NCBI RefSeq assembly: GCF_011604685.1
Contig: NZ_CP050063.1
Location: 2,192,501-2,256,500 of the forward strand
DNA: 64,000 nt
Direction: 5' to 3'
Source of the DNA: Spirosoma aureum
GTDB lineage: Bacteria; Bacteroidota; Bacteroidia; Cytophagales; Spirosomataceae
In this document: positions 1-64,000 of the stretch, piece after piece
Numbering within the stretch: the stretch's first letter is position 1
How the letters are laid out: each line of letters opens with the position of its first letter
Made by a program: the position numbers and the translations under genes
The notes under the pieces: model-generated
Told to the model about the DNA's origin: nothing
Seen by the model: the letters and a program-made list of their open reading frames with translations, nothing else
Databases searched by the model: none

Positions 1-1330
1 TAACGGCCTTGAGCTTGTCGGCCCCCAGCCGTTTTAGATCGAACCAGCGTTTGCCCTCATACTGAGTTTCGTAACCCCGTTCCTGCAAAACCAAATCATT
101 AAATGTCTGGGTCGTATAGTCTGCTAATTTGAAATCGACCGACGAGGCTACGGTTGGGTTTTTGCCAAAGGCCCGCCGATGCACTTGATTGAGCGCTTCT
201 ACGGCCGCGGCAGTTGGCCCATTACCAGCCCGGTTGGCTGCTTCGGCATAAAGTAGCAGAATATCAGCATAACGATAAATAGGATCGTCGTTGCCAGCAC
301 CCGATGCGCCGGGGGCCAGTGGGTCAATGAATTTTTTGTTCAGATAACTGTTCGCTCCCAGCCCAATATCCCATTTATACCAGAATGCCGTTTTTCGCAG
401 ATCGGCGTTGTCCCAGTTTTTGTATACGTTGTTGGTTTGCGCATCGGTATAGTGTGCATAGAATCCACCGGCACCCATCAGTTTCGAGCCTGGATGATGC
501 GCAAACATTACCAGATTGAAGCCCTGCCCGTTCTGACGGGTAAATTTCAGGTAGAAAATCTCCTCGGTCGTTGTGATCACATCGGGCCCAAAAATCTTGT
601 TGAAATCGTCAGGTACCGTTACCGATACTAAAGAATACTTGCCCGATTTAATTACTTCATCGGCCTTGTCACGCGCTTCGGCGTATTTTCCCTGATAGAA
701 ATTTACATCGGCCAGCAACGTCTTGGCCGCCCACTTCGACGGACGACCCGTTTGGGCAGGCTTGTCGGGCAGGTTGGTTTCGGCGTCGGCCAGATCAGCC
801 TGAATGAGTGCATAAACTTCGGCGGCCGTGTTTCGTTTGATGTTCTGTTCGGTCATGTTAGCCTCTGTCCGGATCGGTACACCACTCCAGTTTCTGACCA
901 GCGTGAAGTACGTAAATGCCCGCAGAAATTTGGCTTCGGCTACGTAGCGGCTAATATCGGGCGCACTGATGCTTTTTCCCTTTGGCGCATTACTGATCAC
1001 CAGATTAGCATTGCGAATGGCCAGATACAGCAAATCCCATATTTGCCCGACGCGGGTAATGTTGGTTGAGTTAAGGCCCTGAAAATCACTAAGCGGTCCG
1101 TAGCTACCCCGACCATAGCTATAATCGGTGTAGGCTTCGAGCTGGGCTGGATATAGCCCCCCGAGACAGTTGTCGTTACGTAGTGGTGAATAAATAGCAT
1201 TCACCGCCGATTCAACTTCGGCTGCGGTATTGTAATAGGTTTCGACAGCCAGCGATTTCGGTTGTTCGATGAGTTCCTCCTGACAGGCAAACAGGCAAAG
1301 AAATGGGAAAAGGAATAGGCTCTTTTTCAT
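1..1330 (-). CDS. RagB/SusD family outer-membrane nutrient-binding lipoprotein (3' end outside window)
   Basis: SusD-type lipoproteins sit on the cell surface over a SusC barrel and bind glycans or other oligomers for import. The start is the ATG at 1330; 443 codons are visible and the reading frame is open to the left edge, so the C-terminus is missing. The N-terminus is a short hydrophobic signal ending in a lipobox-like LFACQ, with the Cys near residue 16. Family hallmarks are visible: an early ETYYNTAAEVESAVNAIY segment, the AEAKFLRAFTYFTLVRNW helix, and near the visible end the YADILLLYAEAANR and RGYETQYEGKRWFDLKR segments. It follows susC on the same strand with about 100 bp between them, the usual susC-susD order. 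The substrate cannot be read from the sequence. Confidence 0.93.
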   Translation of the reverse strand, partial: MKKSLFLFPFLCLFACQEELIEQPKSLAVETYYNTAAEVESAVNAIYSPLRNDNCLGGLYPAQLEAYTDYSYGRGSYGPLSDFQGLNSTNITRVGQIWDLLYLAIRNANLVISNAPKGKSISAPDISRYVAEAKFLRAFTYFTLVRNWSGVPIRTEANMTEQNIKRNTAAEVYALIQADLADAETNLPDKPAQTGRPSKWAAKTLLADVNFYQGKYAEARDKADEVIKSGKYSLVSVTVPDDFNKIFGPDVITTTEEIFYLKFTRQNGQGFNLVMFAHHPGSKLMGAGGFYAHYTDAQTNNVYKNWDNADLRKTAFWYKWDIGLGANSYLNKKFIDPLAPGASGAGNDDPIYRYADILLLYAEAANRAGNGPTAAAVEALNQVHRRAFGKNPTVASSVDFKLADYTTQTFNDLVLQERGYETQYEGKRWFDLKRLGADKLKAV

Positions 1331-1346
1331 GAGTTTAGTGGTTGTA

Positions 1347-1432
1347 AAGAGCGAAAGAATAAATGAGTGAAAGGGCGAAAATAAACTCGCTATGATCCAC
1401 TCTTTCACTCATTCATTCTTTTGCTCTTTCGT
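1347..1432 (-). repeat. Imperfect inverted repeat between susC and susD
   Basis: Two arms of about 31 bases (roughly 1347-1378 and 1400-1432) are imperfect reverse complements around a 21-base loop. Both carry the words AAAGAAT and ATGAGTGAAAG. The structure begins directly after the susC stop codon (1433-1435) and ends 17 bases before the susD start. It could fold in the mRNA and affect stability or partial termination between the two cistrons. There is no clean U-tract, so it is not called a terminator. Confidence 0.6.
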
Positions 1433-4432
1433 TTAAAATCCGGCCCGAATGCCCACGGTAACGGTTTTAGCCGTTGGATAACTGTAGAAATCGATACCCT
1501 GTGTAATGGAGTTGGACCCTCCCAACGAATTAATTTCGGGGTCCCACCACGAGTATTTGGTGAAGGTGAGCAGGTTCTGGCCACTGACGTAAATCTGGGC
1601 GTTGCTGATCCAGCTTACATTGAGTTTCTGGAATGGAATGTTGTAGGCCAGCTGCACCGTACGCAGGCGCAGGTACGATCCATTTTCCACGAACCGGTTT
1701 GAGATATTGACCGATGTTGTCCGGCTAATGATCGGGTATTTGGCGCTGGGATTCGGATTCGTTGTTGACCAGTGGTTATTGTACACATCCCTGGTCATGT
1801 TCAGGCCGAAACCATAATCGAGCAGGCCGATTGAACTGATATTGAAAATGTCGTTACCCTGCGATCCCTGAAAAAAGAAGGTGAAATCGAAGTTTTTATA
1901 CGACATGGTCGAGTTGAATCCGTAAATAAACCTGGGGTTTGGATTGCCGATATAGGTTTTGTCTTTCGCCGAAATGGTGCCATCGCCGTCCAGATCTTTG
2001 TATTTGATCTTGCCCTTATCGTCATAGCCATCTTCTACGTAGCCATAGAACTGACCGACTGGTTGACCTTCGCGCAGAATATTGACATAATCGTTGACTG
2101 CGCTGGTATTGATCGCCGAGCCCAGAATATCCTGGCCACCGTATAGCTTCACGACTTTGTTGCGGTTGAACGAAATATTGCCCGATACCGACCACCGGAA
2201 AGGCCCCGTCAGCAGGTCACCATCCAGACCGAGTTCAACCCCTTTGTTCTGGATCTTGCCCACATTCTGAATGGTATTGGTAAAGCCCAGCGACGAAGGC
2301 AATTGTACGGTGTTCAACAAATCGCGGGTATTTTTAATGTAGTAATCAGCCGTTAGCCGGAGTCGGTTGTTCAGAAAAGCCGCATCCAGCCCAATGTCGG
2401 TTTGTTCGGTGGTCTCCCACTTCAAATTGCCGGGCAGGCGGGTGCCGGGGGCGTAGTAGGTGTAGAGGGCATCGTCGAAAACTGTTTTGCCGGAACCTAA
2501 CTGATTCAGTGTGGAGTAGGGGCTAATGGCCTGACTGCCCGTTGCCCCATAACCGACACGCAGTTTGAGATCGCTCATGAACCGAATGTCCTTGAAAAAA
2601 TCCTCGTTTGATACCCGCCAGGCCAGAGCTCCTGACGGAAAGTAGCCCCACTTGTTCCCGTCGCTATACCGCGATGACCCATCGGCCCGGAAGCTAACCG
2701 TTGCCAGATACCGGTCGCCAAAATTATAATTGACCCGTCCCAGATACGACAGGAGGGAGGCTTTCGAATAGCTCGATGCTGGAATGCCCGGCGTACCGGC
2801 TGATCCGATGTCGTAGGTCTGGCTGGCATCGCTGATAAAGCCCGTTCCACTGGCTCCAAGGGTTGTCGTTAGAAAATCCTGATATGTAAACCCGGCCAGT
2901 GCCGATACCGTATGTTTACCGAATGACTTGTTGTAAGTCACCGTATTTTCGCTCAACAAGCTCGTGAATTGGGTCGTGCTGACACTGGCAGATCCCTGAG
3001 AGTTGACAAAATTGCGCGTTGTGTACGAGTCTGACCGGTCGTCGTTGTTTTCAATACCACCCGAAATCTTGATGGATAAAGCCGGAATAGGTTTGTAAAT
3101 CAGCGCTGCGTTTGCCAGTTGCTTATTCGAGAGTGTTCGGGCCGTTTGTTCATTCAGGAAATTAAGTGGGTTCGTCAATACATTCGATCCCCAGGGGTAG
3201 GCCGTAGCAAGATTGCGATAGGTGCCATCATCGTTGTACGGAGTTAGGGTGGGGTAAGCCGTAATGACGGCTGAGATCAAGGTGCCGCCCCGGTTTCCTC
3301 CTCCCGAATTCTGCTGGTTGGTGATCACTCGGGTGAGCATTGTTGATAAATTGAACGATAATTTCCGGCTGATTTCGCTGTTTACGTTCGCCCGCAGCGA
3401 GTACCGGTTGTAATCGGAGCTTTTGATAATACCATCTTGCTTAAACACGCTGCCTCCAATGGAAAACTGCGTTTTATCGGAACCCCCACTGATGTTGAGC
3501 GAATGGTTTTGCATCGGTGCTTTCCGGAATACCAGATCCTGCCAGTCGTAGCCGTTGCCCAGGGCGTTGATCTGGTCCTGCGTAAAATAGGGCGTTACTT
3601 TGTCATTGACAGCCTGTTCATTGTAGAACGTAGCAAATTCTCTGGCGTTCATCAGATCCAGTTTTTTGCGCAACGTCTGGACGCTATAGCTGCCATCGTA
3701 ACTTACCTGCGTACGGCCTGCTTTTCCGCGTTTGGTTGTAATTAGAACCACGCCATTTGCACCACGTGAGCCATAAATAGCGGTTGCACTGGCATCTTTG
3801 AGGATTTCCATACTCTCGATGTCGGCGTTATTTAGCTGGGTCGGATTGCTGCCGTTAATGGGAAATCCATCGATTACGTAGAGCGGCTCATTACTGCCCT
3901 GTATGGAGCTTGTGCCCCGAATCCGAACGCTGACACTCCCACCGGGCGAACCGTTGTTCTGGATCACCTGCACGCCCGTAGCGCGCCCAGAGAGTGCCTG
4001 AAGGACGTTAGTGGCCGGAAATGCATTTAATTCTTTCGCTTTTACCTGAGCCAGTGAACCCGTCAGATCGGATTTTTTAACGGTGCCATACCCTACCACC
4101 ACTACCTCATCGAGCTGGCGGGAATCAACAACGAGGTCAACATTGATGACCGATTGATTACCCACCGTTATTTCCTGACCAAGGTAACCAACCGACGAGA
4201 AGACCAGTATAGCATTTTCCCTGTTTGTTACTGAAATTCGATAGTTGCCGCTGGCGTCCGTGGTTGTTCCCGTGGTTGTTCCTTTCAATGATACCGTAGT
4301 GCCTGGTAGAGGTGCTTTATCGCCTGCTGCTGTTACCTGACCTGTTATGGCGACCGATTGAGCCCAACCTGTTGAGCAGCCCAGAAGGGTCGTCAGGCAG
4401 ATAACAAGCCATTTGTGGACATGTTGTTTCAT
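1433..4432 (-). CDS. SusC/RagA family TonB-linked outer-membrane transporter
   Basis: This 999-residue TonB-dependent barrel pairs with the downstream SusD-like lipoprotein for energised import of oligomers across the outer membrane. Residues 1-24 are a signal peptide ending WAQ. Residues about 27-105 form a carboxypeptidase-D regulatory-like beta-sandwich (ITGQVTAAG...GNYRISV). A TonB-box-like DEVVVVGYG lies at 108-116. The plug follows, with the SusC signature around residues 209-236 (ILKDASATAIYGSRGANGVV), and the rest is a 22-strand-type barrel. The length is normal for the family. No STN domain is present, so an anti-sigma partner is not suggested. A 15-bp palindrome upstream matches one upstream of the adjacent IclR gene, suggesting IclR control. 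The substrate is unknown. Confidence 0.95.
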   Translation of the reverse strand: MKQHVHKWLVICLTTLLGCSTGWAQSVAITGQVTAAGDKAPLPGTTVSLKGTTTGTTTDASGNYRISVTNRENAILVFSSVGYLGQEITVGNQSVINVDLVVDSRQLDEVVVVGYGTVKKSDLTGSLAQVKAKELNAFPATNVLQALSGRATGVQVIQNNGSPGGSVSVRIRGTSSIQGSNEPLYVIDGFPINGSNPTQLNNADIESMEILKDASATAIYGSRGANGVVLITTKRGKAGRTQVSYDGSYSVQTLRKKLDLMNAREFATFYNEQAVNDKVTPYFTQDQINALGNGYDWQDLVFRKAPMQNHSLNISGGSDKTQFSIGGSVFKQDGIIKSSDYNRYSLRANVNSEISRKLSFNLSTMLTRVITNQQNSGGGNRGGTLISAVITAYPTLTPYNDDGTYRNLATAYPWGSNVLTNPLNFLNEQTARTLSNKQLANAALIYKPIPALSIKISGGIENNDDRSDSYTTRNFVNSQGSASVSTTQFTSLLSENTVTYNKSFGKHTVSALAGFTYQDFLTTTLGASGTGFISDASQTYDIGSAGTPGIPASSYSKASLLSYLGRVNYNFGDRYLATVSFRADGSSRYSDGNKWGYFPSGALAWRVSNEDFFKDIRFMSDLKLRVGYGATGSQAISPYSTLNQLGSGKTVFDDALYTYYAPGTRLPGNLKWETTEQTDIGLDAAFLNNRLRLTADYYIKNTRDLLNTVQLPSSLGFTNTIQNVGKIQNKGVELGLDGDLLTGPFRWSVSGNISFNRNKVVKLYGGQDILGSAINTSAVNDYVNILREGQPVGQFYGYVEDGYDDKGKIKYKDLDGDGTISAKDKTYIGNPNPRFIYGFNSTMSYKNFDFTFFFQGSQGNDIFNISSIGLLDYGFGLNMTRDVYNNHWSTTNPNPSAKYPIISRTTSVNISNRFVENGSYLRLRTVQLAYNIPFQKLNVSWISNAQIYVSGQNLLTFTKYSWWDPEINSLGGSNSITQGIDFYSYPTAKTVTVGIRAGF

Positions 4433-4450
4433 GAGGCTTAGGATAATAAT

Positions 4451-4465
4451 TTTTATAATATAAAA
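4451..4465. promoter_or_regulatory. Candidate IclR operator upstream of susC
   Basis: TTTTATAATATAAAA is a perfect 15-bp palindrome around a central A, 18 bp upstream of the susC start. It matches 14 of 15 bases at 5373-5387 directly upstream of the IclR gene. It overlaps a second palindrome at 4460-4476. The region is AT-rich, which raises the chance of coincidence. The assignment to IclR is inference from the shared motif and gene adjacency. Confidence 0.5.
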
Positions 4466-4483
4466 TTAAATTTTATTTCATTA

Positions 4484-4516
4484 CAATTGTAGTCTATAAA
4501 ATCGATTACCTCCAAA
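4484..4516 (-). promoter_or_regulatory. Possible susC promoter
   Basis: On the minus strand TTTG (4513-4516) is followed after 21 bases by TACAATTG (4484-4491), one mismatch from the Bacteroidota -7 consensus TAnnTTTG. The spacing is slightly longer than the usual 19-20. If used, transcription would start just upstream of the palindrome at 4451-4465, so a bound repressor would block it. Confidence 0.35.
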
Positions 4517-4577
4517 TTTTTCCTGTCTTTTTATAAAAAAATAATGATTTGCAGTAGGTCGTGGATGCGCCATTCGC

Positions 4578-4600
4578 AAAAAAATAAGGGCCGGAGCCCT
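4578..4600 (-). terminator. Intrinsic terminator of the IclR gene
   Basis: On the minus strand a 5-bp GC-rich stem (AGGGC/GCCCT, four-base loop, 4587-4600) is followed by TTATTTTTTT. It lies 24 bases after the IclR stop codon. The stem is short but the T-run is good. Confidence 0.5.
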
Positions 4601-4624
4601 GGTTATATCATTAGGTAACGAGCT

Positions 4625-5362
4625 TTAATTCAGTCGCTTGTGAATATTTTTGGCACATTGCCGAAGTGAAGCGATGAGTTTTTGCTTGTCCATAGCCATA
4701 TATCGGTATTCGGGCAAATAAATGCTCAGACTGGCAACAACCAATCCATTTTTATAGATCGGTACGGCAAGACCCATCACATGCCTGTTGGCAATGGTTT
4801 GTAAGGCCAGCTCCTCCCGGCGCATGAGAGCCAGGGAGTCGAGTAGTTGTGTTTCGGACTGTACTTCTGGCCAGGATTCGTCAGAAGGAAGGCCATATTT
4901 GGCTATAAAGCGCTGTATTTTTTCTTTGGGAAGCATGGCTAACAACAAACGACCCGATGCCGAATCGTAGATCGGCTTAATGTCGGTTGTGCGTACCTGT
5001 AAATCCTGTTCAGCAAAGGTTCTGTAAATCGCAATCCGTTGATTATCTTTGAGAACAGCCAAAAGACAGTTTTCATTAATCGCCTGGGTTAGGGCGTCCA
5101 TTTCTTCCCGGGATGCTTCCAGCAGGTCTTTGCGATAGGCTTCATTTGCCGTTAACGTATAGGATTGCGAACCCAGAATATAGCCCTTCTTTGTTCCGAT
5201 CTGTTCAACATAGCCACGAGCGACCAGGGTCTTCAAAATATTGGCGCAGGTTCCGTGGTTCAGATTGAGACTGTCGGCCAGATCACCTAAGGCTTTGGGT
5301 CGTTCAGGGTCATTGGCAATTTGTTCCAGCAAGTCCAGGGCGCGATTAATAACTTGAATCAT
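4625..5362 (-). CDS. IclR family transcriptional regulator
   Basis: This 245-residue protein has the IclR layout. Residues about 1-65 form a winged helix-turn-helix (RALDLLEQIAND, then LADSLNLNHGTCANILKTL and a wing at GYVEQIGTKKGYILG). Residues about 75-245 form the GAF-like effector domain, including the typical GLAVPIYKNGLVVASLSIYL stretch. It is transcribed just upstream of susC-susD, with a terminator in between, so it most likely senses a metabolite of the imported substrate. Its own start lies two bases from a palindrome (5364-5385) that partly matches the one before susC, which points to autoregulation. The ligand is unknown. Confidence 0.9.
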   Translation of the reverse strand: MIQVINRALDLLEQIANDPERPKALGDLADSLNLNHGTCANILKTLVARGYVEQIGTKKGYILGSQSYTLTANEAYRKDLLEASREEMDALTQAINENCLLAVLKDNQRIAIYRTFAEQDLQVRTTDIKPIYDSASGRLLLAMLPKEKIQRFIAKYGLPSDESWPEVQSETQLLDSLALMRREELALQTIANRHVMGLAVPIYKNGLVVASLSIYLPEYRYMAMDKQKLIASLRQCAKNIHKRLN

Positions 5363-5363
5363 C

Positions 5364-5387
5364 TTGTATTAATTTTATAATACAAAA
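5364..5387. promoter_or_regulatory. Candidate IclR autoregulatory operator
   Basis: TTGTATTA (5364-5371) and TAATACAA (5378-5385) are perfect 8-bp inverted half-sites with a 6-bp spacer, directly before the IclR start codon. The overlapping 15-mer at 5373-5387 differs by one base from the palindrome upstream of susC. Binding by the encoded IclR protein is inferred. Confidence 0.5.
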
Positions 5388-5455
5388 CTTACCTTATTAA
5401 TTGTAAATCGCAAATGCTAATTCCTAGACTGATGCACTGAAGCTGACAAATGATT

Positions 5456-5896
5456 CTAACGTGGAATTAGATCGTACTGGTTGACTGTGTTACCCGTTTT
5501 GCGGCTATCGGCAGTGCGTTCAAGTTTTAGTGATGAACCATCCGGAGCCGTTAGAATATAATACTCAATGATTCCGCCCGTGTTCGACGGTTTCGGGGTC
5601 AGATTGTTCAGGATTAGCCGTTTGTTATCCGTCGAAACGGTCCACGTGCCCGTTGTAAGCCGTCCGTCGACGTCGGTTAAGGACGCTTTATCAGCCTGGC
5701 TCAGGTCAAGCACAAAATTACTATAACCAGGTTTGATGTTCGTTGTAGTCCCCAGCGTAAAAACCAGTACGTTCGCTTCTGTAACCATATTGGCTTTCCA
5801 GATTTTACTGATCTGGTTGGTGATGGGCGCTACGGATTTAGGTCGGCAGCCTCCGAAACAGGCCAGAACGAGGAGTAAGCAAAGCTGTTTTTTCAT
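5456..5896 (-). CDS. Small lipoprotein, last gene of the surface operon
   Basis: This 146-residue protein has a lipoprotein signal (MKKQLCLLLVLACFGGC, Cys17) and a mature domain of about 125 residues rich in beta segments (LDLSQADKASLTDVDGRLTTG, GTWTVSTDNKRLIL). That pattern resembles lipocalin-like or DUF5004-type lipoproteins of Bacteroidota, but I cannot assign a family firmly. The frame is open further upstream to 6139, but that stretch lies inside the preceding gene. The ATG at 5896 is preferred because it starts a clean signal peptide and overlaps the upstream TGA stop as ATGA. The overlap implies translational coupling with the Fn3 protein. Confidence 0.8.
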   Translation of the reverse strand: MKKQLCLLLVLACFGGCRPKSVAPITNQISKIWKANMVTEANVLVFTLGTTTNIKPGYSNFVLDLSQADKASLTDVDGRLTTGTWTVSTDNKRLILNNLTPKPSNTGGIIEYYILTAPDGSSLKLERTADSRKTGNTVNQYDLIPR

Positions 5897-8733
5897 GGTA
5901 ATAGAATTCGTTTGGAAAAAATCCGTCCTTCGGCCACAATAGCCACTACATATAAACCCGTTGGTAACCCGGCCAGTGAATAGGACCAGGCCGTAGCTGG
6001 CGTAACACGTCGGGTATCGGTCAGATCGACACGGCCACTCATAGAGTGAAGTTGAATCTGGGCCTGACTGGACTGATGCCAATCGGTTTGAATATGCAGC
6101 GTGCGGTCTACGACAAAAACCTGAGTCTGGGTGATCCACTCGTCTTCTACGGCAATAATGATCTCTTCAATACGTGCCTGCGCAACGTTCGAAGCGCCCG
6201 AATTTCCGGCCTGGTTAATTGCCCGGATACGGTAGTAATAGGTCGTAAACTCCAGCAAGCCAGCATCCGTATAGGTTGTCTGTGTAGCGGGTTGTTGTTT
6301 GATTTCGACAAAAGGGCCAGCTGGGCTCGTGGATCGCTCGATACTTACTGTCACGGCGGTGACACCCGGCGCGTTCCAGTTTAGCCGAATCTGGTCATAA
6401 TCAGATACCTGAGCGACCAGATTGGTTGGCGTAGCGGGCGGAGCTAAAGGCGTAGTAGCGCAGGCAGCATCGGTATAGGCCGACGGACCCGCTGCATTTT
6501 TCGCCCGAATCCGATAGCAATATGGCGTATTGTCCGTCAGATTCCTGTCTTCATAGGTCGTCGCATTGGTGGGTGCATCAGCAATTTTGGTAAAGTTACC
6601 CGTCGCAGTAGTGCCCCGCTCGATCTCAAAGCTGCCTTCGTTGGTCGATAAGTCAGCCCAGGTCAGGTTAATCTGGTTTGTTGAGATCGCCATAGCCGTC
6701 AGGCGGGCCGGAGCTGCGGGCGGAGAATCAGGAGTGCTGGCATTGGCGATCGTGCTGTACGGTCCGGTACCCGATGCGTTGGTACCGCGAATCCGGTAAT
6801 AATAACGCGTGTTCTGCGTCAGGTTCTTGTCTTCATAGGCCGTCGCATCGCCCGAAACACTGGCAATCTGGGTCCAGCCGTCGTTACCCGTTAGGCTGCG
6901 TTCAATCAGTACGTTAACCGCTGTAGACACCGTATTCCAGGTCAGGTTGATCTGCGTTATGGAAACTGCCGAAGTGACTAAATTCTGTGGCGTACCCGGT
7001 GGCCCTACTGGTGTCGTAGCGTCAGCGGTATTGCTGTAAGGTGACGGTCCGGCGGCATTGACAGCCCGAACCCGGTAATAATAATGCGTTTGGGGGCTGA
7101 GCACCTGATCGCTATAGCTTGTTACATCAGTGCCCAGATCGGTGATTTTCGTCCACGAATCTACGCCGTTTGGACTTCGTTCAAGCTGAAAGCCAGCCTC
7201 GTTGCCCGATAGATCGGCCCATTGCAGATTAATCTGGCTGAAAGAGATCACAGTTGCTGAGAGTCGGGCCGGAGCAGCCGGTGGTACATCGGGCGTACTG
7301 GCATTGGCTACGTTACTATATGGCCCCGTATTGCCCCCAATAACAGCCCGAAGCCGATAATAATAGCTCGTGTTGGGGGTTAAACCGGTGTCCGTATAAC
7401 TTGTCGCGTTTCCGACTGGATCAGCAATTTTTGCCCAGTTGTCATTCCCATTGGGGCTGCGTTCAAGCTGGTAGGTGGTTGTTCCTGATACGCCTGTCCA
7501 GGTCAAATTGATCTGGGTAGTAGAAGCCACCGTAGCGGCTAAATTCTGTGGCGCACCCACGGGTGGGGCCTGCGTGGCAGCGCACTGGACATCCGTATAA
7601 TCACTTGCTCCTGTATTGTTTACGGCCCGAACGCGGTAGCAATACGGAGTGCTGGCCTGCAGGCTTTGATCCGTATAGGTCGTCGTATTCGCTCCCAGGT
7701 CCGCGATCTTGCTGAACGATGCCGTTGGGCTACTGGCCCGCTCGACCTGAAAGCCGGTTTCATTATCGGATAAATCGGCCCATTGCAGGTCAATCTGGCT
7801 GCTCGACACCGTATTGGCTGTCAATCGGCCGGGCGCTTTGGGCGCACTCTGCTGGGTAGTGGCACAGGCCGTACCTGAATAATCGTGACCGTCTTCGGCG
7901 ATCCGGTAACAGTATTCTGTTCCTCCGTTTAAGCCATTGTCTGTAAATTCGGCCAGATCCGATGTTGTCGCTGAAACTTTCGACCAGTTACCGGTCTGCC
8001 CTATACGTCGCTCAATGCTGATCGAATTTTCTTTCCCATACCGATCCCAGGTCAGCTTGATGGAACTGCTACTGAGCGCTGTTGCTTTCAGGTTATTGAC
8101 ATTGGTAGGAGCCAGCGGGGGGGTAGCACAGACGGCCGCTGTGAAATCGGACACCAGGCTACCTATCTGCGACCTTATCCGGTAACAATACGGTTGGCCG
8201 CCCGATACGCCGTTATCAGTGAAGGTGGGGGTGCGGCTGTAGGCAACGGTTTGCAGTAGCGTAAATGTGCCATTGGCGGTTGTTCCGCGTTCAATCCGGT
8301 AGTCGGTTGGTGCACTACCCGACCCGTTAGTCCAGGTTAATTTAATACTGTTACTACTCTGAGGAATTGCCGTTAGGCCAGTTGGAACGCCGGGCGTCTC
8401 CTGGGTAGTATTAACCGTAAGTGTATTGGAGTAAACCGACGAATTCGTGACAAACACTGCCCGAACCCGGTAACTATAGGTGTTTAGACTGGTTACGGTC
8501 TTATCCTGATACGAAGGCGAATTGGCTGAAGCTTCACCAATTTTTGAAAATGTGCCCGTAAATCCCTGACGTTCAATTTCAAACTTTGTTTCGTTGGATG
8601 AATTGTCGTTCCAGGTCAGGTTGACCTGATTATATGTGACGGATGATGCCTGTAAGTTCGAAGGCGCGTTGGACTGGGCTTGTATCCGCGTAGACACTAA
8701 CCCCAGAAACAGCAGGAAGAGGTAGTTTTTCAT
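5893..8733 (-). CDS. Secreted protein with nine fibronectin type III domains and a type IX sorting domain
   Basis: About 946 residues. The start at 8733 begins the signal peptide MKNYLFLLFLGLVSTRIQAQ; an in-frame ATG at 8754 would add seven residues and overlap the preceding gene. Nine Fn3 domains of about 90 residues follow, each opening with an APxxL-type strand and an L-W core. Several alternate between two subtypes: one with WADLSxNExxF, one without. Domains 2, 3, 4 and 8 have a CYR...C pair near their ends, suggesting an F-G strand disulfide, where the others have YYR. The last 80 or so residues look like a type IX CTD: VVDRTLHIQT, then QIQLHSMSGRV, then SLAGLPTGLYVVAI and SKRILLP. It should be exported across the outer membrane and anchored or released. 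An adhesive or structural role is likely; the partner is unknown. Confidence 0.9.
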   Translation of the reverse strand: MKNYLFLLFLGLVSTRIQAQSNAPSNLQASSVTYNQVNLTWNDNSSNETKFEIERQGFTGTFSKIGEASANSPSYQDKTVTSLNTYSYRVRAVFVTNSSVYSNTLTVNTTQETPGVPTGLTAIPQSSNSIKLTWTNGSGSAPTDYRIERGTTANGTFTLLQTVAYSRTPTFTDNGVSGGQPYCYRIRSQIGSLVSDFTAAVCATPPLAPTNVNNLKATALSSSSIKLTWDRYGKENSISIERRIGQTGNWSKVSATTSDLAEFTDNGLNGGTEYCYRIAEDGHDYSGTACATTQQSAPKAPGRLTANTVSSSQIDLQWADLSDNETGFQVERASSPTASFSKIADLGANTTTYTDQSLQASTPYCYRVRAVNNTGASDYTDVQCAATQAPPVGAPQNLAATVASTTQINLTWTGVSGTTTYQLERSPNGNDNWAKIADPVGNATSYTDTGLTPNTSYYYRLRAVIGGNTGPYSNVANASTPDVPPAAPARLSATVISFSQINLQWADLSGNEAGFQLERSPNGVDSWTKITDLGTDVTSYSDQVLSPQTHYYYRVRAVNAAGPSPYSNTADATTPVGPPGTPQNLVTSAVSITQINLTWNTVSTAVNVLIERSLTGNDGWTQIASVSGDATAYEDKNLTQNTRYYYRIRGTNASGTGPYSTIANASTPDSPPAAPARLTAMAISTNQINLTWADLSTNEGSFEIERGTTATGNFTKIADAPTNATTYEDRNLTDNTPYCYRIRAKNAAGPSAYTDAACATTPLAPPATPTNLVAQVSDYDQIRLNWNAPGVTAVTVSIERSTSPAGPFVEIKQQPATQTTYTDAGLLEFTTYYYRIRAINQAGNSGASNVAQARIEEIIIAVEDEWITQTQVFVVDRTLHIQTDWHQSSQAQIQLHSMSGRVDLTDTRRVTPATAWSYSLAGLPTGLYVVAIVAEGRIFSKRILLP

Positions 8734-8744
8734 GACTTTGTTGA

Positions 8745-10751
8745 TTAGCGCCATTCTACTCCGATCGGATCGGTTGGCGTACTTTCGCGTTTGTCAGATT
8801 GAACGGCAACCAGTGTGTAGAAATAGGAAATACCAGGTGTAGCCTCACGATCGAGGAAATCCGTTTGACGACCCAGCACCGTTCCGACCAGCCTGGGCTT
8901 GTCGGTTTTATCGGTGTAACGATACACCAGGATTTTATCCAGGGTCTGGTCTAATGGCGAATCCCAGACGACCTGAACCCCTTTACCGTCGGCAAATACC
9001 TTCATGCCGCGAATGGGCAGTACGGGTGATAAAGGGCGGAAATAATCGGCGGTGGTCGTGCTGAAGGCACTCTCTTGGCTGTCTGACCGAAATGCCTTTA
9101 TCCGGTAGGTGTAATGATGTCCAGCCTGAACCGTAGAATCGGCAAACGCATTCTGTGCCTGCGCTTCCTGCGTCTGGCGGTGCAGGAGTATCTCTTTCTG
9201 CTGGTCCTCCAATCGATACACCGCATAGCCGGTTATATACGGATCTATTTCTTTCATATTGTCCCAAATCACCAGTACACCTTTCTCCTGACGCAGTACA
9301 ACTGGATTGAGCGGAGTGGCGACACGGTCGGGTAAGCGCATCGTCGAATACACCTCATTACTTTTGGGGCTAAGATTGTAGCTTGTATTGAGCGCGGCCA
9401 CTGCCCAGCGGTGGCTGGTTCCAATCGGGAGGTTTTTAATGGGTACGGCATAATGGATCTCCGAATTTCGCGATTCAATCAGGGGAGAATACTGTTGCAT
9501 ATCGCCACGCGGTTCAGAAGAAACATACAGATAATAGCCCCGCGTATCGAAATCGGCCCGTTGCCAGGTGAAATGCAGTGTATCATTCACTGTCGACATG
9601 CGCAGAAATGATGGAGCGATCGTGGCTTTGCGATAGGCATTCACCATTCCCGACACCTTCACCGAGGCCGTTAGCTGGCCATAGGTACCATTCGGACGAA
9701 TTTGATAGTAGTAACTTTCTACCGGTTCAACCTGACTATCGAGATAGGTCGTATCAGCAGGCTGGGCCGACGCAAGACGTGCATAGCCATCGTCGTAGCG
9801 ATTGCTGCGCCAGATTTCAACCGAACGCAGGTCTTTGGTGGCCGATAGCCTCCAGGATAGCCGAATTGCCCCATTTTTTTCGTCGCTGCTTGTTTTTAAA
9901 GCCGTAATTAAAGGCAGTGCATCCCCGTCACGCAAATTGGTTATGGTTAACGTATCGGATGGCTGGCCTTCATTGCCCAGCACATCGATAGGGATTACCA
10001 TATACTGATAAATCATTTTCTGCCGGGCATTCCGATCGACGAAAAAGGCAAATACACTGTCTTTCTGGCCTTTAATAAACCCCCATTCCGCCCCGATTTC
10101 GGCAAAACCGGTTTGTGCATAGGTTGCCCGCATAACACGTAGACCGCTCAGGGTGGGTGTTCCTTTTTTGAGTTGATAGGTGATCCGAACCGAGCGGCCA
10201 TCTGCTTCGGATTGGACCGATCGAGCCGTTGTGGCCAACTGAGCCTTCATGGAACTGGCTTCGGGCATTACGACTGTCCGGGTCGTACGAACAGGTGCTC
10301 CGGCTGGTTCGTCAACCAGTTGAATGCGGTAATCATACCGACGCCCGGCCACGACAGCCGTATCGAGATAGCCAACGCCCAGTGCCTCCAGCATCTGCGG
10401 ATGCCGCCCATAAGTAGCCAGCGAATCAGTTGTTGGTGCTACTATAAACTGACTGAATAAAACAGCGGCCAGGGTGTCGGAGGGTAGTTCATACAATGGG
10501 TTTTTGGGTGCGATCAGGATCAGTCGATTTTTGAGCGCCTGTGCCGAACGGGGAGCGTCTTCATTCGTATAAATTCGTTTCCAGTCGCGGGTACCCGCTT
10601 CGAGCCGTTCCAGCGCAAAGCGAGGGCCATGCAACAGGCGGTCGACCTGGATAAATACCCCATAGCGACCTGCCTGAATCAGTGGGTACTGGGCCTGAGC
10701 CGATAAGCTTAACAGCAGGAGGCCAATGAGTTTGGCGATGAACATTTTCAT
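8745..10751 (-). CDS. Exported fibronectin type III-like protein
   Basis: About 668 residues. The start at 10751 gives MKMFIAKLIGLLLLSLSAQAQ, a signal peptide, and overlaps the preceding stop codon as ATGA. Earlier in-frame ATGs exist up to 10775 but lie inside the upstream gene. At least four Fn3-like units are visible in the second half, recognised by IRLSWRLSATKDLRSVEIWR, LHFTWQRADFDTRGYYLYVS, VLVIWDNM...GYAVYRLED and VQVVWDSP...ILVYRYTD, each followed by a YxYxI/V strand. The N-terminal third (residues about 25-200) is unassigned but contains another Y-D-Y-R-I strand. There is no type IX sorting domain or lipobox, so it is probably periplasmic or bound to its operon partners. The function is unknown. 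Confidence 0.85.
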   Translation of the reverse strand: MKMFIAKLIGLLLLSLSAQAQYPLIQAGRYGVFIQVDRLLHGPRFALERLEAGTRDWKRIYTNEDAPRSAQALKNRLILIAPKNPLYELPSDTLAAVLFSQFIVAPTTDSLATYGRHPQMLEALGVGYLDTAVVAGRRYDYRIQLVDEPAGAPVRTTRTVVMPEASSMKAQLATTARSVQSEADGRSVRITYQLKKGTPTLSGLRVMRATYAQTGFAEIGAEWGFIKGQKDSVFAFFVDRNARQKMIYQYMVIPIDVLGNEGQPSDTLTITNLRDGDALPLITALKTSSDEKNGAIRLSWRLSATKDLRSVEIWRSNRYDDGYARLASAQPADTTYLDSQVEPVESYYYQIRPNGTYGQLTASVKVSGMVNAYRKATIAPSFLRMSTVNDTLHFTWQRADFDTRGYYLYVSSEPRGDMQQYSPLIESRNSEIHYAVPIKNLPIGTSHRWAVAALNTSYNLSPKSNEVYSTMRLPDRVATPLNPVVLRQEKGVLVIWDNMKEIDPYITGYAVYRLEDQQKEILLHRQTQEAQAQNAFADSTVQAGHHYTYRIKAFRSDSQESAFSTTTADYFRPLSPVLPIRGMKVFADGKGVQVVWDSPLDQTLDKILVYRYTDKTDKPRLVGTVLGRQTDFLDREATPGISYFYTLVAVQSDKRESTPTDPIGVEWR

Positions 10752-13700
10752 TGATTCTGGGTGGTAGATTGGCAACTGGTTTCGTCGCAGGCGTTAAAAT
10801 TGCAGGTAAACTTGGGGGTGGCTACGTTGATGCTGCCTAAGCCGCCCGTCGTGTAGGATATGTTCGGAATAGTCAGGCCCAGACAGAAGCCAAGGGATTC
10901 GCTGGTTGTGTAGGAATCGATGCCCAGATCGACATAGAGCTTGGCATTGAATTTGGCTGAAAACTGCATGTTTGCATTGACCGATACAGTAACCGGTTCG
11001 CTCATTGCCTTTAGCGGGTTGCCCGTTATGGTCAGGCCAAAATCCTGCGAGCCATCTACATCCACCGAACCCGATGCGGCTACATTCAGCACCTGCCCGT
11101 AAGCGTAGAAATGTACGCCCGCGCCCAGACCTGAGCCAAATTTGAACGACCCGGCATTGTAATCGGCGTACGAATAGCCATCGACATAGGCGTTCAACCC
11201 CATTTTGACTTCGCCCACGCCAAAACTTTGCTTGTACTCAAAATTATCAATGAGGGGAATCGGCAATTCTCCGTTGACAAACACCCCTTTGAATGACTTA
11301 TGAAAGGCACAGGGCAGCGATTTACGGTGTGTATTTCCAAACAGTACGGGTTCGGCGTCTTTAATGTCCGGGCTGTCGTAATAACCCAGGAGAAGCCCTG
11401 CTTTCATGGTTACCGGAATGATCAGGGGCACATCCCGGACGGTAGCCGCCGAGGCCAGGTAAAACCCGTTGCCATCGATGCGAATCTGCGCTACCCCATA
11501 CTCAACACTCATCGTTGGCGGTAGGGGCAGGCCAGGCGGCAGCGTAACGGTACCTGTAAACCGACTGTTTGCCATGTCGTACTCCAGACTTACACCGGGA
11601 ATTCCATCTTTACCACCTAATCCATCGGCCTTGATTTTCTGATTGCTGGCCGTAATGCCACCATAGTTCGTAAAGGCCAGCCGATTCTCTTCCGTTGCGG
11701 GAATCATGGTGTAATTCGCCGGAATACCTGAGAAAGTAAGCAGATTCCACTGCCCATTGGTAACGGTCTGATCGCAGTAAACGGTACTGAAGGACTTGTT
11801 GCCCAGATCGATCTTCAGTGGTTTATAGTAGTCGGTATTCGCTGGTTTTTTCGACAGGAGCGACACGTTACTCTCCTTGTTCAGATCGAGGCTCCGATCG
11901 TGGGTGAGGTAGGTTGAAAAGGTTTTACCCGCATCGGCTGTCGAATGAACCAGCATCACACCGGCCGCTTTTTCGTTGTCGGTGGGTAAATCGGATGGGT
12001 TACCCAATAGCAGTTTACCGGTTTCCTTCGCTATACCCCGGATCGCCATGACACCATCGGCGAAGTAAAACGCAGTCTTCATGGAGTTATCAGCCGCCTT
12101 GTATTGACCCGCTACAAACTGCACCTGCCCTTTGGTATCGATGACGTAATCGCTGGCTACAACGGTTTTAAGCGTAATCGGCCCGGTTCCGCCCGGTTTG
12201 TAATAAGTCAGGCGCATCGGTACATCCTTGGGCGCATTCGGAATGGAGGTAGACATGCCTGCATCGAAGGCGAAATAATCGTCTCCGGTCTCGATGGTTT
12301 TAGGCCGGATCGTCATCACACCCTTGTAGTAGTTCAGCTCCTGACTTTTGGCACTGAACGAGAACACATCCTGGCCATTATCAAGCAGTGAAATGGTTTC
12401 GAAGGCCAGGTCGCTGTTTAAGCCAGGCAGTTTAGGGTTCGCCTGGGGATTACTGGAAACAACACCCGCCTGATTCTTACCATCGGGCACTACCACCAGC
12501 GACCAGTGCCCTTTCATGTCGTTTCCGGTGGCTTCATCATAGCCAAAGAACGCCTTACCACCGATTTTTACCTTCGCGATGCCTGCCAGATCGAGGTTCG
12601 GTATGTTGTTGGCTTCGAGTTTGAAGAAGTCGGCCCGGAGGTTGAACAGCGAGATTGGTACGTCGATCTTACCGGTTTTTACCACACCCTCAGTTGCGTA
12701 GAAGCCCCCCTGTTTGTAATCGAGTACCCAATTACGAACCTCTACGCTCCATTTGCCCGCAAGACCGAATGTAAGGGGTGTTTGTCCCGACTTACTATCG
12801 ATCGTATTGTTCTTAAGCACCAGATCGCCTACGTTGATCGTCAGGCTGCTCTTATCGGTCAGATTGCCGGTGTTGGCATTTTTAACGGTACAGCTCAGAA
12901 TCGGATTCAGGTGAATTTCGTCGCCAACCAGCCGCGATCCTTCCAGGGTGCTGATTGCCTTGAAGGCTAGCAATTCCAGTTCAATTGGCTCTCCTTTCTG
13001 GTTGCAAAGACCAAAGTTGGTCCGTTTTTTTGGTTCATCACTGGCGTCGAAGGCCACAACCAGTGGTATGTTTCCCTGAATTGCCTTGTCTGGATCGTAG
13101 AGAGAAAACTGGCCTTTTTTATAGCTGAGCAGGTTTTCCGAGAACTTGAACGAGTTGTCGATAATCTGAGCCTGGGCCATAATTTTACCCGTCGTTTTGC
13201 CCGGCGACTGCACAATTTGCAGATTACCACCCGACGACGAATTACCCGTACCCGACAGGCGAATGTTGTAAAGTGGTACATCGCCCGATTTATAGGTAGG
13301 CTTATTGTAATAGCCCAGATTATCCAGAATGCCTGTTTTTAGTGAGACGGTAGCCGATGCGGGCACGCCTGTACCGTTATTGCCCGGTATGAAAACAACA
13401 TTTTCGAAACGCACCCGGAGCTCGGGATCGAGAATGGCAAACGGCCCAAATCGATTGTCGCGTAAGTTGACCTCACCCGATGCTTTCACCGCTCCATTGG
13501 CCAGCGCAGTCAGAGATTCTACTTTAACCGGGAAGCCCCAGATCGTAGTGATTTTGTATTTTTCGAATGTGGTCAGCGTCAGTTTGAGCGATTCTTTGGC
13601 TGCCTGCGGAAGCGATTGCTTACTGGAAGCCCCTACATAACTTTCTGCCGGAATGACTACACTACCCACTTTAACGTCGGCTCCATTGATACTTACGGAT

Positions 13701-16700
13701 CCTCCCCCGACAGTACCACCTTCATTCTGATAGGTAGCCTGTACCGTGACAGAACTGAGCTGCTTCCCAACAGCCAGCGTGAAGGAACCACCTGCGACTG
13801 ATTTAGTGCTGTAAGGCGTTTGCACATTACTGCCCCCGGCCACGAACACATCGGCACCAGCGAGCGGTATTTCTTTGCCATCAGCCGTTTTGACCACAAC
13901 TTTCCCCTGGATCAGATTGGCTTCTTCCAGAAACACCTGCTGCGTTTTCGACGATTTCGACTCAACATTCGTTACCGACTGCGTTTTTGTCACGTAACCG
14001 GGAGCCGATACTTCCACGAACAGATTCTCGACGGAAACATTCTTGAACCTGGCCTCTACCAAACCCTGCGCATTGCCTGGACCAAAAACAAAGCCTTTTT
14101 CGTCGCGGCCAAACAGCTTTACCGTACCGCTTTTTACAGGTCCCCATTTGTTGTCGTGCAGAGCCAGCAGGTTGAAAAGAATCCGGTGATCGCGCTGATA
14201 GATAGGCAGTTTGCCCACCTTAACGATAAACATGCCAGCTCCTTCATCGCTTTTTTCCGGTTTCGGCAACAGACTGATGGCCCGTGATTCATTAAAGTAG
14301 CTGATGTCGACCGGGTATATTTTCAGTGAATCACCGTTGCCACCAGCCCCATATACATTATTAAAGCGGTGAGCATGAACGGCATCCGAGTAGGTCGTTT
14401 TGTTGTAATTCCCATTGCCAATCTGCACATAGGCCTCCACTGTGGCATTTTTTGCCTTGGGGTCCAGTTCTAAAGCATCCTGATCGACGGTGTAGCCGGT
14501 ATAGCGCGTGTTGGGCTGCATCAGCATCCGCGAATAATAGAGATTCTGGCCAAGCATCAGGGAGCCGATGTCAATGGTTTGTTTGGCATCTACGGGGGCA
14601 ATAGGCGCATTTTCTTTCTCAGGATCACCCTTCGCCGGATCGACATAGCCGGAGAAAATGTAGCCATCGGCGAGGACTTTTAAGGTTGCCTTAGTGCCGG
14701 GATTGACCATAAAAGGCTCAGCGATCCAGCCATTTGCATCCGTTTTTCTCCATTCGGCATAGGCATTTCCATTCGCCTGGATGTACGTTAATCGAATATC
14801 GGCATTGGCAATACCCTGGGTTGGGTTCGTTTTGTCGATGACGCGAACATTGATAATAGGATTCGCTGGATTGAGAAACCGCTTGACCGTATCGGACAGG
14901 AATGGTTTGTAATCGTCGGCAAACTCAGGAGCTGACGATAGCAGGACTTTATTGTTAATAGCCCGATCACCCAAACCTGAGCCAATCCAGTAGGATTTTA
15001 CTTTGTCGCAGGTTGTTTGTGGACTGACCGAGACGTCCGGATCTGTCTTGGCCATCTGACGATAGCCATCCAGAATTTTGGCCTGGTTCGGGATGGACTC
15101 ATCGTATGTATACTCCACCGTTGAACCACCCGGCTGCTTAATATAAACGTGCCATACGGTTTTGCATTTATCCCCATCAACAGTTAATACTTTATTCTTT
15201 GATTCTGCCAGTTTTTTCTCGCTTTCGGTTGCTGTTTTTGAATACAGATCGCCATAGTCTTCACTGACCAGAATTCGTTTGGGTTTACCATTCATCTGGT
15301 AGGCGTTGATTCCATCGACTGAAGCCTCTGTTGCTATCAGATAGGTGTCGTCTTTTCCATCGGCCATGACCATGCGGGGGAATATGACCGTTCCTTCGGC
15401 ATTTGATACGCCCTGAGCGACAACGATATAGTTGATTGAACTCTCTCCAAATGCTTTTTTATCGGTCAGTCCCTGGCCTTCATCGAGCGGTGGTCCCGTA
15501 ATGGGGCTTAAGGGAAAGTACCCTTTCCGGTTCTCTCGAATCGCGTATACTTTTACCCCAGATAGCGATTGTTTGATGCCATTCACCTGTTGATTTCCCC
15601 CTTTTTCGCCCGTAACGTCGGAACGAATCTGGGTAATCAGGCTATAGCTTCGTACTACTGCCGTAATAGTACCAAAGTCATACGATCCCTGGGGCAGCAT
15701 CTGCTCTTTTGCGTCATCGCCAAACGTCGCCGACGGACTGGTGTAGTAAGGGTTATCGACAACGACACGCAATGCCCGGATGTATACCGTTGATCCCATG
15801 CCAAACTCACCTGTTTTTGTACTGACTGTAGGCGGTAATTCGCCCAATTGTAGCGGGCCGGGTAGCTTGGCAGAGAATGTAAAGGAGCCATCGTCACCCG
15901 TTACTTTCGTGTCCAGCAGCGTGCTGAATTTTTCGTGAAAACTGGTTAGTTCCGGGAAGCTTGGTATGACGGTCGTGTACGCATTCTTGCCTTTTATGGT
16001 ATAGACGACCTGTAAACGAACGCGTGTATTGCTGAGCGGTTTAACCTGTGCGCCCTCAAGGCCTTTGTCGGCATACTTATACGTCAGCTTGCCGGAAAAG
16101 GTCATTACTGGCGCTTCGGTCGTCTGTACATTAAAGGTGTAGCTTTCGGTGCGGGCTACTGTGGCTGAGAGAGGCTGCTTCGGCAGATCGAACCGGAAGG
16201 TTTCGGCATCATCGGGTTTCTGGCCGCAGTCGGGGCAATAGATAGCGTAGCGATCCAATGGATTATAAGCGTACAGGAACCGCTCCAGATTAGCCTGGTA
16301 AGCATTTCCGTCGGCAAGCAGCAGCGTGGTTCCGACAAACACGTACCCCGCCTTTTCTACTTCCGTTTGCGCAGCCGTCTCCGATGCTGATGCGGGTTTG
16401 CTCCCGCTTTTCGCCTGTGCTGATGAAGTGCCTCTGTCCATCTGGCCTTCAACGGGTAACTTGTAGGTGTCTACCTGTTTGTTTGGCTTACGGAAGATAA
16501 CCAACCGTTTGCCGGCCAGATTAATAGTTGGAGCCCCAGGCCAGTCTTTGTAGGCCTGGCGAGCTGTGATGCGTACAGTATATGCTTTGGCTACTACCGG
16601 AATGGTGCCGGCGTCGAACGTTCCAACCTGTTTTGGCGATAGGGAAAAGGTAAGTTCGGCGGGCATCAGGTAGATATTGTTCGGTACGATCCGGTAGCCC

Positions 16701-18481
16701 GCGTTGTAATACGACGTGTCCTTTACTGTTTTGGTTACGGTCGAACTGCCGGTATTATTGAAAGAGCCACTGACCGCTACTTTTTTGTCGCTAATGATTG
16801 TATCTGTCGGCGACACCTGCCAGCGGGGCAGACCTACCGTGAATTCACCGGCGCTGTTAGTGGTTGCATACCCCATGTTGTTTTCATAACCGCTGGCTTC
16901 TACGCGTTTCAGCGTAACCATCGTATTGGGCATGATATGACCTGAGCCCGTTTCGCCGGGGTATTTGTATACCAGCAACCCCTTCACATAGACCGTATCG
17001 GACTGGTTGCCCGTATTTTTTCGTACAAGCGAAAACTTGCGGGGTTCAGCCGTCAGGTTTCCTGCTGGCAGATTCAACTGCTTGATCTGGGCAGCTGTCA
17101 GACCGACCAGTTCGACTTCGGCCTGATAATTTTTTTCAGGTCCATAGGGTGCCTGTGCAACAATGCCAGGGGGAAGATCGGCCTGCTCGGCACTGAGGTA
17201 CGCCGTTTTTACCTGCCGGTCGAGCACTACCGCGCCAGTTTTACCCGACTTATCCACCGGTCTGATACGGACTCGATAACTCAGGTTCGTTTTGGTTAAA
17301 TCCAGCGATTTGAGATACGTCTGTTCATTGTTATTCTGATTAGGCAAGGCTATTTGCTGATTCGGTTTTTGCAGCGAACTGCCCGGAATCGAGTAAAGCG
17401 TATTGCTTTGCTGCATCAGATTGGCCTGGGGAAAAATCATGGCCAGTTGAGTCGCCATCTTGGAGGATAGTCCCCAGTTCAGGTACAATGGATTTCCGTA
17501 GCCAACACTCAACTCGGGCAGCTTTTTTCCGGTCGGCTCACCCGGTTTGATAAATACCAGGTAATCAGTCATGGGCAAGCCGAGCGAATCGGCAACTATG
17601 GGTTGCCCATATCGGAACGCACAAACCGGACTTTTGCCGTCGTTGAGCAGGTTCAGTTTCCCGAGCCTGTCCACCGCCTGAACACGCCAGGCATACCGTT
17701 TCCCCACTTTAAGCGGCAGATACTGTGGGCCATACAAAAATGTGCTGGTCATCAGGTTCTTCACTTCAACGCCGGAAGGTGGCAACGCTACAGCATCAAT
17801 AAAGACGTTGGGGTCAACGTTGTCCAGCGGTAATTCAATGATTCGCAGAATGTAGCTGACCTGTGTGGGCAGAATTCCCGCCGGAGGAGCCCACGTGAAA
17901 ACGGTAGCCTGTGGCGTTGTCGGTGTTATGTCGGTGTCACACAGGGGCGAAATCAGAATAGGCGGTTCGATCGTTCGGATCGAAAACGGGGGCGAACAAC
18001 CCAACGGGAATCCCGACGAAAGTGGTTGGCTGGTACGGTTGTCAAATACCTGTACACAAACCTGATAGTTACCTTCGGGCAACGGTTTTCCCTGATACAG
18101 CAAATCTTTGCTAACTCCTTCTACGCTAATCTGGTTGAGGTCGAATGAGCCTTCCAGATCGGCGCGGGACAGAATCCGGGTTTCGCCTGGGGCTAGTTTC
18201 AGCGGACGGGTAGGTCGGAAATTAGGCAGGGTCTGAATCAGAACGCCATTGTCGCCTTCCACGCGCCCCTGTAACCGAACATCAAGCGCTGTCAGGGTCA
18301 GGTTGCGGATCAGTACCTGAAGCTGCTGACCTGCTCCGGCATAATCCTGCAAATAGGAACTATAGGGAGGCATCACGTTAATGGTTACCTGCACCTGCGT
18401 TTGCGCCCGTATGATCTGGGTAAACCCGATAAGCATACCAATCACCAGGCAAAGGTGTTTGCCAGGCTTCAAAAGCCGCAT
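10748..18481 (-). CDS. Giant exported multidomain protein, TANFOR-like N-terminus
   Basis: About 2577 residues starting at 18481, 10 bp after the barrel gene; a longer in-frame start at 18508 would overlap that gene. The signal peptide is MRLLKPGKHLCLVIGMLIG...RAQ. The first 300 residues (VQVTINVMPPYSSYLQDY, QLQVLIRNLT, LPEGNYQVCVQVFDN, then TVFTWAPP) resemble the TANFOR domain of large Bacteroidota surface proteins; this match is from memory. Several carboxypeptidase-regulatory-like sandwiches follow, for example GQLV-type repeats at MPNTMVTLKRVEASGYENN, GIANADIRLTYIQANGNAYA and IPLAGADVFVAGGSNVQ. The C-terminal half is long beta-rich repeats, ending in a Cys-rich tail (CNFNACDETSC). No sorting domain is recognisable. 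It is likely an extended envelope or surface scaffold; the role is unknown. Confidence 0.85.
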   Translation of the reverse strand: MRLLKPGKHLCLVIGMLIGFTQIIRAQTQVQVTINVMPPYSSYLQDYAGAGQQLQVLIRNLTLTALDVRLQGRVEGDNGVLIQTLPNFRPTRPLKLAPGETRILSRADLEGSFDLNQISVEGVSKDLLYQGKPLPEGNYQVCVQVFDNRTSQPLSSGFPLGCSPPFSIRTIEPPILISPLCDTDITPTTPQATVFTWAPPAGILPTQVSYILRIIELPLDNVDPNVFIDAVALPPSGVEVKNLMTSTFLYGPQYLPLKVGKRYAWRVQAVDRLGKLNLLNDGKSPVCAFRYGQPIVADSLGLPMTDYLVFIKPGEPTGKKLPELSVGYGNPLYLNWGLSSKMATQLAMIFPQANLMQQSNTLYSIPGSSLQKPNQQIALPNQNNNEQTYLKSLDLTKTNLSYRVRIRPVDKSGKTGAVVLDRQVKTAYLSAEQADLPPGIVAQAPYGPEKNYQAEVELVGLTAAQIKQLNLPAGNLTAEPRKFSLVRKNTGNQSDTVYVKGLLVYKYPGETGSGHIMPNTMVTLKRVEASGYENNMGYATTNSAGEFTVGLPRWQVSPTDTIISDKKVAVSGSFNNTGSSTVTKTVKDTSYYNAGYRIVPNNIYLMPAELTFSLSPKQVGTFDAGTIPVVAKAYTVRITARQAYKDWPGAPTINLAGKRLVIFRKPNKQVDTYKLPVEGQMDRGTSSAQAKSGSKPASASETAAQTEVEKAGYVFVGTTLLLADGNAYQANLERFLYAYNPLDRYAIYCPDCGQKPDDAETFRFDLPKQPLSATVARTESYTFNVQTTEAPVMTFSGKLTYKYADKGLEGAQVKPLSNTRVRLQVVYTIKGKNAYTTVIPSFPELTSFHEKFSTLLDTKVTGDDGSFTFSAKLPGPLQLGELPPTVSTKTGEFGMGSTVYIRALRVVVDNPYYTSPSATFGDDAKEQMLPQGSYDFGTITAVVRSYSLITQIRSDVTGEKGGNQQVNGIKQSLSGVKVYAIRENRKGYFPLSPITGPPLDEGQGLTDKKAFGESSINYIVVAQGVSNAEGTVIFPRMVMADGKDDTYLIATEASVDGINAYQMNGKPKRILVSEDYGDLYSKTATESEKKLAESKNKVLTVDGDKCKTVWHVYIKQPGGSTVEYTYDESIPNQAKILDGYRQMAKTDPDVSVSPQTTCDKVKSYWIGSGLGDRAINNKVLLSSAPEFADDYKPFLSDTVKRFLNPANPIINVRVIDKTNPTQGIANADIRLTYIQANGNAYAEWRKTDANGWIAEPFMVNPGTKATLKVLADGYIFSGYVDPAKGDPEKENAPIAPVDAKQTIDIGSLMLGQNLYYSRMLMQPNTRYTGYTVDQDALELDPKAKNATVEAYVQIGNGNYNKTTYSDAVHAHRFNNVYGAGGNGDSLKIYPVDISYFNESRAISLLPKPEKSDEGAGMFIVKVGKLPIYQRDHRILFNLLALHDNKWGPVKSGTVKLFGRDEKGFVFGPGNAQGLVEARFKNVSVENLFVEVSAPGYVTKTQSVTNVESKSSKTQQVFLEEANLIQGKVVVKTADGKEIPLAGADVFVAGGSNVQTPYSTKSVAGGSFTLAVGKQLSSVTVQATYQNEGGTVGGGSVSINGADVKVGSVVIPAESYVGASSKQSLPQAAKESLKLTLTTFEKYKITTIWGFPVKVESLTALANGAVKASGEVNLRDNRFGPFAILDPELRVRFENVVFIPGNNGTGVPASATVSLKTGILDNLGYYNKPTYKSGDVPLYNIRLSGTGNSSSGGNLQIVQSPGKTTGKIMAQAQIIDNSFKFSENLLSYKKGQFSLYDPDKAIQGNIPLVVAFDASDEPKKRTNFGLCNQKGEPIELELLAFKAISTLEGSRLVGDEIHLNPILSCTVKNANTGNLTDKSSLTINVGDLVLKNNTIDSKSGQTPLTFGLAGKWSVEVRNWVLDYKQGGFYATEGVVKTGKIDVPISLFNLRADFFKLEANNIPNLDLAGIAKVKIGGKAFFGYDEATGNDMKGHWSLVVVPDGKNQAGVVSSNPQANPKLPGLNSDLAFETISLLDNGQDVFSFSAKSQELNYYKGVMTIRPKTIETGDDYFAFDAGMSTSIPNAPKDVPMRLTYYKPGGTGPITLKTVVASDYVIDTKGQVQFVAGQYKAADNSMKTAFYFADGVMAIRGIAKETGKLLLGNPSDLPTDNEKAAGVMLVHSTADAGKTFSTYLTHDRSLDLNKESNVSLLSKKPANTDYYKPLKIDLGNKSFSTVYCDQTVTNGQWNLLTFSGIPANYTMIPATEENRLAFTNYGGITASNQKIKADGLGGKDGIPGVSLEYDMANSRFTGTVTLPPGLPLPPTMSVEYGVAQIRIDGNGFYLASAATVRDVPLIIPVTMKAGLLLGYYDSPDIKDAEPVLFGNTHRKSLPCAFHKSFKGVFVNGELPIPLIDNFEYKQSFGVGEVKMGLNAYVDGYSYADYNAGSFKFGSGLGAGVHFYAYGQVLNVAASGSVDVDGSQDFGLTITGNPLKAMSEPVTVSVNANMQFSAKFNAKLYVDLGIDSYTTSESLGFCLGLTIPNISYTTGGLGSINVATPKFTCNFNACDETSCQSTTQNQ

Positions 18482-18491
18482 AGGGATGTGG

Positions 18492-20186
18492 TTAGAAAGA
18501 GATACCATAGCCTAAAGTCCCCCGAAGTTCGTTATAGCGTTGCTCGGCAACACCTGTGTTTGATTTTAGATACAGCAATTGCAGGTTCAGATTCTGGCGT
18601 TTCGCGATCTGATAACCAGCATTAGCCGAGGCATTAATGACTTGCCCATTCACGATTTGGCCGGTGAGGTCGGGCTGCTGGTTGATCAGGTAGCTGGCAG
18701 TGGCCGATGCGCTTACTTTATTGTCAAGAAAGCTTTTGGTGATGCCCAGAGTGGGGCCGTAAAATTTTGTTGACATACCCTGAGCCAGATTGGCCTGCGT
18801 ATACGAAAGCATCAGGTTACCGCCCAGTCCGTTTTTGACATGCTGGTAGAAATAGCCCAGATTCAGGTTTGTATTCGTGTTGTTGGTGAAGGCGGCTGTC
18901 CGCTGGTTGAGATCGCTAAGTTGCTGGCGTGTCGCCGAGAGCGTAAACAGATTGACAACGTCTTCGTTTTGAATCGTGTATCGGGTATTGATCGTTGCCG
19001 AAAAATTGTTTTGCGCCAGCCGAACTGTGTCAATAACTGGCCGAAGACCGGCTTGCTGACTGATTCCGTAATTTGACAGCTGAACGTCGAGGCCAAAGGC
19101 CGTAGCCGGGTTGTAGGCGACTACCAGCGACCCAATTGTTCGGCCTGTGCGTGCGTTTTTGTTATTGGCCAGGTTGTCATACTGGATACCGTAACTGCCC
19201 GAAAGCCGCAATTTTCCATCCAGTAAAGTAAGGCTAGGCACAATCGCGTAGCTTTCAATATCACTCTGGAAATAGTAGGCCCCCATGGTCTGGAAATTGG
19301 GGTCGATCCGCTTATACTGTAGTTTGATTCCGGCGTTTTTTGTTCGGTAACCAATGGTCGCCTGAGTCGCCTGGGTAAGTTGAGTCGACAGTCGGGGAGT
19401 GAACAGGTTACCAAAGAACCGCACAATCGAATTTCGGCCTTCCGCCGATACTTCTGTACTCCGTACATCACGGGTATAGGCGCTCAGGGCGCCATCTAAC
19501 TCAACCGTAATATGTTTGAGAATCAACATCCGGGTTGTGATACCGACCACCATATTTTCGGCGGGTGCAACGGTTTGAGAAACCGACTGTGGTGCTGATA
19601 CAATGGAGGCCGAATCGTCCTTTGCGCGAAGCATGATCAGGTCAACGTAGTTGCCGGAAGTGCCATAGCCTACCTTCACGGCATAGCCTGTACGTTGATA
19701 GGCCGAAATAATATCGGGCTCAGCCAGATTTGTAGAGATCGCTTTGTTGAATCGACCATAAACGGCCCCCAGTCGTAGCTTGCCAGGATTGAGTTCAACC
19801 CCACCCCCCAGAAAAGTATGCCCGGCCAGCGTAAAAGGCGAGAAACTAACATTGCGGTAACCCGCATGGGCAGTGACCCATTTGTAAGTTGGTGAAACAC
19901 CGAATTGATTAAAAGGCTGTCGAAAGCTATTGCCCTGATTGCCCAGCACCGCCGAAAACGGTAATGATATGCCGCCCGGCAATGCGACGGTTACGGAACC
20001 GCTCAGGCCGAAGGGCGAGGTTTGGTTTCGGGCAGCAATTCCGCTGGCCATATAGAAACCTGTATAAGCATTCAGGCCGCCCGATACCTTTACCGGTACT
20101 GATTTGGAAGTTGGTAAATAGGTCTGAGCCAGGGTTGGAAAACTCAGCCAAAACCCGCAAAGGACAAGTAGTAAAGTTGAGCGCAT
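18492..20186 (-). CDS. Outer-membrane beta-barrel protein, first gene of the surface operon
   Basis: This 564-residue protein has a signal peptide (MRSTLLLVLCGFWLSFPTLAQ) and then amphipathic, glycine- and aromatic-rich beta strands to a terminal Phe (LRGTLGYGISF), the usual outer-membrane barrel ending. Strand-like stretches such as LSGSVTVALPGGISLPFSAVL, HAGYRNVSFSPFTLAGHTFLGG and GKLRLGAVYGRF suggest a barrel of roughly 20 or more strands. I do not recognise a named family. As the promoter-proximal gene ahead of a giant exported protein, it may be the anchor or conduit for that protein; this is inference from context. Confidence 0.85.
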   Translation of the reverse strand: MRSTLLLVLCGFWLSFPTLAQTYLPTSKSVPVKVSGGLNAYTGFYMASGIAARNQTSPFGLSGSVTVALPGGISLPFSAVLGNQGNSFRQPFNQFGVSPTYKWVTAHAGYRNVSFSPFTLAGHTFLGGGVELNPGKLRLGAVYGRFNKAISTNLAEPDIISAYQRTGYAVKVGYGTSGNYVDLIMLRAKDDSASIVSAPQSVSQTVAPAENMVVGITTRMLILKHITVELDGALSAYTRDVRSTEVSAEGRNSIVRFFGNLFTPRLSTQLTQATQATIGYRTKNAGIKLQYKRIDPNFQTMGAYYFQSDIESYAIVPSLTLLDGKLRLSGSYGIQYDNLANNKNARTGRTIGSLVVAYNPATAFGLDVQLSNYGISQQAGLRPVIDTVRLAQNNFSATINTRYTIQNEDVVNLFTLSATRQQLSDLNQRTAAFTNNTNTNLNLGYFYQHVKNGLGGNLMLSYTQANLAQGMSTKFYGPTLGITKSFLDNKVSASATASYLINQQPDLTGQIVNGQVINASANAGYQIAKRQNLNLQLLYLKSNTGVAEQRYNELRGTLGYGISF

Positions 20187-20226
20187 TGCCTGACACAGGG
20201 TTGAGTGTAGTATCGAAAACCTGTGT

Positions 20227-20273
20227 CAAAACTACCTACAGCCCGAACGCCCATCAATCGGATAAATGTATGA
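20227..20273 (-). promoter_or_regulatory. Promoter of the surface operon with an 18-bp regulatory element
   Basis: On the minus strand TAGTTTTG (20227-20234) is an exact Bacteroidota -7 element (TAnnTTTG). It lies about 40 bases before the barrel-gene start. ATTG at 20255-20258 is a plausible -33 element 20 bases upstream. Directly above it lies the 18-mer AATCGGATAAATGTATGA (20256-20273, plus-strand reading). The same 18-mer recurs at 23408-23425, also exactly 21 bases from a perfect TAnnTTTG box. The position is that of an activator site. Confidence 0.75.
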
Positions 20274-20500
20274 TAGGGAAACTACGTACGGCTATAATTT
20301 ATTTGTAACGTGCTGATTGTTAGGTGGCTGAAAGATGAATAAACAGACCTTTGTTTTAGCTGGTACGTAGTTTTACCCAAAGGTTTCCTGCGGATAGCAG
20401 GCACGCAGCTATTCCTGAATAATCATACTATAGGTTGATCACTGGAAATGGCTGTTCATCTGGACCTATATCTGAATGAATTCAGGTGATTCAACAGCGG
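20274..20500. other. Intergenic region with an 11-bp inverted repeat
   Basis: No gene is seen here. AAACTACGTAC (20279-20289) and GTACGTAGTTT (20363-20373) are perfect inverted repeats 73 bp apart. They lie just upstream of the surface-operon promoter, and the flanks GGG also correspond. They could be paired regulator half-sites looping DNA, or chance. Confidence 0.4.
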
Positions 20501-21256
20501 TTAAAAACTCACCTGCATACCCTGCACCGATGGATTGAGCAGTTGCATGGCCGCCGACGAAGAAAGGAATTCACTATCACCCATTAGTTCGTTATACGCT
20601 TTCTCCTGTGCCGGAGTTTTGGTAACCGGGGCTGCCAGCGAAATAGATAGAAACGATTTCTTATCTGACGACGTCAGTTTTCCCCCTTGCCAACTGGATA
20701 CCATACCGCCGTAATCCCATTCGAAGCCCCAGATTTTGAAGGGTTTACCGTTTCGTTTTTCCAACTCTTTTAACGTCGTGCCAATGCGTAACCCGCTGGC
20801 AGTGACCCAGCGCGTGGGGGCAACGTCTGGAATAGGCAGCCCTTCATCGTCGAACCGTTTCGGGCGAATAAGAACGGTTTGGGGGCGGGTTCGCTTCTCA
20901 TTATCAGTAAAAATAACCTGTACTTCATCGGCTGTACCTTTATAAAGCGTAGCGCCCAAAAACTCTTCGCCTTCAGCCCCGTATAATGTATCGCCTACCG
21001 TAACGACGGATGGCCCAAGAAGGCGGAGCAGTTCGGCTTCGGAGGTCGACGGTCGGATGGGGCCAACCTGTTTGCCGGGTACGATTAAAAAGTCGTCGGC
21101 TAAGCCCTGATCGGGATTATTGGGTTGAGGAGAGACCACTGCCTGCGAATCGACCTGCGGTTGTTTGGCCGCCTGATCGGTTGTTGATCGTTTCGACTGG
21201 CAGGCTGTTAAAGCAGCACTCAGTAGCAAAAACAGTTGTAGAGATCGGAGAGGCAT
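20501..21256 (-). CDS. Lipoprotein of unknown function
   Basis: 251 residues. The lipoprotein signal MPLRSLQLFLLLSAALTACQ places the lipidated Cys at 19. A low-complexity Gln/Pro/Ser linker spans about residues 20-52. A folded domain then begins at FLIVPGKQVGPIRPSTSEAE, where GPIRPSTSEAELLRLLG is the kind of segment found in small periplasmic proteins of Bacteroidota. A second similar stretch, GLRIGTTLKELEKRNGKPF, follows, so the domain may contain an internal duplication. I do not recognise a named family. It is 102 bp from the gene upstream and on the same strand, so cotranscription is possible. The envelope location is well supported, the role is not. Confidence 0.8.
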   Translation of the reverse strand: MPLRSLQLFLLLSAALTACQSKRSTTDQAAKQPQVDSQAVVSPQPNNPDQGLADDFLIVPGKQVGPIRPSTSEAELLRLLGPSVVTVGDTLYGAEGEEFLGATLYKGTADEVQVIFTDNEKRTRPQTVLIRPKRFDDEGLPIPDVAPTRWVTASGLRIGTTLKELEKRNGKPFKIWGFEWDYGGMVSSWQGGKLTSSDKKSFLSISLAAPVTKTPAQEKAYNELMGDSEFLSSSAAMQLLNPSVQGMQVSF

Positions 21257-21358
21257 AAGCGGTTTTATGGTAAGGAAATAGATTCATCAGATGGGGGCAA
21301 AGGCCTTCAGAACAGCGACATGTTAAGAACGGATGTCGGAAATGAAGCGCGAAAATCT

Positions 21359-21973
21359 TCAGAAAGCATAGCCCAGACTAACCCCCGTTCGGAGGTCCAG
21401 CATCAGGTAATCCCGGCCAGAATCGGACGTTACAGCACTATAGCGCATTGTATGTTGAAAGCTGGTCAGCGCATCCGGCATGAAACCTCCACCATGAACC
21501 AGCTCCAAAACAAAACCTCGTTTTAATACCCACATATACCCAACAGTTAACCCAAAGCCGATGGATTTAACTCTGATTTCATCAAGTTCACTGGTTTTAT
21601 TAGGCCCAGCCCCAATTTCATTAACGTACCGCAACGACCGGACTTTTAGATACGGATTGATAAAAAAGCCGCTTGGGTGCTCTTTAGCCATTAGTCTTGA
21701 CAGTTTCGCCGTATAAAATTTACCTTCTATAGTGGCATTGACAAACTGTTCATCCTTCGAAACAATGCCAAACTGCCACCACCGAATACTGGTACGGAGG
21801 GCAAAACGCGGGGTCAATGCCCGCTCGTAAAATACGGAAATAGGAGCCAGGAAGTTCGTTTTCAGAACGTTCGGACGGCTCCATAGCCGGGTTGAGTCCT
21901 GAGCCAGAACCGGGACAAAAGCAGGCGAAAGACTACACAACAGGAGCAACAGGCGGATTATAGTAAAATGCAT
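21359..21973 (-). CDS. DUF3575-like outer-membrane barrel protein
   Basis: 204 residues with a signal peptide (MHFTIIRLLLLLCSLSPAFVPVLAQ). The mature part starts NVLKTNFLAPISVFYERALT, the N-terminal pattern of DUF3575-type small barrels in which the protein maps onto host strain conditions through an eight-strand barrel. Alternating strands continue to a terminal Phe (DLRTGVSLGYAF). The family assignment is from pattern recognition and the function is unknown. The next gene downstream is the lipoprotein at 20501-21256. Confidence 0.75.
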   Translation of the reverse strand: MHFTIIRLLLLLCSLSPAFVPVLAQDSTRLWSRPNVLKTNFLAPISVFYERALTPRFALRTSIRWWQFGIVSKDEQFVNATIEGKFYTAKLSRLMAKEHPSGFFINPYLKVRSLRYVNEIGAGPNKTSELDEIRVKSIGFGLTVGYMWVLKRGFVLELVHGGGFMPDALTSFQHTMRYSAVTSDSGRDYLMLDLRTGVSLGYAF

Positions 21974-22209
21974 AGTCGATGGGAAGGAAGGTGGTGTGGT
22001 TCCAATTTGTGGGCTTCTCTAAGAAAGTCCTGATTCACTTGGTTTTTATTCTAGCCATCTCCATCATCACTTGTTTAAGCGCTTCGTTGAGATTGGCAAT
22101 ACCGCCGGTTCTTGACAGGATGCGCTTCTGTCAGCATGTCACTGTATAAATCATCTAAAACGAGGAAGAAAATCGGGAGATTCATTCAGGTAATTCAGGA
22201 ATAACCCGT

Positions 22210-22836
22210 TTACTTGAACAGGCCTGTTTTCAATGCTTTCGCTACTGCTTCGGACTTTGAGTTGACGTGGAGTTTTTCGTAGATGTTGACAATGTGCGTG
22301 CGAACCGTACCCATGCTGATGTTACAATGGTGCGCGATAAGTTTATAGCTATCGCCTTCCACCAGTCGCCGGAGTACCTCGTTTTCTTTGTCGGTCAGCA
22401 GAAATGCATCGGTCTTGGGTTGCCGAAAGGCTTCCAGTACCTTCAGCGCAATGGAAGGCGTCATGGCTGCTCCTCCATTTATCACTTCCCGAATGGATTC
22501 AATGATTTTATCGGCGGGTGTTTTCTTTAACAGATAGCCAACGGCCCCCGCCGAAATGGCAGCAAAAATTCGTTCAACATCCTCAAAAACGGTTAACATA
22601 AGTATTTTAGGGCGTGTTGTCTGTTGCCGGATGAGTTTAACGGCCTCAATTCCAGTGCGACCGGGCATGTCGATGTCCATCAAAATGACATCCGGCTGAT
22701 TGTATAAAACGTCTTCAACGGCCGTAAGTGCGTTGGGGTATTGACCAGTCACAATCAGGTCGTCGGTTGCATCGAAGACCAGCGCCAGCGTTTCACGAAG
22801 GGAGTCATTGTCGTCGAAAATTGAGACGCGAATCAT
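22210..22836 (-). CDS. NarL/LuxR family response regulator
   Basis: 208 residues with a receiver domain at about 1-120: acidic pair Asp8/Asp9, phospho-acceptor Asp54 in ILMDIDMPG, and the conserved Lys near 104. A LuxR-type helix-turn-helix spans about 147-207 (LTDKENEVLRRLVEGDSYKL, then GTVRTHIVNIYEKL). It starts 4 bp after the stop of the upstream lipoprotein gene, so the two form one transcript from the promoter at 23379-23425. The TPR histidine kinase at 23429-25363 is the obvious cognate kinase. Because the 18-bp element in its own promoter recurs before the giant surface operon, this regulator is the best candidate to bind it; that is inference. Confidence 0.93.
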   Translation of the reverse strand: MIRVSIFDDNDSLRETLALVFDATDDLIVTGQYPNALTAVEDVLYNQPDVILMDIDMPGRTGIEAVKLIRQQTTRPKILMLTVFEDVERIFAAISAGAVGYLLKKTPADKIIESIREVINGGAAMTPSIALKVLEAFRQPKTDAFLLTDKENEVLRRLVEGDSYKLIAHHCNISMGTVRTHIVNIYEKLHVNSKSEAVAKALKTGLFK

Positions 22837-22840
22837 AGAG

Positions 22841-23314
22841 TTATATAGTTTCTACATTTACTTTAAATGTGCCATTTGTCACGACAACTTCCCGTTTTTG
22901 CTGTGTGTTGTAGGTCTTCATCGAGAAGGTTCCTTCAAGGACAGTTCCATCAAATTTTGTAACAGTTACCGTGCCCGTTCGCCCCTCTTTATTGGCAAAT
23001 GTGGTGTTTGTTTTTACGTCAATGTAATTCCCTGTACTACCCGTTTTACTAATGTCTACCAGCATTATGGTGCTCGTTCCGGTGAAATTTACCAGCGTGA
23101 AACCCATCATGTGGACACTGTTATATCCAACCAGAGTCAGGTCTTTAGTGGCTTTGTTATAGGTTGCTGTCGCCTGTTCCGACGTAAACGCTTGCCCATC
23201 GACCTGAGCTGTCATAACGCTCGTACTGGCTGGCGTAACAGCATCGTCTTTTTTACTACAAGACAGCAAAACAATGGCTAAACAAAGTATACAGGTGATT
23301 TTGAGCGATTTCAT
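22841..23314 (-). CDS. Small DUF6252-like lipoprotein
   Basis: 157 residues. The signal MKSLKITCILCLAIVLLSCS gives the lipidated Cys19. The mature part contains MTAQVDGQAFTSEQATATY, a segment typical of DUF6252-type lipoproteins of Bacteroidota, followed by beta strands to the end. The family call is tentative. It is cotranscribed with the response regulator directly downstream and lies under the 18-bp element promoter, so it may be a target or a sensor accessory of the two-component system. Confidence 0.75.
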   Translation of the reverse strand: MKSLKITCILCLAIVLLSCSKKDDAVTPASTSVMTAQVDGQAFTSEQATATYNKATKDLTLVGYNSVHMMGFTLVNFTGTSTIMLVDISKTGSTGNYIDVKTNTTFANKEGRTGTVTVTKFDGTVLEGTFSMKTYNTQQKREVVVTNGTFKVNVETI

Positions 23315-23378
23315 AAGGTAGAAAAATTTGTCTGAAAAGCGACACGAACAGCCTGTTTGACCGTCGTTGCTTATCTGA

Positions 23379-23425
23379 CAAAAATACCGTGCCCACTAAT
23401 GCGGGTAAATCGGATAAATGTATGA
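23379..23425 (-). promoter_or_regulatory. Promoter of the lipoprotein/response-regulator pair with the shared 18-bp element
   Basis: On the minus strand TATTTTTG (23379-23386) is an exact TAnnTTTG -7 element 64 bases before the lipoprotein start. AATCGGATAAATGTATGA (23408-23425, plus-strand reading) begins 21 bases above it. The sequence and spacing are identical to the promoter at 20227-20273. The element starts 3 bp past the stop of the kinase gene, so this promoter can uncouple regulator from kinase expression. Confidence 0.75.
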
Positions 23426-23428
23426 CTC

Positions 23429-25363
23429 TCACTGATCAACGACCAGTTGCAGACGAGTTCCCTGTCCTGGCGATGAGTGTATTTTCAATATACCGCCCAT
23501 CGCTTCGGCCCGCTGCTTCATGCTGCTCTGGCCAGTACGCTGGCTTGGCTGGGCCGGATCGAATCCCCGGCCGTTATCCTCAATCAGGACTTGAAGCTGG
23601 TTGTTTTTCCGCTCAAACCGGACAGTAGCCTCGGTGGCTTCTGAGTATTTAATCAGGTTATTAATCGCTTCTTTACCAATCAGGTACAAACTCCGTCGAA
23701 CCTCCATCGAAATCGGTACGGCATATAAAGCCGGGTCTGTTACGAACGAAAATCGAATATTCTTCGACTCCATCAAAGGTTGCGCGTACTCCTGTAGCCG
23801 TAAAGCGATCCGTTGTAAGGAGTCATTGCCTGGGTTTATAGTCCAGATAATCTCGTCCATAGCCTCCAGAATCTGTCGGGCGTCGGTATTGATTTTCTGA
23901 ACTGCCCGCTCAACCGATTCGGGACGTTTTTGGGCGATGAGGCTATTGACCATGCCGCTTAACAGAGAGATACTGCTCAGTGTGCTGCCCACTTCATCGT
24001 GTAAATCGTGGGCAATTTGTTTCCGTAAACGCTGAGCTTCTTCCAGCCGGTGGAGACGGGCCCGATTCAGTAACCACGCGCTTATGGCCGCACCTAATAA
24101 TAAAAGCAAGGCACCGCCAATCAGTAATCCGTTGGTTTGCAATCGCTTATTGATCAGTTCTTTTTCGCGAAGCTGTGCCTGCTGATGAAGCAGTTTGATT
24201 TGTTGTTCTTTCTTTTCGGCTTTGTATTGGGCAACAAGCCGCTGAACTTCGGCGCTGGTACGAACGGCAGTAGTCGAGTCAATCTGTTTATTCTTTTCGA
24301 GTTGGAAGACGTAAGCCTGCTGAAAATTTTTCATCCCGCCATAGAGGTCGGCCAGCCCCTGCGTATAATCGGCAATCCTCTTTTTGTTACCGATCTCGGT
24401 GGCTAGGTCTAGCGCTTTTTTCAGGTGCTTCTCGGCAGGTGTGTACTGCTTTAGTTCTTCATAAATCTGCCCCAGATTAAAATAAGCGGTGGCCATACTC
24501 GCTTTATTCTGTTGTTTTTGGGCGATAGCTAAAGATCGTTCCACAAAGGGAAGGCCTTCCTGAGGGCGTTTTGCTAATTTGAGAGCCAGGCCAATATTAA
24601 CCAGAATATCGGCCTGGAGTAGGGCAAACTGAATTTCTGTAGCATGCTTCAAAGCCAGTTTATAGTAAGTCAGCGACTTATCATACCGTTCCAGTCCATC
24701 ATAACAAACACCAATGTTATTCTCGATAATAGCCATACCACTGGTATTTTTTTCCACATGCATCAACGCCAGCGCCTGTTGATAGTAAGAAAGGGCCTCT
24801 CTGGGCTTATTTAGATCTCGATAAGCGTTGCCAATGCCCCCATACGTAGTGGCAATCCGTGGCTGTACATTATACTGTTCCTGAAGGCGCAATGAGCGAA
24901 GTTCCGTCGCAACTACCTGATCATATTGCTGTAGTTTGCTCAACGCTGCGGCTACGTTTGATATGGCACCACAAATAAAACGTGGGTTTAGTTTATAGTT
25001 TTCGGCTGCTGTCAGCGCTCTCTGAAAATAGTCCAGTGCCTGCTGGTGTCGACCCGTCAGGTAGTATATCGACGCCCGATTGGTATAGGCTTTGGCTAAT
25101 CCCATACCGTATTGAAGCTGAGTGGCTAAGTGTTCCGATACCTGCAATACGGAGTCCGCTTTTGTATAGTCAGGATTGGCGCCCGAATGAAGTTCGCGGC
25201 CCATTACATTCAACGCACGAACATAATTTGTGTCTTTACTGGTGTGGTGTTTTAAATAAACGACAACCGAATCAAGTGTCTGCGGCACCTGTGCAAAGGC
25301 ATCAGGTAGTCCACTGATCTGTAAACCAACCAGTAATACAGCAATCAAGTAGCCGTGTTTCAT
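23429..25363 (-). CDS. TPR-containing sensor histidine kinase (NarX/DesK type)
   Basis: 644 residues. Residues 1-25 are a signal peptide. About residues 60-355 are tetratricopeptide repeats, e.g. GIGNAYRDLNKPREALSYY and FNLGQIYEELKQYTPAEKHL. A coiled coil follows at about 365-410, with a transmembrane helix at about 412-432. The HisKA_3 dimerisation box is IAHDLHDEVGSTLS, with the phospho-His likely His455. The ATPase domain has NNLIKYSEA and a G1-type box, IEDNGRGFDP. The TPR region lies in the periplasm and probably binds a protein or peptide signal. NarL-type kinases pair with NarL-type regulators, which fits the regulator immediately downstream. Confidence 0.93.
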   Translation of the reverse strand: MKHGYLIAVLLVGLQISGLPDAFAQVPQTLDSVVVYLKHHTSKDTNYVRALNVMGRELHSGANPDYTKADSVLQVSEHLATQLQYGMGLAKAYTNRASIYYLTGRHQQALDYFQRALTAAENYKLNPRFICGAISNVAAALSKLQQYDQVVATELRSLRLQEQYNVQPRIATTYGGIGNAYRDLNKPREALSYYQQALALMHVEKNTSGMAIIENNIGVCYDGLERYDKSLTYYKLALKHATEIQFALLQADILVNIGLALKLAKRPQEGLPFVERSLAIAQKQQNKASMATAYFNLGQIYEELKQYTPAEKHLKKALDLATEIGNKKRIADYTQGLADLYGGMKNFQQAYVFQLEKNKQIDSTTAVRTSAEVQRLVAQYKAEKKEQQIKLLHQQAQLREKELINKRLQTNGLLIGGALLLLLGAAISAWLLNRARLHRLEEAQRLRKQIAHDLHDEVGSTLSSISLLSGMVNSLIAQKRPESVERAVQKINTDARQILEAMDEIIWTINPGNDSLQRIALRLQEYAQPLMESKNIRFSFVTDPALYAVPISMEVRRSLYLIGKEAINNLIKYSEATEATVRFERKNNQLQVLIEDNGRGFDPAQPSQRTGQSSMKQRAEAMGGILKIHSSPGQGTRLQLVVDQ

Positions 25364-25588
25364 CTTGTTCTATAGAGTCAAAACACTAAATATTAATGAA
25401 TTATCAGACAATTAAAAATTCATTTAGGTATCGGTCATTTGGACTAAACTGAACTAACTTGTTTGGGGTAATTGTGTAAATAAGATCGCAAAAACACAGT
25501 GCCTACTCCGTTTAGATCACTTATCGATTCCTTTGCAGGTAATCAACAGGAAATCATTCCGGTTTTGGAAACGAATATATTAAGGGTT

Positions 25589-26605
25589 CTACTTCTGCCA
25601 GTTTTTCGTTAACACCTGTTCCGCTGGCTTGCCTTGGGGGCTGTATTGGTCGCGCTCCCGGTGACGTGGCTCAATCTCCAGAAACCATTTCCACAGAAAA
25701 CCACCTGCAAACCACGGTTGTGGCCAGACCGCTTCGAGCATGGCTGCGTAGGCGTTGGCCTGAGCTGCTGGATTAGCCTTACAGTCAGTCTCAGACTCCC
25801 ACGGACGTTGGGCTGTGTGATCGCAGCTTCGATAGCCGAATTCCGTAAATAGAATCGGTTTCTGCCATTGACTGCTCATTTGCTGCAATACGGTGAGGTG
25901 TTTTTTCCAGCCTCTGGTCAATTCACCTATCGATGGTTCCCGCTTATCGGAAATCGGGAAATAGGCGTCTACACCAATGAAATCCAGCTGTTGCCAAAAT
26001 GGAATCTGTTCGTATCGGTCCCAGTTGGCTGCGTAGGTCAACTGTCCTTTGTAAATCTGTCGTACCTGCTTGATCAGGCCTTGCCAGAAGGCAGGCCGGG
26101 CAACGGCGAAACGGTCAAGCTCGGTTGTGATGCAGTACAAGTCAATGTGTAAGGAGTCCGCAATTTTGGCGAAATGCAAAATGTACTGCGCATAATCGTG
26201 CTCGAAACTTTGCCAGTCGGCTTCTGTCGAAAACTCAAGATCGAGGTGAGAGCCGCCCTGCATCCAGACGTGTGGCTTAAGCATCGTTTTCAGCCCCTGC
26301 TTCCGGGCCATCTGCACCGTTCCGGCTACGCCCGCCGTTGTTTCACCCCACCATTGCCACTTGCTCTGTTCCTTCCTGTTTTCGCTGAAGAAAAAATGTG
26401 GATCATTTTTTTTGCAGAAACCATACGGCACAATCGCAACCCATTCGCCACCAATAGCCCTAACGGGTGCCAGTGCCAGCGAGTCGGGTTGGCGTGGAGG
26501 AGCGACCAGATTGACCCCTTTGAATTTATGGCCAGCATACTGAAAGGGCGGCTGAGTCTGGCAGCTTATAAGAGCGCATAAAATCAAAAAGAAGCGATTG
26601 ACCAT
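25589..26605 (-). CDS. GH113-like glycoside hydrolase lipoprotein
   Basis: 338 residues. The N-terminus MVNRFFLILCALISCQTQ is a lipoprotein signal with Cys15. The rest is a TIM-barrel glycosidase: KGVNLVAPPR (first strand), MLKPHVWMQGG, LYCITTELDRF with putative acid/base Glu162, DFIGVDAYFPIS, and ILFTEFGYRS with putative nucleophile Glu255. The pattern matches GH113 beta-mannanase-like proteins common in Bacteroidota; substrate specificity cannot be read. It is a single minus-strand gene, divergent from the FG-GAP gene, with no terminator seen. Confidence 0.75.
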   Translation of the reverse strand: MVNRFFLILCALISCQTQPPFQYAGHKFKGVNLVAPPRQPDSLALAPVRAIGGEWVAIVPYGFCKKNDPHFFFSENRKEQSKWQWWGETTAGVAGTVQMARKQGLKTMLKPHVWMQGGSHLDLEFSTEADWQSFEHDYAQYILHFAKIADSLHIDLYCITTELDRFAVARPAFWQGLIKQVRQIYKGQLTYAANWDRYEQIPFWQQLDFIGVDAYFPISDKREPSIGELTRGWKKHLTVLQQMSSQWQKPILFTEFGYRSCDHTAQRPWESETDCKANPAAQANAYAAMLEAVWPQPWFAGGFLWKWFLEIEPRHRERDQYSPQGKPAEQVLTKNWQK

Positions 26606-26677
26606 AGGAGAGGCAAGTAAATTACATCGGAAAAAGGATTTATCTTATTCCTAACTACCCGTCAACTACATTCGAGT

Positions 26678-27823
26678 ATGCAACGAATTGCCATTAGCCT
26701 GCTTGTCCTCTTTATTATTGGTGGTTCTGTTGCGCCAGAACCACCTACCCACTTCAAACGCTATTTTGTAGCTGCCGAAAGTTACGAATCCGTGGGCGTT
26801 TTTGATGTCGATAAAAATGATACACTCGACCTTGTTTCCGGTGATTTCTGGTACGAAGGTCCCAATTTCCGACGCCGTCATCTGATTGGTAACGAACCAC
26901 GAAAAGATCAGTATTACGACGATTTTTCGACCATTCCAATCGATGTAAACGCCGATGGCCGGATCGATTTTGTGACGGGTGGCTGGTTTGATCAAACGCT
27001 TCGCTGGGTCGAAAATCCGGGACCTGTTAAAGGCAATCCCACCTGGCCGTTGCATGAGATCGGTAAAGTGGGCAACGTTGAAACAACGCGTGCCTGGGAT
27101 ATCGATGGCGATGGCACCGTTGAAATTGTGCCTAATAACCCGAATCACCCCTTGAAATACGTCAAATTAACGAGTCCGGGCGTATTCAAAATGGTGACGA
27201 TTGCCCCAACGCAGGGCCACGGCCTGGGATTTGGTGATATCAATGCCGACGGCCGGGGCGACTTTATTGTGAGCGATGGCTGGCTCGAAGCACCCGCTGA
27301 CCGGGAAAGCGGCCCCTGGACATTACACAAGGAGTTTGCCCTCGGTACGGCTAGTGTACCCATAATTGTCGCTGACGTGAACGGCGACCGGCTTAACGAC
27401 CTCATTGTTGGACAGGGGCACGGCTACGGCCTGCATTGGTACGAGCAAGCTAAGGATGGAAAAGGGCAGCGCAGTTGGACCAAACACCTGATTGACGATA
27501 AAAACTCACAGTATCACTGCCTCGAATGGATCGATATTACGGGCGATGGTCGTCCTGATCTGGTTACGGGTAAGCGTTTCCGGGCGCATAATGACAACGA
27601 TCCGGGCAGCTATGATCCCGTTGGCCTCTATTATTTTACCTGGGACAATGGCCGCAAGCAATTCGTGAAACATGATATTGCCTTTGGAGAGGCCGGTGTT
27701 GGCAAGGGAACGGGTATTTATTTCGCCGTTGCCGATTTGCACAAAAACGGCCGAAATGACATCGTCGTGGCCGGAAAAGACGGATTAGTAGTATTTTTTA
27801 ATGAAAGTGCTCGAAAAAAATAA
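26678..27823 (+). CDS. Exported FG-GAP/VCBS repeat protein
   Basis: 381 residues with a signal peptide (MQRIAISLLVLFIIGGSVAP). Repeated calcium-loop-like motifs of FG-GAP/VCBS beta-propellers are visible: FDVDKNDTLDLVSGDFWYEG, DVNADGRIDFVTGGW, DIDGDGTVEIV, DINADGRGDFIVSDG, DVNGDRLNDLIVGQG, DITGDGRPDLVTGKR and DLHKNGRNDIVVAGK, seven in all, enough for a complete seven-blade propeller. Such proteins in Bacteroidota often accompany glycan or glycoside catabolism genes, consistent with the GH113-like neighbour, but no enzymatic residues are evident. Confidence 0.85.
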   Translation: MQRIAISLLVLFIIGGSVAPEPPTHFKRYFVAAESYESVGVFDVDKNDTLDLVSGDFWYEGPNFRRRHLIGNEPRKDQYYDDFSTIPIDVNADGRIDFVTGGWFDQTLRWVENPGPVKGNPTWPLHEIGKVGNVETTRAWDIDGDGTVEIVPNNPNHPLKYVKLTSPGVFKMVTIAPTQGHGLGFGDINADGRGDFIVSDGWLEAPADRESGPWTLHKEFALGTASVPIIVADVNGDRLNDLIVGQGHGYGLHWYEQAKDGKGQRSWTKHLIDDKNSQYHCLEWIDITGDGRPDLVTGKRFRAHNDNDPGSYDPVGLYYFTWDNGRKQFVKHDIAFGEAGVGKGTGIYFAVADLHKNGRNDIVVAGKDGLVVFFNESARKK

Positions 27824-27990
27824 GCTATATTTAATCTATCTGTATTGGAGTTTATTGTATTTTTATCATTCGTATAGTTCAGAAGGCTGGCTTGCCACCG
27901 TTCCGCGATTTACGATTGACTGGATTGTGGAACCCTTGCGAGCCAATCTTCTGAGGTTTAGAAAACTCCTCTTCAGAAACGTATTGGCTT

Positions 27991-28392
27991 ATGCAGCGTG
28001 CTCAATTGAAAGAATTCTATGGCTATGGTCTAATCCTGATTGTGTTAGCAGCCGTCCAGATTTATTCCGTTTATGTGGCTACGACCACCGATTTATCACT
28101 CACCTGGAAGCATTATCTTGGTTTTGGAGCAACGGCTCTGGCGGGTATTCTGTGGGCATTTCGAAAGCCACAGTACTTATTCTACGCCCTGGGACTGACG
28201 TTCGTGCTGGGTTATGAAAACCTGCTGGGTTTTACGCCAACGCTCGATTTTACGTCAACACAGTATTATGTCAACAGCACGCCATTGCCGGTATCCTATC
28301 AGGATTTTTCAATGTACATGCTCCTGATCTGGGCGTACGTTGCCAACGGTCGCCTTCGGACAATGGTGCAGTCTTTGTTTGTGAGAGGGTAA
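27991..28392 (+). CDS. Small membrane protein of unknown function
   Basis: 133 residues with about four predicted transmembrane helices: YGLILIVLAAVQIYSVYVA, LGFGATALAGILWAF, YLFYALGLTFVLGYENLLGF and MYMLLIWAYVANG. The N-terminus (MQRAQLKEFYGY) is a short cytoplasmic segment. No known family is recognised. It follows the FG-GAP gene on the same strand after about 165 bp and ends at a convergent terminator. Confidence 0.65.
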   Translation: MQRAQLKEFYGYGLILIVLAAVQIYSVYVATTTDLSLTWKHYLGFGATALAGILWAFRKPQYLFYALGLTFVLGYENLLGFTPTLDFTSTQYYVNSTPLPVSYQDFSMYMLLIWAYVANGRLRTMVQSLFVRG

Positions 28393-28399
28393 GAATGAG

Positions 28400-28442
28400 A
28401 AATGGGTAACTAAGCAGAATGTTTCCGCTCAGTTACCCATTT
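28400..28442. terminator. Bidirectional terminator between convergent genes
   Basis: AAATGGGTAACT (28400-28411) and AGTTACCCATTT (28431-28442) form a perfect 12-bp stem with a 19-base loop. It lies 8 bp after the membrane-protein stop and 16 bp after the oxidoreductase stop on the other strand, so it serves both. Confidence 0.65.
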
Positions 28443-28457
28443 ACTCAATCACTTTTA

Positions 28458-29987
28458 TTAGGCTGTCAGCGACCAGCCTTCGCGGTATTCGCGTTTTACA
28501 AACTGGTTGGCTTCGTCGAGGTTGGTAATTTTCATGTTTTTACCATCCCACATCAGTTTCTTACGGCCAGGATACGTAAAGCCTTTTCCGTCGGCTCTGG
28601 CCTGACGAAGCGTATAGCTGCGAATGGCCAGGTTACCCATCAGAACCGATTCCGTAAGCGGACCCGAAAAATCGAACGAAGAGGTAAGTGCTTTGTGCTC
28701 TTTGCTATTGAAACCGGCTTTGCAGGCTTCTGTCCACAGCACCTGGTGACCGTTTTCGGGCAGAGGCTTGCTTCCATCGGCTGGTTTGGGTTTCGGATCG
28801 CCTACTATTTTCTGGCCATCTTTGGTGTAGAGTTTTGGATCTTCACCATACATGCCACAAATCAGTAAGCCTTTATCGCCGTGGATGAGCACACCGTTTT
28901 CGCCATTTTCGGGCATCGGTTCGCCCTCGGGCAGCATATCGGGGCGGAACGGACGAATACCACCATCTTCCCAGATCATTTTTACGACCGATTTATTTTT
29001 GGCCGTTGCCGGGAATTTTAATTCCACGTGCGACGATGGCGGACATCCTTCCGGAATATACTCCGGTGTCCAGTCTTTCAGGAATACCTGACCGATACTG
29101 GTTTCAACCTCGGTTGGGTAGCCAAGTCCGAGAACGCGGAAAGGTGTATCCATGATGTGGCAACCGATGTCGCCCAGCGCACCTGCGCCAAAATTCCACC
29201 AGCCGCGCCATTTGAATGGGTGATAGGCAGGGGTGTAACCCACTTTTTGAGCTGGTCCGAGCCAGAGATCCCAATCCAGATCAACGGGGGTTTCGCCAGC
29301 TGGCTGTGGCACCGGAATGCCCTGAGGCCAGACTGGACGGTTTGTCCAGAGATTAACGGTATGCACCGTTCCCAGGAGCCCTTTGTCGAACCACTCCACC
29401 ATTTGTTTCTGCTGTGGGTTCGACGAGCCCTGATTACCCATCTGCGTAACGACTTTGTATTTACGGGCCGCTTCGGTTAGCATCCGGGCTTCATAAATGT
29501 TGTGTGTCAGGGGCTTCTGCACGTATACGTGTTTTCCACGCTGCATCGCTGCCATGGCCACAACTGCGTGTGTATGGTCGGCTGTCGAAACGGTTACGGC
29601 ATCAATGGTTTTGCCTTCTTTATCGAGCATTTCGCGGAAGTCCTTATAACGTTTCGCGTTGGGGTGCTTCGTGAAATTTTCTTTAACGCGGGCCAGTCCC
29701 CAGTCTACATCGCAAAGGGCTACAATGTTATTGGCACCGTTGTTATAGGAATTGTTGGTATCGCTAAACCCTTTACCGCCGAAACCAACACCCGCAATGT
29801 TGAGCTTGTCGCTGGGAGCGATAAAGCCCTTGCCGCCCAATACATGACGGGGAACAATCAGGAAGCTGGTGGCGGCCAAAGCGCCGGCCTGAATGAATTG
29901 ACGCCGTGACGTACCCCCTTTATCTGGAGTTGGCGAATCCACCGCACCGGCAATCTGGCCGGGCGTTGAGTTGTCTGGTTGATTCAT
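28458..29987 (-). CDS. Tat-exported Gfo/Idh/MocA family oxidoreductase
   Basis: About 509 residues from the ATG at 29987; in-frame ATGs at 30011 and 30053 are alternatives. A twin-arginine signal is clear: TSRRQFIQAGALAATSFLIV, Arg28/Arg29. A Rossmann fold follows (LNIAGVGFGGKGFSD and IVALCDVDWGLA), then the conserved VQKPLTHNIYEARMLTEAA segment with Lys, which is the Gfo/Idh/MocA dehydrogenase motif, and an HPFKWRGWWNFGAGALGDIG block. Family members reduce or oxidise sugars and derivatives with a bound NAD(P); periplasmic Tat-exported forms are common in Bacteroidota. It is likely part of the carbohydrate module here; the substrate is unknown. Confidence 0.9.
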   Translation of the reverse strand: MNQPDNSTPGQIAGAVDSPTPDKGGTSRRQFIQAGALAATSFLIVPRHVLGGKGFIAPSDKLNIAGVGFGGKGFSDTNNSYNNGANNIVALCDVDWGLARVKENFTKHPNAKRYKDFREMLDKEGKTIDAVTVSTADHTHAVVAMAAMQRGKHVYVQKPLTHNIYEARMLTEAARKYKVVTQMGNQGSSNPQQKQMVEWFDKGLLGTVHTVNLWTNRPVWPQGIPVPQPAGETPVDLDWDLWLGPAQKVGYTPAYHPFKWRGWWNFGAGALGDIGCHIMDTPFRVLGLGYPTEVETSIGQVFLKDWTPEYIPEGCPPSSHVELKFPATAKNKSVVKMIWEDGGIRPFRPDMLPEGEPMPENGENGVLIHGDKGLLICGMYGEDPKLYTKDGQKIVGDPKPKPADGSKPLPENGHQVLWTEACKAGFNSKEHKALTSSFDFSGPLTESVLMGNLAIRSYTLRQARADGKGFTYPGRKKLMWDGKNMKITNLDEANQFVKREYREGWSLTA

Positions 29988-30248
29988 AAAATGAGTATTG
30001 AACTGATCCATTTTACAAAAGCGAATCGACTCCTTTTTATACCCCCAACGCAATGTGTTTTTTTGGTTAAATCACGGCAAGCATCGATCAACACTAATTA
30101 ATCCATTTTTACCACAACCGCTCAAATCGTTTAAATGTATAACGTTCAAGGTCTTCGCAGTGAGCAGGGCGTAGGCACATGCACAAAGTTTGCTCAATGA
30201 ATAACGGCCACTTACTAATGAAAAATGGCACAACCTGTGATCCTCCAG

Positions 30249-31673
30249 CTAAAATCGTTTTTTTGAATGATTCAGATTAGGAGCAGCTGGTAAGGGAGCG
30301 GTTAACAAGTGCTGGAACCACCGCCCCGATGCTTTTATGATTCGTTTCTGAGTCCGGAAATCGACATAGACCAGTCCGAAACGAGGGCGATAGCCTTCGG
30401 CCCATTCAAAATTGTCGAGAAATGTCCAGGCAAAATACCCGGCTACCGGTAAGCCGTCACGTTTAGCCTGCAATACCTGTTGGAGGTAATTCTGGTGGTA
30501 CTCCAGCCGGGCCAAATCGTTTACGGCACCATTCTGGACCGTATCATAAAAAGCCGCGCCACTTTCAGTAATGTAGATTTTTTTGACTCCCTCATAACGT
30601 CCGAACTGCTGAATAATCCGGTACATACTTTCAGGATACACTTCCCAGCCCATTTCTGTGATCGTTGGCACGCTGCGCCGGAGGGGCGATACCTGAGAAG
30701 CCCACAGGTAGGGCATAAAATAAGAATGCTCGACCACAGCCCGGAAATAATGTTGCAGGCCAATAAAATCGAAGTCAAATGCGAGCCGCTCCATATCGCC
30801 GGGTTTAGCTACTTTTTTGGTAATACCAGCCAGAAACGGGAGTTCTTTGTCTGGGTAGCCCAGGCCAAGAGCCGGTTCGATGAAGAGCCGGTTCAGGAGG
30901 GCATCAACACGGGCGGCTGCGGCCACGTCGCGGGCCGAGTTCGTAAACGGATCGATAGGTGAACATGAAAAGGTGGTGCCTACGTGCGCTCCCGGCACGT
31001 TTCGCCGAACGATGCGACCTCCTTCGGCCTGTGCCAATGCTGTATGATGAATAACAGGAAGCAGATTCCGGAAACTACGCCGACCGGGCGCGTGCTGACC
31101 CGTAAAGTAACCCAGAACGGAGAAGGCCAATGGTTCGTTCAGGATAATCCAGTGCCTGACTTTATGACCAAAAGCTTTGGTGCAAATGTCCACAAATTCG
31201 CCGAACCAGTCCACAACACTGCGGTTTGGCCATCCTCCCTTGTTTTCAAGAGCCTGCGGTAAATCCCAGTGGTAGAGCGTAATCCAGGGTGTTATATCGA
31301 GGGCCAGGCAATGATCGATCAGTCGACCATAAAAGGCCAGTCCCGCTTCGTTTAAGCGCCCCCCCTGGCTAGGTCCAACACCATCGGGTAGAATGCGTGA
31401 CCATGATAGTGAAAATCGAAAAGCGTCGAAACCTAATTCTTTGTGTAACCACAAATCGGATTCGTAGCGGTCGTAGAACTCACAGGCAGTATCAGCTGTT
31501 TCGCCGGTTTTGATTTTTCCTTTCTGTCGACTGAACGTATCCCAGACGCTTGGCGAACGGCCATCGCGGTCAACAGCTCCTTCAATCTGATAGGCGGCCG
31601 TAGCGGTTCCCCAAACAAAATCAGGGCCGAAGGTATGGCGATCGAAACCCGAATAATCGGTCAATTGGTGCAA
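30249..31673 (-). CDS. GH1 family beta-glucosidase
   Basis: 474 residues without a signal peptide, so cytoplasmic. GH1 motifs are complete: N-terminal FGPDFVWGTATAAYQIEGA (residues 15-33), acid/base Glu180 in HWIILNEPLAF, and nucleophile Glu370 in IYITESGAAF; the C-terminal FAWTFLDNFEWAEGY is also intact. The enzyme hydrolyses beta-linked gluco- or galactosides from the non-reducing end. It is preceded by the hairpin at 31747-31786 and stands as its own unit. It probably finishes breakdown of oligosaccharides imported elsewhere; this is inference. The start follows the usual M-x-x-L context and no longer option is better. Confidence 0.95.
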   Translation of the reverse strand: MHQLTDYSGFDRHTFGPDFVWGTATAAYQIEGAVDRDGRSPSVWDTFSRQKGKIKTGETADTACEFYDRYESDLWLHKELGFDAFRFSLSWSRILPDGVGPSQGGRLNEAGLAFYGRLIDHCLALDITPWITLYHWDLPQALENKGGWPNRSVVDWFGEFVDICTKAFGHKVRHWIILNEPLAFSVLGYFTGQHAPGRRSFRNLLPVIHHTALAQAEGGRIVRRNVPGAHVGTTFSCSPIDPFTNSARDVAAAARVDALLNRLFIEPALGLGYPDKELPFLAGITKKVAKPGDMERLAFDFDFIGLQHYFRAVVEHSYFMPYLWASQVSPLRRSVPTITEMGWEVYPESMYRIIQQFGRYEGVKKIYITESGAAFYDTVQNGAVNDLARLEYHQNYLQQVLQAKRDGLPVAGYFAWTFLDNFEWAEGYRPRFGLVYVDFRTQKRIIKASGRWFQHLLTAPLPAAPNLNHSKKRF

Positions 31674-31746
31674 TAGATTGGTACGTACTTAAAATTTTGG
31701 GCAAAGGCAGAGGCCATGCCAAAATTAGCGGTTAGCCGGTAATAAA

Positions 31747-31786
31747 ACACGCCCATCAGATTAACAAATTAATCGGATGGGCGTGT
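31747..31786 (-). terminator. Intrinsic terminator of the DUF gene at 31806
   Basis: Arms 31747-31763 and 31770-31786 form a 17-bp stem with one mismatch and a 6-base loop. On the minus strand it is followed by TTTTATT. It lies 20 bases after the stop of the gene ending at 31806. Confidence 0.75.
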
Positions 31787-31805
31787 GATCAATTAAAGGT
31801 TATAA

Positions 31806-32198
31806 CTAGCCGCGACGACCATAGGGCGCATTGCGAGGACCGGATTGTTGTTGGGCAAATAACCGGTCGCGTTGAGCCGACGTTAATACGGCCAGCATGT
31901 CCTGACGTTTACGAAGCTGAAGCTGGCGAAGACCGTCGGGTGTCAGACGAGAGGTGGTCATCATACGATCGTAATTATCTTCGATTTTATGCAACTGCTT
32001 TTCCTGACGACGCGATAATCCGACTATAGCGTCGATACGATCAATTTTCAGATCGTCCTGATATTGGTCTCTATCGTAACGAGTGCCTCCGTATTGAGGA
32101 GCACGGTTGTCAAAAGGTTTTGAATATACGCGTTGAGCCAGGGTTACACCGGTCGAAAGGGCGAAGAAAGTAAGGGCGGCTGCGATTGTCTTTTTCAT
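31806..32198 (-). CDS. Small periplasmic protein, Spy/CpxP-like helical
   Basis: 130 residues with a signal peptide (MKKTIAAALTFFALSTGVTLAQ). The mature part is mostly charged helix: DAIVGLSRRQEKQLHKIEDN, then LTPDGLRQLQLRKRQDMLAV and LTSAQRDRLFAQQ. This matches Spy/CpxP-like or DUF4890-type small helical proteins in which an LTSAQ.R segment recurs. It may act as a periplasmic chaperone or metal-stress factor, an inference by analogy. It ends in an Arg/Gly tail (GPRNAPYGRRG). Its own terminator lies at 31747-31786. Confidence 0.75.
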   Translation of the reverse strand: MKKTIAAALTFFALSTGVTLAQRVYSKPFDNRAPQYGGTRYDRDQYQDDLKIDRIDAIVGLSRRQEKQLHKIEDNYDRMMTTSRLTPDGLRQLQLRKRQDMLAVLTSAQRDRLFAQQQSGPRNAPYGRRG

Positions 32199-32728
32199 GG
32201 TCAGTAAGTGTTTTTTGTGCGTTACTGATTCTTAGAAGCTAATCAGGGCCCTGCGTTTAATGGACCTATAGGCACTTCTGGATGAATGCCGTTTTTAGAT
32301 TGCTGAATCGCCCGAAGCCGTTTCTGAATCCCTGTTGGGTATAGTCGGTCAACTTAAATACTTCGCCAAAACGCTATTTCCTCACTTATTGGCAATCGTA
32401 TTGGGAAGCTGGATCGGGCTTGCCGCTCTAGTATGCGTATTCGGAGGGTTGATCATGGCCTTTATAATTTTTTGCCTATCTGCTCCCAATAGGTGGAGCA
32501 GATGGTCGGCAGCGAGACAGGCTTTTAGCACTGTTTTGAGATGTGTAGATAGAAGAAAATCCTATTGAGCAGGGTGATGCGTTAAGCGTACATCAGATTA
32601 CAAATGAAAGATAGTGTGGATAGGTAAGTTTACCGTACTGTAAATTTAGGCTGTTGGCTGTCCGGAAAGCAACGGGTAATTTCCCATTCGTGTCCTGATA
32701 ATCACCCTTTTTTGTGAATCAAACTCCG
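32199..32728. other. Gene-poor stretch
   Basis: No convincing gene. A TTG-initiated frame at 32335-32568 (+) encodes one hydrophobic segment but has no supporting start context or homology that I recognise. The stretch also holds the upstream region of the gene at 31806-32198; I see no clear promoter. Confidence 0.5.
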
Positions 32729-33739
32729 CTAAACAGGATTAGATTCCTGCCGTTTTCGATGTGCCATGGCCTGTGCGATAATACTGGCCACAATGAGTTG
32801 GAGCGCATGGTACATCATAATGGGGAGCAAGGCTACACCCGCTATATTGCCCGGGAAAAGAACATTCGCCATTACGCTGCCCTGCACCAGCGATTTTTTT
32901 GATCCGCAGAATAAGGCCGTGATGCGGTCTTCACGGCTAAAATTGAGTGATTTGCTCAGTAAGGTGATAAGCCCGAAGATGAGAAAAAATAGCCCGAGCA
33001 GAAGAGCTGCCAGCCAGAGCAGATCGCTTACCGAATAGTTGGCGAACAGGTTGAGGGAAAAGGATTCGCAGAAGGCCGTGTATACAATAAGCAAAATGGT
33101 GAACTGATCGAAATACCGTAGATAGAACTTATTCCGTTCGGCAAACCATCCCAGTCGACGGTTGAGCAACAGACCCAGTATAACGGGTACAATCACCTGT
33201 AAGGTTAGTTTCCAGATAACACCAGCCAGATCATATTGACCAGTTGTGCTGGTCAGCAGAAAACTCATCCAGACAGGCGTAATAAATACACCGATCAGGC
33301 TGGAAATGCTGGCATTGAAAATAGCCGCCGGAATATTACCCCCCGCGATCGACACCATCACGACCGACGACGAAACCGTAGACGGTAACGCAGCGACGTA
33401 GAAGATGCCGAGCCACAATAACTCGGTGTCGGGCGTCATCAGGAGCGATCGTGCCGTTAAGACAACCGCAGGAAAAACAATAAACGTGGTTACGTGAATG
33501 ACCAGGTGAAGCCGGTAATTACGAAGGCCAGCTCGTAGCTGATCGAAATTCAGGCGCAGACCGTAGAAAAAAAAGATCATCGAGACGCCATAGTTTGCGA
33601 GCGATGATAACGAGAACGGGCCTTCCTGAATGCCGGGGCCAGGCCAAAGCTTCGCCAGCCCGATCATTGCCAATAAAGCAAGTATAAACCAATCGAGCCC
33701 GACGCGGGCCAGGAGTGTGCCTAACGAATTTTTTGCCAT
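32729..33739 (-). CDS. SBF-type (bile acid:sodium symporter-like) transporter
   Basis: About 336 residues from ATG 33739 (MAKNSLGTLLARVGLDWF); an in-frame ATG at 33781 would add 14 residues. About nine to ten transmembrane helices are visible, including FILALLAMIGLAKLWPGPG, YGVSMIFFFYGLRLNFDQL and LLWLGIFYVAALPSTVSSSV. The APSTVSSSV and SGSVMANVLFPGNIA type segments are characteristic of the SBF-like (YfeH/PF13593) branch. These are organic-anion or ion-coupled transporters of mostly unknown substrate. No operon partner is adjacent; tRNA-Thr lies upstream. Confidence 0.85.
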   Translation of the reverse strand: MAKNSLGTLLARVGLDWFILALLAMIGLAKLWPGPGIQEGPFSLSSLANYGVSMIFFFYGLRLNFDQLRAGLRNYRLHLVIHVTTFIVFPAVVLTARSLLMTPDTELLWLGIFYVAALPSTVSSSVVMVSIAGGNIPAAIFNASISSLIGVFITPVWMSFLLTSTTGQYDLAGVIWKLTLQVIVPVILGLLLNRRLGWFAERNKFYLRYFDQFTILLIVYTAFCESFSLNLFANYSVSDLLWLAALLLGLFFLIFGLITLLSKSLNFSREDRITALFCGSKKSLVQGSVMANVLFPGNIAGVALLPIMMYHALQLIVASIIAQAMAHRKRQESNPV

Positions 33740-33833
33740 ACAGATTGGTAACTGGCTTAAAGCCGGTTTCGTTTCTGTCAAGCCACTTCGTTTTGCCTAT
33801 CTGGAAAAAGTTCAATAAGGCTGGATAAAGAAA

Positions 33834-33886
33834 AAAGGCTAATCAGTTGATTTAGAGGTTTTACGCTCGTAAACTGATTAGCCTTT
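33834..33886 (-). terminator. Intrinsic terminator of tRNA-Thr
   Basis: AAAGGCTAATCAGTT (33834-33848) and AACTGATTAGCCTTT (33872-33886) form a perfect 15-bp stem with a 23-base loop that itself contains a small TTTACG/CGTAAA hairpin. On the minus strand the stem ends in TTTTTT, 10 bases after the tRNA 3' end. Confidence 0.85.
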
Positions 33887-33895
33887 CTGTGAAAC

Positions 33896-33971
<76 letters not shown>

Positions 33972-34052
33972 AATGTTTAATGAACAATGAATAATTTATT
34001 GCCAATTGACATTATTCATTTTTTTATCGGGTGCAAATATAACAGGCCGGAA

Positions 34053-34083
34053 TTTAATAACGCAACTATCCGTTCTATTTTTG
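34053..34083 (+). promoter_or_regulatory. Promoter of the ABC-F gene
   Basis: TTTA (34053-34056) is followed after 19 bases by TATTTTTG (34076-34083), a near-consensus Bacteroidota promoter. A second TAnnTTTG match, TAAATTTG at 34085-34092, sits only 4 bases before the start codon. The leader is therefore very short. Confidence 0.6.
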
Positions 34084-34096
34084 GTAAATTTGCAGC

Positions 34097-36088
34097 ATGA
34101 TTTCCATTACGAACCTCTCGTATTATTTGGGTAGCCGGGCTCTCTATGAAAATGCCTCGCTCCACATCAAACCCAACCAGAAAATCGGCCTGATTGGCCT
34201 GAATGGTACTGGTAAGTCGACATTGCTCCGTATTATCAACGGTGAATATCAGGCCGATGGGGGTGTTATTTCTAAAGCAGGTGATGTAACAATCGGCTTC
34301 CTGAACCAGGATCTGCTATCATATCAGACGGATGATTCGATCCTGTCGGTAGCCATGCAGGCATTTGCCCGTCAGAATGAATTGCAAAAACAGATCGACG
34401 AGTTGCTCCACGAAATGGAAACCAACTATCGCGATGAACTGGTCGATAAACTGGGTAAAGTACAGGAAGAGTTCGACGCTCTGGATGGTTATACGATTCA
34501 GTCCAGAGCCGAAGAAATCCTGGAAGGGCTAGGCTTCTCGACCGACGATTTACATAAACCGTTAAAGTTGTTTTCGGGTGGCTGGCGAATGCGGGTTATG
34601 CTCGCTAAACTGCTCTTGCAAAAGCCGTCGCTGCTGATGCTTGATGAGCCAACCAACCACCTGGACTTACCCTCGATTCAATGGGTCGAAAAATACGTTC
34701 AGAATTACGAAGGAGCCGTGATCGTGGTTTCTCACGACCGCGAATTTATTGATAATGTGGTCGATACCATTGTTGAAGTATCGGGTGCAAAATTAAATTA
34801 TTATGCCGGTGACTACTCCTATTATATGGAGGAAAAGGCGCTGCGAAATGAGATCCAGAAGGGCGCTTTTGAAAACCAACAGGCAAAAATCCGGCAAACG
34901 GAGCGGTTTATCGAACGGTTTAAAGCGAAGGCATCAAAGGCCAAACAGGCACAAAGCCGGGTTAAACAACTCGAACGGATGGAGCTTGTCGACGATGTGA
35001 TCGACAGCAATGCCCGGGTAAACTTTAAATTTAACTTCTCGCAGCAACCGGGCCGTCATATCTTGCACTTAGATGATATTTCGAAAGCTTACGGCGAAAA
35101 ACGAATTCTGACCCATTCCACCGCTCGGCTCGAACGGGGTGATAAAGTTGCCTTGATTGGCGCAAATGGACGCGGAAAGTCAACGCTGCTGCGGATCATT
35201 TCGGGTTCAGAACCCATTGAGGGAGAGCGGGTTCTTGGCTACAATGTCTCGTTTAGTTTCTATGCCCAGCACCAGCTTGAATCACTACGGGTAGAGGATT
35301 CGATGCTGGACGAACTCAAGCAGGCAAACCCAACCAAATCGGACGGCGAACTGCGTGGTGTACTGGGATGCTTTCTGTTTTCGGGCGATGACGTTTTCAA
35401 GAAAATCAAAGTGCTGTCGGGGGGCGAAAAATCGCGGGTGGCTTTGGCAAAGGTGTTGCTCTCACAAGCCAATTTCCTGCTGCTTGACGAACCGACCAAC
35501 CACCTTGATATGCAGTCGGTAAACATTCTGATTCAGGCGTTGCAGCAGTACGAAGGTACGTACGTAGTTGTTTCACACGACCGATATTTCGTGTCGCAGA
35601 TTGCCAACAAAATCTGGTATATCGAAGACGAACAGATTAAAGAATACCCTGGCACCTACGACGAATACGAGTGGTGGCAGGAAGAACGCAAAGCGCAGGG
35701 CTTACCAACAACGAAACAACCCGTTGACACGTCAAAAACACTGCCAGTAGCCAGTCCGGCACCGGCTACAAACGGCCATGCGCTCAATGGAAATGGCAAG
35801 TCAGCTACCAATGGGCGGGTTTCGGAGGAGGAACGGAAAGAATGGCAGAAGACGCTCAAGAATCTGAATCGTCAGGCTCAGGAGTCGGAAACTAAAATTG
35901 CTCAGCTGGAAGATCGAAAAAAATGGCTTGAAACCGAGCTTGCCAATCCAGCCACTTATGGCGACGATAAGCTGATGCAGGCCAAAAATGACGAGTATCG
36001 GCACATAATTGCCCAAATCAACCAACTCCAGGACGAATGGGAATTAGCCATGCTGGAAGCTGAAGAATGGGAAAAGAAACTGGCGTAA
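34097..36088 (+). CDS. ABC-F family ATP-binding cassette protein
   Basis: 663 residues with two ABC ATPase domains and no membrane segments. Domain 1 has GLNGTGKSTLLR (Walker A), LFSGGWRMRVMLAK (signature) and LLMLDEPTNHLDL (Walker B). Domain 2 has GANGRGKSTLLR, VLSGGEKSRVALAK and LLLDEPTNHLDM. Between them lies the long linker helix rich in Lys/Gln/Arg (KAKASKAKQAQSRVKQLERM). A C-terminal coiled coil spans roughly residues 570-663. This is the Uup/YdiF-like ABC-F pattern; these proteins act on the ribosome or nucleic acid rather than transport. Which subgroup and role cannot be fixed from sequence alone. No operon partner. Confidence 0.95.
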   Translation: MISITNLSYYLGSRALYENASLHIKPNQKIGLIGLNGTGKSTLLRIINGEYQADGGVISKAGDVTIGFLNQDLLSYQTDDSILSVAMQAFARQNELQKQIDELLHEMETNYRDELVDKLGKVQEEFDALDGYTIQSRAEEILEGLGFSTDDLHKPLKLFSGGWRMRVMLAKLLLQKPSLLMLDEPTNHLDLPSIQWVEKYVQNYEGAVIVVSHDREFIDNVVDTIVEVSGAKLNYYAGDYSYYMEEKALRNEIQKGAFENQQAKIRQTERFIERFKAKASKAKQAQSRVKQLERMELVDDVIDSNARVNFKFNFSQQPGRHILHLDDISKAYGEKRILTHSTARLERGDKVALIGANGRGKSTLLRIISGSEPIEGERVLGYNVSFSFYAQHQLESLRVEDSMLDELKQANPTKSDGELRGVLGCFLFSGDDVFKKIKVLSGGEKSRVALAKVLLSQANFLLLDEPTNHLDMQSVNILIQALQQYEGTYVVVSHDRYFVSQIANKIWYIEDEQIKEYPGTYDEYEWWQEERKAQGLPTTKQPVDTSKTLPVASPAPATNGHALNGNGKSATNGRVSEEERKEWQKTLKNLNRQAQESETKIAQLEDRKKWLETELANPATYGDDKLMQAKNDEYRHIIAQINQLQDEWELAMLEAEEWEKKLA

Positions 36089-36116
36089 CCCGCTAACTTA
36101 TATTGGTTTTATGCAA

Positions 36117-36149
36117 CAACAGCCGGAAGGATCAACTTTCCGGCTGTTG
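36117..36149. terminator. Bidirectional terminator
   Basis: CAACAGCCGGAA (36117-36128) and TTCCGGCTGTTG (36138-36149) form a perfect 12-bp GC-rich stem with a 9-base loop, followed by CTTTATA on the plus strand. It lies between the ABC-F stop and the convergent DUF3667 stop. Confidence 0.75.
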
Positions 36150-36166
36150 CTTTATATCGTGTGGAA

Positions 36167-36952
36167 CTAAGCGCCGAACCTCACATATAAAAAGAAAGCG
36201 CCACCGGAAACAATTACCCAACTGATAAGTGCCAGCAGGGTAGCCGCGCTGGTTTTAAGGTAGTTGACTGGCTTTTGGTAGTTCAGGAACTGGTAATAGG
36301 CAACCGTTAAGTAGATTAGTTGAAACAACAGTAACGACCTATTTAAATAAGGTAAATAGTCCCTGAAAAGCAGTCCCAGTGCTAAGGTCAAAACAATACT
36401 GAATAGCGAGAAAAAACTCGAAAAGAAAACCTGAGCGACTAAATGCTCGGCATAGTTGATGCCGGTTCTTCGGAAATAGAGCCAGAAAACGAATGCAAAA
36501 AGTGGTATGGCGGCTAGACCAACGATGTTGATGTTTTCTTCGATGAAAAGCACGGCCTGCCGACGGCGCATCACATAAGGTAATCGCTCTTTAGTGACAG
36601 TTGGCTTTAGCTGTTGCGTCGTTTGTCGCTTATCCGGATAATTGATCGTATAGGGTTTTATCAGAATATTGACGGATAAATTGAGCCCCAGCACCAGTAA
36701 GAGAAACGAGAACGGATTAAAGTACTTTTTACGCTTCTTCTCCAGTATGTATTCTCGGGCCGTAACACCCGGCTGAATCGTCAGATTTTTGATCAGCGAG
36801 AGAACACTTTTATCAACGCTGAAAATGGCCTGAAAAAACTCGTCGAGAATATGTAGAAGCTTAAAGCGGGGCAAATGCGCCGTCTGACCACAGGTTGGAC
36901 AATGGATAAAATGATTTTCCAGATCAGTCGAGCAATTTGGGCACTTCTCCAT
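36167..36952 (-). CDS. DUF3667 family membrane protein with N-terminal zinc ribbon
   Basis: 261 residues. The N-terminus carries two CxxC pairs, Cys4/Cys7 and Cys18/Cys21 (CPNCSTDLENHFIHCPTCGQ), a zinc-ribbon signature. A DUF3667-type core follows (FKLLHILDEFFQAIFSVDKS, SLIKNLTIQPGVTAREYILE, KRKKYFNPFSFLLLVLGLNL). Later helices number about five, for example LAAIPLFAFVFWLYF, FSLFSIVLTLALGLLF and LFQLIYLTVAYYQFL. The function is unknown. Convergent with the ABC-F gene. Confidence 0.9.
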   Translation of the reverse strand: MEKCPNCSTDLENHFIHCPTCGQTAHLPRFKLLHILDEFFQAIFSVDKSVLSLIKNLTIQPGVTAREYILEKKRKKYFNPFSFLLLVLGLNLSVNILIKPYTINYPDKRQTTQQLKPTVTKERLPYVMRRRQAVLFIEENINIVGLAAIPLFAFVFWLYFRRTGINYAEHLVAQVFFSSFFSLFSIVLTLALGLLFRDYLPYLNRSLLLFQLIYLTVAYYQFLNYQKPVNYLKTSAATLLALISWVIVSGGAFFLYVRFGA

Positions 36953-37048
36953 GCATGACAGGTTGGCTTATAAGCTCCTAGTTTTCTGCAATCTGGGCTA
37001 AATTAATGAGTTAGTCAATTCCCCACTGTTCTCATTGATGACGATGAA

Positions 37049-37103
37049 ACAAATAAAATTTTATCTATATAGTATATCTATAATATAATTATATTTTATT
37101 TGT
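37049..37103. repeat. 11-bp inverted repeat before the radical SAM gene
   Basis: ACAAATAAAAT (37049-37059) and ATTTTATTTGT (37093-37103) are perfect inverted repeats with a 33-base AT-only core. The right arm ends 3 bases before the start codon. It may be an operator or an mRNA hairpin in the promoter region. Confidence 0.45.
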
Positions 37104-37106
37104 ATT

Positions 37107-38165
37107 ATGAAGGGCGACTACAAAAAGGGGCGAGGAGCGCAGTTCAATACAGCAAATTCATTTTCAACTCACCAGTATGAGCCGGATGAGCTAAGCTGGA
37201 TAGACGACGATTTGCCTAAATCTGTTCTCAAAACGACGTTTTTTGAGGAAACCCCGAAGCAAATTATTAGCCGCCCTAAAAGCCCGGATATTGGCTTTGT
37301 TGCTTCAATAAATCCGTACCAGGGGTGCGAACACGGTTGCATATATTGCTATGCCCGCCCAACGCATGAATACTGGGGTTTTTCGGCCGGATTGGATTTT
37401 GAAAGCAAAATAATGGTGAAAAAAAACGCACCTAAGCTGCTCGAAAAACAATTTCAGGCCCGTTCGTATAAGCCAGTAGTGATCCATTTTTCGGGAAATA
37501 CGGACTGTTATCAGCCCGCTGAACGGGCTTATCAGTTGACTCGGCAGATGCTTCAACTTTGTTTGCACTACCGAAATCCGGTGTCGATCATTACTAAAAA
37601 TGCCCTGATTCTTCGCGATCTGGATATTCTGAAGCCGCTTGCTGAACTGAATCTGATCAGTGTAGCCATATCGATTACAACGCTAAATGAAGACCTGCGC
37701 CTATTGATGGAACCGCGTACAGTTACCGGTTCGCAGCGGATGCGTACACTGAATACGTTGCATAAATCGGGGATACCCGTGGGCGTTATGACCGCACCGA
37801 TTATTCCCAGCCTAAACGATCATGAGATACCTAAGCTTGTGGAGCAGGCGGCTGAACGGGGTGCTTGTTGGGCTGCTTATACAGTTGTGCGGCTTAATGG
37901 GGCACTTGGGCCGTTGTTTACAGATTGGGTCAAACAGACTTTTCCCGATCGTGCCGATCGTATTCTCAATCAGATTGCTGATTGTCACGGAGGGCAGCTC
38001 AACGATTCACGCTTCAGTGTACGTATGTCGGGTGAAGGGCAATATGCACAACACATTGCGCAACTGCATCGAATTGCCTGCCAGAAGTACCTTGCCGGAC
38101 GCAGACCACCCCAACTGACGACGACTTTATTTCGACCAGCCGGCCAGATTAATTTGTTTGAGTAA
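37107..38165 (+). CDS. Radical SAM protein, PA0069/SplB-like family
   Basis: 352 residues. The iron-sulfur motif CxxxCxxC is Cys74, Cys78 and Cys81 in NPYQGCEHGCIYCYARPTHE, the form found in the PA0069/Rv2578c-like radical SAM family related to spore photoproduct lyase-type folds. An early KGRGAQFNTANSF segment (residues 7-19) is also typical. The TIM-barrel core runs to about residue 300 (FSGNTDCYQPAERAYQLTRQ; VAISITTLNEDLRLLMEPR). The biological role is unknown; activities for this family have not been clearly defined to my knowledge. The gene stands alone between an AT-rich promoter region and a convergent thioredoxin-like gene. Confidence 0.9.
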   Translation: MKGDYKKGRGAQFNTANSFSTHQYEPDELSWIDDDLPKSVLKTTFFEETPKQIISRPKSPDIGFVASINPYQGCEHGCIYCYARPTHEYWGFSAGLDFESKIMVKKNAPKLLEKQFQARSYKPVVIHFSGNTDCYQPAERAYQLTRQMLQLCLHYRNPVSIITKNALILRDLDILKPLAELNLISVAISITTLNEDLRLLMEPRTVTGSQRMRTLNTLHKSGIPVGVMTAPIIPSLNDHEIPKLVEQAAERGACWAAYTVVRLNGALGPLFTDWVKQTFPDRADRILNQIADCHGGQLNDSRFSVRMSGEGQYAQHIAQLHRIACQKYLAGRRPPQLTTTLFRPAGQINLFE

Positions 38166-38192
38166 TTCGTATTCGGGCACTCATTACGAATT
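38164..38192. terminator. Possible weak terminator
   Basis: AATTCGTA (38164-38171) and TACGAATT (38185-38192) form an 8-bp stem with a 13-base loop between convergent stops. It is AT-rich with no clear T-run, so the call is weak. Confidence 0.3.
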
Positions 38193-38217
38193 GCCACAAC
38201 TCTTCCGTCCTCCTTTT

Positions 38218-39492
38218 TTACTTCAATTTCGCGACTTGTGCTTCGTAACGTTTTGTGTCCAGCTTTGCAATCCGGGCAATGCTTAACCCTTTCTGAGCAT
38301 TACTCCGCGCTTCGGATTTCTGGCCCATTTTCTGATAAGCTAGGGCTAGTTCATAATACAGGTCAGCTACCTGTTGGGTATTTTGTTGGGCAGGCATGAC
38401 CAGTTTGATACCATCAGTTGCCCAAACAGGCATCAGGGGAAGGTAGGAATCGTCGGTAGCTTTCTCGTTGAAATAGTGCATCAGGTAGGCATAATCGGCC
38501 AGGCTGATTCGGGGTGACTGTTTTCGGTACTCATTGAAGCGCTGGACGGCAGCCGCCGTATTTCGGGCTCGTAAATGAGCATCCAGTTCTTTTAGCAACG
38601 TACGGGCTGAGGCTTCGGTGGCGGGTACGCCTAATCCAACCATATATTCCCGCATCTGGATAACCTTGGCAGCCGAATAACTATCACCCTTTGCGCCGTA
38701 TAAGGCTCGGAAAATAATGCCTTCGCCCGCTTCTTTTACGTCCTTCGCCGGATATTTCGCTGAAAATTCGGTGAGATGACCAAAGAAATAGGTTGCCAGT
38801 GGATTGTCGATATCGTCGGTGAGCCGTTGCAGAACATAGAAACCAGCCTGGCTTGTAATATCCTGTGGTAGAACCAGCAGCTTAGCCAGCGCATCGTTCA
38901 CCTGATGTAATTGGGCTGTGTCTTTGGTTGTTTTGGTGTATTTGCCAAAGTTGGTCAGAAAGCCCAGATCGCGGTCACCTGCCTGAAATCGTGCCGCATA
39001 ACCCGATGTATTTTGCTTCGGATCGAGGGCTGTTCGACCGTGTTGAATTACTTCATCAATAAACTCTGCTTTAGTAGGACGTTCGGCGGGCATTGCAACG
39101 TGCATAAGTTTGCCATTCATATCCAGAAAAAGCAAAACGGGAAACTCGGGGTATGTAAGGCCTTTTTCTTTTTGTACAATTTTCGATTCCGGAGAATTGG
39201 CTTCTGCTTTCCAGCTGATAAAATTAGGATTGAAAAAATCACCTACCTGCTTTTCAGTTAAAATTGGAGCCAGCGCTTCGCAGTGCGGGCAACCGGTCAG
39301 ATAGATTTCTATAAATAAAGGCTTATGAGCCGTTTTGGCAGCGGCAACCGCCTGCTGAAAGGTTCCATTCAGAAAGCGAATCCCTGGCTGAACTTCTTTG
39401 GCAGATTGACTATAAGCACTCCCGAAACTGAGCCATGCTGCCCAAAAACAAATGATGAAGAATCGGTGAAGTGGTATGGATTGGTGTACCAT
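38218..39492 (-). CDS. Thioredoxin-fold exported protein
   Basis: 424 residues. Hydrophobic N-terminus about residues 8-28 (signal ending AYS). A thioredoxin-like domain spans about 40-155, with the active site Cys68-Pro-His-Cys71 in EIYLTGCPHCEALAP, the CPHC form of thioredoxin-7 or DsbC-like proteins. The C-terminal half (about 180-424) is helical, includes a TPR-like segment (ADLYYELALAYQKMGQKSEA) and lacks known catalytic motifs. It probably acts in envelope redox or protein folding. Divergent from the acyl-CoA ligase, with a palindromic element between them. Confidence 0.85.
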   Translation of the reverse strand: MVHQSIPLHRFFIICFWAAWLSFGSAYSQSAKEVQPGIRFLNGTFQQAVAAAKTAHKPLFIEIYLTGCPHCEALAPILTEKQVGDFFNPNFISWKAEANSPESKIVQKEKGLTYPEFPVLLFLDMNGKLMHVAMPAERPTKAEFIDEVIQHGRTALDPKQNTSGYAARFQAGDRDLGFLTNFGKYTKTTKDTAQLHQVNDALAKLLVLPQDITSQAGFYVLQRLTDDIDNPLATYFFGHLTEFSAKYPAKDVKEAGEGIIFRALYGAKGDSYSAAKVIQMREYMVGLGVPATEASARTLLKELDAHLRARNTAAAVQRFNEYRKQSPRISLADYAYLMHYFNEKATDDSYLPLMPVWATDGIKLVMPAQQNTQQVADLYYELALAYQKMGQKSEARSNAQKGLSIARIAKLDTKRYEAQVAKLK

Positions 39493-39560
39493 GAACAGGA
39501 ATGTAAAATGAATAATCAGAACAGGTTTTTACAGAGCTAAACTAGCTATTGATACAGGCC

Positions 39561-39643
39561 TTTCGCCAAAAGCCGTGCCCGGTTACCTATCAGGCTAAAT
39601 CAAACCACCGTTCGCGGTTGCGGTGGCACGGCTTTTGGCGAAA
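39561..39643. repeat. Large palindrome in a divergent intergenic region (family A)
   Basis: Arms 39561-39579 and 39625-39643 are a perfect 19-bp inverted repeat with a 45-base loop. The right side holds GTGGCACG-N7-GCGA (39623-39641), which is also present in the palindrome at 60497-60572. It lies between divergent genes, where a terminator is not expected. The 39493-39829 stretch otherwise shows only promoter sequence. Confidence 0.75.
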
Positions 39644-39801
39644 ATCCAATGATAGTAAGTATATCAATTTCTCCTGACTCTGCAAAAGTGATGCCTGTCT
39701 GTTCGATTAGCTCCCAATCAGTGTATAGCTTCAGAAAAAGATCGAAGCTCAGTCCATAGTTGGTATTTTATTGGAAAATGTTTTACTATTTCTAATAAAG
39801 T

Positions 39802-39809
39802 TATATTTG
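39802..39809 (+). promoter_or_regulatory. -7 element of the acyl-CoA ligase promoter
   Basis: TATATTTG is an exact TAnnTTTG match 20 bases before the ATG. The expected -33 position is T-rich but not a clean TTTG. Confidence 0.5.
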
Positions 39810-39829
39810 ATTGATTTTTTCAACACGTC

Positions 39830-41521
39830 ATGGAAACAACTGTACTTCAAGACCAGCCCTACAAAACGCTTGTACATTTCTTCTATGAATGGGAACGATC
39901 ACAGCCCTATAAAGTCTTTCTGCGCCAACCGGTAGGTGATCATTTTATCGATATTACCTGGGGAGAAGCCGGTCGGCAGGTACGGATAATGTCCACCTAT
40001 CTGAACTCGCTCGGTTTGCCGCCCAGGAGTAATATAGGACTCGTTTCCAAGAATTGTGCACATTGGCTTATCGCCGATATGGCGATTCTGATGAGTGGAC
40101 ACGTATCAGTGCCTTTTTATCCGACATTGACCGGCCCGCAATTAGGGCAGGTGCTTGACCACAGCGAATGCAAGGTCTTGTTTGTTGGCAAACTGGACGA
40201 TTGGGCGTCTATGAAAACTGGTGTTGATGATAACGTCCATAAAATTGCTTTTCCATCCTATTCACCGGACAAGCCGTCAGTCGATAGCGAAGCTACTCAA
40301 TGGAATGATGTCATGGCGAATTATGCGCCCATGAAAAGCAATCCGGTGCCGGCATTGGCGGATTTATTTACGATTATCTACACATCTGGCACAACTGGCA
40401 ATCCGAAAGGGGTTATGATTACCTACAATGCCATGGTGCAGGCAATCGATAAAACCCATCGCCAGATGGCTCATGATCTACCCGAAACACGTTTTTTCTC
40501 GTACCTGCCGTTATGCCATATTGCCGAGCGGAATATAGTTGAAGCGACCAGCATCGCTACCGGCGGAACCGTATATTTTGCAGAATCGCTGGAAACCTTT
40601 GCCCGAAATCTGGCGATTGCCCGTCCGACTCATTTTCTGGCCGTACCCCGAATCTGGACACGTTTCCAGATGGGCGTTCTGGCTAAGATGCCACAGAAAA
40701 AATTAGACTGGATCTTACGTATACCAATTCTGTCGGGCATTGTTGCCCGTAAGATTCGAAAGGGCATTGGCCTCGATGATGCAAAAATAATTCTAACAGG
40801 TGCTGCGCCCATGCCACTCTCGTTGCTCCTGTGGTTTCGGCGATTAGGTATTCATATCCAGGAAGCTTATGGCATGACCGAAAACCTGGGGGCGGTATCG
40901 ATGATGCCTCCTGACCAGATTAAAGACGGGACCGTAGGACGCGTGAATGAGGGGATGGAGGTGCGTACCGACCCTATTACTGGTGAGATCATGACACGTT
41001 CGCGGTGGAATATGGTCGGTTATTATCGGGAACCAGCCCTGACGGCAGCAACCCTGAAGGATGGTTGGCTGTATACGGGCGATGTGGGTGAGTTGGATGA
41101 GGATGGTTTTCTGAAAATCACCGGCCGGGTTAAGGAAATGTATAAGAGTCCCAAAGGGGAATACATTGCGCCTGCGCAGATTGAATTTGGCTTTGCTGAT
41201 AATAACAACATCGAACAGATCTGCGTAACGGGACAGCAGTTGCCGCAACCGATAGCGCTGGTTGTTCTTTCGGAGGCCGCCCGAAAAACAGATCGGCCGA
41301 CGATAACGCAAAGTCTGGAAAAAACGCTTACAGGCTTGAATCAGCGGGTGCATACCTACGAAAGAGTCAGGAAACTCATTGTTGTAAAAGAACCCTGGAC
41401 CGTTGAAAATAATCTGATGACGCCCACCATGAAAATGAAACGTAACATTATTGATGCCCACTACGGCACCTACTATGAACCCTGGTTTAGCCGGGAAGAA
41501 GTGGTAGTCTGGGAAGAATAA
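39830..41521 (+). CDS. AMP-forming long-chain acyl-CoA synthetase family protein
   Basis: 563 residues of the ANL adenylating superfamily. P-loop-like motif IIYTSGTTGNPKGVMI at about 182-197; A5-like GAAPMPLSLLLWFRRLGI and EAYGMTENLGA; hinge and A8-like YTGDVGELDEDGFLKITGR followed by KGEYIAP. The pattern fits bacterial long-chain fatty acid-CoA ligases (FadD15-type). It makes acyl-CoA from free fatty acids with ATP and CoA. The start is the ATG at 39830 and no better upstream start exists. It is convergent with a globin gene and 12 bp from it. No acyl-chain transporter or other fatty-acid gene is adjacent, so its cellular partner is not known. Confidence 0.93.
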   Translation: METTVLQDQPYKTLVHFFYEWERSQPYKVFLRQPVGDHFIDITWGEAGRQVRIMSTYLNSLGLPPRSNIGLVSKNCAHWLIADMAILMSGHVSVPFYPTLTGPQLGQVLDHSECKVLFVGKLDDWASMKTGVDDNVHKIAFPSYSPDKPSVDSEATQWNDVMANYAPMKSNPVPALADLFTIIYTSGTTGNPKGVMITYNAMVQAIDKTHRQMAHDLPETRFFSYLPLCHIAERNIVEATSIATGGTVYFAESLETFARNLAIARPTHFLAVPRIWTRFQMGVLAKMPQKKLDWILRIPILSGIVARKIRKGIGLDDAKIILTGAAPMPLSLLLWFRRLGIHIQEAYGMTENLGAVSMMPPDQIKDGTVGRVNEGMEVRTDPITGEIMTRSRWNMVGYYREPALTAATLKDGWLYTGDVGELDEDGFLKITGRVKEMYKSPKGEYIAPAQIEFGFADNNNIEQICVTGQQLPQPIALVVLSEAARKTDRPTITQSLEKTLTGLNQRVHTYERVRKLIVVKEPWTVENNLMTPTMKMKRNIIDAHYGTYYEPWFSREEVVVWEE

Positions 41522-41533
41522 ATCGGGAAGGAG

Positions 41534-41947
41534 CTACATTTTCTCCAGCATGGCGTTACGAAGATCCGTGTAGCAGGCTTCCCAGGCTGTTCGAACAGTA
41601 TCGTTCCAGTCTCTTCCTAAGCCTTGTTCCAGCGTCCATAAAAGAGATTGTCCTACCGCGTCAAAATGTTCGGACTTAACACCATAGCCTTTGTGGCGCT
41701 GGGCTAACAGGGCAATTTCTTCGGTTACCGTTTCGCGGTCAAGACGAGTGATGATCAGGCTGAGCATATCAACTAGTTTTTGGTATTGACTTTCCATTTT
41801 GCCGGGGAACAAGGGCCGCAACGCGGGATAGCGCATAAATAACTGCCCGTAAAACACTTCTCCCAGTAAAGCTGGGTTAATAGCCCGAAGGAGCCTCCAG
41901 CTCTGCTTAACAACTATAAATTGCTGGGGTGTCATTTTCGTTCTCAT
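41534..41947 (-). CDS. Single-domain globin
   Basis: 137 residues of the bacterial single-domain globin type. The F-helix His is His85 in AQRHKGYGVKSEHF, followed by the conserved VGQSLLWTLEQGLG and WNDTVRTAWEACYTDL segments of flavohaemoglobin-like globins. An FYxxLFxRYPxLRPLF segment at 32-47 is typical of the B-C helices. It is a haem protein and probably binds O2 or NO. No reductase domain is fused, so an external reductase is needed. The start at 41947 is used; MTPQQ at 41935 is a close alternative. Convergent with the ligase gene. Confidence 0.9.
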   Translation of the reverse strand: MRTKMTPQQFIVVKQSWRLLRAINPALLGEVFYGQLFMRYPALRPLFPGKMESQYQKLVDMLSLIITRLDRETVTEEIALLAQRHKGYGVKSEHFDAVGQSLLWTLEQGLGRDWNDTVRTAWEACYTDLRNAMLEKM

Positions 41948-42210
41948 CGATTAGGTATATATATAGGTTGCGATTTCGCACTATAAAAGACCGATGATCC
42001 GCCCCGGTAACCAATTTTTTAGTCACGAATCGTCAGTTTTGGGGTACCAACCGTTGTGGGTCTATCGGTAGTGGCCTGCAAACAATTCGTGAGTCCGTTT
42101 GCGGCATTCGTGGCCTGTTCGCTACGATTCAGGATTGAAAAATTGTTCATATCGGCTGAGCGCGAAATATTTACCAGTATTTTAGCCCTGATTATGTCAG
42201 ATGATCTCTC

Positions 42211-42978
42211 ATGAACGCGCTCATCATTGAAGACGAAAAGTTAGTTGCCCTTGAGCTGATGGCGAGTATCGCTGAAGTCGATCCGGGTATTAAGATTATT
42301 GGAACCGTAGGCTCTGTGAAAACAGCGCTCCGTTGGTTTGCCGAAAATGCCGAACCCGATGTGATCTTTGCTGATGTTCAACTGGCTGATGGTGTGAGTT
42401 TTACGGTCTTCGATCGATTTAAGCTTTCGTGCCCGATCATTTTTACGACGGCTTATAATGAATATGCTATTCAGGCCTTTAAAGTGAATGGAATCGATTA
42501 CCTGCTCAAACCCGTCGACTGGGATGAGCTACGACATGCCATTAACAAAGCCCGTACGCTGACTAAAGCCCAGGGTAATGTAGCTGTTGATATCCAAAAG
42601 TTGATGCTCGCGCTGAATGTACCCGTGAAGCCGGTATTTAAAGAGCATTTTCTCGGAAATACCCGCAACAGCTGGGTGCCCGTTAAAGTGGCGGAGGTCT
42701 CTTTATTTACCCGCGATCAATTGAATTTTATGGTCACTAACACGGGTGAGCGGTATATTCTGGATTATGACTCGCTCGACGAAATTGAAACACTGCTTAA
42801 CCCCGACCAGTTTTACCGCACCAATCGACACACGATCGTTAACCTGGAGGCTGTGCAGAGCGTGAAAGGAATGAGTAATCTTAAACTCATTGTGAAGCTT
42901 AAAGCCCCTAATCATTTAATTGACATCGAAATCAGCCGCGATAAAGCCCCTTCCTTTAAAAAATGGCTCGAAAAATGA
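42211..42978 (+). CDS. LytTR family response regulator
   Basis: 255 residues. An N-terminal receiver domain (about 1-120) has the Asp pair EDE at 7-9, phospho-acceptor Asp55 in VIFADVQLAD and Lys in LLKPVDW. The C-terminal LytTR DNA-binding domain spans about 150-255 (VKVAEVSLFTRDQLNFMVT; FYRTNRHTIVNLEAVQSVKG). The next gene, a LytS-type kinase, overlaps it by 16 bp, so they are coexpressed and almost certainly partners. The alternate ATG at about 42195 is out of frame. The region 41948-42210 shows no other gene. Confidence 0.95.
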   Translation: MNALIIEDEKLVALELMASIAEVDPGIKIIGTVGSVKTALRWFAENAEPDVIFADVQLADGVSFTVFDRFKLSCPIIFTTAYNEYAIQAFKVNGIDYLLKPVDWDELRHAINKARTLTKAQGNVAVDIQKLMLALNVPVKPVFKEHFLGNTRNSWVPVKVAEVSLFTRDQLNFMVTNTGERYILDYDSLDEIETLLNPDQFYRTNRHTIVNLEAVQSVKGMSNLKLIVKLKAPNHLIDIEISRDKAPSFKKWLEK

Positions 42979-45900
42979 GAGTCGTTCTTTTTTTAGGGGC
43001 CATGCTATACGGCTGGATCGGGCTGGGGTTACTTAATGCTCAGCAACGACCCGTGTCATTCGAGTTTCGGCACGTGCAGGAGGAAGATGGGTTAAGTTTC
43101 AATTTTATCAGTTGCTTTCTGCACGACCGTGATGGTTTCCTGTGGGTCGGTACATTCGATGGCTTAAATCGCTACGATGGAAATCATTTTACAACCTTCA
43201 AATACCTTCGTACCAACCAGAATGGGCTACTGAATAACGCCGTACATGACCTCTGCGAAGATCTTGATGGCAACATCTGGATGGCCCTGGAAGGGGGAAT
43301 TGGGTGGTACGGAAAAAAAACGAGGCAGTTTCAGTACATCAATTCAATGAACGGTCGTGCACTCGGCTCGTGCAACAATATTCTCTGTGATCGGAAGGGT
43401 GATATTTGGTTCACAAGTGATCGGCAGGGCTTGTTTCGGTACCTGATTTCACCAGGAACGGTTCAAGCTTTTCCGTATGATCCTGTTCACGATCCGTTGG
43501 GAACAACGACCCGAATTGTGAAAAACGGTCTGCTGCTGGACCCTCATCAGAATGGACTCTGGATAGCAGATGGTAGGGGACTGCGCTATTTTGACATCAG
43601 CAGCCGACAATTTACCGATAGCCATCATAATCCCCGCGCATTACCCATCTTTACGCAACATCATACATCGGCGCTAACGTTGGATGGTACGGAGCGATTG
43701 ATTTTCTCGGACAACATCGATCACCGGATCGTTGTCTACAATTTGCGCACGCAGCAGATTGAGCGGACAGTTACACCGGTTAGCCGGGCTCAACGCGACG
43801 TATTTGACATTGCCACTATTTTTGTGGATCGGCAACATAACCTCTGGACCAGTTCCTGGAATCATGTCGTGTTTTACATCGAAGCCCAGACCTATCAGTG
43901 TACAGAACTAACTCATACGAATGCGAAGAATACATCGATAGCAGCCGATTTTTTCTGGGCAGGCTGGCAACATCCTGATGGTACAATCTGGCTGGGAACC
44001 GTCAATGGTATTTCCTACACAAATCCAGAGCGGGCTTTTTATGATGTATATGACTTGGGTACATTGTTTCCCGAACTACTAGACGAGCGGGGTATTATCA
44101 GCTTTCTGGAAGATGCTGATGGTTCCTGGTGGCTTGGCACCTCAATCCGCGGGCTCCTGCACTATTTTCCCTTAACAAATCATCTCGACGTATATAGGCT
44201 ACCGGATGGAACACCGAAGTATCCGTATGGCTTGCCAATCACTGGTTTGCAGGCTTACGGAAATGAATTATATATCGGAACTCAAAATGCGTTGTTCGTA
44301 TTCGATAAATCCCGAAAAACGTTCTCCGGCCTACCGTTGCCACCAGTGATTCGGGAGAAGAATAGTTACCTCCGAAACTTTCGAATGCAACACGACAGTT
44401 TGTGGGTTTTTGGAGAAAGCAAACAAACATTTTGCTACCAGCTTACTCAAAAAAAATGGACAAGCTATCCGATCCTGTCACCATCGAAAGACTCCAGATT
44501 TATGGTGCGGTTTTCCCTTATCGATCAGAAAGGAAATCTCTGGCTGGAAGTATATCCGGAGGGGCTTGCCCGATTTTCGAAACAGAATGGCCAGTTTACG
44601 CTGGTCGATGTACCGCAGAACACACCTCATGAGCAAACAATTACCTCGTTTGCCGAGGATAAAAGGGGGAGTTTCTGGATGGCCTCTGGTGGATACGGTT
44701 TGATACGGTATGATCCTGATAAAAAAAAGGTCAGCCGCTGGACAGAGAATGAAGGACTTTCCTACGATTATTGCGAGTCAGTTCTGGTGGACCGTTCGGG
44801 TACGATCTGGATAGGTGCTCACAATAAGTTTTCGGTGTTTTCCACTGCGAAGAATCGCTTTCTGAATTTTACGTTACCACTGAACCAATCGAATATCGAA
44901 TACCAGAACTATCTGTTCCCTTTGCGAAACGGGCATATTCTCTCGGCGCAAAAAGGGTATCTGGTTGAGCTTAAACCCGAAAAAATTAATCGCCCACCAA
45001 CAAAAGAGACGGTGCTGATCAGCAGTATGGTACTGCCTGACACAACGTATCTGCTGCCGGGTTCGGGCAATGAAATTCACCTGGCGGCAACTGACAATAC
45101 TTTTTCAATTCAGTTTTCTGTCTTGGCGCAGCTTCAGGAAACGCCCTATCGCTACCTGTACAAACTCGAAGGGTACGACAACAACTGGCTGGAAGCAATT
45201 ACACCGGGGAGTATTTCATACGGTAAACTGCCCGGTGGCAACTATGCATTTCAGGTGAAAGCGGTCGATATTAATGGGGTCGAAACGCCAGTCAGTACCC
45301 TGGCTATTCATATCGATACACTCTTTTATAAATCGATGTGGTTCTGGGCACTGATTGCCCTGATGGTACTGGGATTACTGTATCGCTCGATTCGATCAAA
45401 AGCGTATCAAACCGCGAAACTACACCACCTAAACCTACAGGCAACCCGGCTGGAGCGCGATAAGGCCGAAATCCATTATCAGAACCTGATCAATCACCTG
45501 AATCCGCACTTCCTGTTCAATAGCCTGACGTCGTTAAATAGCCTGATACTGACAAAGCCCAAAGAAGCATCGCTGTTTTTGAGAAAGTTGTCGGCCATCT
45601 ACCGGTATATCCTGCAAAATAAAGATAAGGAAGTGATCAGCCTGGCCGATGAGCTCTCTTTTGCCCGGAATTATGTTGAACTCCAGAAGTCACGATTCGA
45701 TGAGGGGCTTATGGTGAGTTTTACGATGGATCCTCAATTGCTTGAGCGGCAGATTGTGCCCGTAACAATTCAGAATCTGATTGAAAATGCCATCAAACAT
45801 AATACCATCGAAGATGAGAATCCGCTCATCATTCAGGTGTATACCGAAGCCGAAAGCCTGATTGTCAGGAATACCCTTCAGCGGAAACTATTCGTGGAAA

Positions 45901-46016
45901 CTTCGAATAAACAGGGTTTGGCCAGTCTTAAATCACTCTACCATTATTTAAGTAAGCGTGAGGTAGAAGTAAACGAAACGGCAACGCATTTTACAGTAAT
46001 TGTACCACTATTCTGA
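42963..46016 (+). CDS. Sensor histidine kinase with two-component-regulator propeller and LytS-type kinase domain
   Basis: 1017 residues. A signal peptide (to about 26) is followed by Reg_prop-type propeller blades in the periplasm, seen as repeated L-W-V-G-T, I-W-F, L-W-L-E and I-W-I-G phrases (DGFLWVGTFDGLNRYDG, GSFWMASGGYGLIRYDPD, GTIWIGAHNKFSVF). A Y_Y_Y domain lies near 690-780. A single transmembrane helix is at about 791-809. The C-terminal LytS-type His_kinase region contains His849 in NHLNPHFLFNSL and an N-box, ENAIKHNT. It overlaps the LytTR regulator gene. The propeller likely binds a sugar or polysaccharide, as in other Bacteroidota; the ligand is unknown. Confidence 0.93.
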   Translation: MARKMRVVLFLGAMLYGWIGLGLLNAQQRPVSFEFRHVQEEDGLSFNFISCFLHDRDGFLWVGTFDGLNRYDGNHFTTFKYLRTNQNGLLNNAVHDLCEDLDGNIWMALEGGIGWYGKKTRQFQYINSMNGRALGSCNNILCDRKGDIWFTSDRQGLFRYLISPGTVQAFPYDPVHDPLGTTTRIVKNGLLLDPHQNGLWIADGRGLRYFDISSRQFTDSHHNPRALPIFTQHHTSALTLDGTERLIFSDNIDHRIVVYNLRTQQIERTVTPVSRAQRDVFDIATIFVDRQHNLWTSSWNHVVFYIEAQTYQCTELTHTNAKNTSIAADFFWAGWQHPDGTIWLGTVNGISYTNPERAFYDVYDLGTLFPELLDERGIISFLEDADGSWWLGTSIRGLLHYFPLTNHLDVYRLPDGTPKYPYGLPITGLQAYGNELYIGTQNALFVFDKSRKTFSGLPLPPVIREKNSYLRNFRMQHDSLWVFGESKQTFCYQLTQKKWTSYPILSPSKDSRFMVRFSLIDQKGNLWLEVYPEGLARFSKQNGQFTLVDVPQNTPHEQTITSFAEDKRGSFWMASGGYGLIRYDPDKKKVSRWTENEGLSYDYCESVLVDRSGTIWIGAHNKFSVFSTAKNRFLNFTLPLNQSNIEYQNYLFPLRNGHILSAQKGYLVELKPEKINRPPTKETVLISSMVLPDTTYLLPGSGNEIHLAATDNTFSIQFSVLAQLQETPYRYLYKLEGYDNNWLEAITPGSISYGKLPGGNYAFQVKAVDINGVETPVSTLAIHIDTLFYKSMWFWALIALMVLGLLYRSIRSKAYQTAKLHHLNLQATRLERDKAEIHYQNLINHLNPHFLFNSLTSLNSLILTKPKEASLFLRKLSAIYRYILQNKDKEVISLADELSFARNYVELQKSRFDEGLMVSFTMDPQLLERQIVPVTIQNLIENAIKHNTIEDENPLIIQVYTEAESLIVRNTLQRKLFVETSNKQGLASLKSLYHYLSKREVEVNETATHFTVIVPLF

Positions 46017-46264
46017 GTCAGGCCAACGGGTGTCATATCCTTTTCCCAAGAACACACCTGGCAGGAGTCTGAACCGCCTTAACAACTCATAGGCTGCATT
46101 GCGCGATTCGTTCGGCCAACCATACTATTCGTGCTAAAATCTTTGGGCATAGTGACAGAGGCCAACACCTTTGTCATGAACGAAGCGCTACCTGATGATT
46201 TGGCAACAAGTCTGTATGGAAATGAGTGGCGCTTGTATAAAACCACTTAACTGATTGTAATTCA

Positions 46265-46627
46265 ATGGCGAATGAAAAGACTACCATCGACGAATGGTCG
46301 GTTCGCGACCTCGAAGACGGTTCATCACTAAATATCACGGTAGTGAGTTGTACTGAACTGGGAAACAAGTCGCTCCCTGGCCTTCAGATTTATTCGATGG
46401 GTAATATCATCAATTATGAACCTTTACATGTCGAACGATGGGCTTATCAGGCATCCAAGGCCGGAGTAACCGACTATTTACTGGAAGACCAATCCTGGAT
46501 GTATTACCAGGATCAGTTCGTTAAATTTTATCTGGTGAATGAATCGCCCCTTAAGGCCAGGGTATCCGTAAAAACGCGTAGTTCCAAAGTCATTACAAAG
46601 GATTACGAACTGCCGTTTGAGGTCTAG
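46265..46627 (+). CDS. Hypothetical protein (120 residues)
   Basis: A soluble protein with no signal peptide or membrane segment. It has alternating acidic and aromatic beta-like stretches (LNITVVSCTELGNKSLPGLQ; WMYYQDQFVKFYLVNE). No family is recognised. It precedes two other small genes in the same direction. The 46017-46264 stretch before it has no supported gene. Confidence 0.55.
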   Translation: MANEKTTIDEWSVRDLEDGSSLNITVVSCTELGNKSLPGLQIYSMGNIINYEPLHVERWAYQASKAGVTDYLLEDQSWMYYQDQFVKFYLVNESPLKARVSVKTRSSKVITKDYELPFEV

Positions 46628-46667
46628 GAATGGCGCTCGTTCACCGTTTCTTCTTACCGACAAACCA

Positions 46668-47294
46668 ATGAATTACGTACGAATAATTGTGTTAACGAGC
46701 CTGTTTTTTACCTCATCCTGCTCCACAAATACTTCCACTGATCAAACCAAATCGATACCAGAAACCGCGAAGGGAAAGGCATTTCATAAATTCCTGCAAA
46801 AATTCAGAGTCTTAGCGTTGCCAATGGAAATCAGAAGCACGGCTGATTTTTCGCCCGAGATTTTTCCGGCTACTGACCCTAATTCTACCGATACACTGTT
46901 TATCAACAACCCCGATACCCCCAACCGATGTTTCGGCATTCTGCCCGACACCGCTACCGTTTATCGGGTTGTCTGGCTGGCTCCAGCCGAAATCTATAGG
47001 GTTATGCTAAGCACCTTTACCAAATCAGGCGAAAAAATCAGCGAGCGGCAACTGGCTATCGGTGCGTGTGGCGATGATTGTGGGTTTAGCTGTACAGAAA
47101 CCTTACTGATCCGAAAAGACTACACGATTTATTCGGCCGATTCGATAGTGAGTGGCGAGTGCAACGACGATGGGAAGGTAATTCCGGGTACAACGCATAG
47201 GTACGTCAAAGCCATAACGGGAAAAGTGCTGAACAATGGCAAAATTGAGTTATCAGGCATAACAACGATCAGCTCAACTCAGGGCAAAAACTAA
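46668..47294 (+). CDS. Lipoprotein of unknown function
   Basis: 208 residues from ATG 46668. An in-frame start at 46617 exists but gives no signal; the chosen start gives MNYVRIIVLTSLFFTSSCST with lipidated Cys18. The mature part contains a Cys-rich stretch, GACGDDCGFSCTETLLIRKD, and a C-terminal beta region. No family is recognised. It is in line with the small genes on either side, 40 bp downstream of the stop of the 120-residue gene. Confidence 0.7.
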   Translation: MNYVRIIVLTSLFFTSSCSTNTSTDQTKSIPETAKGKAFHKFLQKFRVLALPMEIRSTADFSPEIFPATDPNSTDTLFINNPDTPNRCFGILPDTATVYRVVWLAPAEIYRVMLSTFTKSGEKISERQLAIGACGDDCGFSCTETLLIRKDYTIYSADSIVSGECNDDGKVIPGTTHRYVKAITGKVLNNGKIELSGITTISSTQGKN

Positions 47295-47309
47295 TCCAGT
47301 AAACTGTCA

Positions 47310-47651
47310 ATGGCAAAGAAACAAAATCCGGTTGGTGATTCTTCGTCGTTTATGACCAACGCCCGCATACTCTACACGAGCGAAGGACGTAGTGGAACCG
47401 TTCATTTCAGGAGTGAGGAGACTTCTTTTGACATGTGGTATGAGTTTGCCGGCGGCAACGCGCTGGCAATTATCAACATCCCTACGCCCCAATACTGGCA
47501 GCAACTTACCAAAACGCCCCTTTTGCAGCGGCCTGCTATCTTACAGTTTATTGGCGAGCAAGTAGTTCGCGATCAGGTCACCAGTGAGGGTTATTTTCGC
47601 ATAGACGATGATTTTATAACCATTTATACGGGCAGAGAACCGGGTCGATAA
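47310..47651 (+). CDS. Hypothetical protein (113 residues)
   Basis: A small soluble protein with no signal peptide. It starts with a Lys/Gln/Ser-rich tract (MAKKQNPVGDSSSF), then a compact beta/alpha pattern (TVHFRSEETSFDMWYEFAGG; DDFITIYTGREPGR). No family is recognised. It follows the lipoprotein by 15 bp, so cotranscription is likely. Confidence 0.55.
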   Translation: MAKKQNPVGDSSSFMTNARILYTSEGRSGTVHFRSEETSFDMWYEFAGGNALAIINIPTPQYWQQLTKTPLLQRPAILQFIGEQVVRDQVTSEGYFRIDDDFITIYTGREPGR

Positions 47652-47661
47652 CCAGTTGCCA

Positions 47662-49095
47662 TCAATAGGCAATAATATCGTTCTTATTCGATTCTATTTT
47701 CCGGTACGGCTTATCGAGGAATAACTGCATAAAACGAGTCATATCGTCACCGCCAACCCCATGTGCATGATTGGTGAAAAGCAACCGCTGGCTATTCGGC
47801 ATATAATGATGAATCATGTCGATGTAAAGAGGTCGGCAGGCATTGTCCATTTCGCCATCGGCTAATAAGGCCGGTTTGTTGGAATAGAAAGGTTGCTTGG
47901 TTTCCGGTCTTATGGGTGGAACCTTCCAGCAATCACACAGTTCTTTATAGACATCGTTAATGTGATAACCCTTTAAGTAGGGGTATGCATCATAGAGTTG
48001 GTGGCCTACTTTCTCGCTGTGATAAGCGGTCTGGTCGGCACAATAAACCGAAATTCTCATGCCTGAAGGAGCCGAATTGTGTTCAAAAATGCCATCAAGG
48101 GTTCGTTTAATGTAATTATAGTGATTCCCTTTTATCATTTCGGTAATCACATAAGGAATGTGTTTCATGCGCGTGTTCACGAGAACGCCTAATAAGTCGC
48201 TTCTGGTGTACTGAATACGCAGTGTATCGGTAGTGCCCTTTTCCACATAAGGAATATTAAATGATTTCCCATCGATGGAGGTGAAATAGCGCTCGAATTT
48301 CTCTTTCAGATTGCTATACAATGCTTTATTAGTCGAATCTTTATCGACATGGCGGAATAAGACAGTGAGTGATTCGTTAAAATTGGCTGGCTCATCTTCA
48401 TCGATCGGAACGAACGTTGGGAGCGGTGAATCCAGAATCAAGGATCGAATCCGGGCAGGGTCTTTCTGAAGCACGGCCAGCATGAGCCCACCACTATAGG
48501 AGATACCCGACAGATTGACGGAATCGATCTGTAAAGTGGCCAGCAGGTCGTGAATGTCCGATACGGTTTCGTCGGTGTTGTAGCCTGAGAGGTCAATTCC
48601 TTTTGCTTCCAGCGCCTTTTTGTAGCGTTTAACGCCAACAACCATCATACTGTCTTTATTCAGATTTTTGCGGTAAGACTCTCTAATTGCATCATCTAAT
48701 TCACCGCTCCATAGATTAGGGAGAGCATAGCGCGTGCCCCGCTGCTCAAAGGCAATGCAATCGCGGTCGTTGATGATTGGGCTTTGGGCAACTCCCCTGG
48801 CCCAACCCAGCGAACTGCCTCCTGGCCCACCGCCCGTAAACAGAAGCGGGTCTTTCCTTTTATTGGGATTCTTACTTTGTACCAGCACAAAGGGCAGCTT
48901 AATGGTTTTTCCATTCTTTAGTTTCCGGTTCTCGGGCACAATCAGGTAAGCACAGCGGGTGCGAAAGCTCGTGTCTACCGCTACCGGGCAAGCGCATGGC
49001 TCAAGCGTACGGACAACGCCCGGCTGGCTTTGGGCATTCGAAATGGGTAGCAGAAATAGCGTCAACAGACCTATCAGTATCGAAGAGTTAGTCAT
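47662..49095 (-). CDS. Alpha/beta hydrolase, prolyl aminopeptidase/TAP-like
   Basis: 477 residues. Signal peptide (MTNSSILIGLLTLFLLPISNAQ). Oxyanion loop segment LLFTGGGPGGSSLGWARG; the GISYSGG motif at 197-203 places nucleophile Ser199; putative Asp in ALLADGEMDNACRP and His in TNHAHGVGG complete the triad. The length and the late cap follow the TAP (tripeptidyl aminopeptidase-like) S33 proteins. It is secreted or periplasmic and probably releases N-terminal dipeptides or residues. The nearby convergent genes give no functional link. Confidence 0.85.
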   Translation of the reverse strand: MTNSSILIGLLTLFLLPISNAQSQPGVVRTLEPCACPVAVDTSFRTRCAYLIVPENRKLKNGKTIKLPFVLVQSKNPNKRKDPLLFTGGGPGGSSLGWARGVAQSPIINDRDCIAFEQRGTRYALPNLWSGELDDAIRESYRKNLNKDSMMVVGVKRYKKALEAKGIDLSGYNTDETVSDIHDLLATLQIDSVNLSGISYSGGLMLAVLQKDPARIRSLILDSPLPTFVPIDEDEPANFNESLTVLFRHVDKDSTNKALYSNLKEKFERYFTSIDGKSFNIPYVEKGTTDTLRIQYTRSDLLGVLVNTRMKHIPYVITEMIKGNHYNYIKRTLDGIFEHNSAPSGMRISVYCADQTAYHSEKVGHQLYDAYPYLKGYHINDVYKELCDCWKVPPIRPETKQPFYSNKPALLADGEMDNACRPLYIDMIHHYMPNSQRLLFTNHAHGVGGDDMTRFMQLFLDKPYRKIESNKNDIIAY

Positions 49096-49166
49096 ACTGT
49101 TTATGAACTAATTTTCGACAAATCTAAAGAGGGGAGGGGCCGATTTTTAGTAAAAAATGGACATCT

Positions 49167-50015
49167 TCAACCGACGTTCTCAATTAATTTACTGCCAGTG
49201 AACCGGATGACGTCTTTGTAGAAATGGCTCATATCGTAATAGCCATAATCGTCGGGAGAAAATAGTTTTTTATTGGCTACATAACCAGCTAAGGCCATTC
49301 TGGCTCGTACGGTAGCGAAATACTGTTTGGGTGTGGTGCCGATCACCCTAATAAAGTAGCGATAAAGAGTTTTGTTGGTCGCAAATAGCTCACTAGCCAG
49401 TTGGCTGCTCGTAAATTCCATGTTACTGGCTGCCTGGATTTCAATGGCTTTTTGCACGACATCAACGTAATACGCACTGGCTTTTTTCTTCTTGTATTGG
49501 TTTAAAAAGAAATTCTCAAGCAATTCGATACGCTGGTCAAAATCAGTTAATTGTTTGACCCGATGAATCAGGGCTTCAGGCAAAACGGTTTCTAATTTCA
49601 CCACCTGGTCGGAAAACTGAACCTGATTGATACCCAGTATCGCTTCGAGCCCGCCCGGAAAAAACTTGATGGTGAAAATGTGATCTGTTGGCAAATTATG
49701 CCGTTCAACGATATTATTTCTCAGGATAAGTACATCCGTACTCTTTTGAATCAGGAAGCGGTTAGCGCCAACAGCTAACTGATAAGGTTGCCCTAAATTG
49801 ATATAGAAAGTCGGTGTCCAGCTGGGAAACATCTTGATGATGAATCGATTATCACCGACATGATGATAGGTTTCTTCCGCCGATGATTCAGAGAAAAACT
49901 CAATATAATTGGCGAGTTCATGGCGGGGTGTGTAGAATCGGTAGAGCTTTCGAATATTATCGAAAATCTCGGTCATTTGATGTCGACATGCGTTTACTGC
50001 CTGATCCATTGGCAA
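49167..50015 (-). CDS. AraC family transcriptional regulator
   Basis: Up to 282 residues; an in-frame ATG at 49976 is an alternative start. The C-terminal AraC domain with two helix-turn-helices is visible over roughly the last 100 residues (SNMEFTSSQLASELFATNKT, LYRYFIRVIGTTPKQYFATVRARMAL in part, and MSHFYKDVIRFTG). The N-terminal part resembles a cupin-like effector region (YHHVGDNRFIIKMFPSWTP). The target is unknown; no palindrome stands out nearby, although ATGTCGACAT (49980-49989) lies within the N-terminal part of the frame. Confidence 0.85.
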   Translation of the reverse strand: MPMDQAVNACRHQMTEIFDNIRKLYRFYTPRHELANYIEFFSESSAEETYHHVGDNRFIIKMFPSWTPTFYINLGQPYQLAVGANRFLIQKSTDVLILRNNIVERHNLPTDHIFTIKFFPGGLEAILGINQVQFSDQVVKLETVLPEALIHRVKQLTDFDQRIELLENFFLNQYKKKKASAYYVDVVQKAIEIQAASNMEFTSSQLASELFATNKTLYRYFIRVIGTTPKQYFATVRARMALAGYVANKKLFSPDDYGYYDMSHFYKDVIRFTGSKLIENVG

Positions 50016-50333
50016 TTCAGTTATTCCCCGATTACGTAACGTATTGATTGCATTGGCACTTCAGAGGTTAAGTTAAGGAGATACCAGTTATGTTCATACG
50101 GATGGCTTCTCTTTGCCGACTTTTCTTTTTGCGAGCTAGTAAGCCAACTGTCTATTACCCGTTAACGTATCAGAGGTCACTGAGTAATCGTTTAATTCGT
50201 ATTTTCCGTATTTGTCACCCGGAAGACTAAGCTGCTTGGTGAATAATGTCGTATTTTGTTGAATCTGCCGGTTAGCAGTGGACGTTTGGAAGCAGCGCCA
50301 GCGCCCTAAAAACAACATTCTGATTCATCTTTT
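50016..50333. other. Intergenic region
   Basis: No gene is supported. A 60-codon minus-strand frame at 50136-50318 has a faint protein-like end (LPGDKYGKYELNDYSVTSD) and might be a gene remnant, but there is no supporting start or context. Nothing else stands out. Confidence 0.35.
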
Positions 50334-51668
50334 ATGCGCCATATCACTATTCTTGGTAACGGCATTGCTGGTATCACCGCTGCCCGTGAGATCCGTAAAA
50401 AAAGTGATGACCGTATTACAGTCGTCTCTGCTGAAACCGATCATTTCTTCTCCCGGACCGCTCTGATGTACGTTTATATGGGGCATCTGGAGTTTCACCA
50501 TACAAAGCCTTATGAGGATTGGTTTTGGGCGAAAAACCGGATCGAGCTGGTAAGAGCACAGGTAACAAGTGTGGAATTTGACAAGAAGAGACTTATATGT
50601 TCTGATGGACAGACACTTTCGTATGATGTATTGATTCTGGCGGTTGGCTCTAAACCAAATTTTTTCGGTTGGCCGGGGCAGCAGTTGAGGGGCGTTCAGG
50701 GACTATATGGGAAACCTGATCTCGACCAAATGGAGGCCAGTACAAAAGGGATCGGGCAGGCGGTAATCGTTGGAGGAGGGTTAATTGGCATCGAACTCTG
50801 CGAAATGTTGAATTCGCGCGGGATTCAGGTTTCGTTTCTGGTACGCGAAGATAGTTTCTGGAACTCTGTGTTACCCGCCGAAGAATCGGCGTTAGTGACC
50901 CGTCATATTCGGGAGCATCACATCGATATCCAGACCAAGACGGAACTGGCCGAAATGAAGGGTGATGATACGGGCCGGGTTAAGTCGGTTATCACGAAGG
51001 ATGGTACCGAAATTCCGGCTCAGTTTGTGGGCATATCCGTTGGCGTTAGTCCCAGTATTGATTTCCTGAAAAATACCCCTCTGGAAACTGACAGAGGTAT
51101 TCTGGTCAGTCCATATCTGGAAACAAACATGGCGGACGTGTATGCTATTGGTGATTGCGTGCAGCACCGAACACCCCCGCCGGGTCGGAAGCCAGTGGAG
51201 CAGATCTGGTATACGGGGCGCATGATGGGCGAAACCGTTGCCAGAACAATTCTGGGTAATCGAACATCGTATCAGCCAGGAGTTTTCTTTAACTCAGCGA
51301 AGTTTTTCGATATTGAATATCAAACCTATGGTACTGTTTCTAATCAGCTTCCCGATGGCGAGCAATCGTTTTATTGGGAACATCTGAGCGGGAAAATTGC
51401 CTTACGGATTAATTATCGGGAGACTGGCGGAGCCGTAGTCGGTATGAACACCTTCGGAATTCGGCAACGGCAGGAAGTTTGGCAGCAGTGGATTGTTGAG
51501 GGTAAAGACATACGCTATGTGCTGGAGCACCTCCCTCAGGCTAACTTCGATCCGGAGTTTTTTCGGCAGTACGAGCCTGCGATAATAGCGCAGTTCAATG
51601 CTGAAAACCCAGGTCGCGAGCTGAAGTTAAAGGCAAAAAAAGGGTTATTTAATTTGTTTAAAGGTTGA
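50334..51668 (+). CDS. FAD/NAD(P)-dependent pyridine nucleotide-disulfide-type oxidoreductase
   Basis: 444 residues with two Rossmann folds. The FAD motif is ILGNGIAGITAAREI at about 5-19, and the NAD(P) motif is VIVGGGLIGIELCEML at about 144-159. A YAIGDCVQH motif closes the FAD site. This matches rubredoxin/ferredoxin reductase-like or NADH-dependent members. It lacks the Cys pair of classical disulfide reductases. The last third (residues about 310-420) is a C-terminal interface domain. The electron acceptor is unknown; the next gene is a PLP enzyme in the same direction, 72 bp on. Confidence 0.88.
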   Translation: MRHITILGNGIAGITAAREIRKKSDDRITVVSAETDHFFSRTALMYVYMGHLEFHHTKPYEDWFWAKNRIELVRAQVTSVEFDKKRLICSDGQTLSYDVLILAVGSKPNFFGWPGQQLRGVQGLYGKPDLDQMEASTKGIGQAVIVGGGLIGIELCEMLNSRGIQVSFLVREDSFWNSVLPAEESALVTRHIREHHIDIQTKTELAEMKGDDTGRVKSVITKDGTEIPAQFVGISVGVSPSIDFLKNTPLETDRGILVSPYLETNMADVYAIGDCVQHRTPPPGRKPVEQIWYTGRMMGETVARTILGNRTSYQPGVFFNSAKFFDIEYQTYGTVSNQLPDGEQSFYWEHLSGKIALRINYRETGGAVVGMNTFGIRQRQEVWQQWIVEGKDIRYVLEHLPQANFDPEFFRQYEPAIIAQFNAENPGRELKLKAKKGLFNLFKG

Positions 51669-51740
51669 TTGCTAGTGATTTCGGCGCGTGTTTGGTATCT
51701 TGGCATAGCCTTCTTTATTCACTCGTAAACTCGTTCCGCT

Positions 51741-53042
51741 ATGCCTCAATCCCGTCGATCCTTCATGCGACAGCTTGGCGCGGCAGCCGCCAGTCCATTG
51801 GTCCTGCCCGACTGGTCTGAAACAAACACGCTGACGTCATTACAGCAGTTTCCTGAGACGTTAAAATCACCGCAACAGTGGGCACAGGACGAAGATTTCT
51901 GGGCATGGGTTAAAACTGAGTTTACGGTTTCACCAAACGTACTCAACCTTAATAATGGCGGAGTTAGCCCGCAGCCGAAGTCGGTACAGGATGCGCACAT
52001 TCGGTTCTATCAATTCGCGAACGAAGCGCCGTCATTCTACATGTGGCGGGTTCTGGATCAGGGGCGGGAAGCATTGCGGTCAAAGCTGGCCGATCTTTCG
52101 GGGTGCTTACCCGATGAACTGGCCATCAATCGTAATTCGACCGAAGGGCTGAACACCGTAATTTTTGGCTTGAATCTCAAACCGGGCGATGAAATCGTAT
52201 TGACCAAACAGGACTATCCGAATATGATCAATGCCTGGAAACAGCGTGAGAAACGGGATGGTATCAAACTGGTCTGGCTTGATTTGACATTGCCTTCCGA
52301 AAACGAAGATGAACTGGTGGCGAAGTACGTGAAAGCGTTTACTCCCCGCACAAAGGTGGTTCATATTACACACATCATCAATTGGATCGGTCAGATAATG
52401 CCAGTCCGAAAAATTGCCGATGCTGCTCATGCTAAAGGCATTGAGGTTATTTGCGATGGTGCACATTCGTATGCTCACCTCGACTACAAAATTCCCGATC
52501 TCGGCTGCGATTATTATGCTACCAGCCTCCATAAATGGCTCTGTGCGCCATTCGGCAGCGGTATGCTTTACATCAGGAAAGACAAAATAAAAAACGTTTG
52601 GGCGCTGCTATCGAACACTGAACCCGACGGGGCAGATATTCGGAAGTTTGAGTCGCTGGGGACGCGGTCGTTTGCGTCCGAAATGGCGATTGGAACCGCC
52701 GTCGATTTTCATCAGGCCATTGGGTCGGCCCGGAAGCAGGCTCGATTACATTACCTCAAAAACTACTGGGCCGAACGGGTTCGTGACCTTCCGGGTGTAC
52801 ATGTGCATACGTCGCTCAAACCTGAGTGGGCAGGAGCTATCGCGCTGTTCTCGGTTGATGGTATGAAATCGACGGAAGTCGATAGCCAGTTATTCGGATC
52901 ACATAAGATTCACGCTGTTGGCATTGACTGGGAGAATATTCACGGTGTCCGCGTAACTCCTCATGTATACACGACACCGAAAGACCTCGATCGCCTGGTT
53001 GCGGCTATTGCCAGTATGGCAGGCAAGCAGAAAAAGAGTTAA
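51741..53042 (+). CDS. Tat-exported class V aminotransferase-fold PLP enzyme
   Basis: 433 residues. A twin-arginine-type N-terminus (MPQSRRSFMRQLGAAAASPL) suggests export to the periplasm. The class V aminotransferase core has the PLP-phosphate region NRNSTEGLNTVIFG, the conserved Asp239 in EVICDGAHSYAHLD, and Schiff-base Lys265 in TSLHKWLCAPFGSG. The pattern resembles isopenicillin N epimerase-like or cysteine desulfurase-like proteins. Catalysis is undetermined. It follows the FAD oxidoreductase and ends before a large hairpin at 53158. Confidence 0.88.
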   Translation: MPQSRRSFMRQLGAAAASPLVLPDWSETNTLTSLQQFPETLKSPQQWAQDEDFWAWVKTEFTVSPNVLNLNNGGVSPQPKSVQDAHIRFYQFANEAPSFYMWRVLDQGREALRSKLADLSGCLPDELAINRNSTEGLNTVIFGLNLKPGDEIVLTKQDYPNMINAWKQREKRDGIKLVWLDLTLPSENEDELVAKYVKAFTPRTKVVHITHIINWIGQIMPVRKIADAAHAKGIEVICDGAHSYAHLDYKIPDLGCDYYATSLHKWLCAPFGSGMLYIRKDKIKNVWALLSNTEPDGADIRKFESLGTRSFASEMAIGTAVDFHQAIGSARKQARLHYLKNYWAERVRDLPGVHVHTSLKPEWAGAIALFSVDGMKSTEVDSQLFGSHKIHAVGIDWENIHGVRVTPHVYTTPKDLDRLVAAIASMAGKQKKS

Positions 53043-53157
53043 GCGGGCCTGGTCAATAATAGTTTTACTTAGGTGCGCCCTAAAGCTGGAATTTAACAAC
53101 GCGAATCAGGCGTTGAATTCGTTCGATCACTACGAAAAAAACAACCCTTTAATTGAA

Positions 53158-53189
53158 AAATCCCGCCATCATGCATGATAGCGGGATTT
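53158..53189. terminator. Bidirectional terminator with near-perfect palindrome
   Basis: AAATCCCGC (53158-53166) to GCGGGATTT (53181-53189) around CATCATGCATGATA forms a 32-base palindrome with one mismatch. T-rich sequence follows on the plus strand. It sits between convergent genes. Confidence 0.75.
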
Positions 53190-53224
53190 GTTGTTCTTGA
53201 ATGCCCTAAAAATGAGTATCCTGA

Positions 53225-53557
53225 TTAACTCACGATTCTTTTATTTGCTCTTGAGGGCCTTAGGGGTGGTGTGGCTAGAACCGGATGCAGATCACGACCA
53301 ATTTGCAGGCCAATTTCGTTTAGATAATAACTATTGGTTGTGTCCTGCTTTGTTGTCTGGTGGGCTGTGAATGTATTATCGACTAAGCAATAAGCCTCTT
53401 CGTAGGTATCTTTTCGGGTACCTGCCATACTGCTCCATTGCTTGTGTAAAAGTGAAAGAATATCAACAACTATTTCATTGATTGTTTCCAGGTCTTGAGA
53501 ACCACTGGCAGATTTTAATTCTTCGTATTTATACCTGATGGCGTCCTGGGCATCCAT
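53225..53557 (-). CDS. Hypothetical protein (110 residues)
   Basis: An acidic, mostly helical soluble protein (AIRYKYEELKSASGSQDLET; INEIVVDILSLLHKQWSSMA), then a probable extended tail (DLHPVLATPPLRPSRANKRI). No signal peptide, no recognised family. Convergent with the aminotransferase-fold gene through the shared terminator. Confidence 0.5.
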   Translation of the reverse strand: MDAQDAIRYKYEELKSASGSQDLETINEIVVDILSLLHKQWSSMAGTRKDTYEEAYCLVDNTFTAHQTTKQDTTNSYYLNEIGLQIGRDLHPVLATPPLRPSRANKRIVS

Positions 53558-53837
53558 AATCGTGGGCTTGTTACTATTTGACTTTATGATTAAATAAAAG
53601 TCACTTAAAGGGTGCGAATATTTTTATGGTTTTTTGCATTTAGTAGTCGTATTAGCCAAATCATAGCCATCGGGTTCTATTCATGGGTTCGATGGCTCAG
53701 TATAATATGGCCGATGCTTTAAGAGTATAAGGTTCATTCACGGCAGTTTTGTAGTTTTACCAATTCTTTTGTAGTATATCGTTTATCCTGTTGTTACGCC
53801 ATACGGTTTATAATCTCATTAACTACTCACGTATCCG

Positions 53838-55322
53838 TTGAATCTACCCGCTGATCATATCCGCCTGTTGTTTGGCCTGAAAATGCGCCAAATGCGACTC
53901 GACAAGGGCTTGTCAGTCAGTGAACTGGCACAGCAGTCAGGTTTGTCTGTCTCTTATGTAACAGAAATCGAAAAGGGGCGAAAATACCCCAAGGCCGATA
54001 AGATTTCTGCCCTGGCCAATGCCATGCAGGTAGATTATGATGCACTTGTTTCATTGAAACTCAGTAAGAAGCTGGAGCCAATATCCGATCTATTGCGCTC
54101 CAAGTTCTTAACCGAAATTCCACTTGAACTCTTTGGGATCGATCCCTCAGATCTTCTCGAATTGCTGGCCGAGGCTCCGGCTAAAGTTAGTGCCATGATT
54201 CGCACGTTCATGGATATTGCCCTGAGCTACAACATGAGTGTCGAACGCCTGTATCTGACCATGTTACGGTCGTATCAGGAAATGCATGATAACTACTTTC
54301 CGGAAATTGAAACGGATGCCGAACGCTTCCTGAATGAATTTGCCCAGCAGGGTCAGCCTGTTGGCGAAGCGTTGCTGATAAACTTACTTAAGACACGTTA
54401 CGATATTCACATTGAGCAGTTTGACCCTCTCACGCAACCTGAACTAGTATCCCTGCGGTCGGTTTATCGGCCAGAGCATCGTCGATTGCACCTCAATGCA
54501 GCACTAACGGCCGAACAGCGGGCCTTTATTCTAGCACGGGAGGTTGGATTTCAGTATCTGGGTCTGAAGAACAGGCCTTATACTTACTCCTGGGTCGAAG
54601 CGGAGTCATTCGAGCAGATTCTGAATAACTATAAAGCATCTTATTTTGCCGGAGCTATCCTGATCCGGCGGGATGCACTGGTGGCAAAATTGACTGATTT
54701 ATTTGCTCGTGATACATGGAGCAACGAAGCCTTTTTGCAACTCATCACCGATTTTGGCTCTACTCCTGAGCGATTCTTCTATCGACTTAGCAACGTATTA
54801 CCCAGTCATTTCGGGATCGATCAATTATTTTTCTATCGCTTCAATCACATTGCAGGCCAGACAACATTCCAACTGACGAAGGAAATGCACCTGTCGCGGC
54901 AACAGGGGCCGCGCGGTATTGTCGATGAGCATTTTTGCCGCCGATGGATTGCCTGGACTATTCTGCAGGAGCTTCAATCGTTGCAGCAGAATAAAGAGTT
55001 TGACGGAACTCTATGTCGGGCGCAGCTGTCTGAATACGCCGATTCTGGACTTCAATACCTGATTATTTCGGTTGCCCATCCCTTTCAGCCGCAAACTCAG
55101 CAGAACATCAGTGTCTCGATGTGTTTTGCCGTGAACGATGCCCTGAAAAGCAAAATGAAGTTTATGAATTCCCCGTCCGGCGATTTACCGTTTCGCATCG
55201 TCAATGAAGCTTGTGAGCGTTGCGGTATTTTCGATTGTCGCGAGCGGGTAGCGGCCCCAACCGTGTTGCAGAAAAAACGCCAGTTTGCCGGAATGAAGAA
55301 GGCAATGGAGAAATTGCGATAG
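53838..55322 (+). CDS. XRE-family regulator with ScfR/RamB-like domain (ImmA/IrrE-type core)
   Basis: 494 residues. The start is TTG at 53838: an in-frame stop at 53820 blocks a longer frame, and an ATG at 53883 would cut the first helix of the DNA-binding domain. The XRE helix-turn-helix spans about 10-65 (LKMRQMRLDKGLSVSELAQQ, GLSVSYVTEIEKGRKYPKAD). The remaining part follows the DUF2083/ScfR layout, with a peptidase-like middle (RAFILAREVGFQYLGLKNR) and a C-terminal Cys cluster, Cys459, Cys462 and Cys467 in CERCGIFDCRERVAAP. RamB-type regulators of this kind control acetate/propionate and glyoxylate genes; aconitase lies 1 kb away. The effector is likely an acyl-CoA, inferred. Confidence 0.88.
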   Translation: MNLPADHIRLLFGLKMRQMRLDKGLSVSELAQQSGLSVSYVTEIEKGRKYPKADKISALANAMQVDYDALVSLKLSKKLEPISDLLRSKFLTEIPLELFGIDPSDLLELLAEAPAKVSAMIRTFMDIALSYNMSVERLYLTMLRSYQEMHDNYFPEIETDAERFLNEFAQQGQPVGEALLINLLKTRYDIHIEQFDPLTQPELVSLRSVYRPEHRRLHLNAALTAEQRAFILAREVGFQYLGLKNRPYTYSWVEAESFEQILNNYKASYFAGAILIRRDALVAKLTDLFARDTWSNEAFLQLITDFGSTPERFFYRLSNVLPSHFGIDQLFFYRFNHIAGQTTFQLTKEMHLSRQQGPRGIVDEHFCRRWIAWTILQELQSLQQNKEFDGTLCRAQLSEYADSGLQYLIISVAHPFQPQTQQNISVSMCFAVNDALKSKMKFMNSPSGDLPFRIVNEACERCGIFDCRERVAAPTVLQKKRQFAGMKKAMEKLR

Positions 55323-55361
55323 GAGCGTATTCATTACCTTCCCGGAATGCCGGTCATAAGC

Positions 55362-55410
55362 TGTAGTTGTCATTCCGGCGGTTAGCTATTACGCCAGAAT
55401 GACAACTACA
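55362..55410. terminator. Bidirectional hairpin terminator
   Basis: TGTAGTTGTCATTCCGGCG (55362-55380) pairs with 55392-55410 with one G-U-type mismatch, a 19-bp stem and 11-base loop. It lies between the regulator gene and the convergent barrel gene. Confidence 0.7.
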
Positions 55411-55436
55411 AGACCCGGTTGAAAGCGATCAGGCGA

Positions 55437-56048
55437 TTATTTTCCGCCAGGGATACCAATTTGTAAGCCGACATTAACGGTAAAAAACTTCGAGGTCTTG
55501 TCAAAGTTGACATTATTGAGTCCGCCTACATTCGCGTTTCCATCTTTGTTACCAAAGATTATGTTATAAGCGCCTTCGGCAAAAATACCCAGGTTGCCAA
55601 TGGCGAGTAATAGACCTATTTTCGGAGCAACGCCCCCATTCGTCGAATTAACTTTGCTGCTTTCCTGCCCATTAAACTTAATGGAACTCGCCACAGCATA
55701 GACGCCTACTTCTGCACCAATATAGGGACGTAAGAAACCATCGGTGAAATAATAGTCGACTAGTGCCGTAATTGGAATAATTCCCGCTGAGTACTCAAGA
55801 GTTTGACCTGCTGCACTAAACTTGCGGGATTCACCAAAGGCTTTGATGCCCAGTCCAATAGCAAAGTTAGACGTGGGGAAAATTTTGGCATTCAAACCGC
55901 CACCATAGAATGTTTCGGAGCCTTCAACATCCGAAGAGGCCGCAGAGCCATTAATGCCAACCGAAAATTGTGCAAGCGCCGAATTGGTAATCAGCACAAA
56001 CAAACATACACTAGTAAGAATGGCGAACGTAGATTGTAGCTTTTTCAT
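55437..56048 (-). CDS. Small outer-membrane beta-barrel protein
   Basis: 203 residues. Signal peptide (MKKLQSTFAILTSVCLFVLITNSALAQ). The mature part begins FSVGINGSAASSDVEGSETF and shows eight or so amphipathic strands (GGLNAKIFPTSNFAIGLGIK; LRPYIGAEVGVYAVASSIK; GLLLAIGNLGIFAEGAYNI), a common outer-membrane protein type in Bacteroidota. It ends TVNVGLQIGIPGGK, not in the usual aromatic residue. The function is unknown; 286 bp of AT-rich sequence separate it from the aconitase terminator. Confidence 0.8.
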   Translation of the reverse strand: MKKLQSTFAILTSVCLFVLITNSALAQFSVGINGSAASSDVEGSETFYGGGLNAKIFPTSNFAIGLGIKAFGESRKFSAAGQTLEYSAGIIPITALVDYYFTDGFLRPYIGAEVGVYAVASSIKFNGQESSKVNSTNGGVAPKIGLLLAIGNLGIFAEGAYNIIFGNKDGNANVGGLNNVNFDKTSKFFTVNVGLQIGIPGGK

Positions 56049-56255
56049 AAAGTATACTTGTTTAAGTAGGTTGCCGGTGAAACTGGATGTGCCAGATAGA
56101 ACGATGACAAATTCAACTAATGGTCGTGGAGATTAATCGAAAAACGCTTTAAGGTAATACGTGTTTTATTTTTATGGTTAAAATAACTTATAAACGAGAT
56201 AGTAGTTTACTAAAAGATTAGTACTAGTCTAATTTGATGGTAATTGTATATAAAA

Positions 56256-56305
56256 AAATCAACCCGGATAACTGCCTTGCTGGAAGCAGTTAACCGGGTT
56301 GATTT
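56256..56305 (-). terminator. Intrinsic terminator of aconitase
   Basis: Arms 56256-56275 and 56286-56305 form a 20-bp stem with one mismatch and a 10-base loop. On the minus strand the structure ends in TTTTTTT, 31 bases after the aconitase stop. Confidence 0.85.
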
Positions 56306-56335
56306 AGTATATAACAGACAAGCTGTCTGAGCTAT

Positions 56336-58603
56336 TTATGCACTCTGTTTCATCCGAATGATGTTCAGGGCAGCACCTGCCTTGAACCACTCGATCTGAC
56401 CTTCGTTGTAGGTATGGTTAACCATAAACTCGTCGGTTGTGCCATCTGCATGATGCAGAACGATTTCCAGCGGACGACCTGGTGCAAACTCGGTCAATCC
56501 TTCGATGTCGATCGTGTCGTCTTCCTGAATCTTGTCGTAATCGGCAGGATTAGCAAAGGTTAAGGCCAACATCCCCTGTTTTTTCAGGTTCGTTTCGTGA
56601 ATACGGGCGAAGGACCGTACCAGAATCGCCCGAACACCCAGGAAACGGGGCTCCATGGCTGCGTGCTCACGCGACGAACCTTCACCGTAGTTCTCGTCTC
56701 CTACCACAATAGAGCCAATACCAGCGGCTTTGTAAGCCCGTTGAACAGCCGGTACTTCACCATACTCACCCGTGAGTTGATTCTTCACGCTGTTGGTCTT
56801 CTCGTTATAGAAGTTAACCGCACCAATCAGCATATTATTCGAGATGTTGTCCAGATGACCACGGTATTTCAGCCAGGGACCCGCCATCGAAATATGGTCA
56901 GTCGTACACTTGCCTTTGGCTTTGATCAGCAATTTCAGGCCGGTCAGGTCGGTACCTTCCCAGGCGCTAAACGGAGCCAGCAATTGCAGACGATCGGAAG
57001 TTGGGCTAACGATGACCGAAACGCCTGAACCATCTTCTGCAGGAGCCTGATAACCGGCATCATCAACCGCATAGCCTTTGATAGGCTGCTCGATACCCTG
57101 CGGCTCGTCGAGCTTCACCTGCTCACCATCTTCATTGGTCAGCGTATCCGTCATTGGGTTAAACGTCAGGTCACCGGCGATAGCAAGAGCCGTCACAATT
57201 TCGGGCGAAGCCACGAAAGCGTGGGTGCTGGCGTTCCCATCGTTCCGCTTGGCGAAGTTCCGGTTGAACGACGTGATGATGGAGTTTTTACGGGTTGGAT
57301 CATCCATATGGCGCGCCCACTGCCCAATACAGGGTCCGCAGGCATTAGCCAATACCACACCACCGATTTCTTCGAATGTAGTGAGCAATCCATCGCGTTC
57401 AGCCGTGAATCGAACCAATTCTGAACCCGGGGTTACCGTAAATTCAGCTTTGGTTTTCAGGTGCTTGGCCGTTGCCTGAGCCGCTACCGACGCTGAGCGG
57501 GTCATGTCTTCGTAGCTGGAATTGGTGCAAGAACCAATCAGACCAACTTCAAGTTTAGCAGGCCAGTTATTTTCTTTCACCGCTTTGGCGAAGTTCGATA
57601 GTGGCCAGGCCAGATCAGGAGTGAACGGACCGTTGATGTGCGGTTCGAGCGTATTGAGATCAATCTCGATGAGTTGATCGAAGTACGATGCCGGATCAGC
57701 ATAGACTTCTTCATCTGAGCGAAGATTTGCTTTGACGGCATCGGCAGCTTCGGCGATGTCGGCCCGGTTGGTAGCCCGGAGGTAGTCCGCCATCTTCTCA
57801 TCGTAGGCAAAGATGGAGGTAGTAGCCCCTATCTCAGCACCCATGTTACAGATCGTGCCTTTACCCGTTGCCGACAGACTTTCTGCGCCTTCGCCGAAAT
57901 ATTCAACAATGCAGCCCGTACCACCTTTTACGGTCAGGATACCGGCAACCCGCAGAATAACGTCTTTGGCCGATGCCCAGCCACTGAGTTTGCCGGTCAG
58001 TTTTACGCCAATGAGTTTAGGCATTTTCAATTCCCAGGCCAGGCCAGCCATAACGTCGCAGGCATCGGCACCGCCAACGCCAATGGCAATCATGCCCAGG
58101 CCACCCGCGTTGGGTGTATGCGAGTCGGTACCGATCATCATACCGCCCGGAAAGGCGTAGTTTTCAATCACCACCTGGTGAATAATACCTGCGCCCGGTT
58201 TCCAGAAGCCGATTCCATATTTGTTAGAAATAGACGACAGGAAGTCGTAAACTTCTTTGTTCTTGCTCTTGGCGATGTCCAGATCCTGAACGGCCCCTAC
58301 CTCGGCCTGAATCAGGTGATCGCAGTGAACCGTTGACGGAACGGCTACCTGGGGGCGGCCAGCCTGCATAAACTGCAACAAAGCCATTTGAGCCGTTGCA
58401 TCCTGCATGGCTACCCGGTCGGGTGCAAAGTCCACATAAGCCTTACCCCGCTCAAACGCCTGAGTCGGAGTTCCGGCAAAGAGGTGACTGTATAAAACCT
58501 TCTCCGACAAGGTCAGCGGTTTGCCCACTGCCTGCCGGGCTGCTTCGACGCGTTCGCCGAGGTTAGCGTAAACGCGCTGAATCATGTCTAAATCAAAAGC
58601 CAT
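56336..58603 (-). CDS. acn: Aconitate hydratase
   Basis: 755 residues, the mitochondrial-type (AcnA-like) single-chain aconitase length. The [4Fe-4S] cluster Cys are Cys359 in [13 protein letters not shown] and Cys422/Cys425 in [11 protein letters not shown]. The [11 protein letters not shown] block and the C-terminal swivel-domain [20 protein letters not shown] are intact. It interconverts citrate and isocitrate in the TCA cycle and, when isocitrate lyase is used, feeds the glyoxylate bypass. Its upstream region shows no clean consensus promoter. A RamB/ScfR-type regulator lies close by, consistent with acetate control. Confidence 0.97.
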
Positions 58604-58860
58604 AGCAAATAGGATAACGGGGTTACTGAAAGGTATACTCTATAGAGAGAACCAATGAAATCGCAAAATGGATTCCGGTTCGCGGGTCAAAATTAGAAGA
58701 TTCTGCCGCGTTTTGGAAATAATCTGACAATGAGTCGCTAGAGATCTTATGAGCAGGTAAACAGTTCGACCGTTTCCTCGGTTTGATGTATGCTTAGCAA
58801 TAAACCGATTGTTTCACCATTCTACCTGTAAGTACTGCGTACTTTTTGGGTAATTCAATC

Positions 58861-58868
58861 TATTTTTG
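58861..58868 (+). promoter_or_regulatory. Possible -7 element of the CHRD gene promoter
   Basis: TATTTTTG is an exact TAnnTTTG match 31 bases before the start codon. No clean -33 element is at the usual distance (TTTG is 12 bases away), so this is tentative. 58604-58860 otherwise shows no gene. Confidence 0.35.
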
Positions 58869-58899
58869 AACCCAGTTGTACACATAGACGCCTATTTTT

Positions 58900-59373
58900 A
58901 TGAACAAGAAAAGTGCAATCCTGTCTGTTGCGGCCTTATTGGCCCTTGGAACGACGTTTATGTCGTGTAAAGACGAAGAGAATCCGACAACCACTGTACC
59001 CACGCCAACAACCACACGTCTGGTGGCGACGTTAAATGGGGCTGGTGAAAAACCGACGTCGACAACGTCGACGGCTACAGGCAACTTTGTTGGCGATTTG
59101 AATACAACGACGCGGGTACTTAGCTATACGCTTACTTATACTGGGCCATTTTCATCAACACTGACGGGGGGGCATTTGCACCGCATTAATAAAGCAGATG
59201 GCACTGGACCTGTCGAGATTCCGTTTTCAAGCCTTACTTCGCCAATTAGTGGTACGACGACACTGACGACCGCAACGCGGGTCGATAGTTTGCTGAACGG
59301 ATTTTATTACGCCAATTTACACACGACTCTCTATCCGGCTGGTGAGATTCGCGGAGATATCAAGAAACAGTAA
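58900..59373 (+). CDS. CHRD domain lipoprotein
   Basis: 157 residues. Signal with lipidated Cys23 (MNKKSAILSVAALLALGTTFMSC). A single CHRD domain spans about 43-155: RLVATLNGAGEKPTS, GNFVGDLNTTTRVLSYTLTY, GGHLHRINKADGTGPV, NGFYYANLHTTLYPAGEIRG. CHRD is a beta-sandwich named for the chordin repeat; the bacterial function is unknown. The last 56 coding bases of one block are identical to the second CHRD of the next gene, indicating recent duplication or conversion. Confidence 0.9.
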   Translation: MNKKSAILSVAALLALGTTFMSCKDEENPTTTVPTPTTTRLVATLNGAGEKPTSTTSTATGNFVGDLNTTTRVLSYTLTYTGPFSSTLTGGHLHRINKADGTGPVEIPFSSLTSPISGTTTLTTATRVDSLLNGFYYANLHTTLYPAGEIRGDIKKQ

Positions 59374-59388
59374 ATAGTGCTATATTGT

Positions 59389-59433
59389 AATGAAAGAGGG
59401 GCAGTCTCAAGATGAGGCTGCCCCTCTTTCATT
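59389..59433 (+). terminator. Terminator after the CHRD gene
   Basis: A 16-bp perfect stem (59389-59404 with 59418-59433) and 13-base loop, followed by A-rich sequence on the plus strand. It lies 16 bases after the stop; the T-run is on the minus strand only, so it may be bidirectional or serve mainly for mRNA stability. Confidence 0.65.
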
Positions 59434-59668
59434 AAAGAGAAAAAAATAAAGATAACGTACAGGAAATCAATAGTTTCTTGGAATCTAATTATACCTTTAA
59501 GCACGTATATGCAAGTAAAACAACGTGTACGGGGTCAGTATCGTGATAAAGCCATTTTTTCTGAACAATTGTTGTCAACAACGTATTTTGCCATAGGTTT
59601 AAAAAGCCTTACTCGTTTATTCTGTTCGTATCAATACAAGATTTCGCTAACTCTTAACTTCTCAATTA

Positions 59669-60475
59669 ATGAAAATGACAAAGAACTCTACCTTTCTGTT
59701 AGTGGCTGTTTTCATGGCACTAAGCGCTTTCCTGATGAATTGCAATGATCACCAGGGGTTTCCTCCCGATGCAAAAATTCGATTGGTGTCAACCTTAAGT
59801 GGAGCTGGAGAGAAACCAATTCCTGTTGCATCGGCGGGTACAGGTTCGTTTGTTGGTGTAATTGATCGTGCTACCCGCGTATTGAGCTATACGGTCACCT
59901 ATTCAGGGCTAAGTCCCGTAGCGGGTCACCTCCACCGAATCAATTCGGCCAATGGCACCGGGCCAGTCGAAATTCCGTTTGCGAGCCTGACCTCCCCGAT
60001 TATAGGCACAACGACACTGACAACGGCAACGCGGGTCGATAGTTTAATTAATGGATTTTACTATGCCAATCTACACACGCCTGCCTTTCCGGCGGGCGAA
60101 ATTCGGGGGAATGTCCGTGTTGATGGCCCAATTAAACTAACGGCAGCTTTGAGCGGAGCTGCCGAAAAGCCCATACCGGTAGCTTCAGCAGCTACCGGTG
60201 CGTTTGTTGGCGTGGTCGATCCATCGACACGTGTATTGAGCTACACAGTCACCTATTCGGGGTTAAGTCCCGTGGCGGGGCACCTCCATCGAGTCAATGC
60301 GGCTAATGGTACCGGGCCAGTCGAAATTCCATTTTTGAGTTTGACCTCTCCAATTATAGGTACGACTACACTGACGACCGCAACGCGGGTCGATAGTTTG
60401 CTGAACGGATTTTATTACGCCAACCTACACACCGCTGTTTTTCCAGCGGGCGAAATTCGGGGTGATATTAAGTAG
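59669..60475 (+). CDS. Lipoprotein with two CHRD domains
   Basis: 268 residues. Signal with lipidated Cys25 (MKMTKNSTFLLVAVFMALSAFLMNCN). Two CHRD domains span about residues 38-147 and 154-268. They share LSGAGEKPIPVASAGTG/LSGAAEKPIPVASAATG and the HLHR.N.ANGTGPVEIPF block. The second domain is closer in DNA to the neighbouring single-domain gene than the first is, which fits tandem duplication plus conversion. The unknown envelope role is as for its neighbour; 294 bp separate it from that gene. An ATG two codons further in is also possible. Confidence 0.88.
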   Translation: MKMTKNSTFLLVAVFMALSAFLMNCNDHQGFPPDAKIRLVSTLSGAGEKPIPVASAGTGSFVGVIDRATRVLSYTVTYSGLSPVAGHLHRINSANGTGPVEIPFASLTSPIIGTTTLTTATRVDSLINGFYYANLHTPAFPAGEIRGNVRVDGPIKLTAALSGAAEKPIPVASAATGAFVGVVDPSTRVLSYTVTYSGLSPVAGHLHRVNAANGTGPVEIPFLSLTSPIIGTTTLTTATRVDSLLNGFYYANLHTAVFPAGEIRGDIK

Positions 60476-60496
60476 CAGTAGGTTTTACGGAATATG

Positions 60497-60572
60497 GGCC
60501 TATCGCTGAGAAGCGTGCCACGGTTATTAGCAACAACATCAGTAACCGTGGCACGCTTCTCAGCGATAGGCC
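60497..60572. repeat. Large perfect palindrome (family A) after the CHRD gene
   Basis: Arms 60497-60526 and 60543-60572 form a perfect 30-bp inverted repeat with a 16-base loop. The right arm holds GTGGCACG-N7-GCGA (60548-60566), the same layout as in the palindrome at 39561-39643. It sits between convergent stops, so it also acts as a terminator. Confidence 0.85.
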
Positions 60573-60594
60573 TGTATGAACCATCCATTCTACA

Positions 60595-62031
60595 TTACCC
60601 GTTATTATTTCGTCTTCCCTCCAGTATCCGGTAAAAGGAACGACTGCGGATTTCGTCTATTGTCAAGCCCGTTACCAGCGCTTCCTCTTCTGATATTGCT
60701 CCGCAGTTCATCGCTTTCAGGAAGAAATTGAGTAAGCCCTGTCCGGTGGCTGCATCATCGAAAATGTCTTTTGTCAGCGTCGAAATGGCCGCCCGCTCTA
60801 CAAACGTTTTCAGCCGGAATACAGCGTCTTCGTAACTGCTCAGGAAAAAATTATACGTAGCGGCATACCGCATTGGCAACTGAGCCGGATTCAGGTCCCA
60901 ACCCTGATAAAACCCATTGATCAGTGAATGCATGGTGTGGTTGTACCCAATTTTCCACGCATTATGAACGGCTGTACGATTTTCGGCCAATTGCTCGAAT
61001 GTCAGGTCGTCGCCCCGGTGTGGGCCGATGGGCATCACATTGGTGGCACCATCGGACAGAAAAATACCGGTGCCGCCCAGCGCGACTTTTGTTACGTGGT
61101 GAGCAAAGTCGCAAACGGGATGATCCATTGTCTGGTATTTGGCCGTAATACCACAGGACGCTGTATAGTCGTATGTGCCAAAATGAGCGGCAATACACCG
61201 GCCTTCGCTGGCTTTGATAATGCGCATTAGTGGATTGCGACCTTCGTCGTCCATAACAATCTGCGTAGCCTCCACCATTGTTTCCATTTTCAGGGTGTTG
61301 GGGGCGAGATTGTTCTCCTTCTCTAAAATTTCAAACAAACGCACCATCGTGATTACCTGTTCGGGTATGGTCACTTTAGGGAGCATCACGACGAAATTAT
61401 CGGGCAATACACCGCCGGTTTTTTCGAGCAGCGTCGACAGGAAAATATCTAACGTACGAACCCCGCGAAACTTTAAATCTTCGGTAAACGGTTTGATGCG
61501 AATGCCTATGAACGGCGACAGCGTTTTATTTTTCATGCCCTCCGCTACTTCAAGAGCGGCCTGAACGGCCGTTGCATCTTCTTCGTCGTCGGGGCGATTG
61601 CCAAAGCCATCTTCAAAGTCAATCCGAAAATCCTCCACGGCTTCTGTCTGGAGTTTCTGGACAATTTTGTTGTAAACAGAATAGGCTAGCCAGGCCGATT
61701 CTTGTCTGCGTTCGGCTTCCGACAGGCTGTCTAAACGATCGGTCAGATCGGCAATGTCTTTTCGTAAGTGTGGCAAACGGTCATACCCATCCAGTTGAAG
61801 CACATTCGCCAGTACAACGAAATTGGGTGAGTAGGTTTGCAGATTTTTCAACGCGATTTCGCCCATTCGGATGCAGGTGTCCGACTTAAACAGATTGGCT
61901 CCACCGTAGACCGTATGAACGGGCTGCCGGTCGGGTTTGTCGCCGGGATACGTTGCCTGAAACGCCAGATTGGCCGGTTTTAGGCTATCAAGTAGTCGGT
62001 TTTTGTCGCTTTCCTGAATCGATAACTTCAT
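60595..62031 (-). CDS. DUF6986 (CitE/HpcH aldolase-like) protein in the purine operon
   Basis: 478 residues from ATG 62031; an in-frame ATG at 62070 is less likely. The CitE/HpcH-type phosphoenolpyruvate-mutase fold shows its metal site: DFRIDFEDGF at 134-143 (Asp138, Glu140, Asp141), Glu250 in LKMETMVEATQI and Asp288 in AHFGTYDYTAS, with GI and HPV later in the segment. It is the last gene of the uraH-uraD-allE-allC operon. CitE-superfamily enzymes include malyl-CoA lyases, malate synthases and 2-keto acid aldolases, which use glyoxylate or pyruvate. A glyoxylate-condensing role after purine breakdown is a hypothesis. Confidence 0.82.
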   Translation of the reverse strand: MKLSIQESDKNRLLDSLKPANLAFQATYPGDKPDRQPVHTVYGGANLFKSDTCIRMGEIALKNLQTYSPNFVVLANVLQLDGYDRLPHLRKDIADLTDRLDSLSEAERRQESAWLAYSVYNKIVQKLQTEAVEDFRIDFEDGFGNRPDDEEDATAVQAALEVAEGMKNKTLSPFIGIRIKPFTEDLKFRGVRTLDIFLSTLLEKTGGVLPDNFVVMLPKVTIPEQVITMVRLFEILEKENNLAPNTLKMETMVEATQIVMDDEGRNPLMRIIKASEGRCIAAHFGTYDYTASCGITAKYQTMDHPVCDFAHHVTKVALGGTGIFLSDGATNVMPIGPHRGDDLTFEQLAENRTAVHNAWKIGYNHTMHSLINGFYQGWDLNPAQLPMRYAATYNFFLSSYEDAVFRLKTFVERAAISTLTKDIFDDAATGQGLLNFFLKAMNCGAISEEEALVTGLTIDEIRSRSFYRILEGRRNNNG

Positions 62032-62088
62032 AATAATATGTTTTTTTCGGACATGGCGTCGTGTAGGCATAATCTTAATGGTTCACGA

Positions 62089-62424
62089 TCAGGAACCGCG
62101 ATAGGTAGAATAGCCAAACGGATTCAGTAATAAGGGAACATGGTAATGCTCGCCCGTAATGAGCTGGAACGCAATCTCGACATACGGATAAAACGTTGGT
62201 GTGTCAAGCATATCGAAATAAGCACCGGTTTCAAACCGCAGCTTATAAGTCCCGGTTGGTAAGACGGTTTCGTTAGGCAACAAATCACTGATCCGCCCGT
62301 CTGAATTGGTGATTCCGCGGGCAATTTCTGTCCATTCCCGTTGCTGCTGATACAACACTACGCTAACAGCTACCGCTGGTTTTCCTTGCGTTGTATCAAG
62401 AATATGCGTGGTTAGTTGGCTCAT
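62089..62424 (-). CDS. uraH: 5-hydroxyisourate hydrolase (transthyretin-like)
   Basis: 111 residues, the full transthyretin-like length. Catalytic residues His7 (SQLTTHILDT), Arg44 (SDGRISDLL) and His93/His95 (EHYHVPLLLNPFGYSTYRGS) are all present, and the C-terminal YRGS is the family hallmark. It hydrolyses 5-hydroxyisourate to 2-oxo-4-hydroxy-4-carboxy-5-ureidoimidazoline. The start overlaps the uraD stop as ATGA, so translation is coupled. Confidence 0.97.
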   Translation of the reverse strand: MSQLTTHILDTTQGKPAVAVSVVLYQQQREWTEIARGITNSDGRISDLLPNETVLPTGTYKLRFETGAYFDMLDTPTFYPYVEIAFQLITGEHYHVPLLLNPFGYSTYRGS

Positions 62425-62927
62425 GATACCAGAAGTTTTTCAAGACGGATTTTGGTAATTTTATTCTGCTCCTGCATCGCAATCAGGATTTCATCTTCGG
62501 GCGAATTGGGTAGTCTGGAATTTAGAATTTCCAGCATTTCATCGGCCGATTTGCCGGTAGCGCAGACGATAAAAATATAACCGAATTTAGCTTCGTATAG
62601 CCGATTTCCTTCCGATAAATCCTCTAAAACCTGTTGTGATGCAGTTGACACTCCCGATTGCTCACCGGAAGCCCAGGCGCTTGTATTAGCAAACTTTTCC
62701 CGGAGCGAATTGATGTCGCCAATTTTCGGATGATGGTCAAATGCTTCCCGCCAGTCGCTTTCGTTCAGGGAAAACCAGCTGATTTCAGCCTGTTCGAACA
62801 GGCTGTCTTTGCTCTCGACCGGAAAGATTCTGGCCATTTCGTTCACCCAGACCATTGATCCACAACACGTAACCAGGGCTTCTTTTAACTGGTTAACCGG
62901 CAACTGATTTAATTCGGGCAGGCTCAT
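62421..62927 (-). CDS. uraD: OHCU decarboxylase
   Basis: 168 residues from ATG 62927; earlier in-frame starts lie inside the preceding allE gene. The HHPKIGD motif at 65-71 (catalytic His66 or its neighbour), WFSLNESDWREAF just before it, and the downstream RLYEAKFGYIFIVCATG segment are characteristic. It decarboxylates OHCU to (S)-allantoin, next step after UraH. The start overlaps the allE stop as ATGA. Confidence 0.95.
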   Translation of the reverse strand: MSLPELNQLPVNQLKEALVTCCGSMVWVNEMARIFPVESKDSLFEQAEISWFSLNESDWREAFDHHPKIGDINSLREKFANTSAWASGEQSGVSTASQQVLEDLSEGNRLYEAKFGYIFIVCATGKSADEMLEILNSRLPNSPEDEILIAMQEQNKITKIRLEKLLVS

Positions 62928-63670
62928 ACAGTTGTGGGAAAACGGTTTACGTTCTTGTAATAAATATAGACGGCGGGTTCTTTTCCCATCGCCGTGAACC
63001 ACTGCTGACAATAGGGAGCCATCCAGATCGAATCGCCTTTTTTGATAGGATACCAGTTCTGATCGAGCATATACACGCCCTGCCCCTGCAGGTAAATAAG
63101 GCCGTGTTCCATGATGTGCGTTTCGACCAGGGGTAAATGACCACCCGAATCGTAGGTGAAAATATTGACTGCCATATCGAACGATAGCTCATCGGGGAGT
63201 AACACTTGCAAACGCAGAGCTGGATCGCCCAGGTAGGCCGGAGCCGCTACGGTGGCAGCGTCGCCAAAAATAACGGGCGGTATAGTATGGCCTTCCAGCC
63301 TTTCGTAGACTTTATGGAACGTCAACAGTTGCGTACCGGCTTCTGTTTTCTCGATCAGGTACTCTTTACCGATTGGGATATAGACAAACTGGCCAGTTTT
63401 TAACGGCTGCTCGTCTCCGCTTACCGTTGCTGTGCACTGACCGCTTATGACGTAGAAAAACAGTTGCGCGGCTTTTGTGGTACCCCTAAGCCTGCTATTT
63501 TTAGTTGTCGTGATGAGCGTCTGACACAGGTTTGCACCCATTTGCTCGTTGATGATCACGTTGACAGTACAGTTATCCCAGTCGGGTACACGACTATTAA
63601 TGTAGCCGTCGGGGCTAATGATGGCATGATTGCGTTTGACAACCGATCGGGTAAGTGCTGATATTTCCAT
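62924..63670 (-). CDS. allE: (S)-ureidoglycine aminohydrolase
   Basis: 248 residues with a bicupin fold typical of AllE. Cupin-like segments are LFFYVISGQCTATVSGDEQP and LPLVETHIMEHGLIYLQGQG, with the typical KKGDSIWMAPYCQQWFTAMG near the end. The protein hydrolyses ureidoglycine to ureidoglycolate and ammonia. The ATG at 63670 is the first good start after the allC-type gene and the 34-bp gap. The order allC-allE-uraD-uraH is that of a purine-degradation operon. Confidence 0.93.
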   Translation of the reverse strand: MEISALTRSVVKRNHAIISPDGYINSRVPDWDNCTVNVIINEQMGANLCQTLITTTKNSRLRGTTKAAQLFFYVISGQCTATVSGDEQPLKTGQFVYIPIGKEYLIEKTEAGTQLLTFHKVYERLEGHTIPPVIFGDAATVAAPAYLGDPALRLQVLLPDELSFDMAVNIFTYDSGGHLPLVETHIMEHGLIYLQGQGVYMLDQNWYPIKKGDSIWMAPYCQQWFTAMGKEPAVYIYYKNVNRFPTTV

Positions 63671-63704
63671 AGGTTTATATTAGGTTTTGTCAGGCTGACA
63701 AAAA

Positions 63705-64000
63705 TCACATAATCAGTTGTTTTTCGATAAGGAGGTTCATAAAGGTATCGGCCACCTGAAGGGTAGCGGCCATATCGGCCAATTCTGTGTTTTCCAGTGG
63801 ATTGTGGCTAATGCCTTTGAAGCACCGCACAAACAGCATGGAAACCGGCGAAACCTGCGAGATCGGTACACCATCGTGTCCGGCACCACTTACCAGCCGT
63901 ATCACTTCATAACCACAATCGCTTATAGCCTCTGCCAATAAGTCACTGATGACCGGGTCGCAGGCTACCGATGCAGTTTCCTGAATTAGTTTCCAATTGG
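63705..64000 (-). CDS. allC: Allantoate amidohydrolase-like M20 peptidase (5' end outside window)
   Basis: The visible 98 codons are the C-terminal part, starting in-frame at the right edge (NWKLIQETASVACDPVISDL). The segment LVSGAGHDGVPISQVSPVSM carries the conserved GxGHD metal-binding His/Asp of M20/AllC-type hydrolases, and HNPLENTELADMAATLQVAD is the typical C-terminal helix. AllC hydrolyses allantoate to ureidoglycine. As the promoter-proximal visible gene of the operon it fixes the pathway order. The start lies beyond 64000. A shorter TTG start inside the window is not plausible. Confidence 0.85.
   Translation of the reverse strand, partial: NWKLIQETASVACDPVISDLLAEAISDCGYEVIRLVSGAGHDGVPISQVSPVSMLFVRCFKGISHNPLENTELADMAATLQVADTFMNLLIEKQLIM

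What the first reader, a model, noticed from the sequence alone, without database searches (positions are those of the whole stretch)
20227..23425. One 18-bp element at identical spacing in two promoters links a two-component system to the giant surface operon
AATCGGATAAATGTATGA occurs at 20256-20273 and 23408-23425, same orientation. In both it starts exactly 21 bases above a perfect TAnnTTTG -7 box (20227-20234 and 23379-23386) on the minus strand. One promoter drives the five-gene surface operon (barrel, 2577-residue protein, Fn3 proteins), the other a lipoprotein plus a NarL-type response regulator whose kinase is next door. An exact 18-mer with conserved -7 phasing is unlikely by chance. 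The inference is that the response regulator binds it, controlling itself and the surface operon.
Basis: partly seen in the sequence, partly recalled or inferred. Interest (0 to 1): 0.82.

Follow-up and report, generated by a model that had tools for sequence, protein, structure and literature searches.

The report
Self-switching regulator of giant surface operon
In Spirosoma and related bacteria a sensor-regulator pair appears to switch on both its own gene and a neighbouring operon for giant surface proteins through one shared DNA control site at a fixed distance from the promoter, which gives a concrete, testable handle on when these bacteria deploy those proteins.

Summary
TCATACATTTATCCGATT lies 21 bases above a perfect TAnnTTTG box at both promoters. 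The 8.9-Mb genome holds only one more exact copy, with the same box at the same distance, before a secreted repeat protein. In 36 Spirosoma genomes the composite site occurs in exactly the 18 with an orthologue of the NarL-type regulator. Of 44 matches to half-site plus box with a free gap, 37 have gap 21, none 20 or 22. Less circular: the barrel gene's promoter carries the site in 27 of 28 genomes that have the regulator, and in 0 of 14 with the barrel but no regulator orthologue. The element is part of an imperfect 20-bp inverted repeat whose letters change with the regulator's lineage. Best reading: the adjacent response regulator binds it as a dimer and activates its own operon and a TANFOR-like surface operon. 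Binding, phosphorylation and sign of control are untested; helix/operator covariation rests on 1-2 independent events. It works like P. gingivalis FimS/FimR; orthology was not tested.

The parts
20256..20275 (-). operator of the surface operon: imperfect 20-bp inverted repeat; the reported 18-mer is 20256-20273; axis between 20265 and 20266
   Evidence: palindromic variants at the same place in relatives
20227..20234 (-). -7 box TAGTTTTG, 21 bases below the operator; start of transcription predicted near 20222 (inferred)
   Evidence: box position -12 to -5 from a passage of PMC9723704
18492..20186 (-). first gene of the operon, 564-aa protein whose relatives some sources name DUF5723 or outer membrane beta-barrel
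   Evidence: no Pfam or NCBIfam match
10748..18508 (-). giant 2586-aa protein, TANFOR-like N-terminus (residues 37-178)
   Evidence: NCBIfam TIGR02542 E 2.1e-8, 34.2 bits, below the curated cut-off of 67
8745..10775 (-). 676-aa protein of the operon
   Evidence: two Pfam matches, both below cut-off
5893..8754 (-). 953-aa protein with six Fn3 stretches
5456..5896 (-). 146-aa lipoprotein-like last gene of the operon
   Evidence: lipoprotein-like by eye; 146-151-aa genes at this place in several relatives
23408..23427 (-). operator of the lipoprotein-regulator operon; the reported 18-mer is 23408-23425
23379..23386 (-). -7 box TATTTTTG, 21 bases below the operator; start of transcription predicted near 23374 (inferred)
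22841..23314 (-). DUF6252 lipoprotein gene
   Evidence: Pfam PF19765 E 3.9e-8, above cut-off
22210..22836 (-). NarL/LuxR-type response regulator (REC + GerE), proposed to bind both operators
   Evidence: PF00072, PF00196; VraR, DesR and NarL among solved relatives
23429..25363 (-). TPR-containing sensor histidine kinase, proposed partner
   Evidence: a kinase-like gene lies upstream of the regulator in each regulator locus except L091, which begins inside the regulator gene

Best explanation
The element is the operator of the NarL-type response regulator encoded beside it. SHOWN by sequence: an imperfect 20-bp inverted repeat ends 21 bases above a sigma-A -7 box (22 at the barrel promoter of two relatives) and is shared by the regulator's own promoter, the surface operon's promoter and a few remote promoters, among them those of secreted repeat proteins. 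INFERRED: the kinase, whose TPR repeats lie N-terminal to a membrane segment, senses a protein or surface state and phosphorylates the regulator. The regulator dimer binds with its axis near -43.5, where it stands in for a poor -33 element and recruits sigma-A RNA polymerase (class II type activation). This gives positive autoregulation and co-induction of a surface system: outer-membrane barrel, giant TANFOR-like protein, Fn3 proteins.
For: (1) 3 of 3 exact genomic copies have the box at gap 21. (2) Composite site, up to 3 mismatches, in 18 of 36 Spirosoma genomes, the same 18 that hold the regulator orthologue; 56 matches against 4 for the reversed control. (3) Gap: 37 of 44 at 21, none at 20 or 22; over 80 named loci 68 hits at gap 21 against 0-5 at each other gap from 15 to 27. 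(4) Operator at gap 21 at the regulator promoter in 17 of 17 orthologues with assembled upstream DNA, the window's own included (one is a diverged palindrome, one has a box with one mismatch), and at the barrel promoter in 17 of 17 Spirosoma with the close barrel, also in G023 where the two lie about 2.1 Mb apart. (5) Barrel promoter site in 27 of 28 genomes with the regulator, 0 of 14 without an orthologue. (6) Sites outside the two main promoters: 13 of 18 regulator-positive, 0 of 18 negative genomes (Fisher p 7e-6). (7) With regulators 51-56% identical, the regulator and barrel promoters share a changed element at gap 21 in G181, G182 (TCCGTNATT) and G162 (ATCYGATT), read by eye. (8) In distant regulator loci the 20 bases at offset 21 are more palindromic (mean 5.48 of 10 pairs) than at the other 29 offsets (1.40-3.76).
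Against: No binding, expression or phosphorylation data. Helix residue 183 and operator base 5 agree closely (K with G in 19 of 19 loci, V or M with C in 16 of 16; N is mixed, mostly A), but on a receiver-domain tree this is only 1-2 independent K/R changes and not significant. Of eight regulator/barrel paralogue loci (L279-L286), four (L279-L282) share no operator and one (L286) has it only at the regulator; L287 (regulator 57% identical) shows no clear operator. One regulator-positive genome (G211) has no site at its barrel; there the barrel lies downstream of the regulator and may be in one unit. The left half of the repeat is weak in Spirosoma. Activation rather than repression rests on the site's position alone. 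Matches in related species are not independent events.
Confidence: 0.85

Rival explanations
1. The same regulator binds the same operator but represses: at -43.5 the dimer blocks polymerase until the signal arrives, giving negative autoregulation.
For: The repeat covers the region where a -33 element would sit. Position alone does not fix the sign of control.
Against: Neither promoter has a TTTG near -33, the element described for B. fragilis; but the same passage says it could not be found in F. johnsoniae, so this is weak (PMC7366714 passage). The rigid 21-base gap is what a polymerase contact would demand. The comparable FimR is described as an activator (PMC5706477 passage).
Confidence: 0.1
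2. A different transcription factor encoded elsewhere binds the element; the adjacent regulator is merely one of its targets.
For: Binding was never tested. Every Spirosoma genome searched holds many paralogous regulators (17-79 matches each).
Against: Site presence tracks this regulator orthologue over 36 and 42 genomes, and the element changes along this regulator's lineages, in some loci in both promoters.
Confidence: 0.06
3. The element is the recognition sequence of an alternative (ECF) sigma factor, not an operator.
For: Fixed distance to the start region.
Against: The downstream element is the consensus sigma-A -7 box, and the upstream element is 18-20 bp long and near-palindromic in relatives; neither fits a sigma -35 element as I know them (recalled).
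Confidence: 0.03
4. Chance or a dispersed repeat.
For: None found.
Against: 3 exact copies against about 0.0003 expected; conserved across genera.
Confidence: 0.01

Closest known systems
FimS/FimR of Porphyromonas gingivalis (PMC5706477 and PMC1974823, passages seen)
   Same: Kinase with periplasmic TPR repeats plus a response regulator that controls surface-fibre genes; FimR is reported to bind the mfa1 promoter directly and to activate the first gene of the fimA cluster.
   Different: No operator sequence or fixed spacing appeared in the passages seen; the targets are fimbriae, not a barrel/TANFOR-like operon; orthology of FimR was not tested here.
NarL / VraR / DesR response regulators
   Same: REC + GerE architecture and sequence similarity; dimer binding to inverted repeats (recalled).
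   Different: The promoter is the Bacteroidota TAnnTTTG type; their operators were not compared here.
TANFOR polymorphic toxins of Bacteroidetes (PMC7073777; abstract, introduction, first results section and section 9 read)
   Same: Giant protein with a TANFOR-like N-terminus and Fn3 neighbours; in 12 of 16 loci only about the first 300 residues match the window's giant and the rest differs.
   Different: All five giants tested scored below the curated cut-off; no toxin family was found in the window's giant; that paper's main text does not contain 'response regulator', 'histidine kinase' or 'two-component'.
[quoted passage not shown] listing with start of abstract, and passages)
   Same: Two-component control of Bacteroidota secretion genes.
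   Different: Acts through an ECF sigma factor according to its title.

Membership tests
NarL/FixJ (LuxR-type) response regulators | receiver domain plus GerE helix-turn-helix | tested here: met
   PF00072 80.6 bits and PF00196 58.6 bits, both above cut-off
NarL/FixJ (LuxR-type) response regulators | binds inverted repeats as a dimer | tested here: inconclusive
   palindromic elements at the predicted place in relatives; binding itself not testable
Classical two-component system | adjacent kinase with HisKA and HATPase domains | tested here: met
   PF07730 and PF02518; kinase-like gene upstream of the regulator in relatives
FimS/FimR family | TPR sensor kinase with a response regulator acting on surface genes | tested here: inconclusive
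   architecture alike; no sequence comparison with FimR was made
FimS/FimR family | orthology to FimR | not tested
   FimR sequence was not fetched
TANFOR polymorphic toxins | TIGR02542 above its curated cut-off | tested here: not met
   34.2 bits against 67 in the window; 29.5-59.7 bits in four relatives. Similar, but not a member by this test
TANFOR polymorphic toxins | C-terminal toxin domain with immunity gene | tested here: inconclusive
   no toxin family in the window's giant in Pfam or NCBIfam; unknown toxin domains and the immunity gene were not tested
sigma-A (TAnnTTTG) promoters of Bacteroidota | TAnnTTTG -7 box | tested here: met
   perfect at all three exact sites of the window's genome

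The most novel reading that the evidence does not exclude
Across Bacteroidota a lineage of TPR-kinase/NarL-type systems uses one promoter grammar: a 20-bp palindrome whose axis lies 31 bases above the TAnnTTTG box, replacing the -33 element, at the regulator's own promoter and at that of a surface or toxin-delivery operon. The palindrome's letters drift with the regulator, so sequence plus spacing would let regulons be read from genomes, and the TPR sensor may watch the very surface apparatus that it switches on.
Probability: 0.4. Interest if true: 0.8.

Novelty: new member of a known kind. Interest (0 to 1): 0.6.

Why it matters
No regulator of TANFOR-like surface operons turned up in the papers searched. 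This gives a candidate, with its operator, promoter geometry and a list of targets, in a phylum where I know of few defined response-regulator operators (recalled). It makes the question of when these proteins are deployed directly testable with a binding assay and one gene deletion, and it offers a spacing rule for predicting regulons of related two-component systems.

Tried and rejected
Rejected: chance repeat. The 3-mismatch match at 30125 and the 2-mismatch match at genome position 3195956 lack the -7 box and were set aside as probable chance. The 23 Spirosoma matches outside the two main promoters include weak ones of 2-3 mismatches before unrelated genes (amidohydrolase, beta-lactamase fold, FG-GAP protein, and one upstream of a prolyl oligopeptidase), one pair that is identical at two contig ends of G003, and one in G004 with no intact gene called behind it. 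Some may be chance: the reversed control gave 4 matches in 36 genomes. All are in the 13-of-18 count.

Inconclusive: helix/operator covariation looks near perfect by counting but is lineage-bound. The 53 loci are those of 78 whose operator passed a score; the base tested was not scored directly, but the palindrome count in that score includes it. The 18-of-18 co-occurrence within the genus is partly circular because the regulator-negative genomes also lack the close barrel; address this.

Rows dropped in the barrel tally: 63 of 222 genomes have a barrel at E 1e-60. I used the 44 with 59% identity or more, a line drawn after seeing the table, and left out 19 with only 34-46%; four of those 19 were looked at (operator in both promoters in G181, G182, G162; at the regulator only in G137). 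Of the 44, G148 (regulator not found, contig edge) and G205 (regulator split in a draft genome) were left out of 27 of 28; both have a site, and counting them gives 29 of 30 (Fisher p 1.3e-10). 'Without regulator' means no match at E 1e-65. The 14 negative promoters were judged with up to 4 mismatches at gaps 20-22.

Of 20 paralogue regulator loci fetched, 6 showed a palindrome that I could call, most with an imperfect box; 14 did not.

Led nowhere: structure of the barrel (alignment, then, tool switched off); paper searches on Spirosoma regulators and NarL contacts. PMC10036542, on regulation in Spirosoma montaniterrae, was searched by terms only: no 'response regulator', 'LuxR' or 'NarL'.
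Full report
OBSERVATION. The two 18-mers, the two TAnnTTTG boxes and the 21-base gap are exactly as reported. In the complete 8.9-Mb genome the 18-mer occurs three times without mismatch; base composition predicts about 0.0003. The third copy, 2 Mb away, also ends 21 bases above a perfect box, TAGTTTTG. It precedes a 681-aa protein with a signal-peptide-like start, NTFVG-type repeats and a coiled-coil-like end (by eye). Seven other sites in five further Spirosoma genomes precede members of the same family; of these eight sites three have a perfect box, five a box with one mismatch. Reading the repeats as adhesin-head-like is from memory; Pfam gave no match for the five of eight members tested.

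GENES. On the minus strand the order is kinase (TPR repeats, HisKA_3, HATPase_c), operator, DUF6252 lipoprotein, response regulator (REC + GerE), two small genes, operator, then barrel, giant, 676-aa, Fn3 and 146-aa lipoprotein-like genes that overlap end to start. The giant's N-terminus resembles the TANFOR domain but below the curated cut-off (34.2 bits against 67; four relatives 29.5-59.7). In 12 of 16 Spirosoma loci only about the first 300 residues of the giant match the window's; in three it matches nearly end to end and in one in two long pieces (some of these genes are cut by the locus end). A conserved start with a variable remainder recalls the polymorphic toxins of PMC7073777 (sections read), but no toxin family was found in this one.

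CONSERVATION. The window lies in Spirosoma (judged from named loci). Of 36 genus genomes, 18 hold a regulator orthologue at 83% identity or more, and the same 18 hold the composite site with up to 3 mismatches (56 matches, 4 for the reversed control). At the regulator promoter all 17 orthologues with assembled upstream DNA (the window's own included) have an operator at gap 21: 10 identical, 3 with one change, 3 with two (one of these with an imperfect box), and one (G029) with the palindrome TATCGGATAATTATCCGATA instead; the 18th sits at a contig end. At the barrel promoter 17 of 17 Spirosoma with the close barrel have it; the 18th, G013, has the regulator and its operator but no close barrel. 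In G023 the regulator and the barrel operon are about 2.1 Mb apart and both keep the site. Named Larkinella, Fibrisoma, Arsenicibacter and Runella loci show it too.

SPACING. With a free gap of 8-36 bases between TTATCCGATT and TANNTTTG, 44 matches were found in the 36 genomes: 37 at gap 21, the other seven at 9, 9, 25, 27, 31, 32 and 33; the reversed control gave 4. These are not 37 independent events, since most are the same two promoters in related species. Over 80 named loci 68 hits fell at gap 21 and 0-5 at each other gap from 15 to 27. Two genomes, G145 and G147, have gap 22 at the barrel promoter.

LESS CIRCULAR TESTS. First, 44 genomes of the family hold a barrel at 59% identity or more. 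Of the 28 with a regulator orthologue (E 1e-65 or better), 27 have the site at the barrel promoter. The exception G211 has its barrel downstream of the regulator behind another gene, and what looks like a diverged repeat 21 bases above the regulator's box (by eye). Of the 14 in one genus without a regulator orthologue (Dyadobacter, judged from protein names and matching contig lengths), none has it. Several of those carry a CATCGATT element instead, in four of them (L267, L268, L269, L271) as tandem TTCATCGATT copies 21 bases apart, as if the operon had been handed to another regulator. Two of the 44, G148 and G205, could not be classed. Second, sites elsewhere in the genome occur in 13 of 18 regulator-positive and 0 of 18 negative Spirosoma genomes (Fisher p 7e-6), although the repeat-protein family has a match in all 36.

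OPERATOR SHAPE AND DRIFT. In 61 distant loci (regulators about 50% identical) there are 25 perfect boxes within 200 bp above the regulator; the 20 bases ending 21 above them are more palindromic (mean 5.48 of 10 pairs) than at any of the other 29 offsets (1.40-3.76). The letters differ by lineage: TATCCGATT with helix RTHIVN, TATGTGATT (and TATGCGATT) with RSHIKK, TATACAGTT with RFHINN. Residue 183 and operator base 5 agree strikingly, but on a tree of the receiver domain this is only 1-2 independent changes, so it is suggestive only. By the ungapped coordinates, residues 180 and 183 fall on positions 188 and 191 of chain 1a04_A; if that chain lacks only its first methionine these are NarL 189 and 192, which I recall as base-contacting. 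Regulator and barrel promoters drift together in G181 and G182 (TCCGTNATT) and G162 (ATCYGATT), all at gap 21; four other paralogue pairs (L279-L282) share nothing and one (L286) has the element only at the regulator. Six of 20 Spirosoma paralogue regulator loci have a palindrome of their own, of the ATCCC...GGGAT kind or near it, near the same place.

MECHANISM. A passage of PMC9723704 places the sigma-A box at -12 to -5, so the axis of the repeat lies at about -43.5 and starts of transcription are predicted near 20222 and 23374. PMC7366714 (passage) gives TTTG near -33 as the second element in B. fragilis, while noting that it was not found in F. johnsoniae; here that place is taken by the repeat's end, GATT. 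A dimer there, touching polymerase, is the likeliest arrangement (class II, inferred). The kinase's TPR repeats resemble those of FimS, for which a protein signal has been suggested (PMC5706477 passage). Shown: site, spacing, distribution, drift. Inferred: binding, phosphorylation, activation, signal.

VERDICT. It is a new regulon of a known kind, with an unusually clean promoter grammar and a target, a TANFOR-like surface operon, whose control did not turn up in the searches made (listings only, except the papers cited; terms searched).

Noticed in passing
L262, L264, L266-L273 (Dyadobacter-type genus g8), upstream of the barrel gene: Barrel promoters without the regulator carry a CATCGATT element, in L267, L268, L269 and L271 as tandem TTCATCGATT copies 21 bp apart: the same operon apparently under another, unidentified regulator.
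   Followed up: partly
L138, around 9948: Flavobacterium sp. SUN052, outside the family, holds a regulator 73% identical with a Spirosoma-type operator at gap 21 above a box with one mismatch: possible horizontal transfer of regulator and operator together.
   Followed up: no
L015 9735-11780 and homologues in L093, L094, L095, L099, L103, L108, L111: A large family of NTFVG-repeat proteins with a match in all 36 Spirosoma genomes, of which a few members carry the operator.
   Followed up: partly
L210-L212, L215, L216, L221: Paralogous regulators in Spirosoma have their own palindromes, of the ATCCC...GGGAT kind or near it, at nearly the same distance from a -7-like box.
   Followed up: partly
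L077, L078, L082-L085: A second kinase-like gene end just upstream of the regulator's kinase, suggesting tandem duplicated sensors in several Spirosoma species.
   Followed up: no
L283 and L284: Regulator and barrel promoters share a different element (TCCGTNATT) at the same 21-base gap.
   Followed up: yes
window 4625-5362 and 1433-4432: IclR-type regulator gene directly downstream of the surface operon, followed by a TonB-dependent receptor gene.
   Followed up: no
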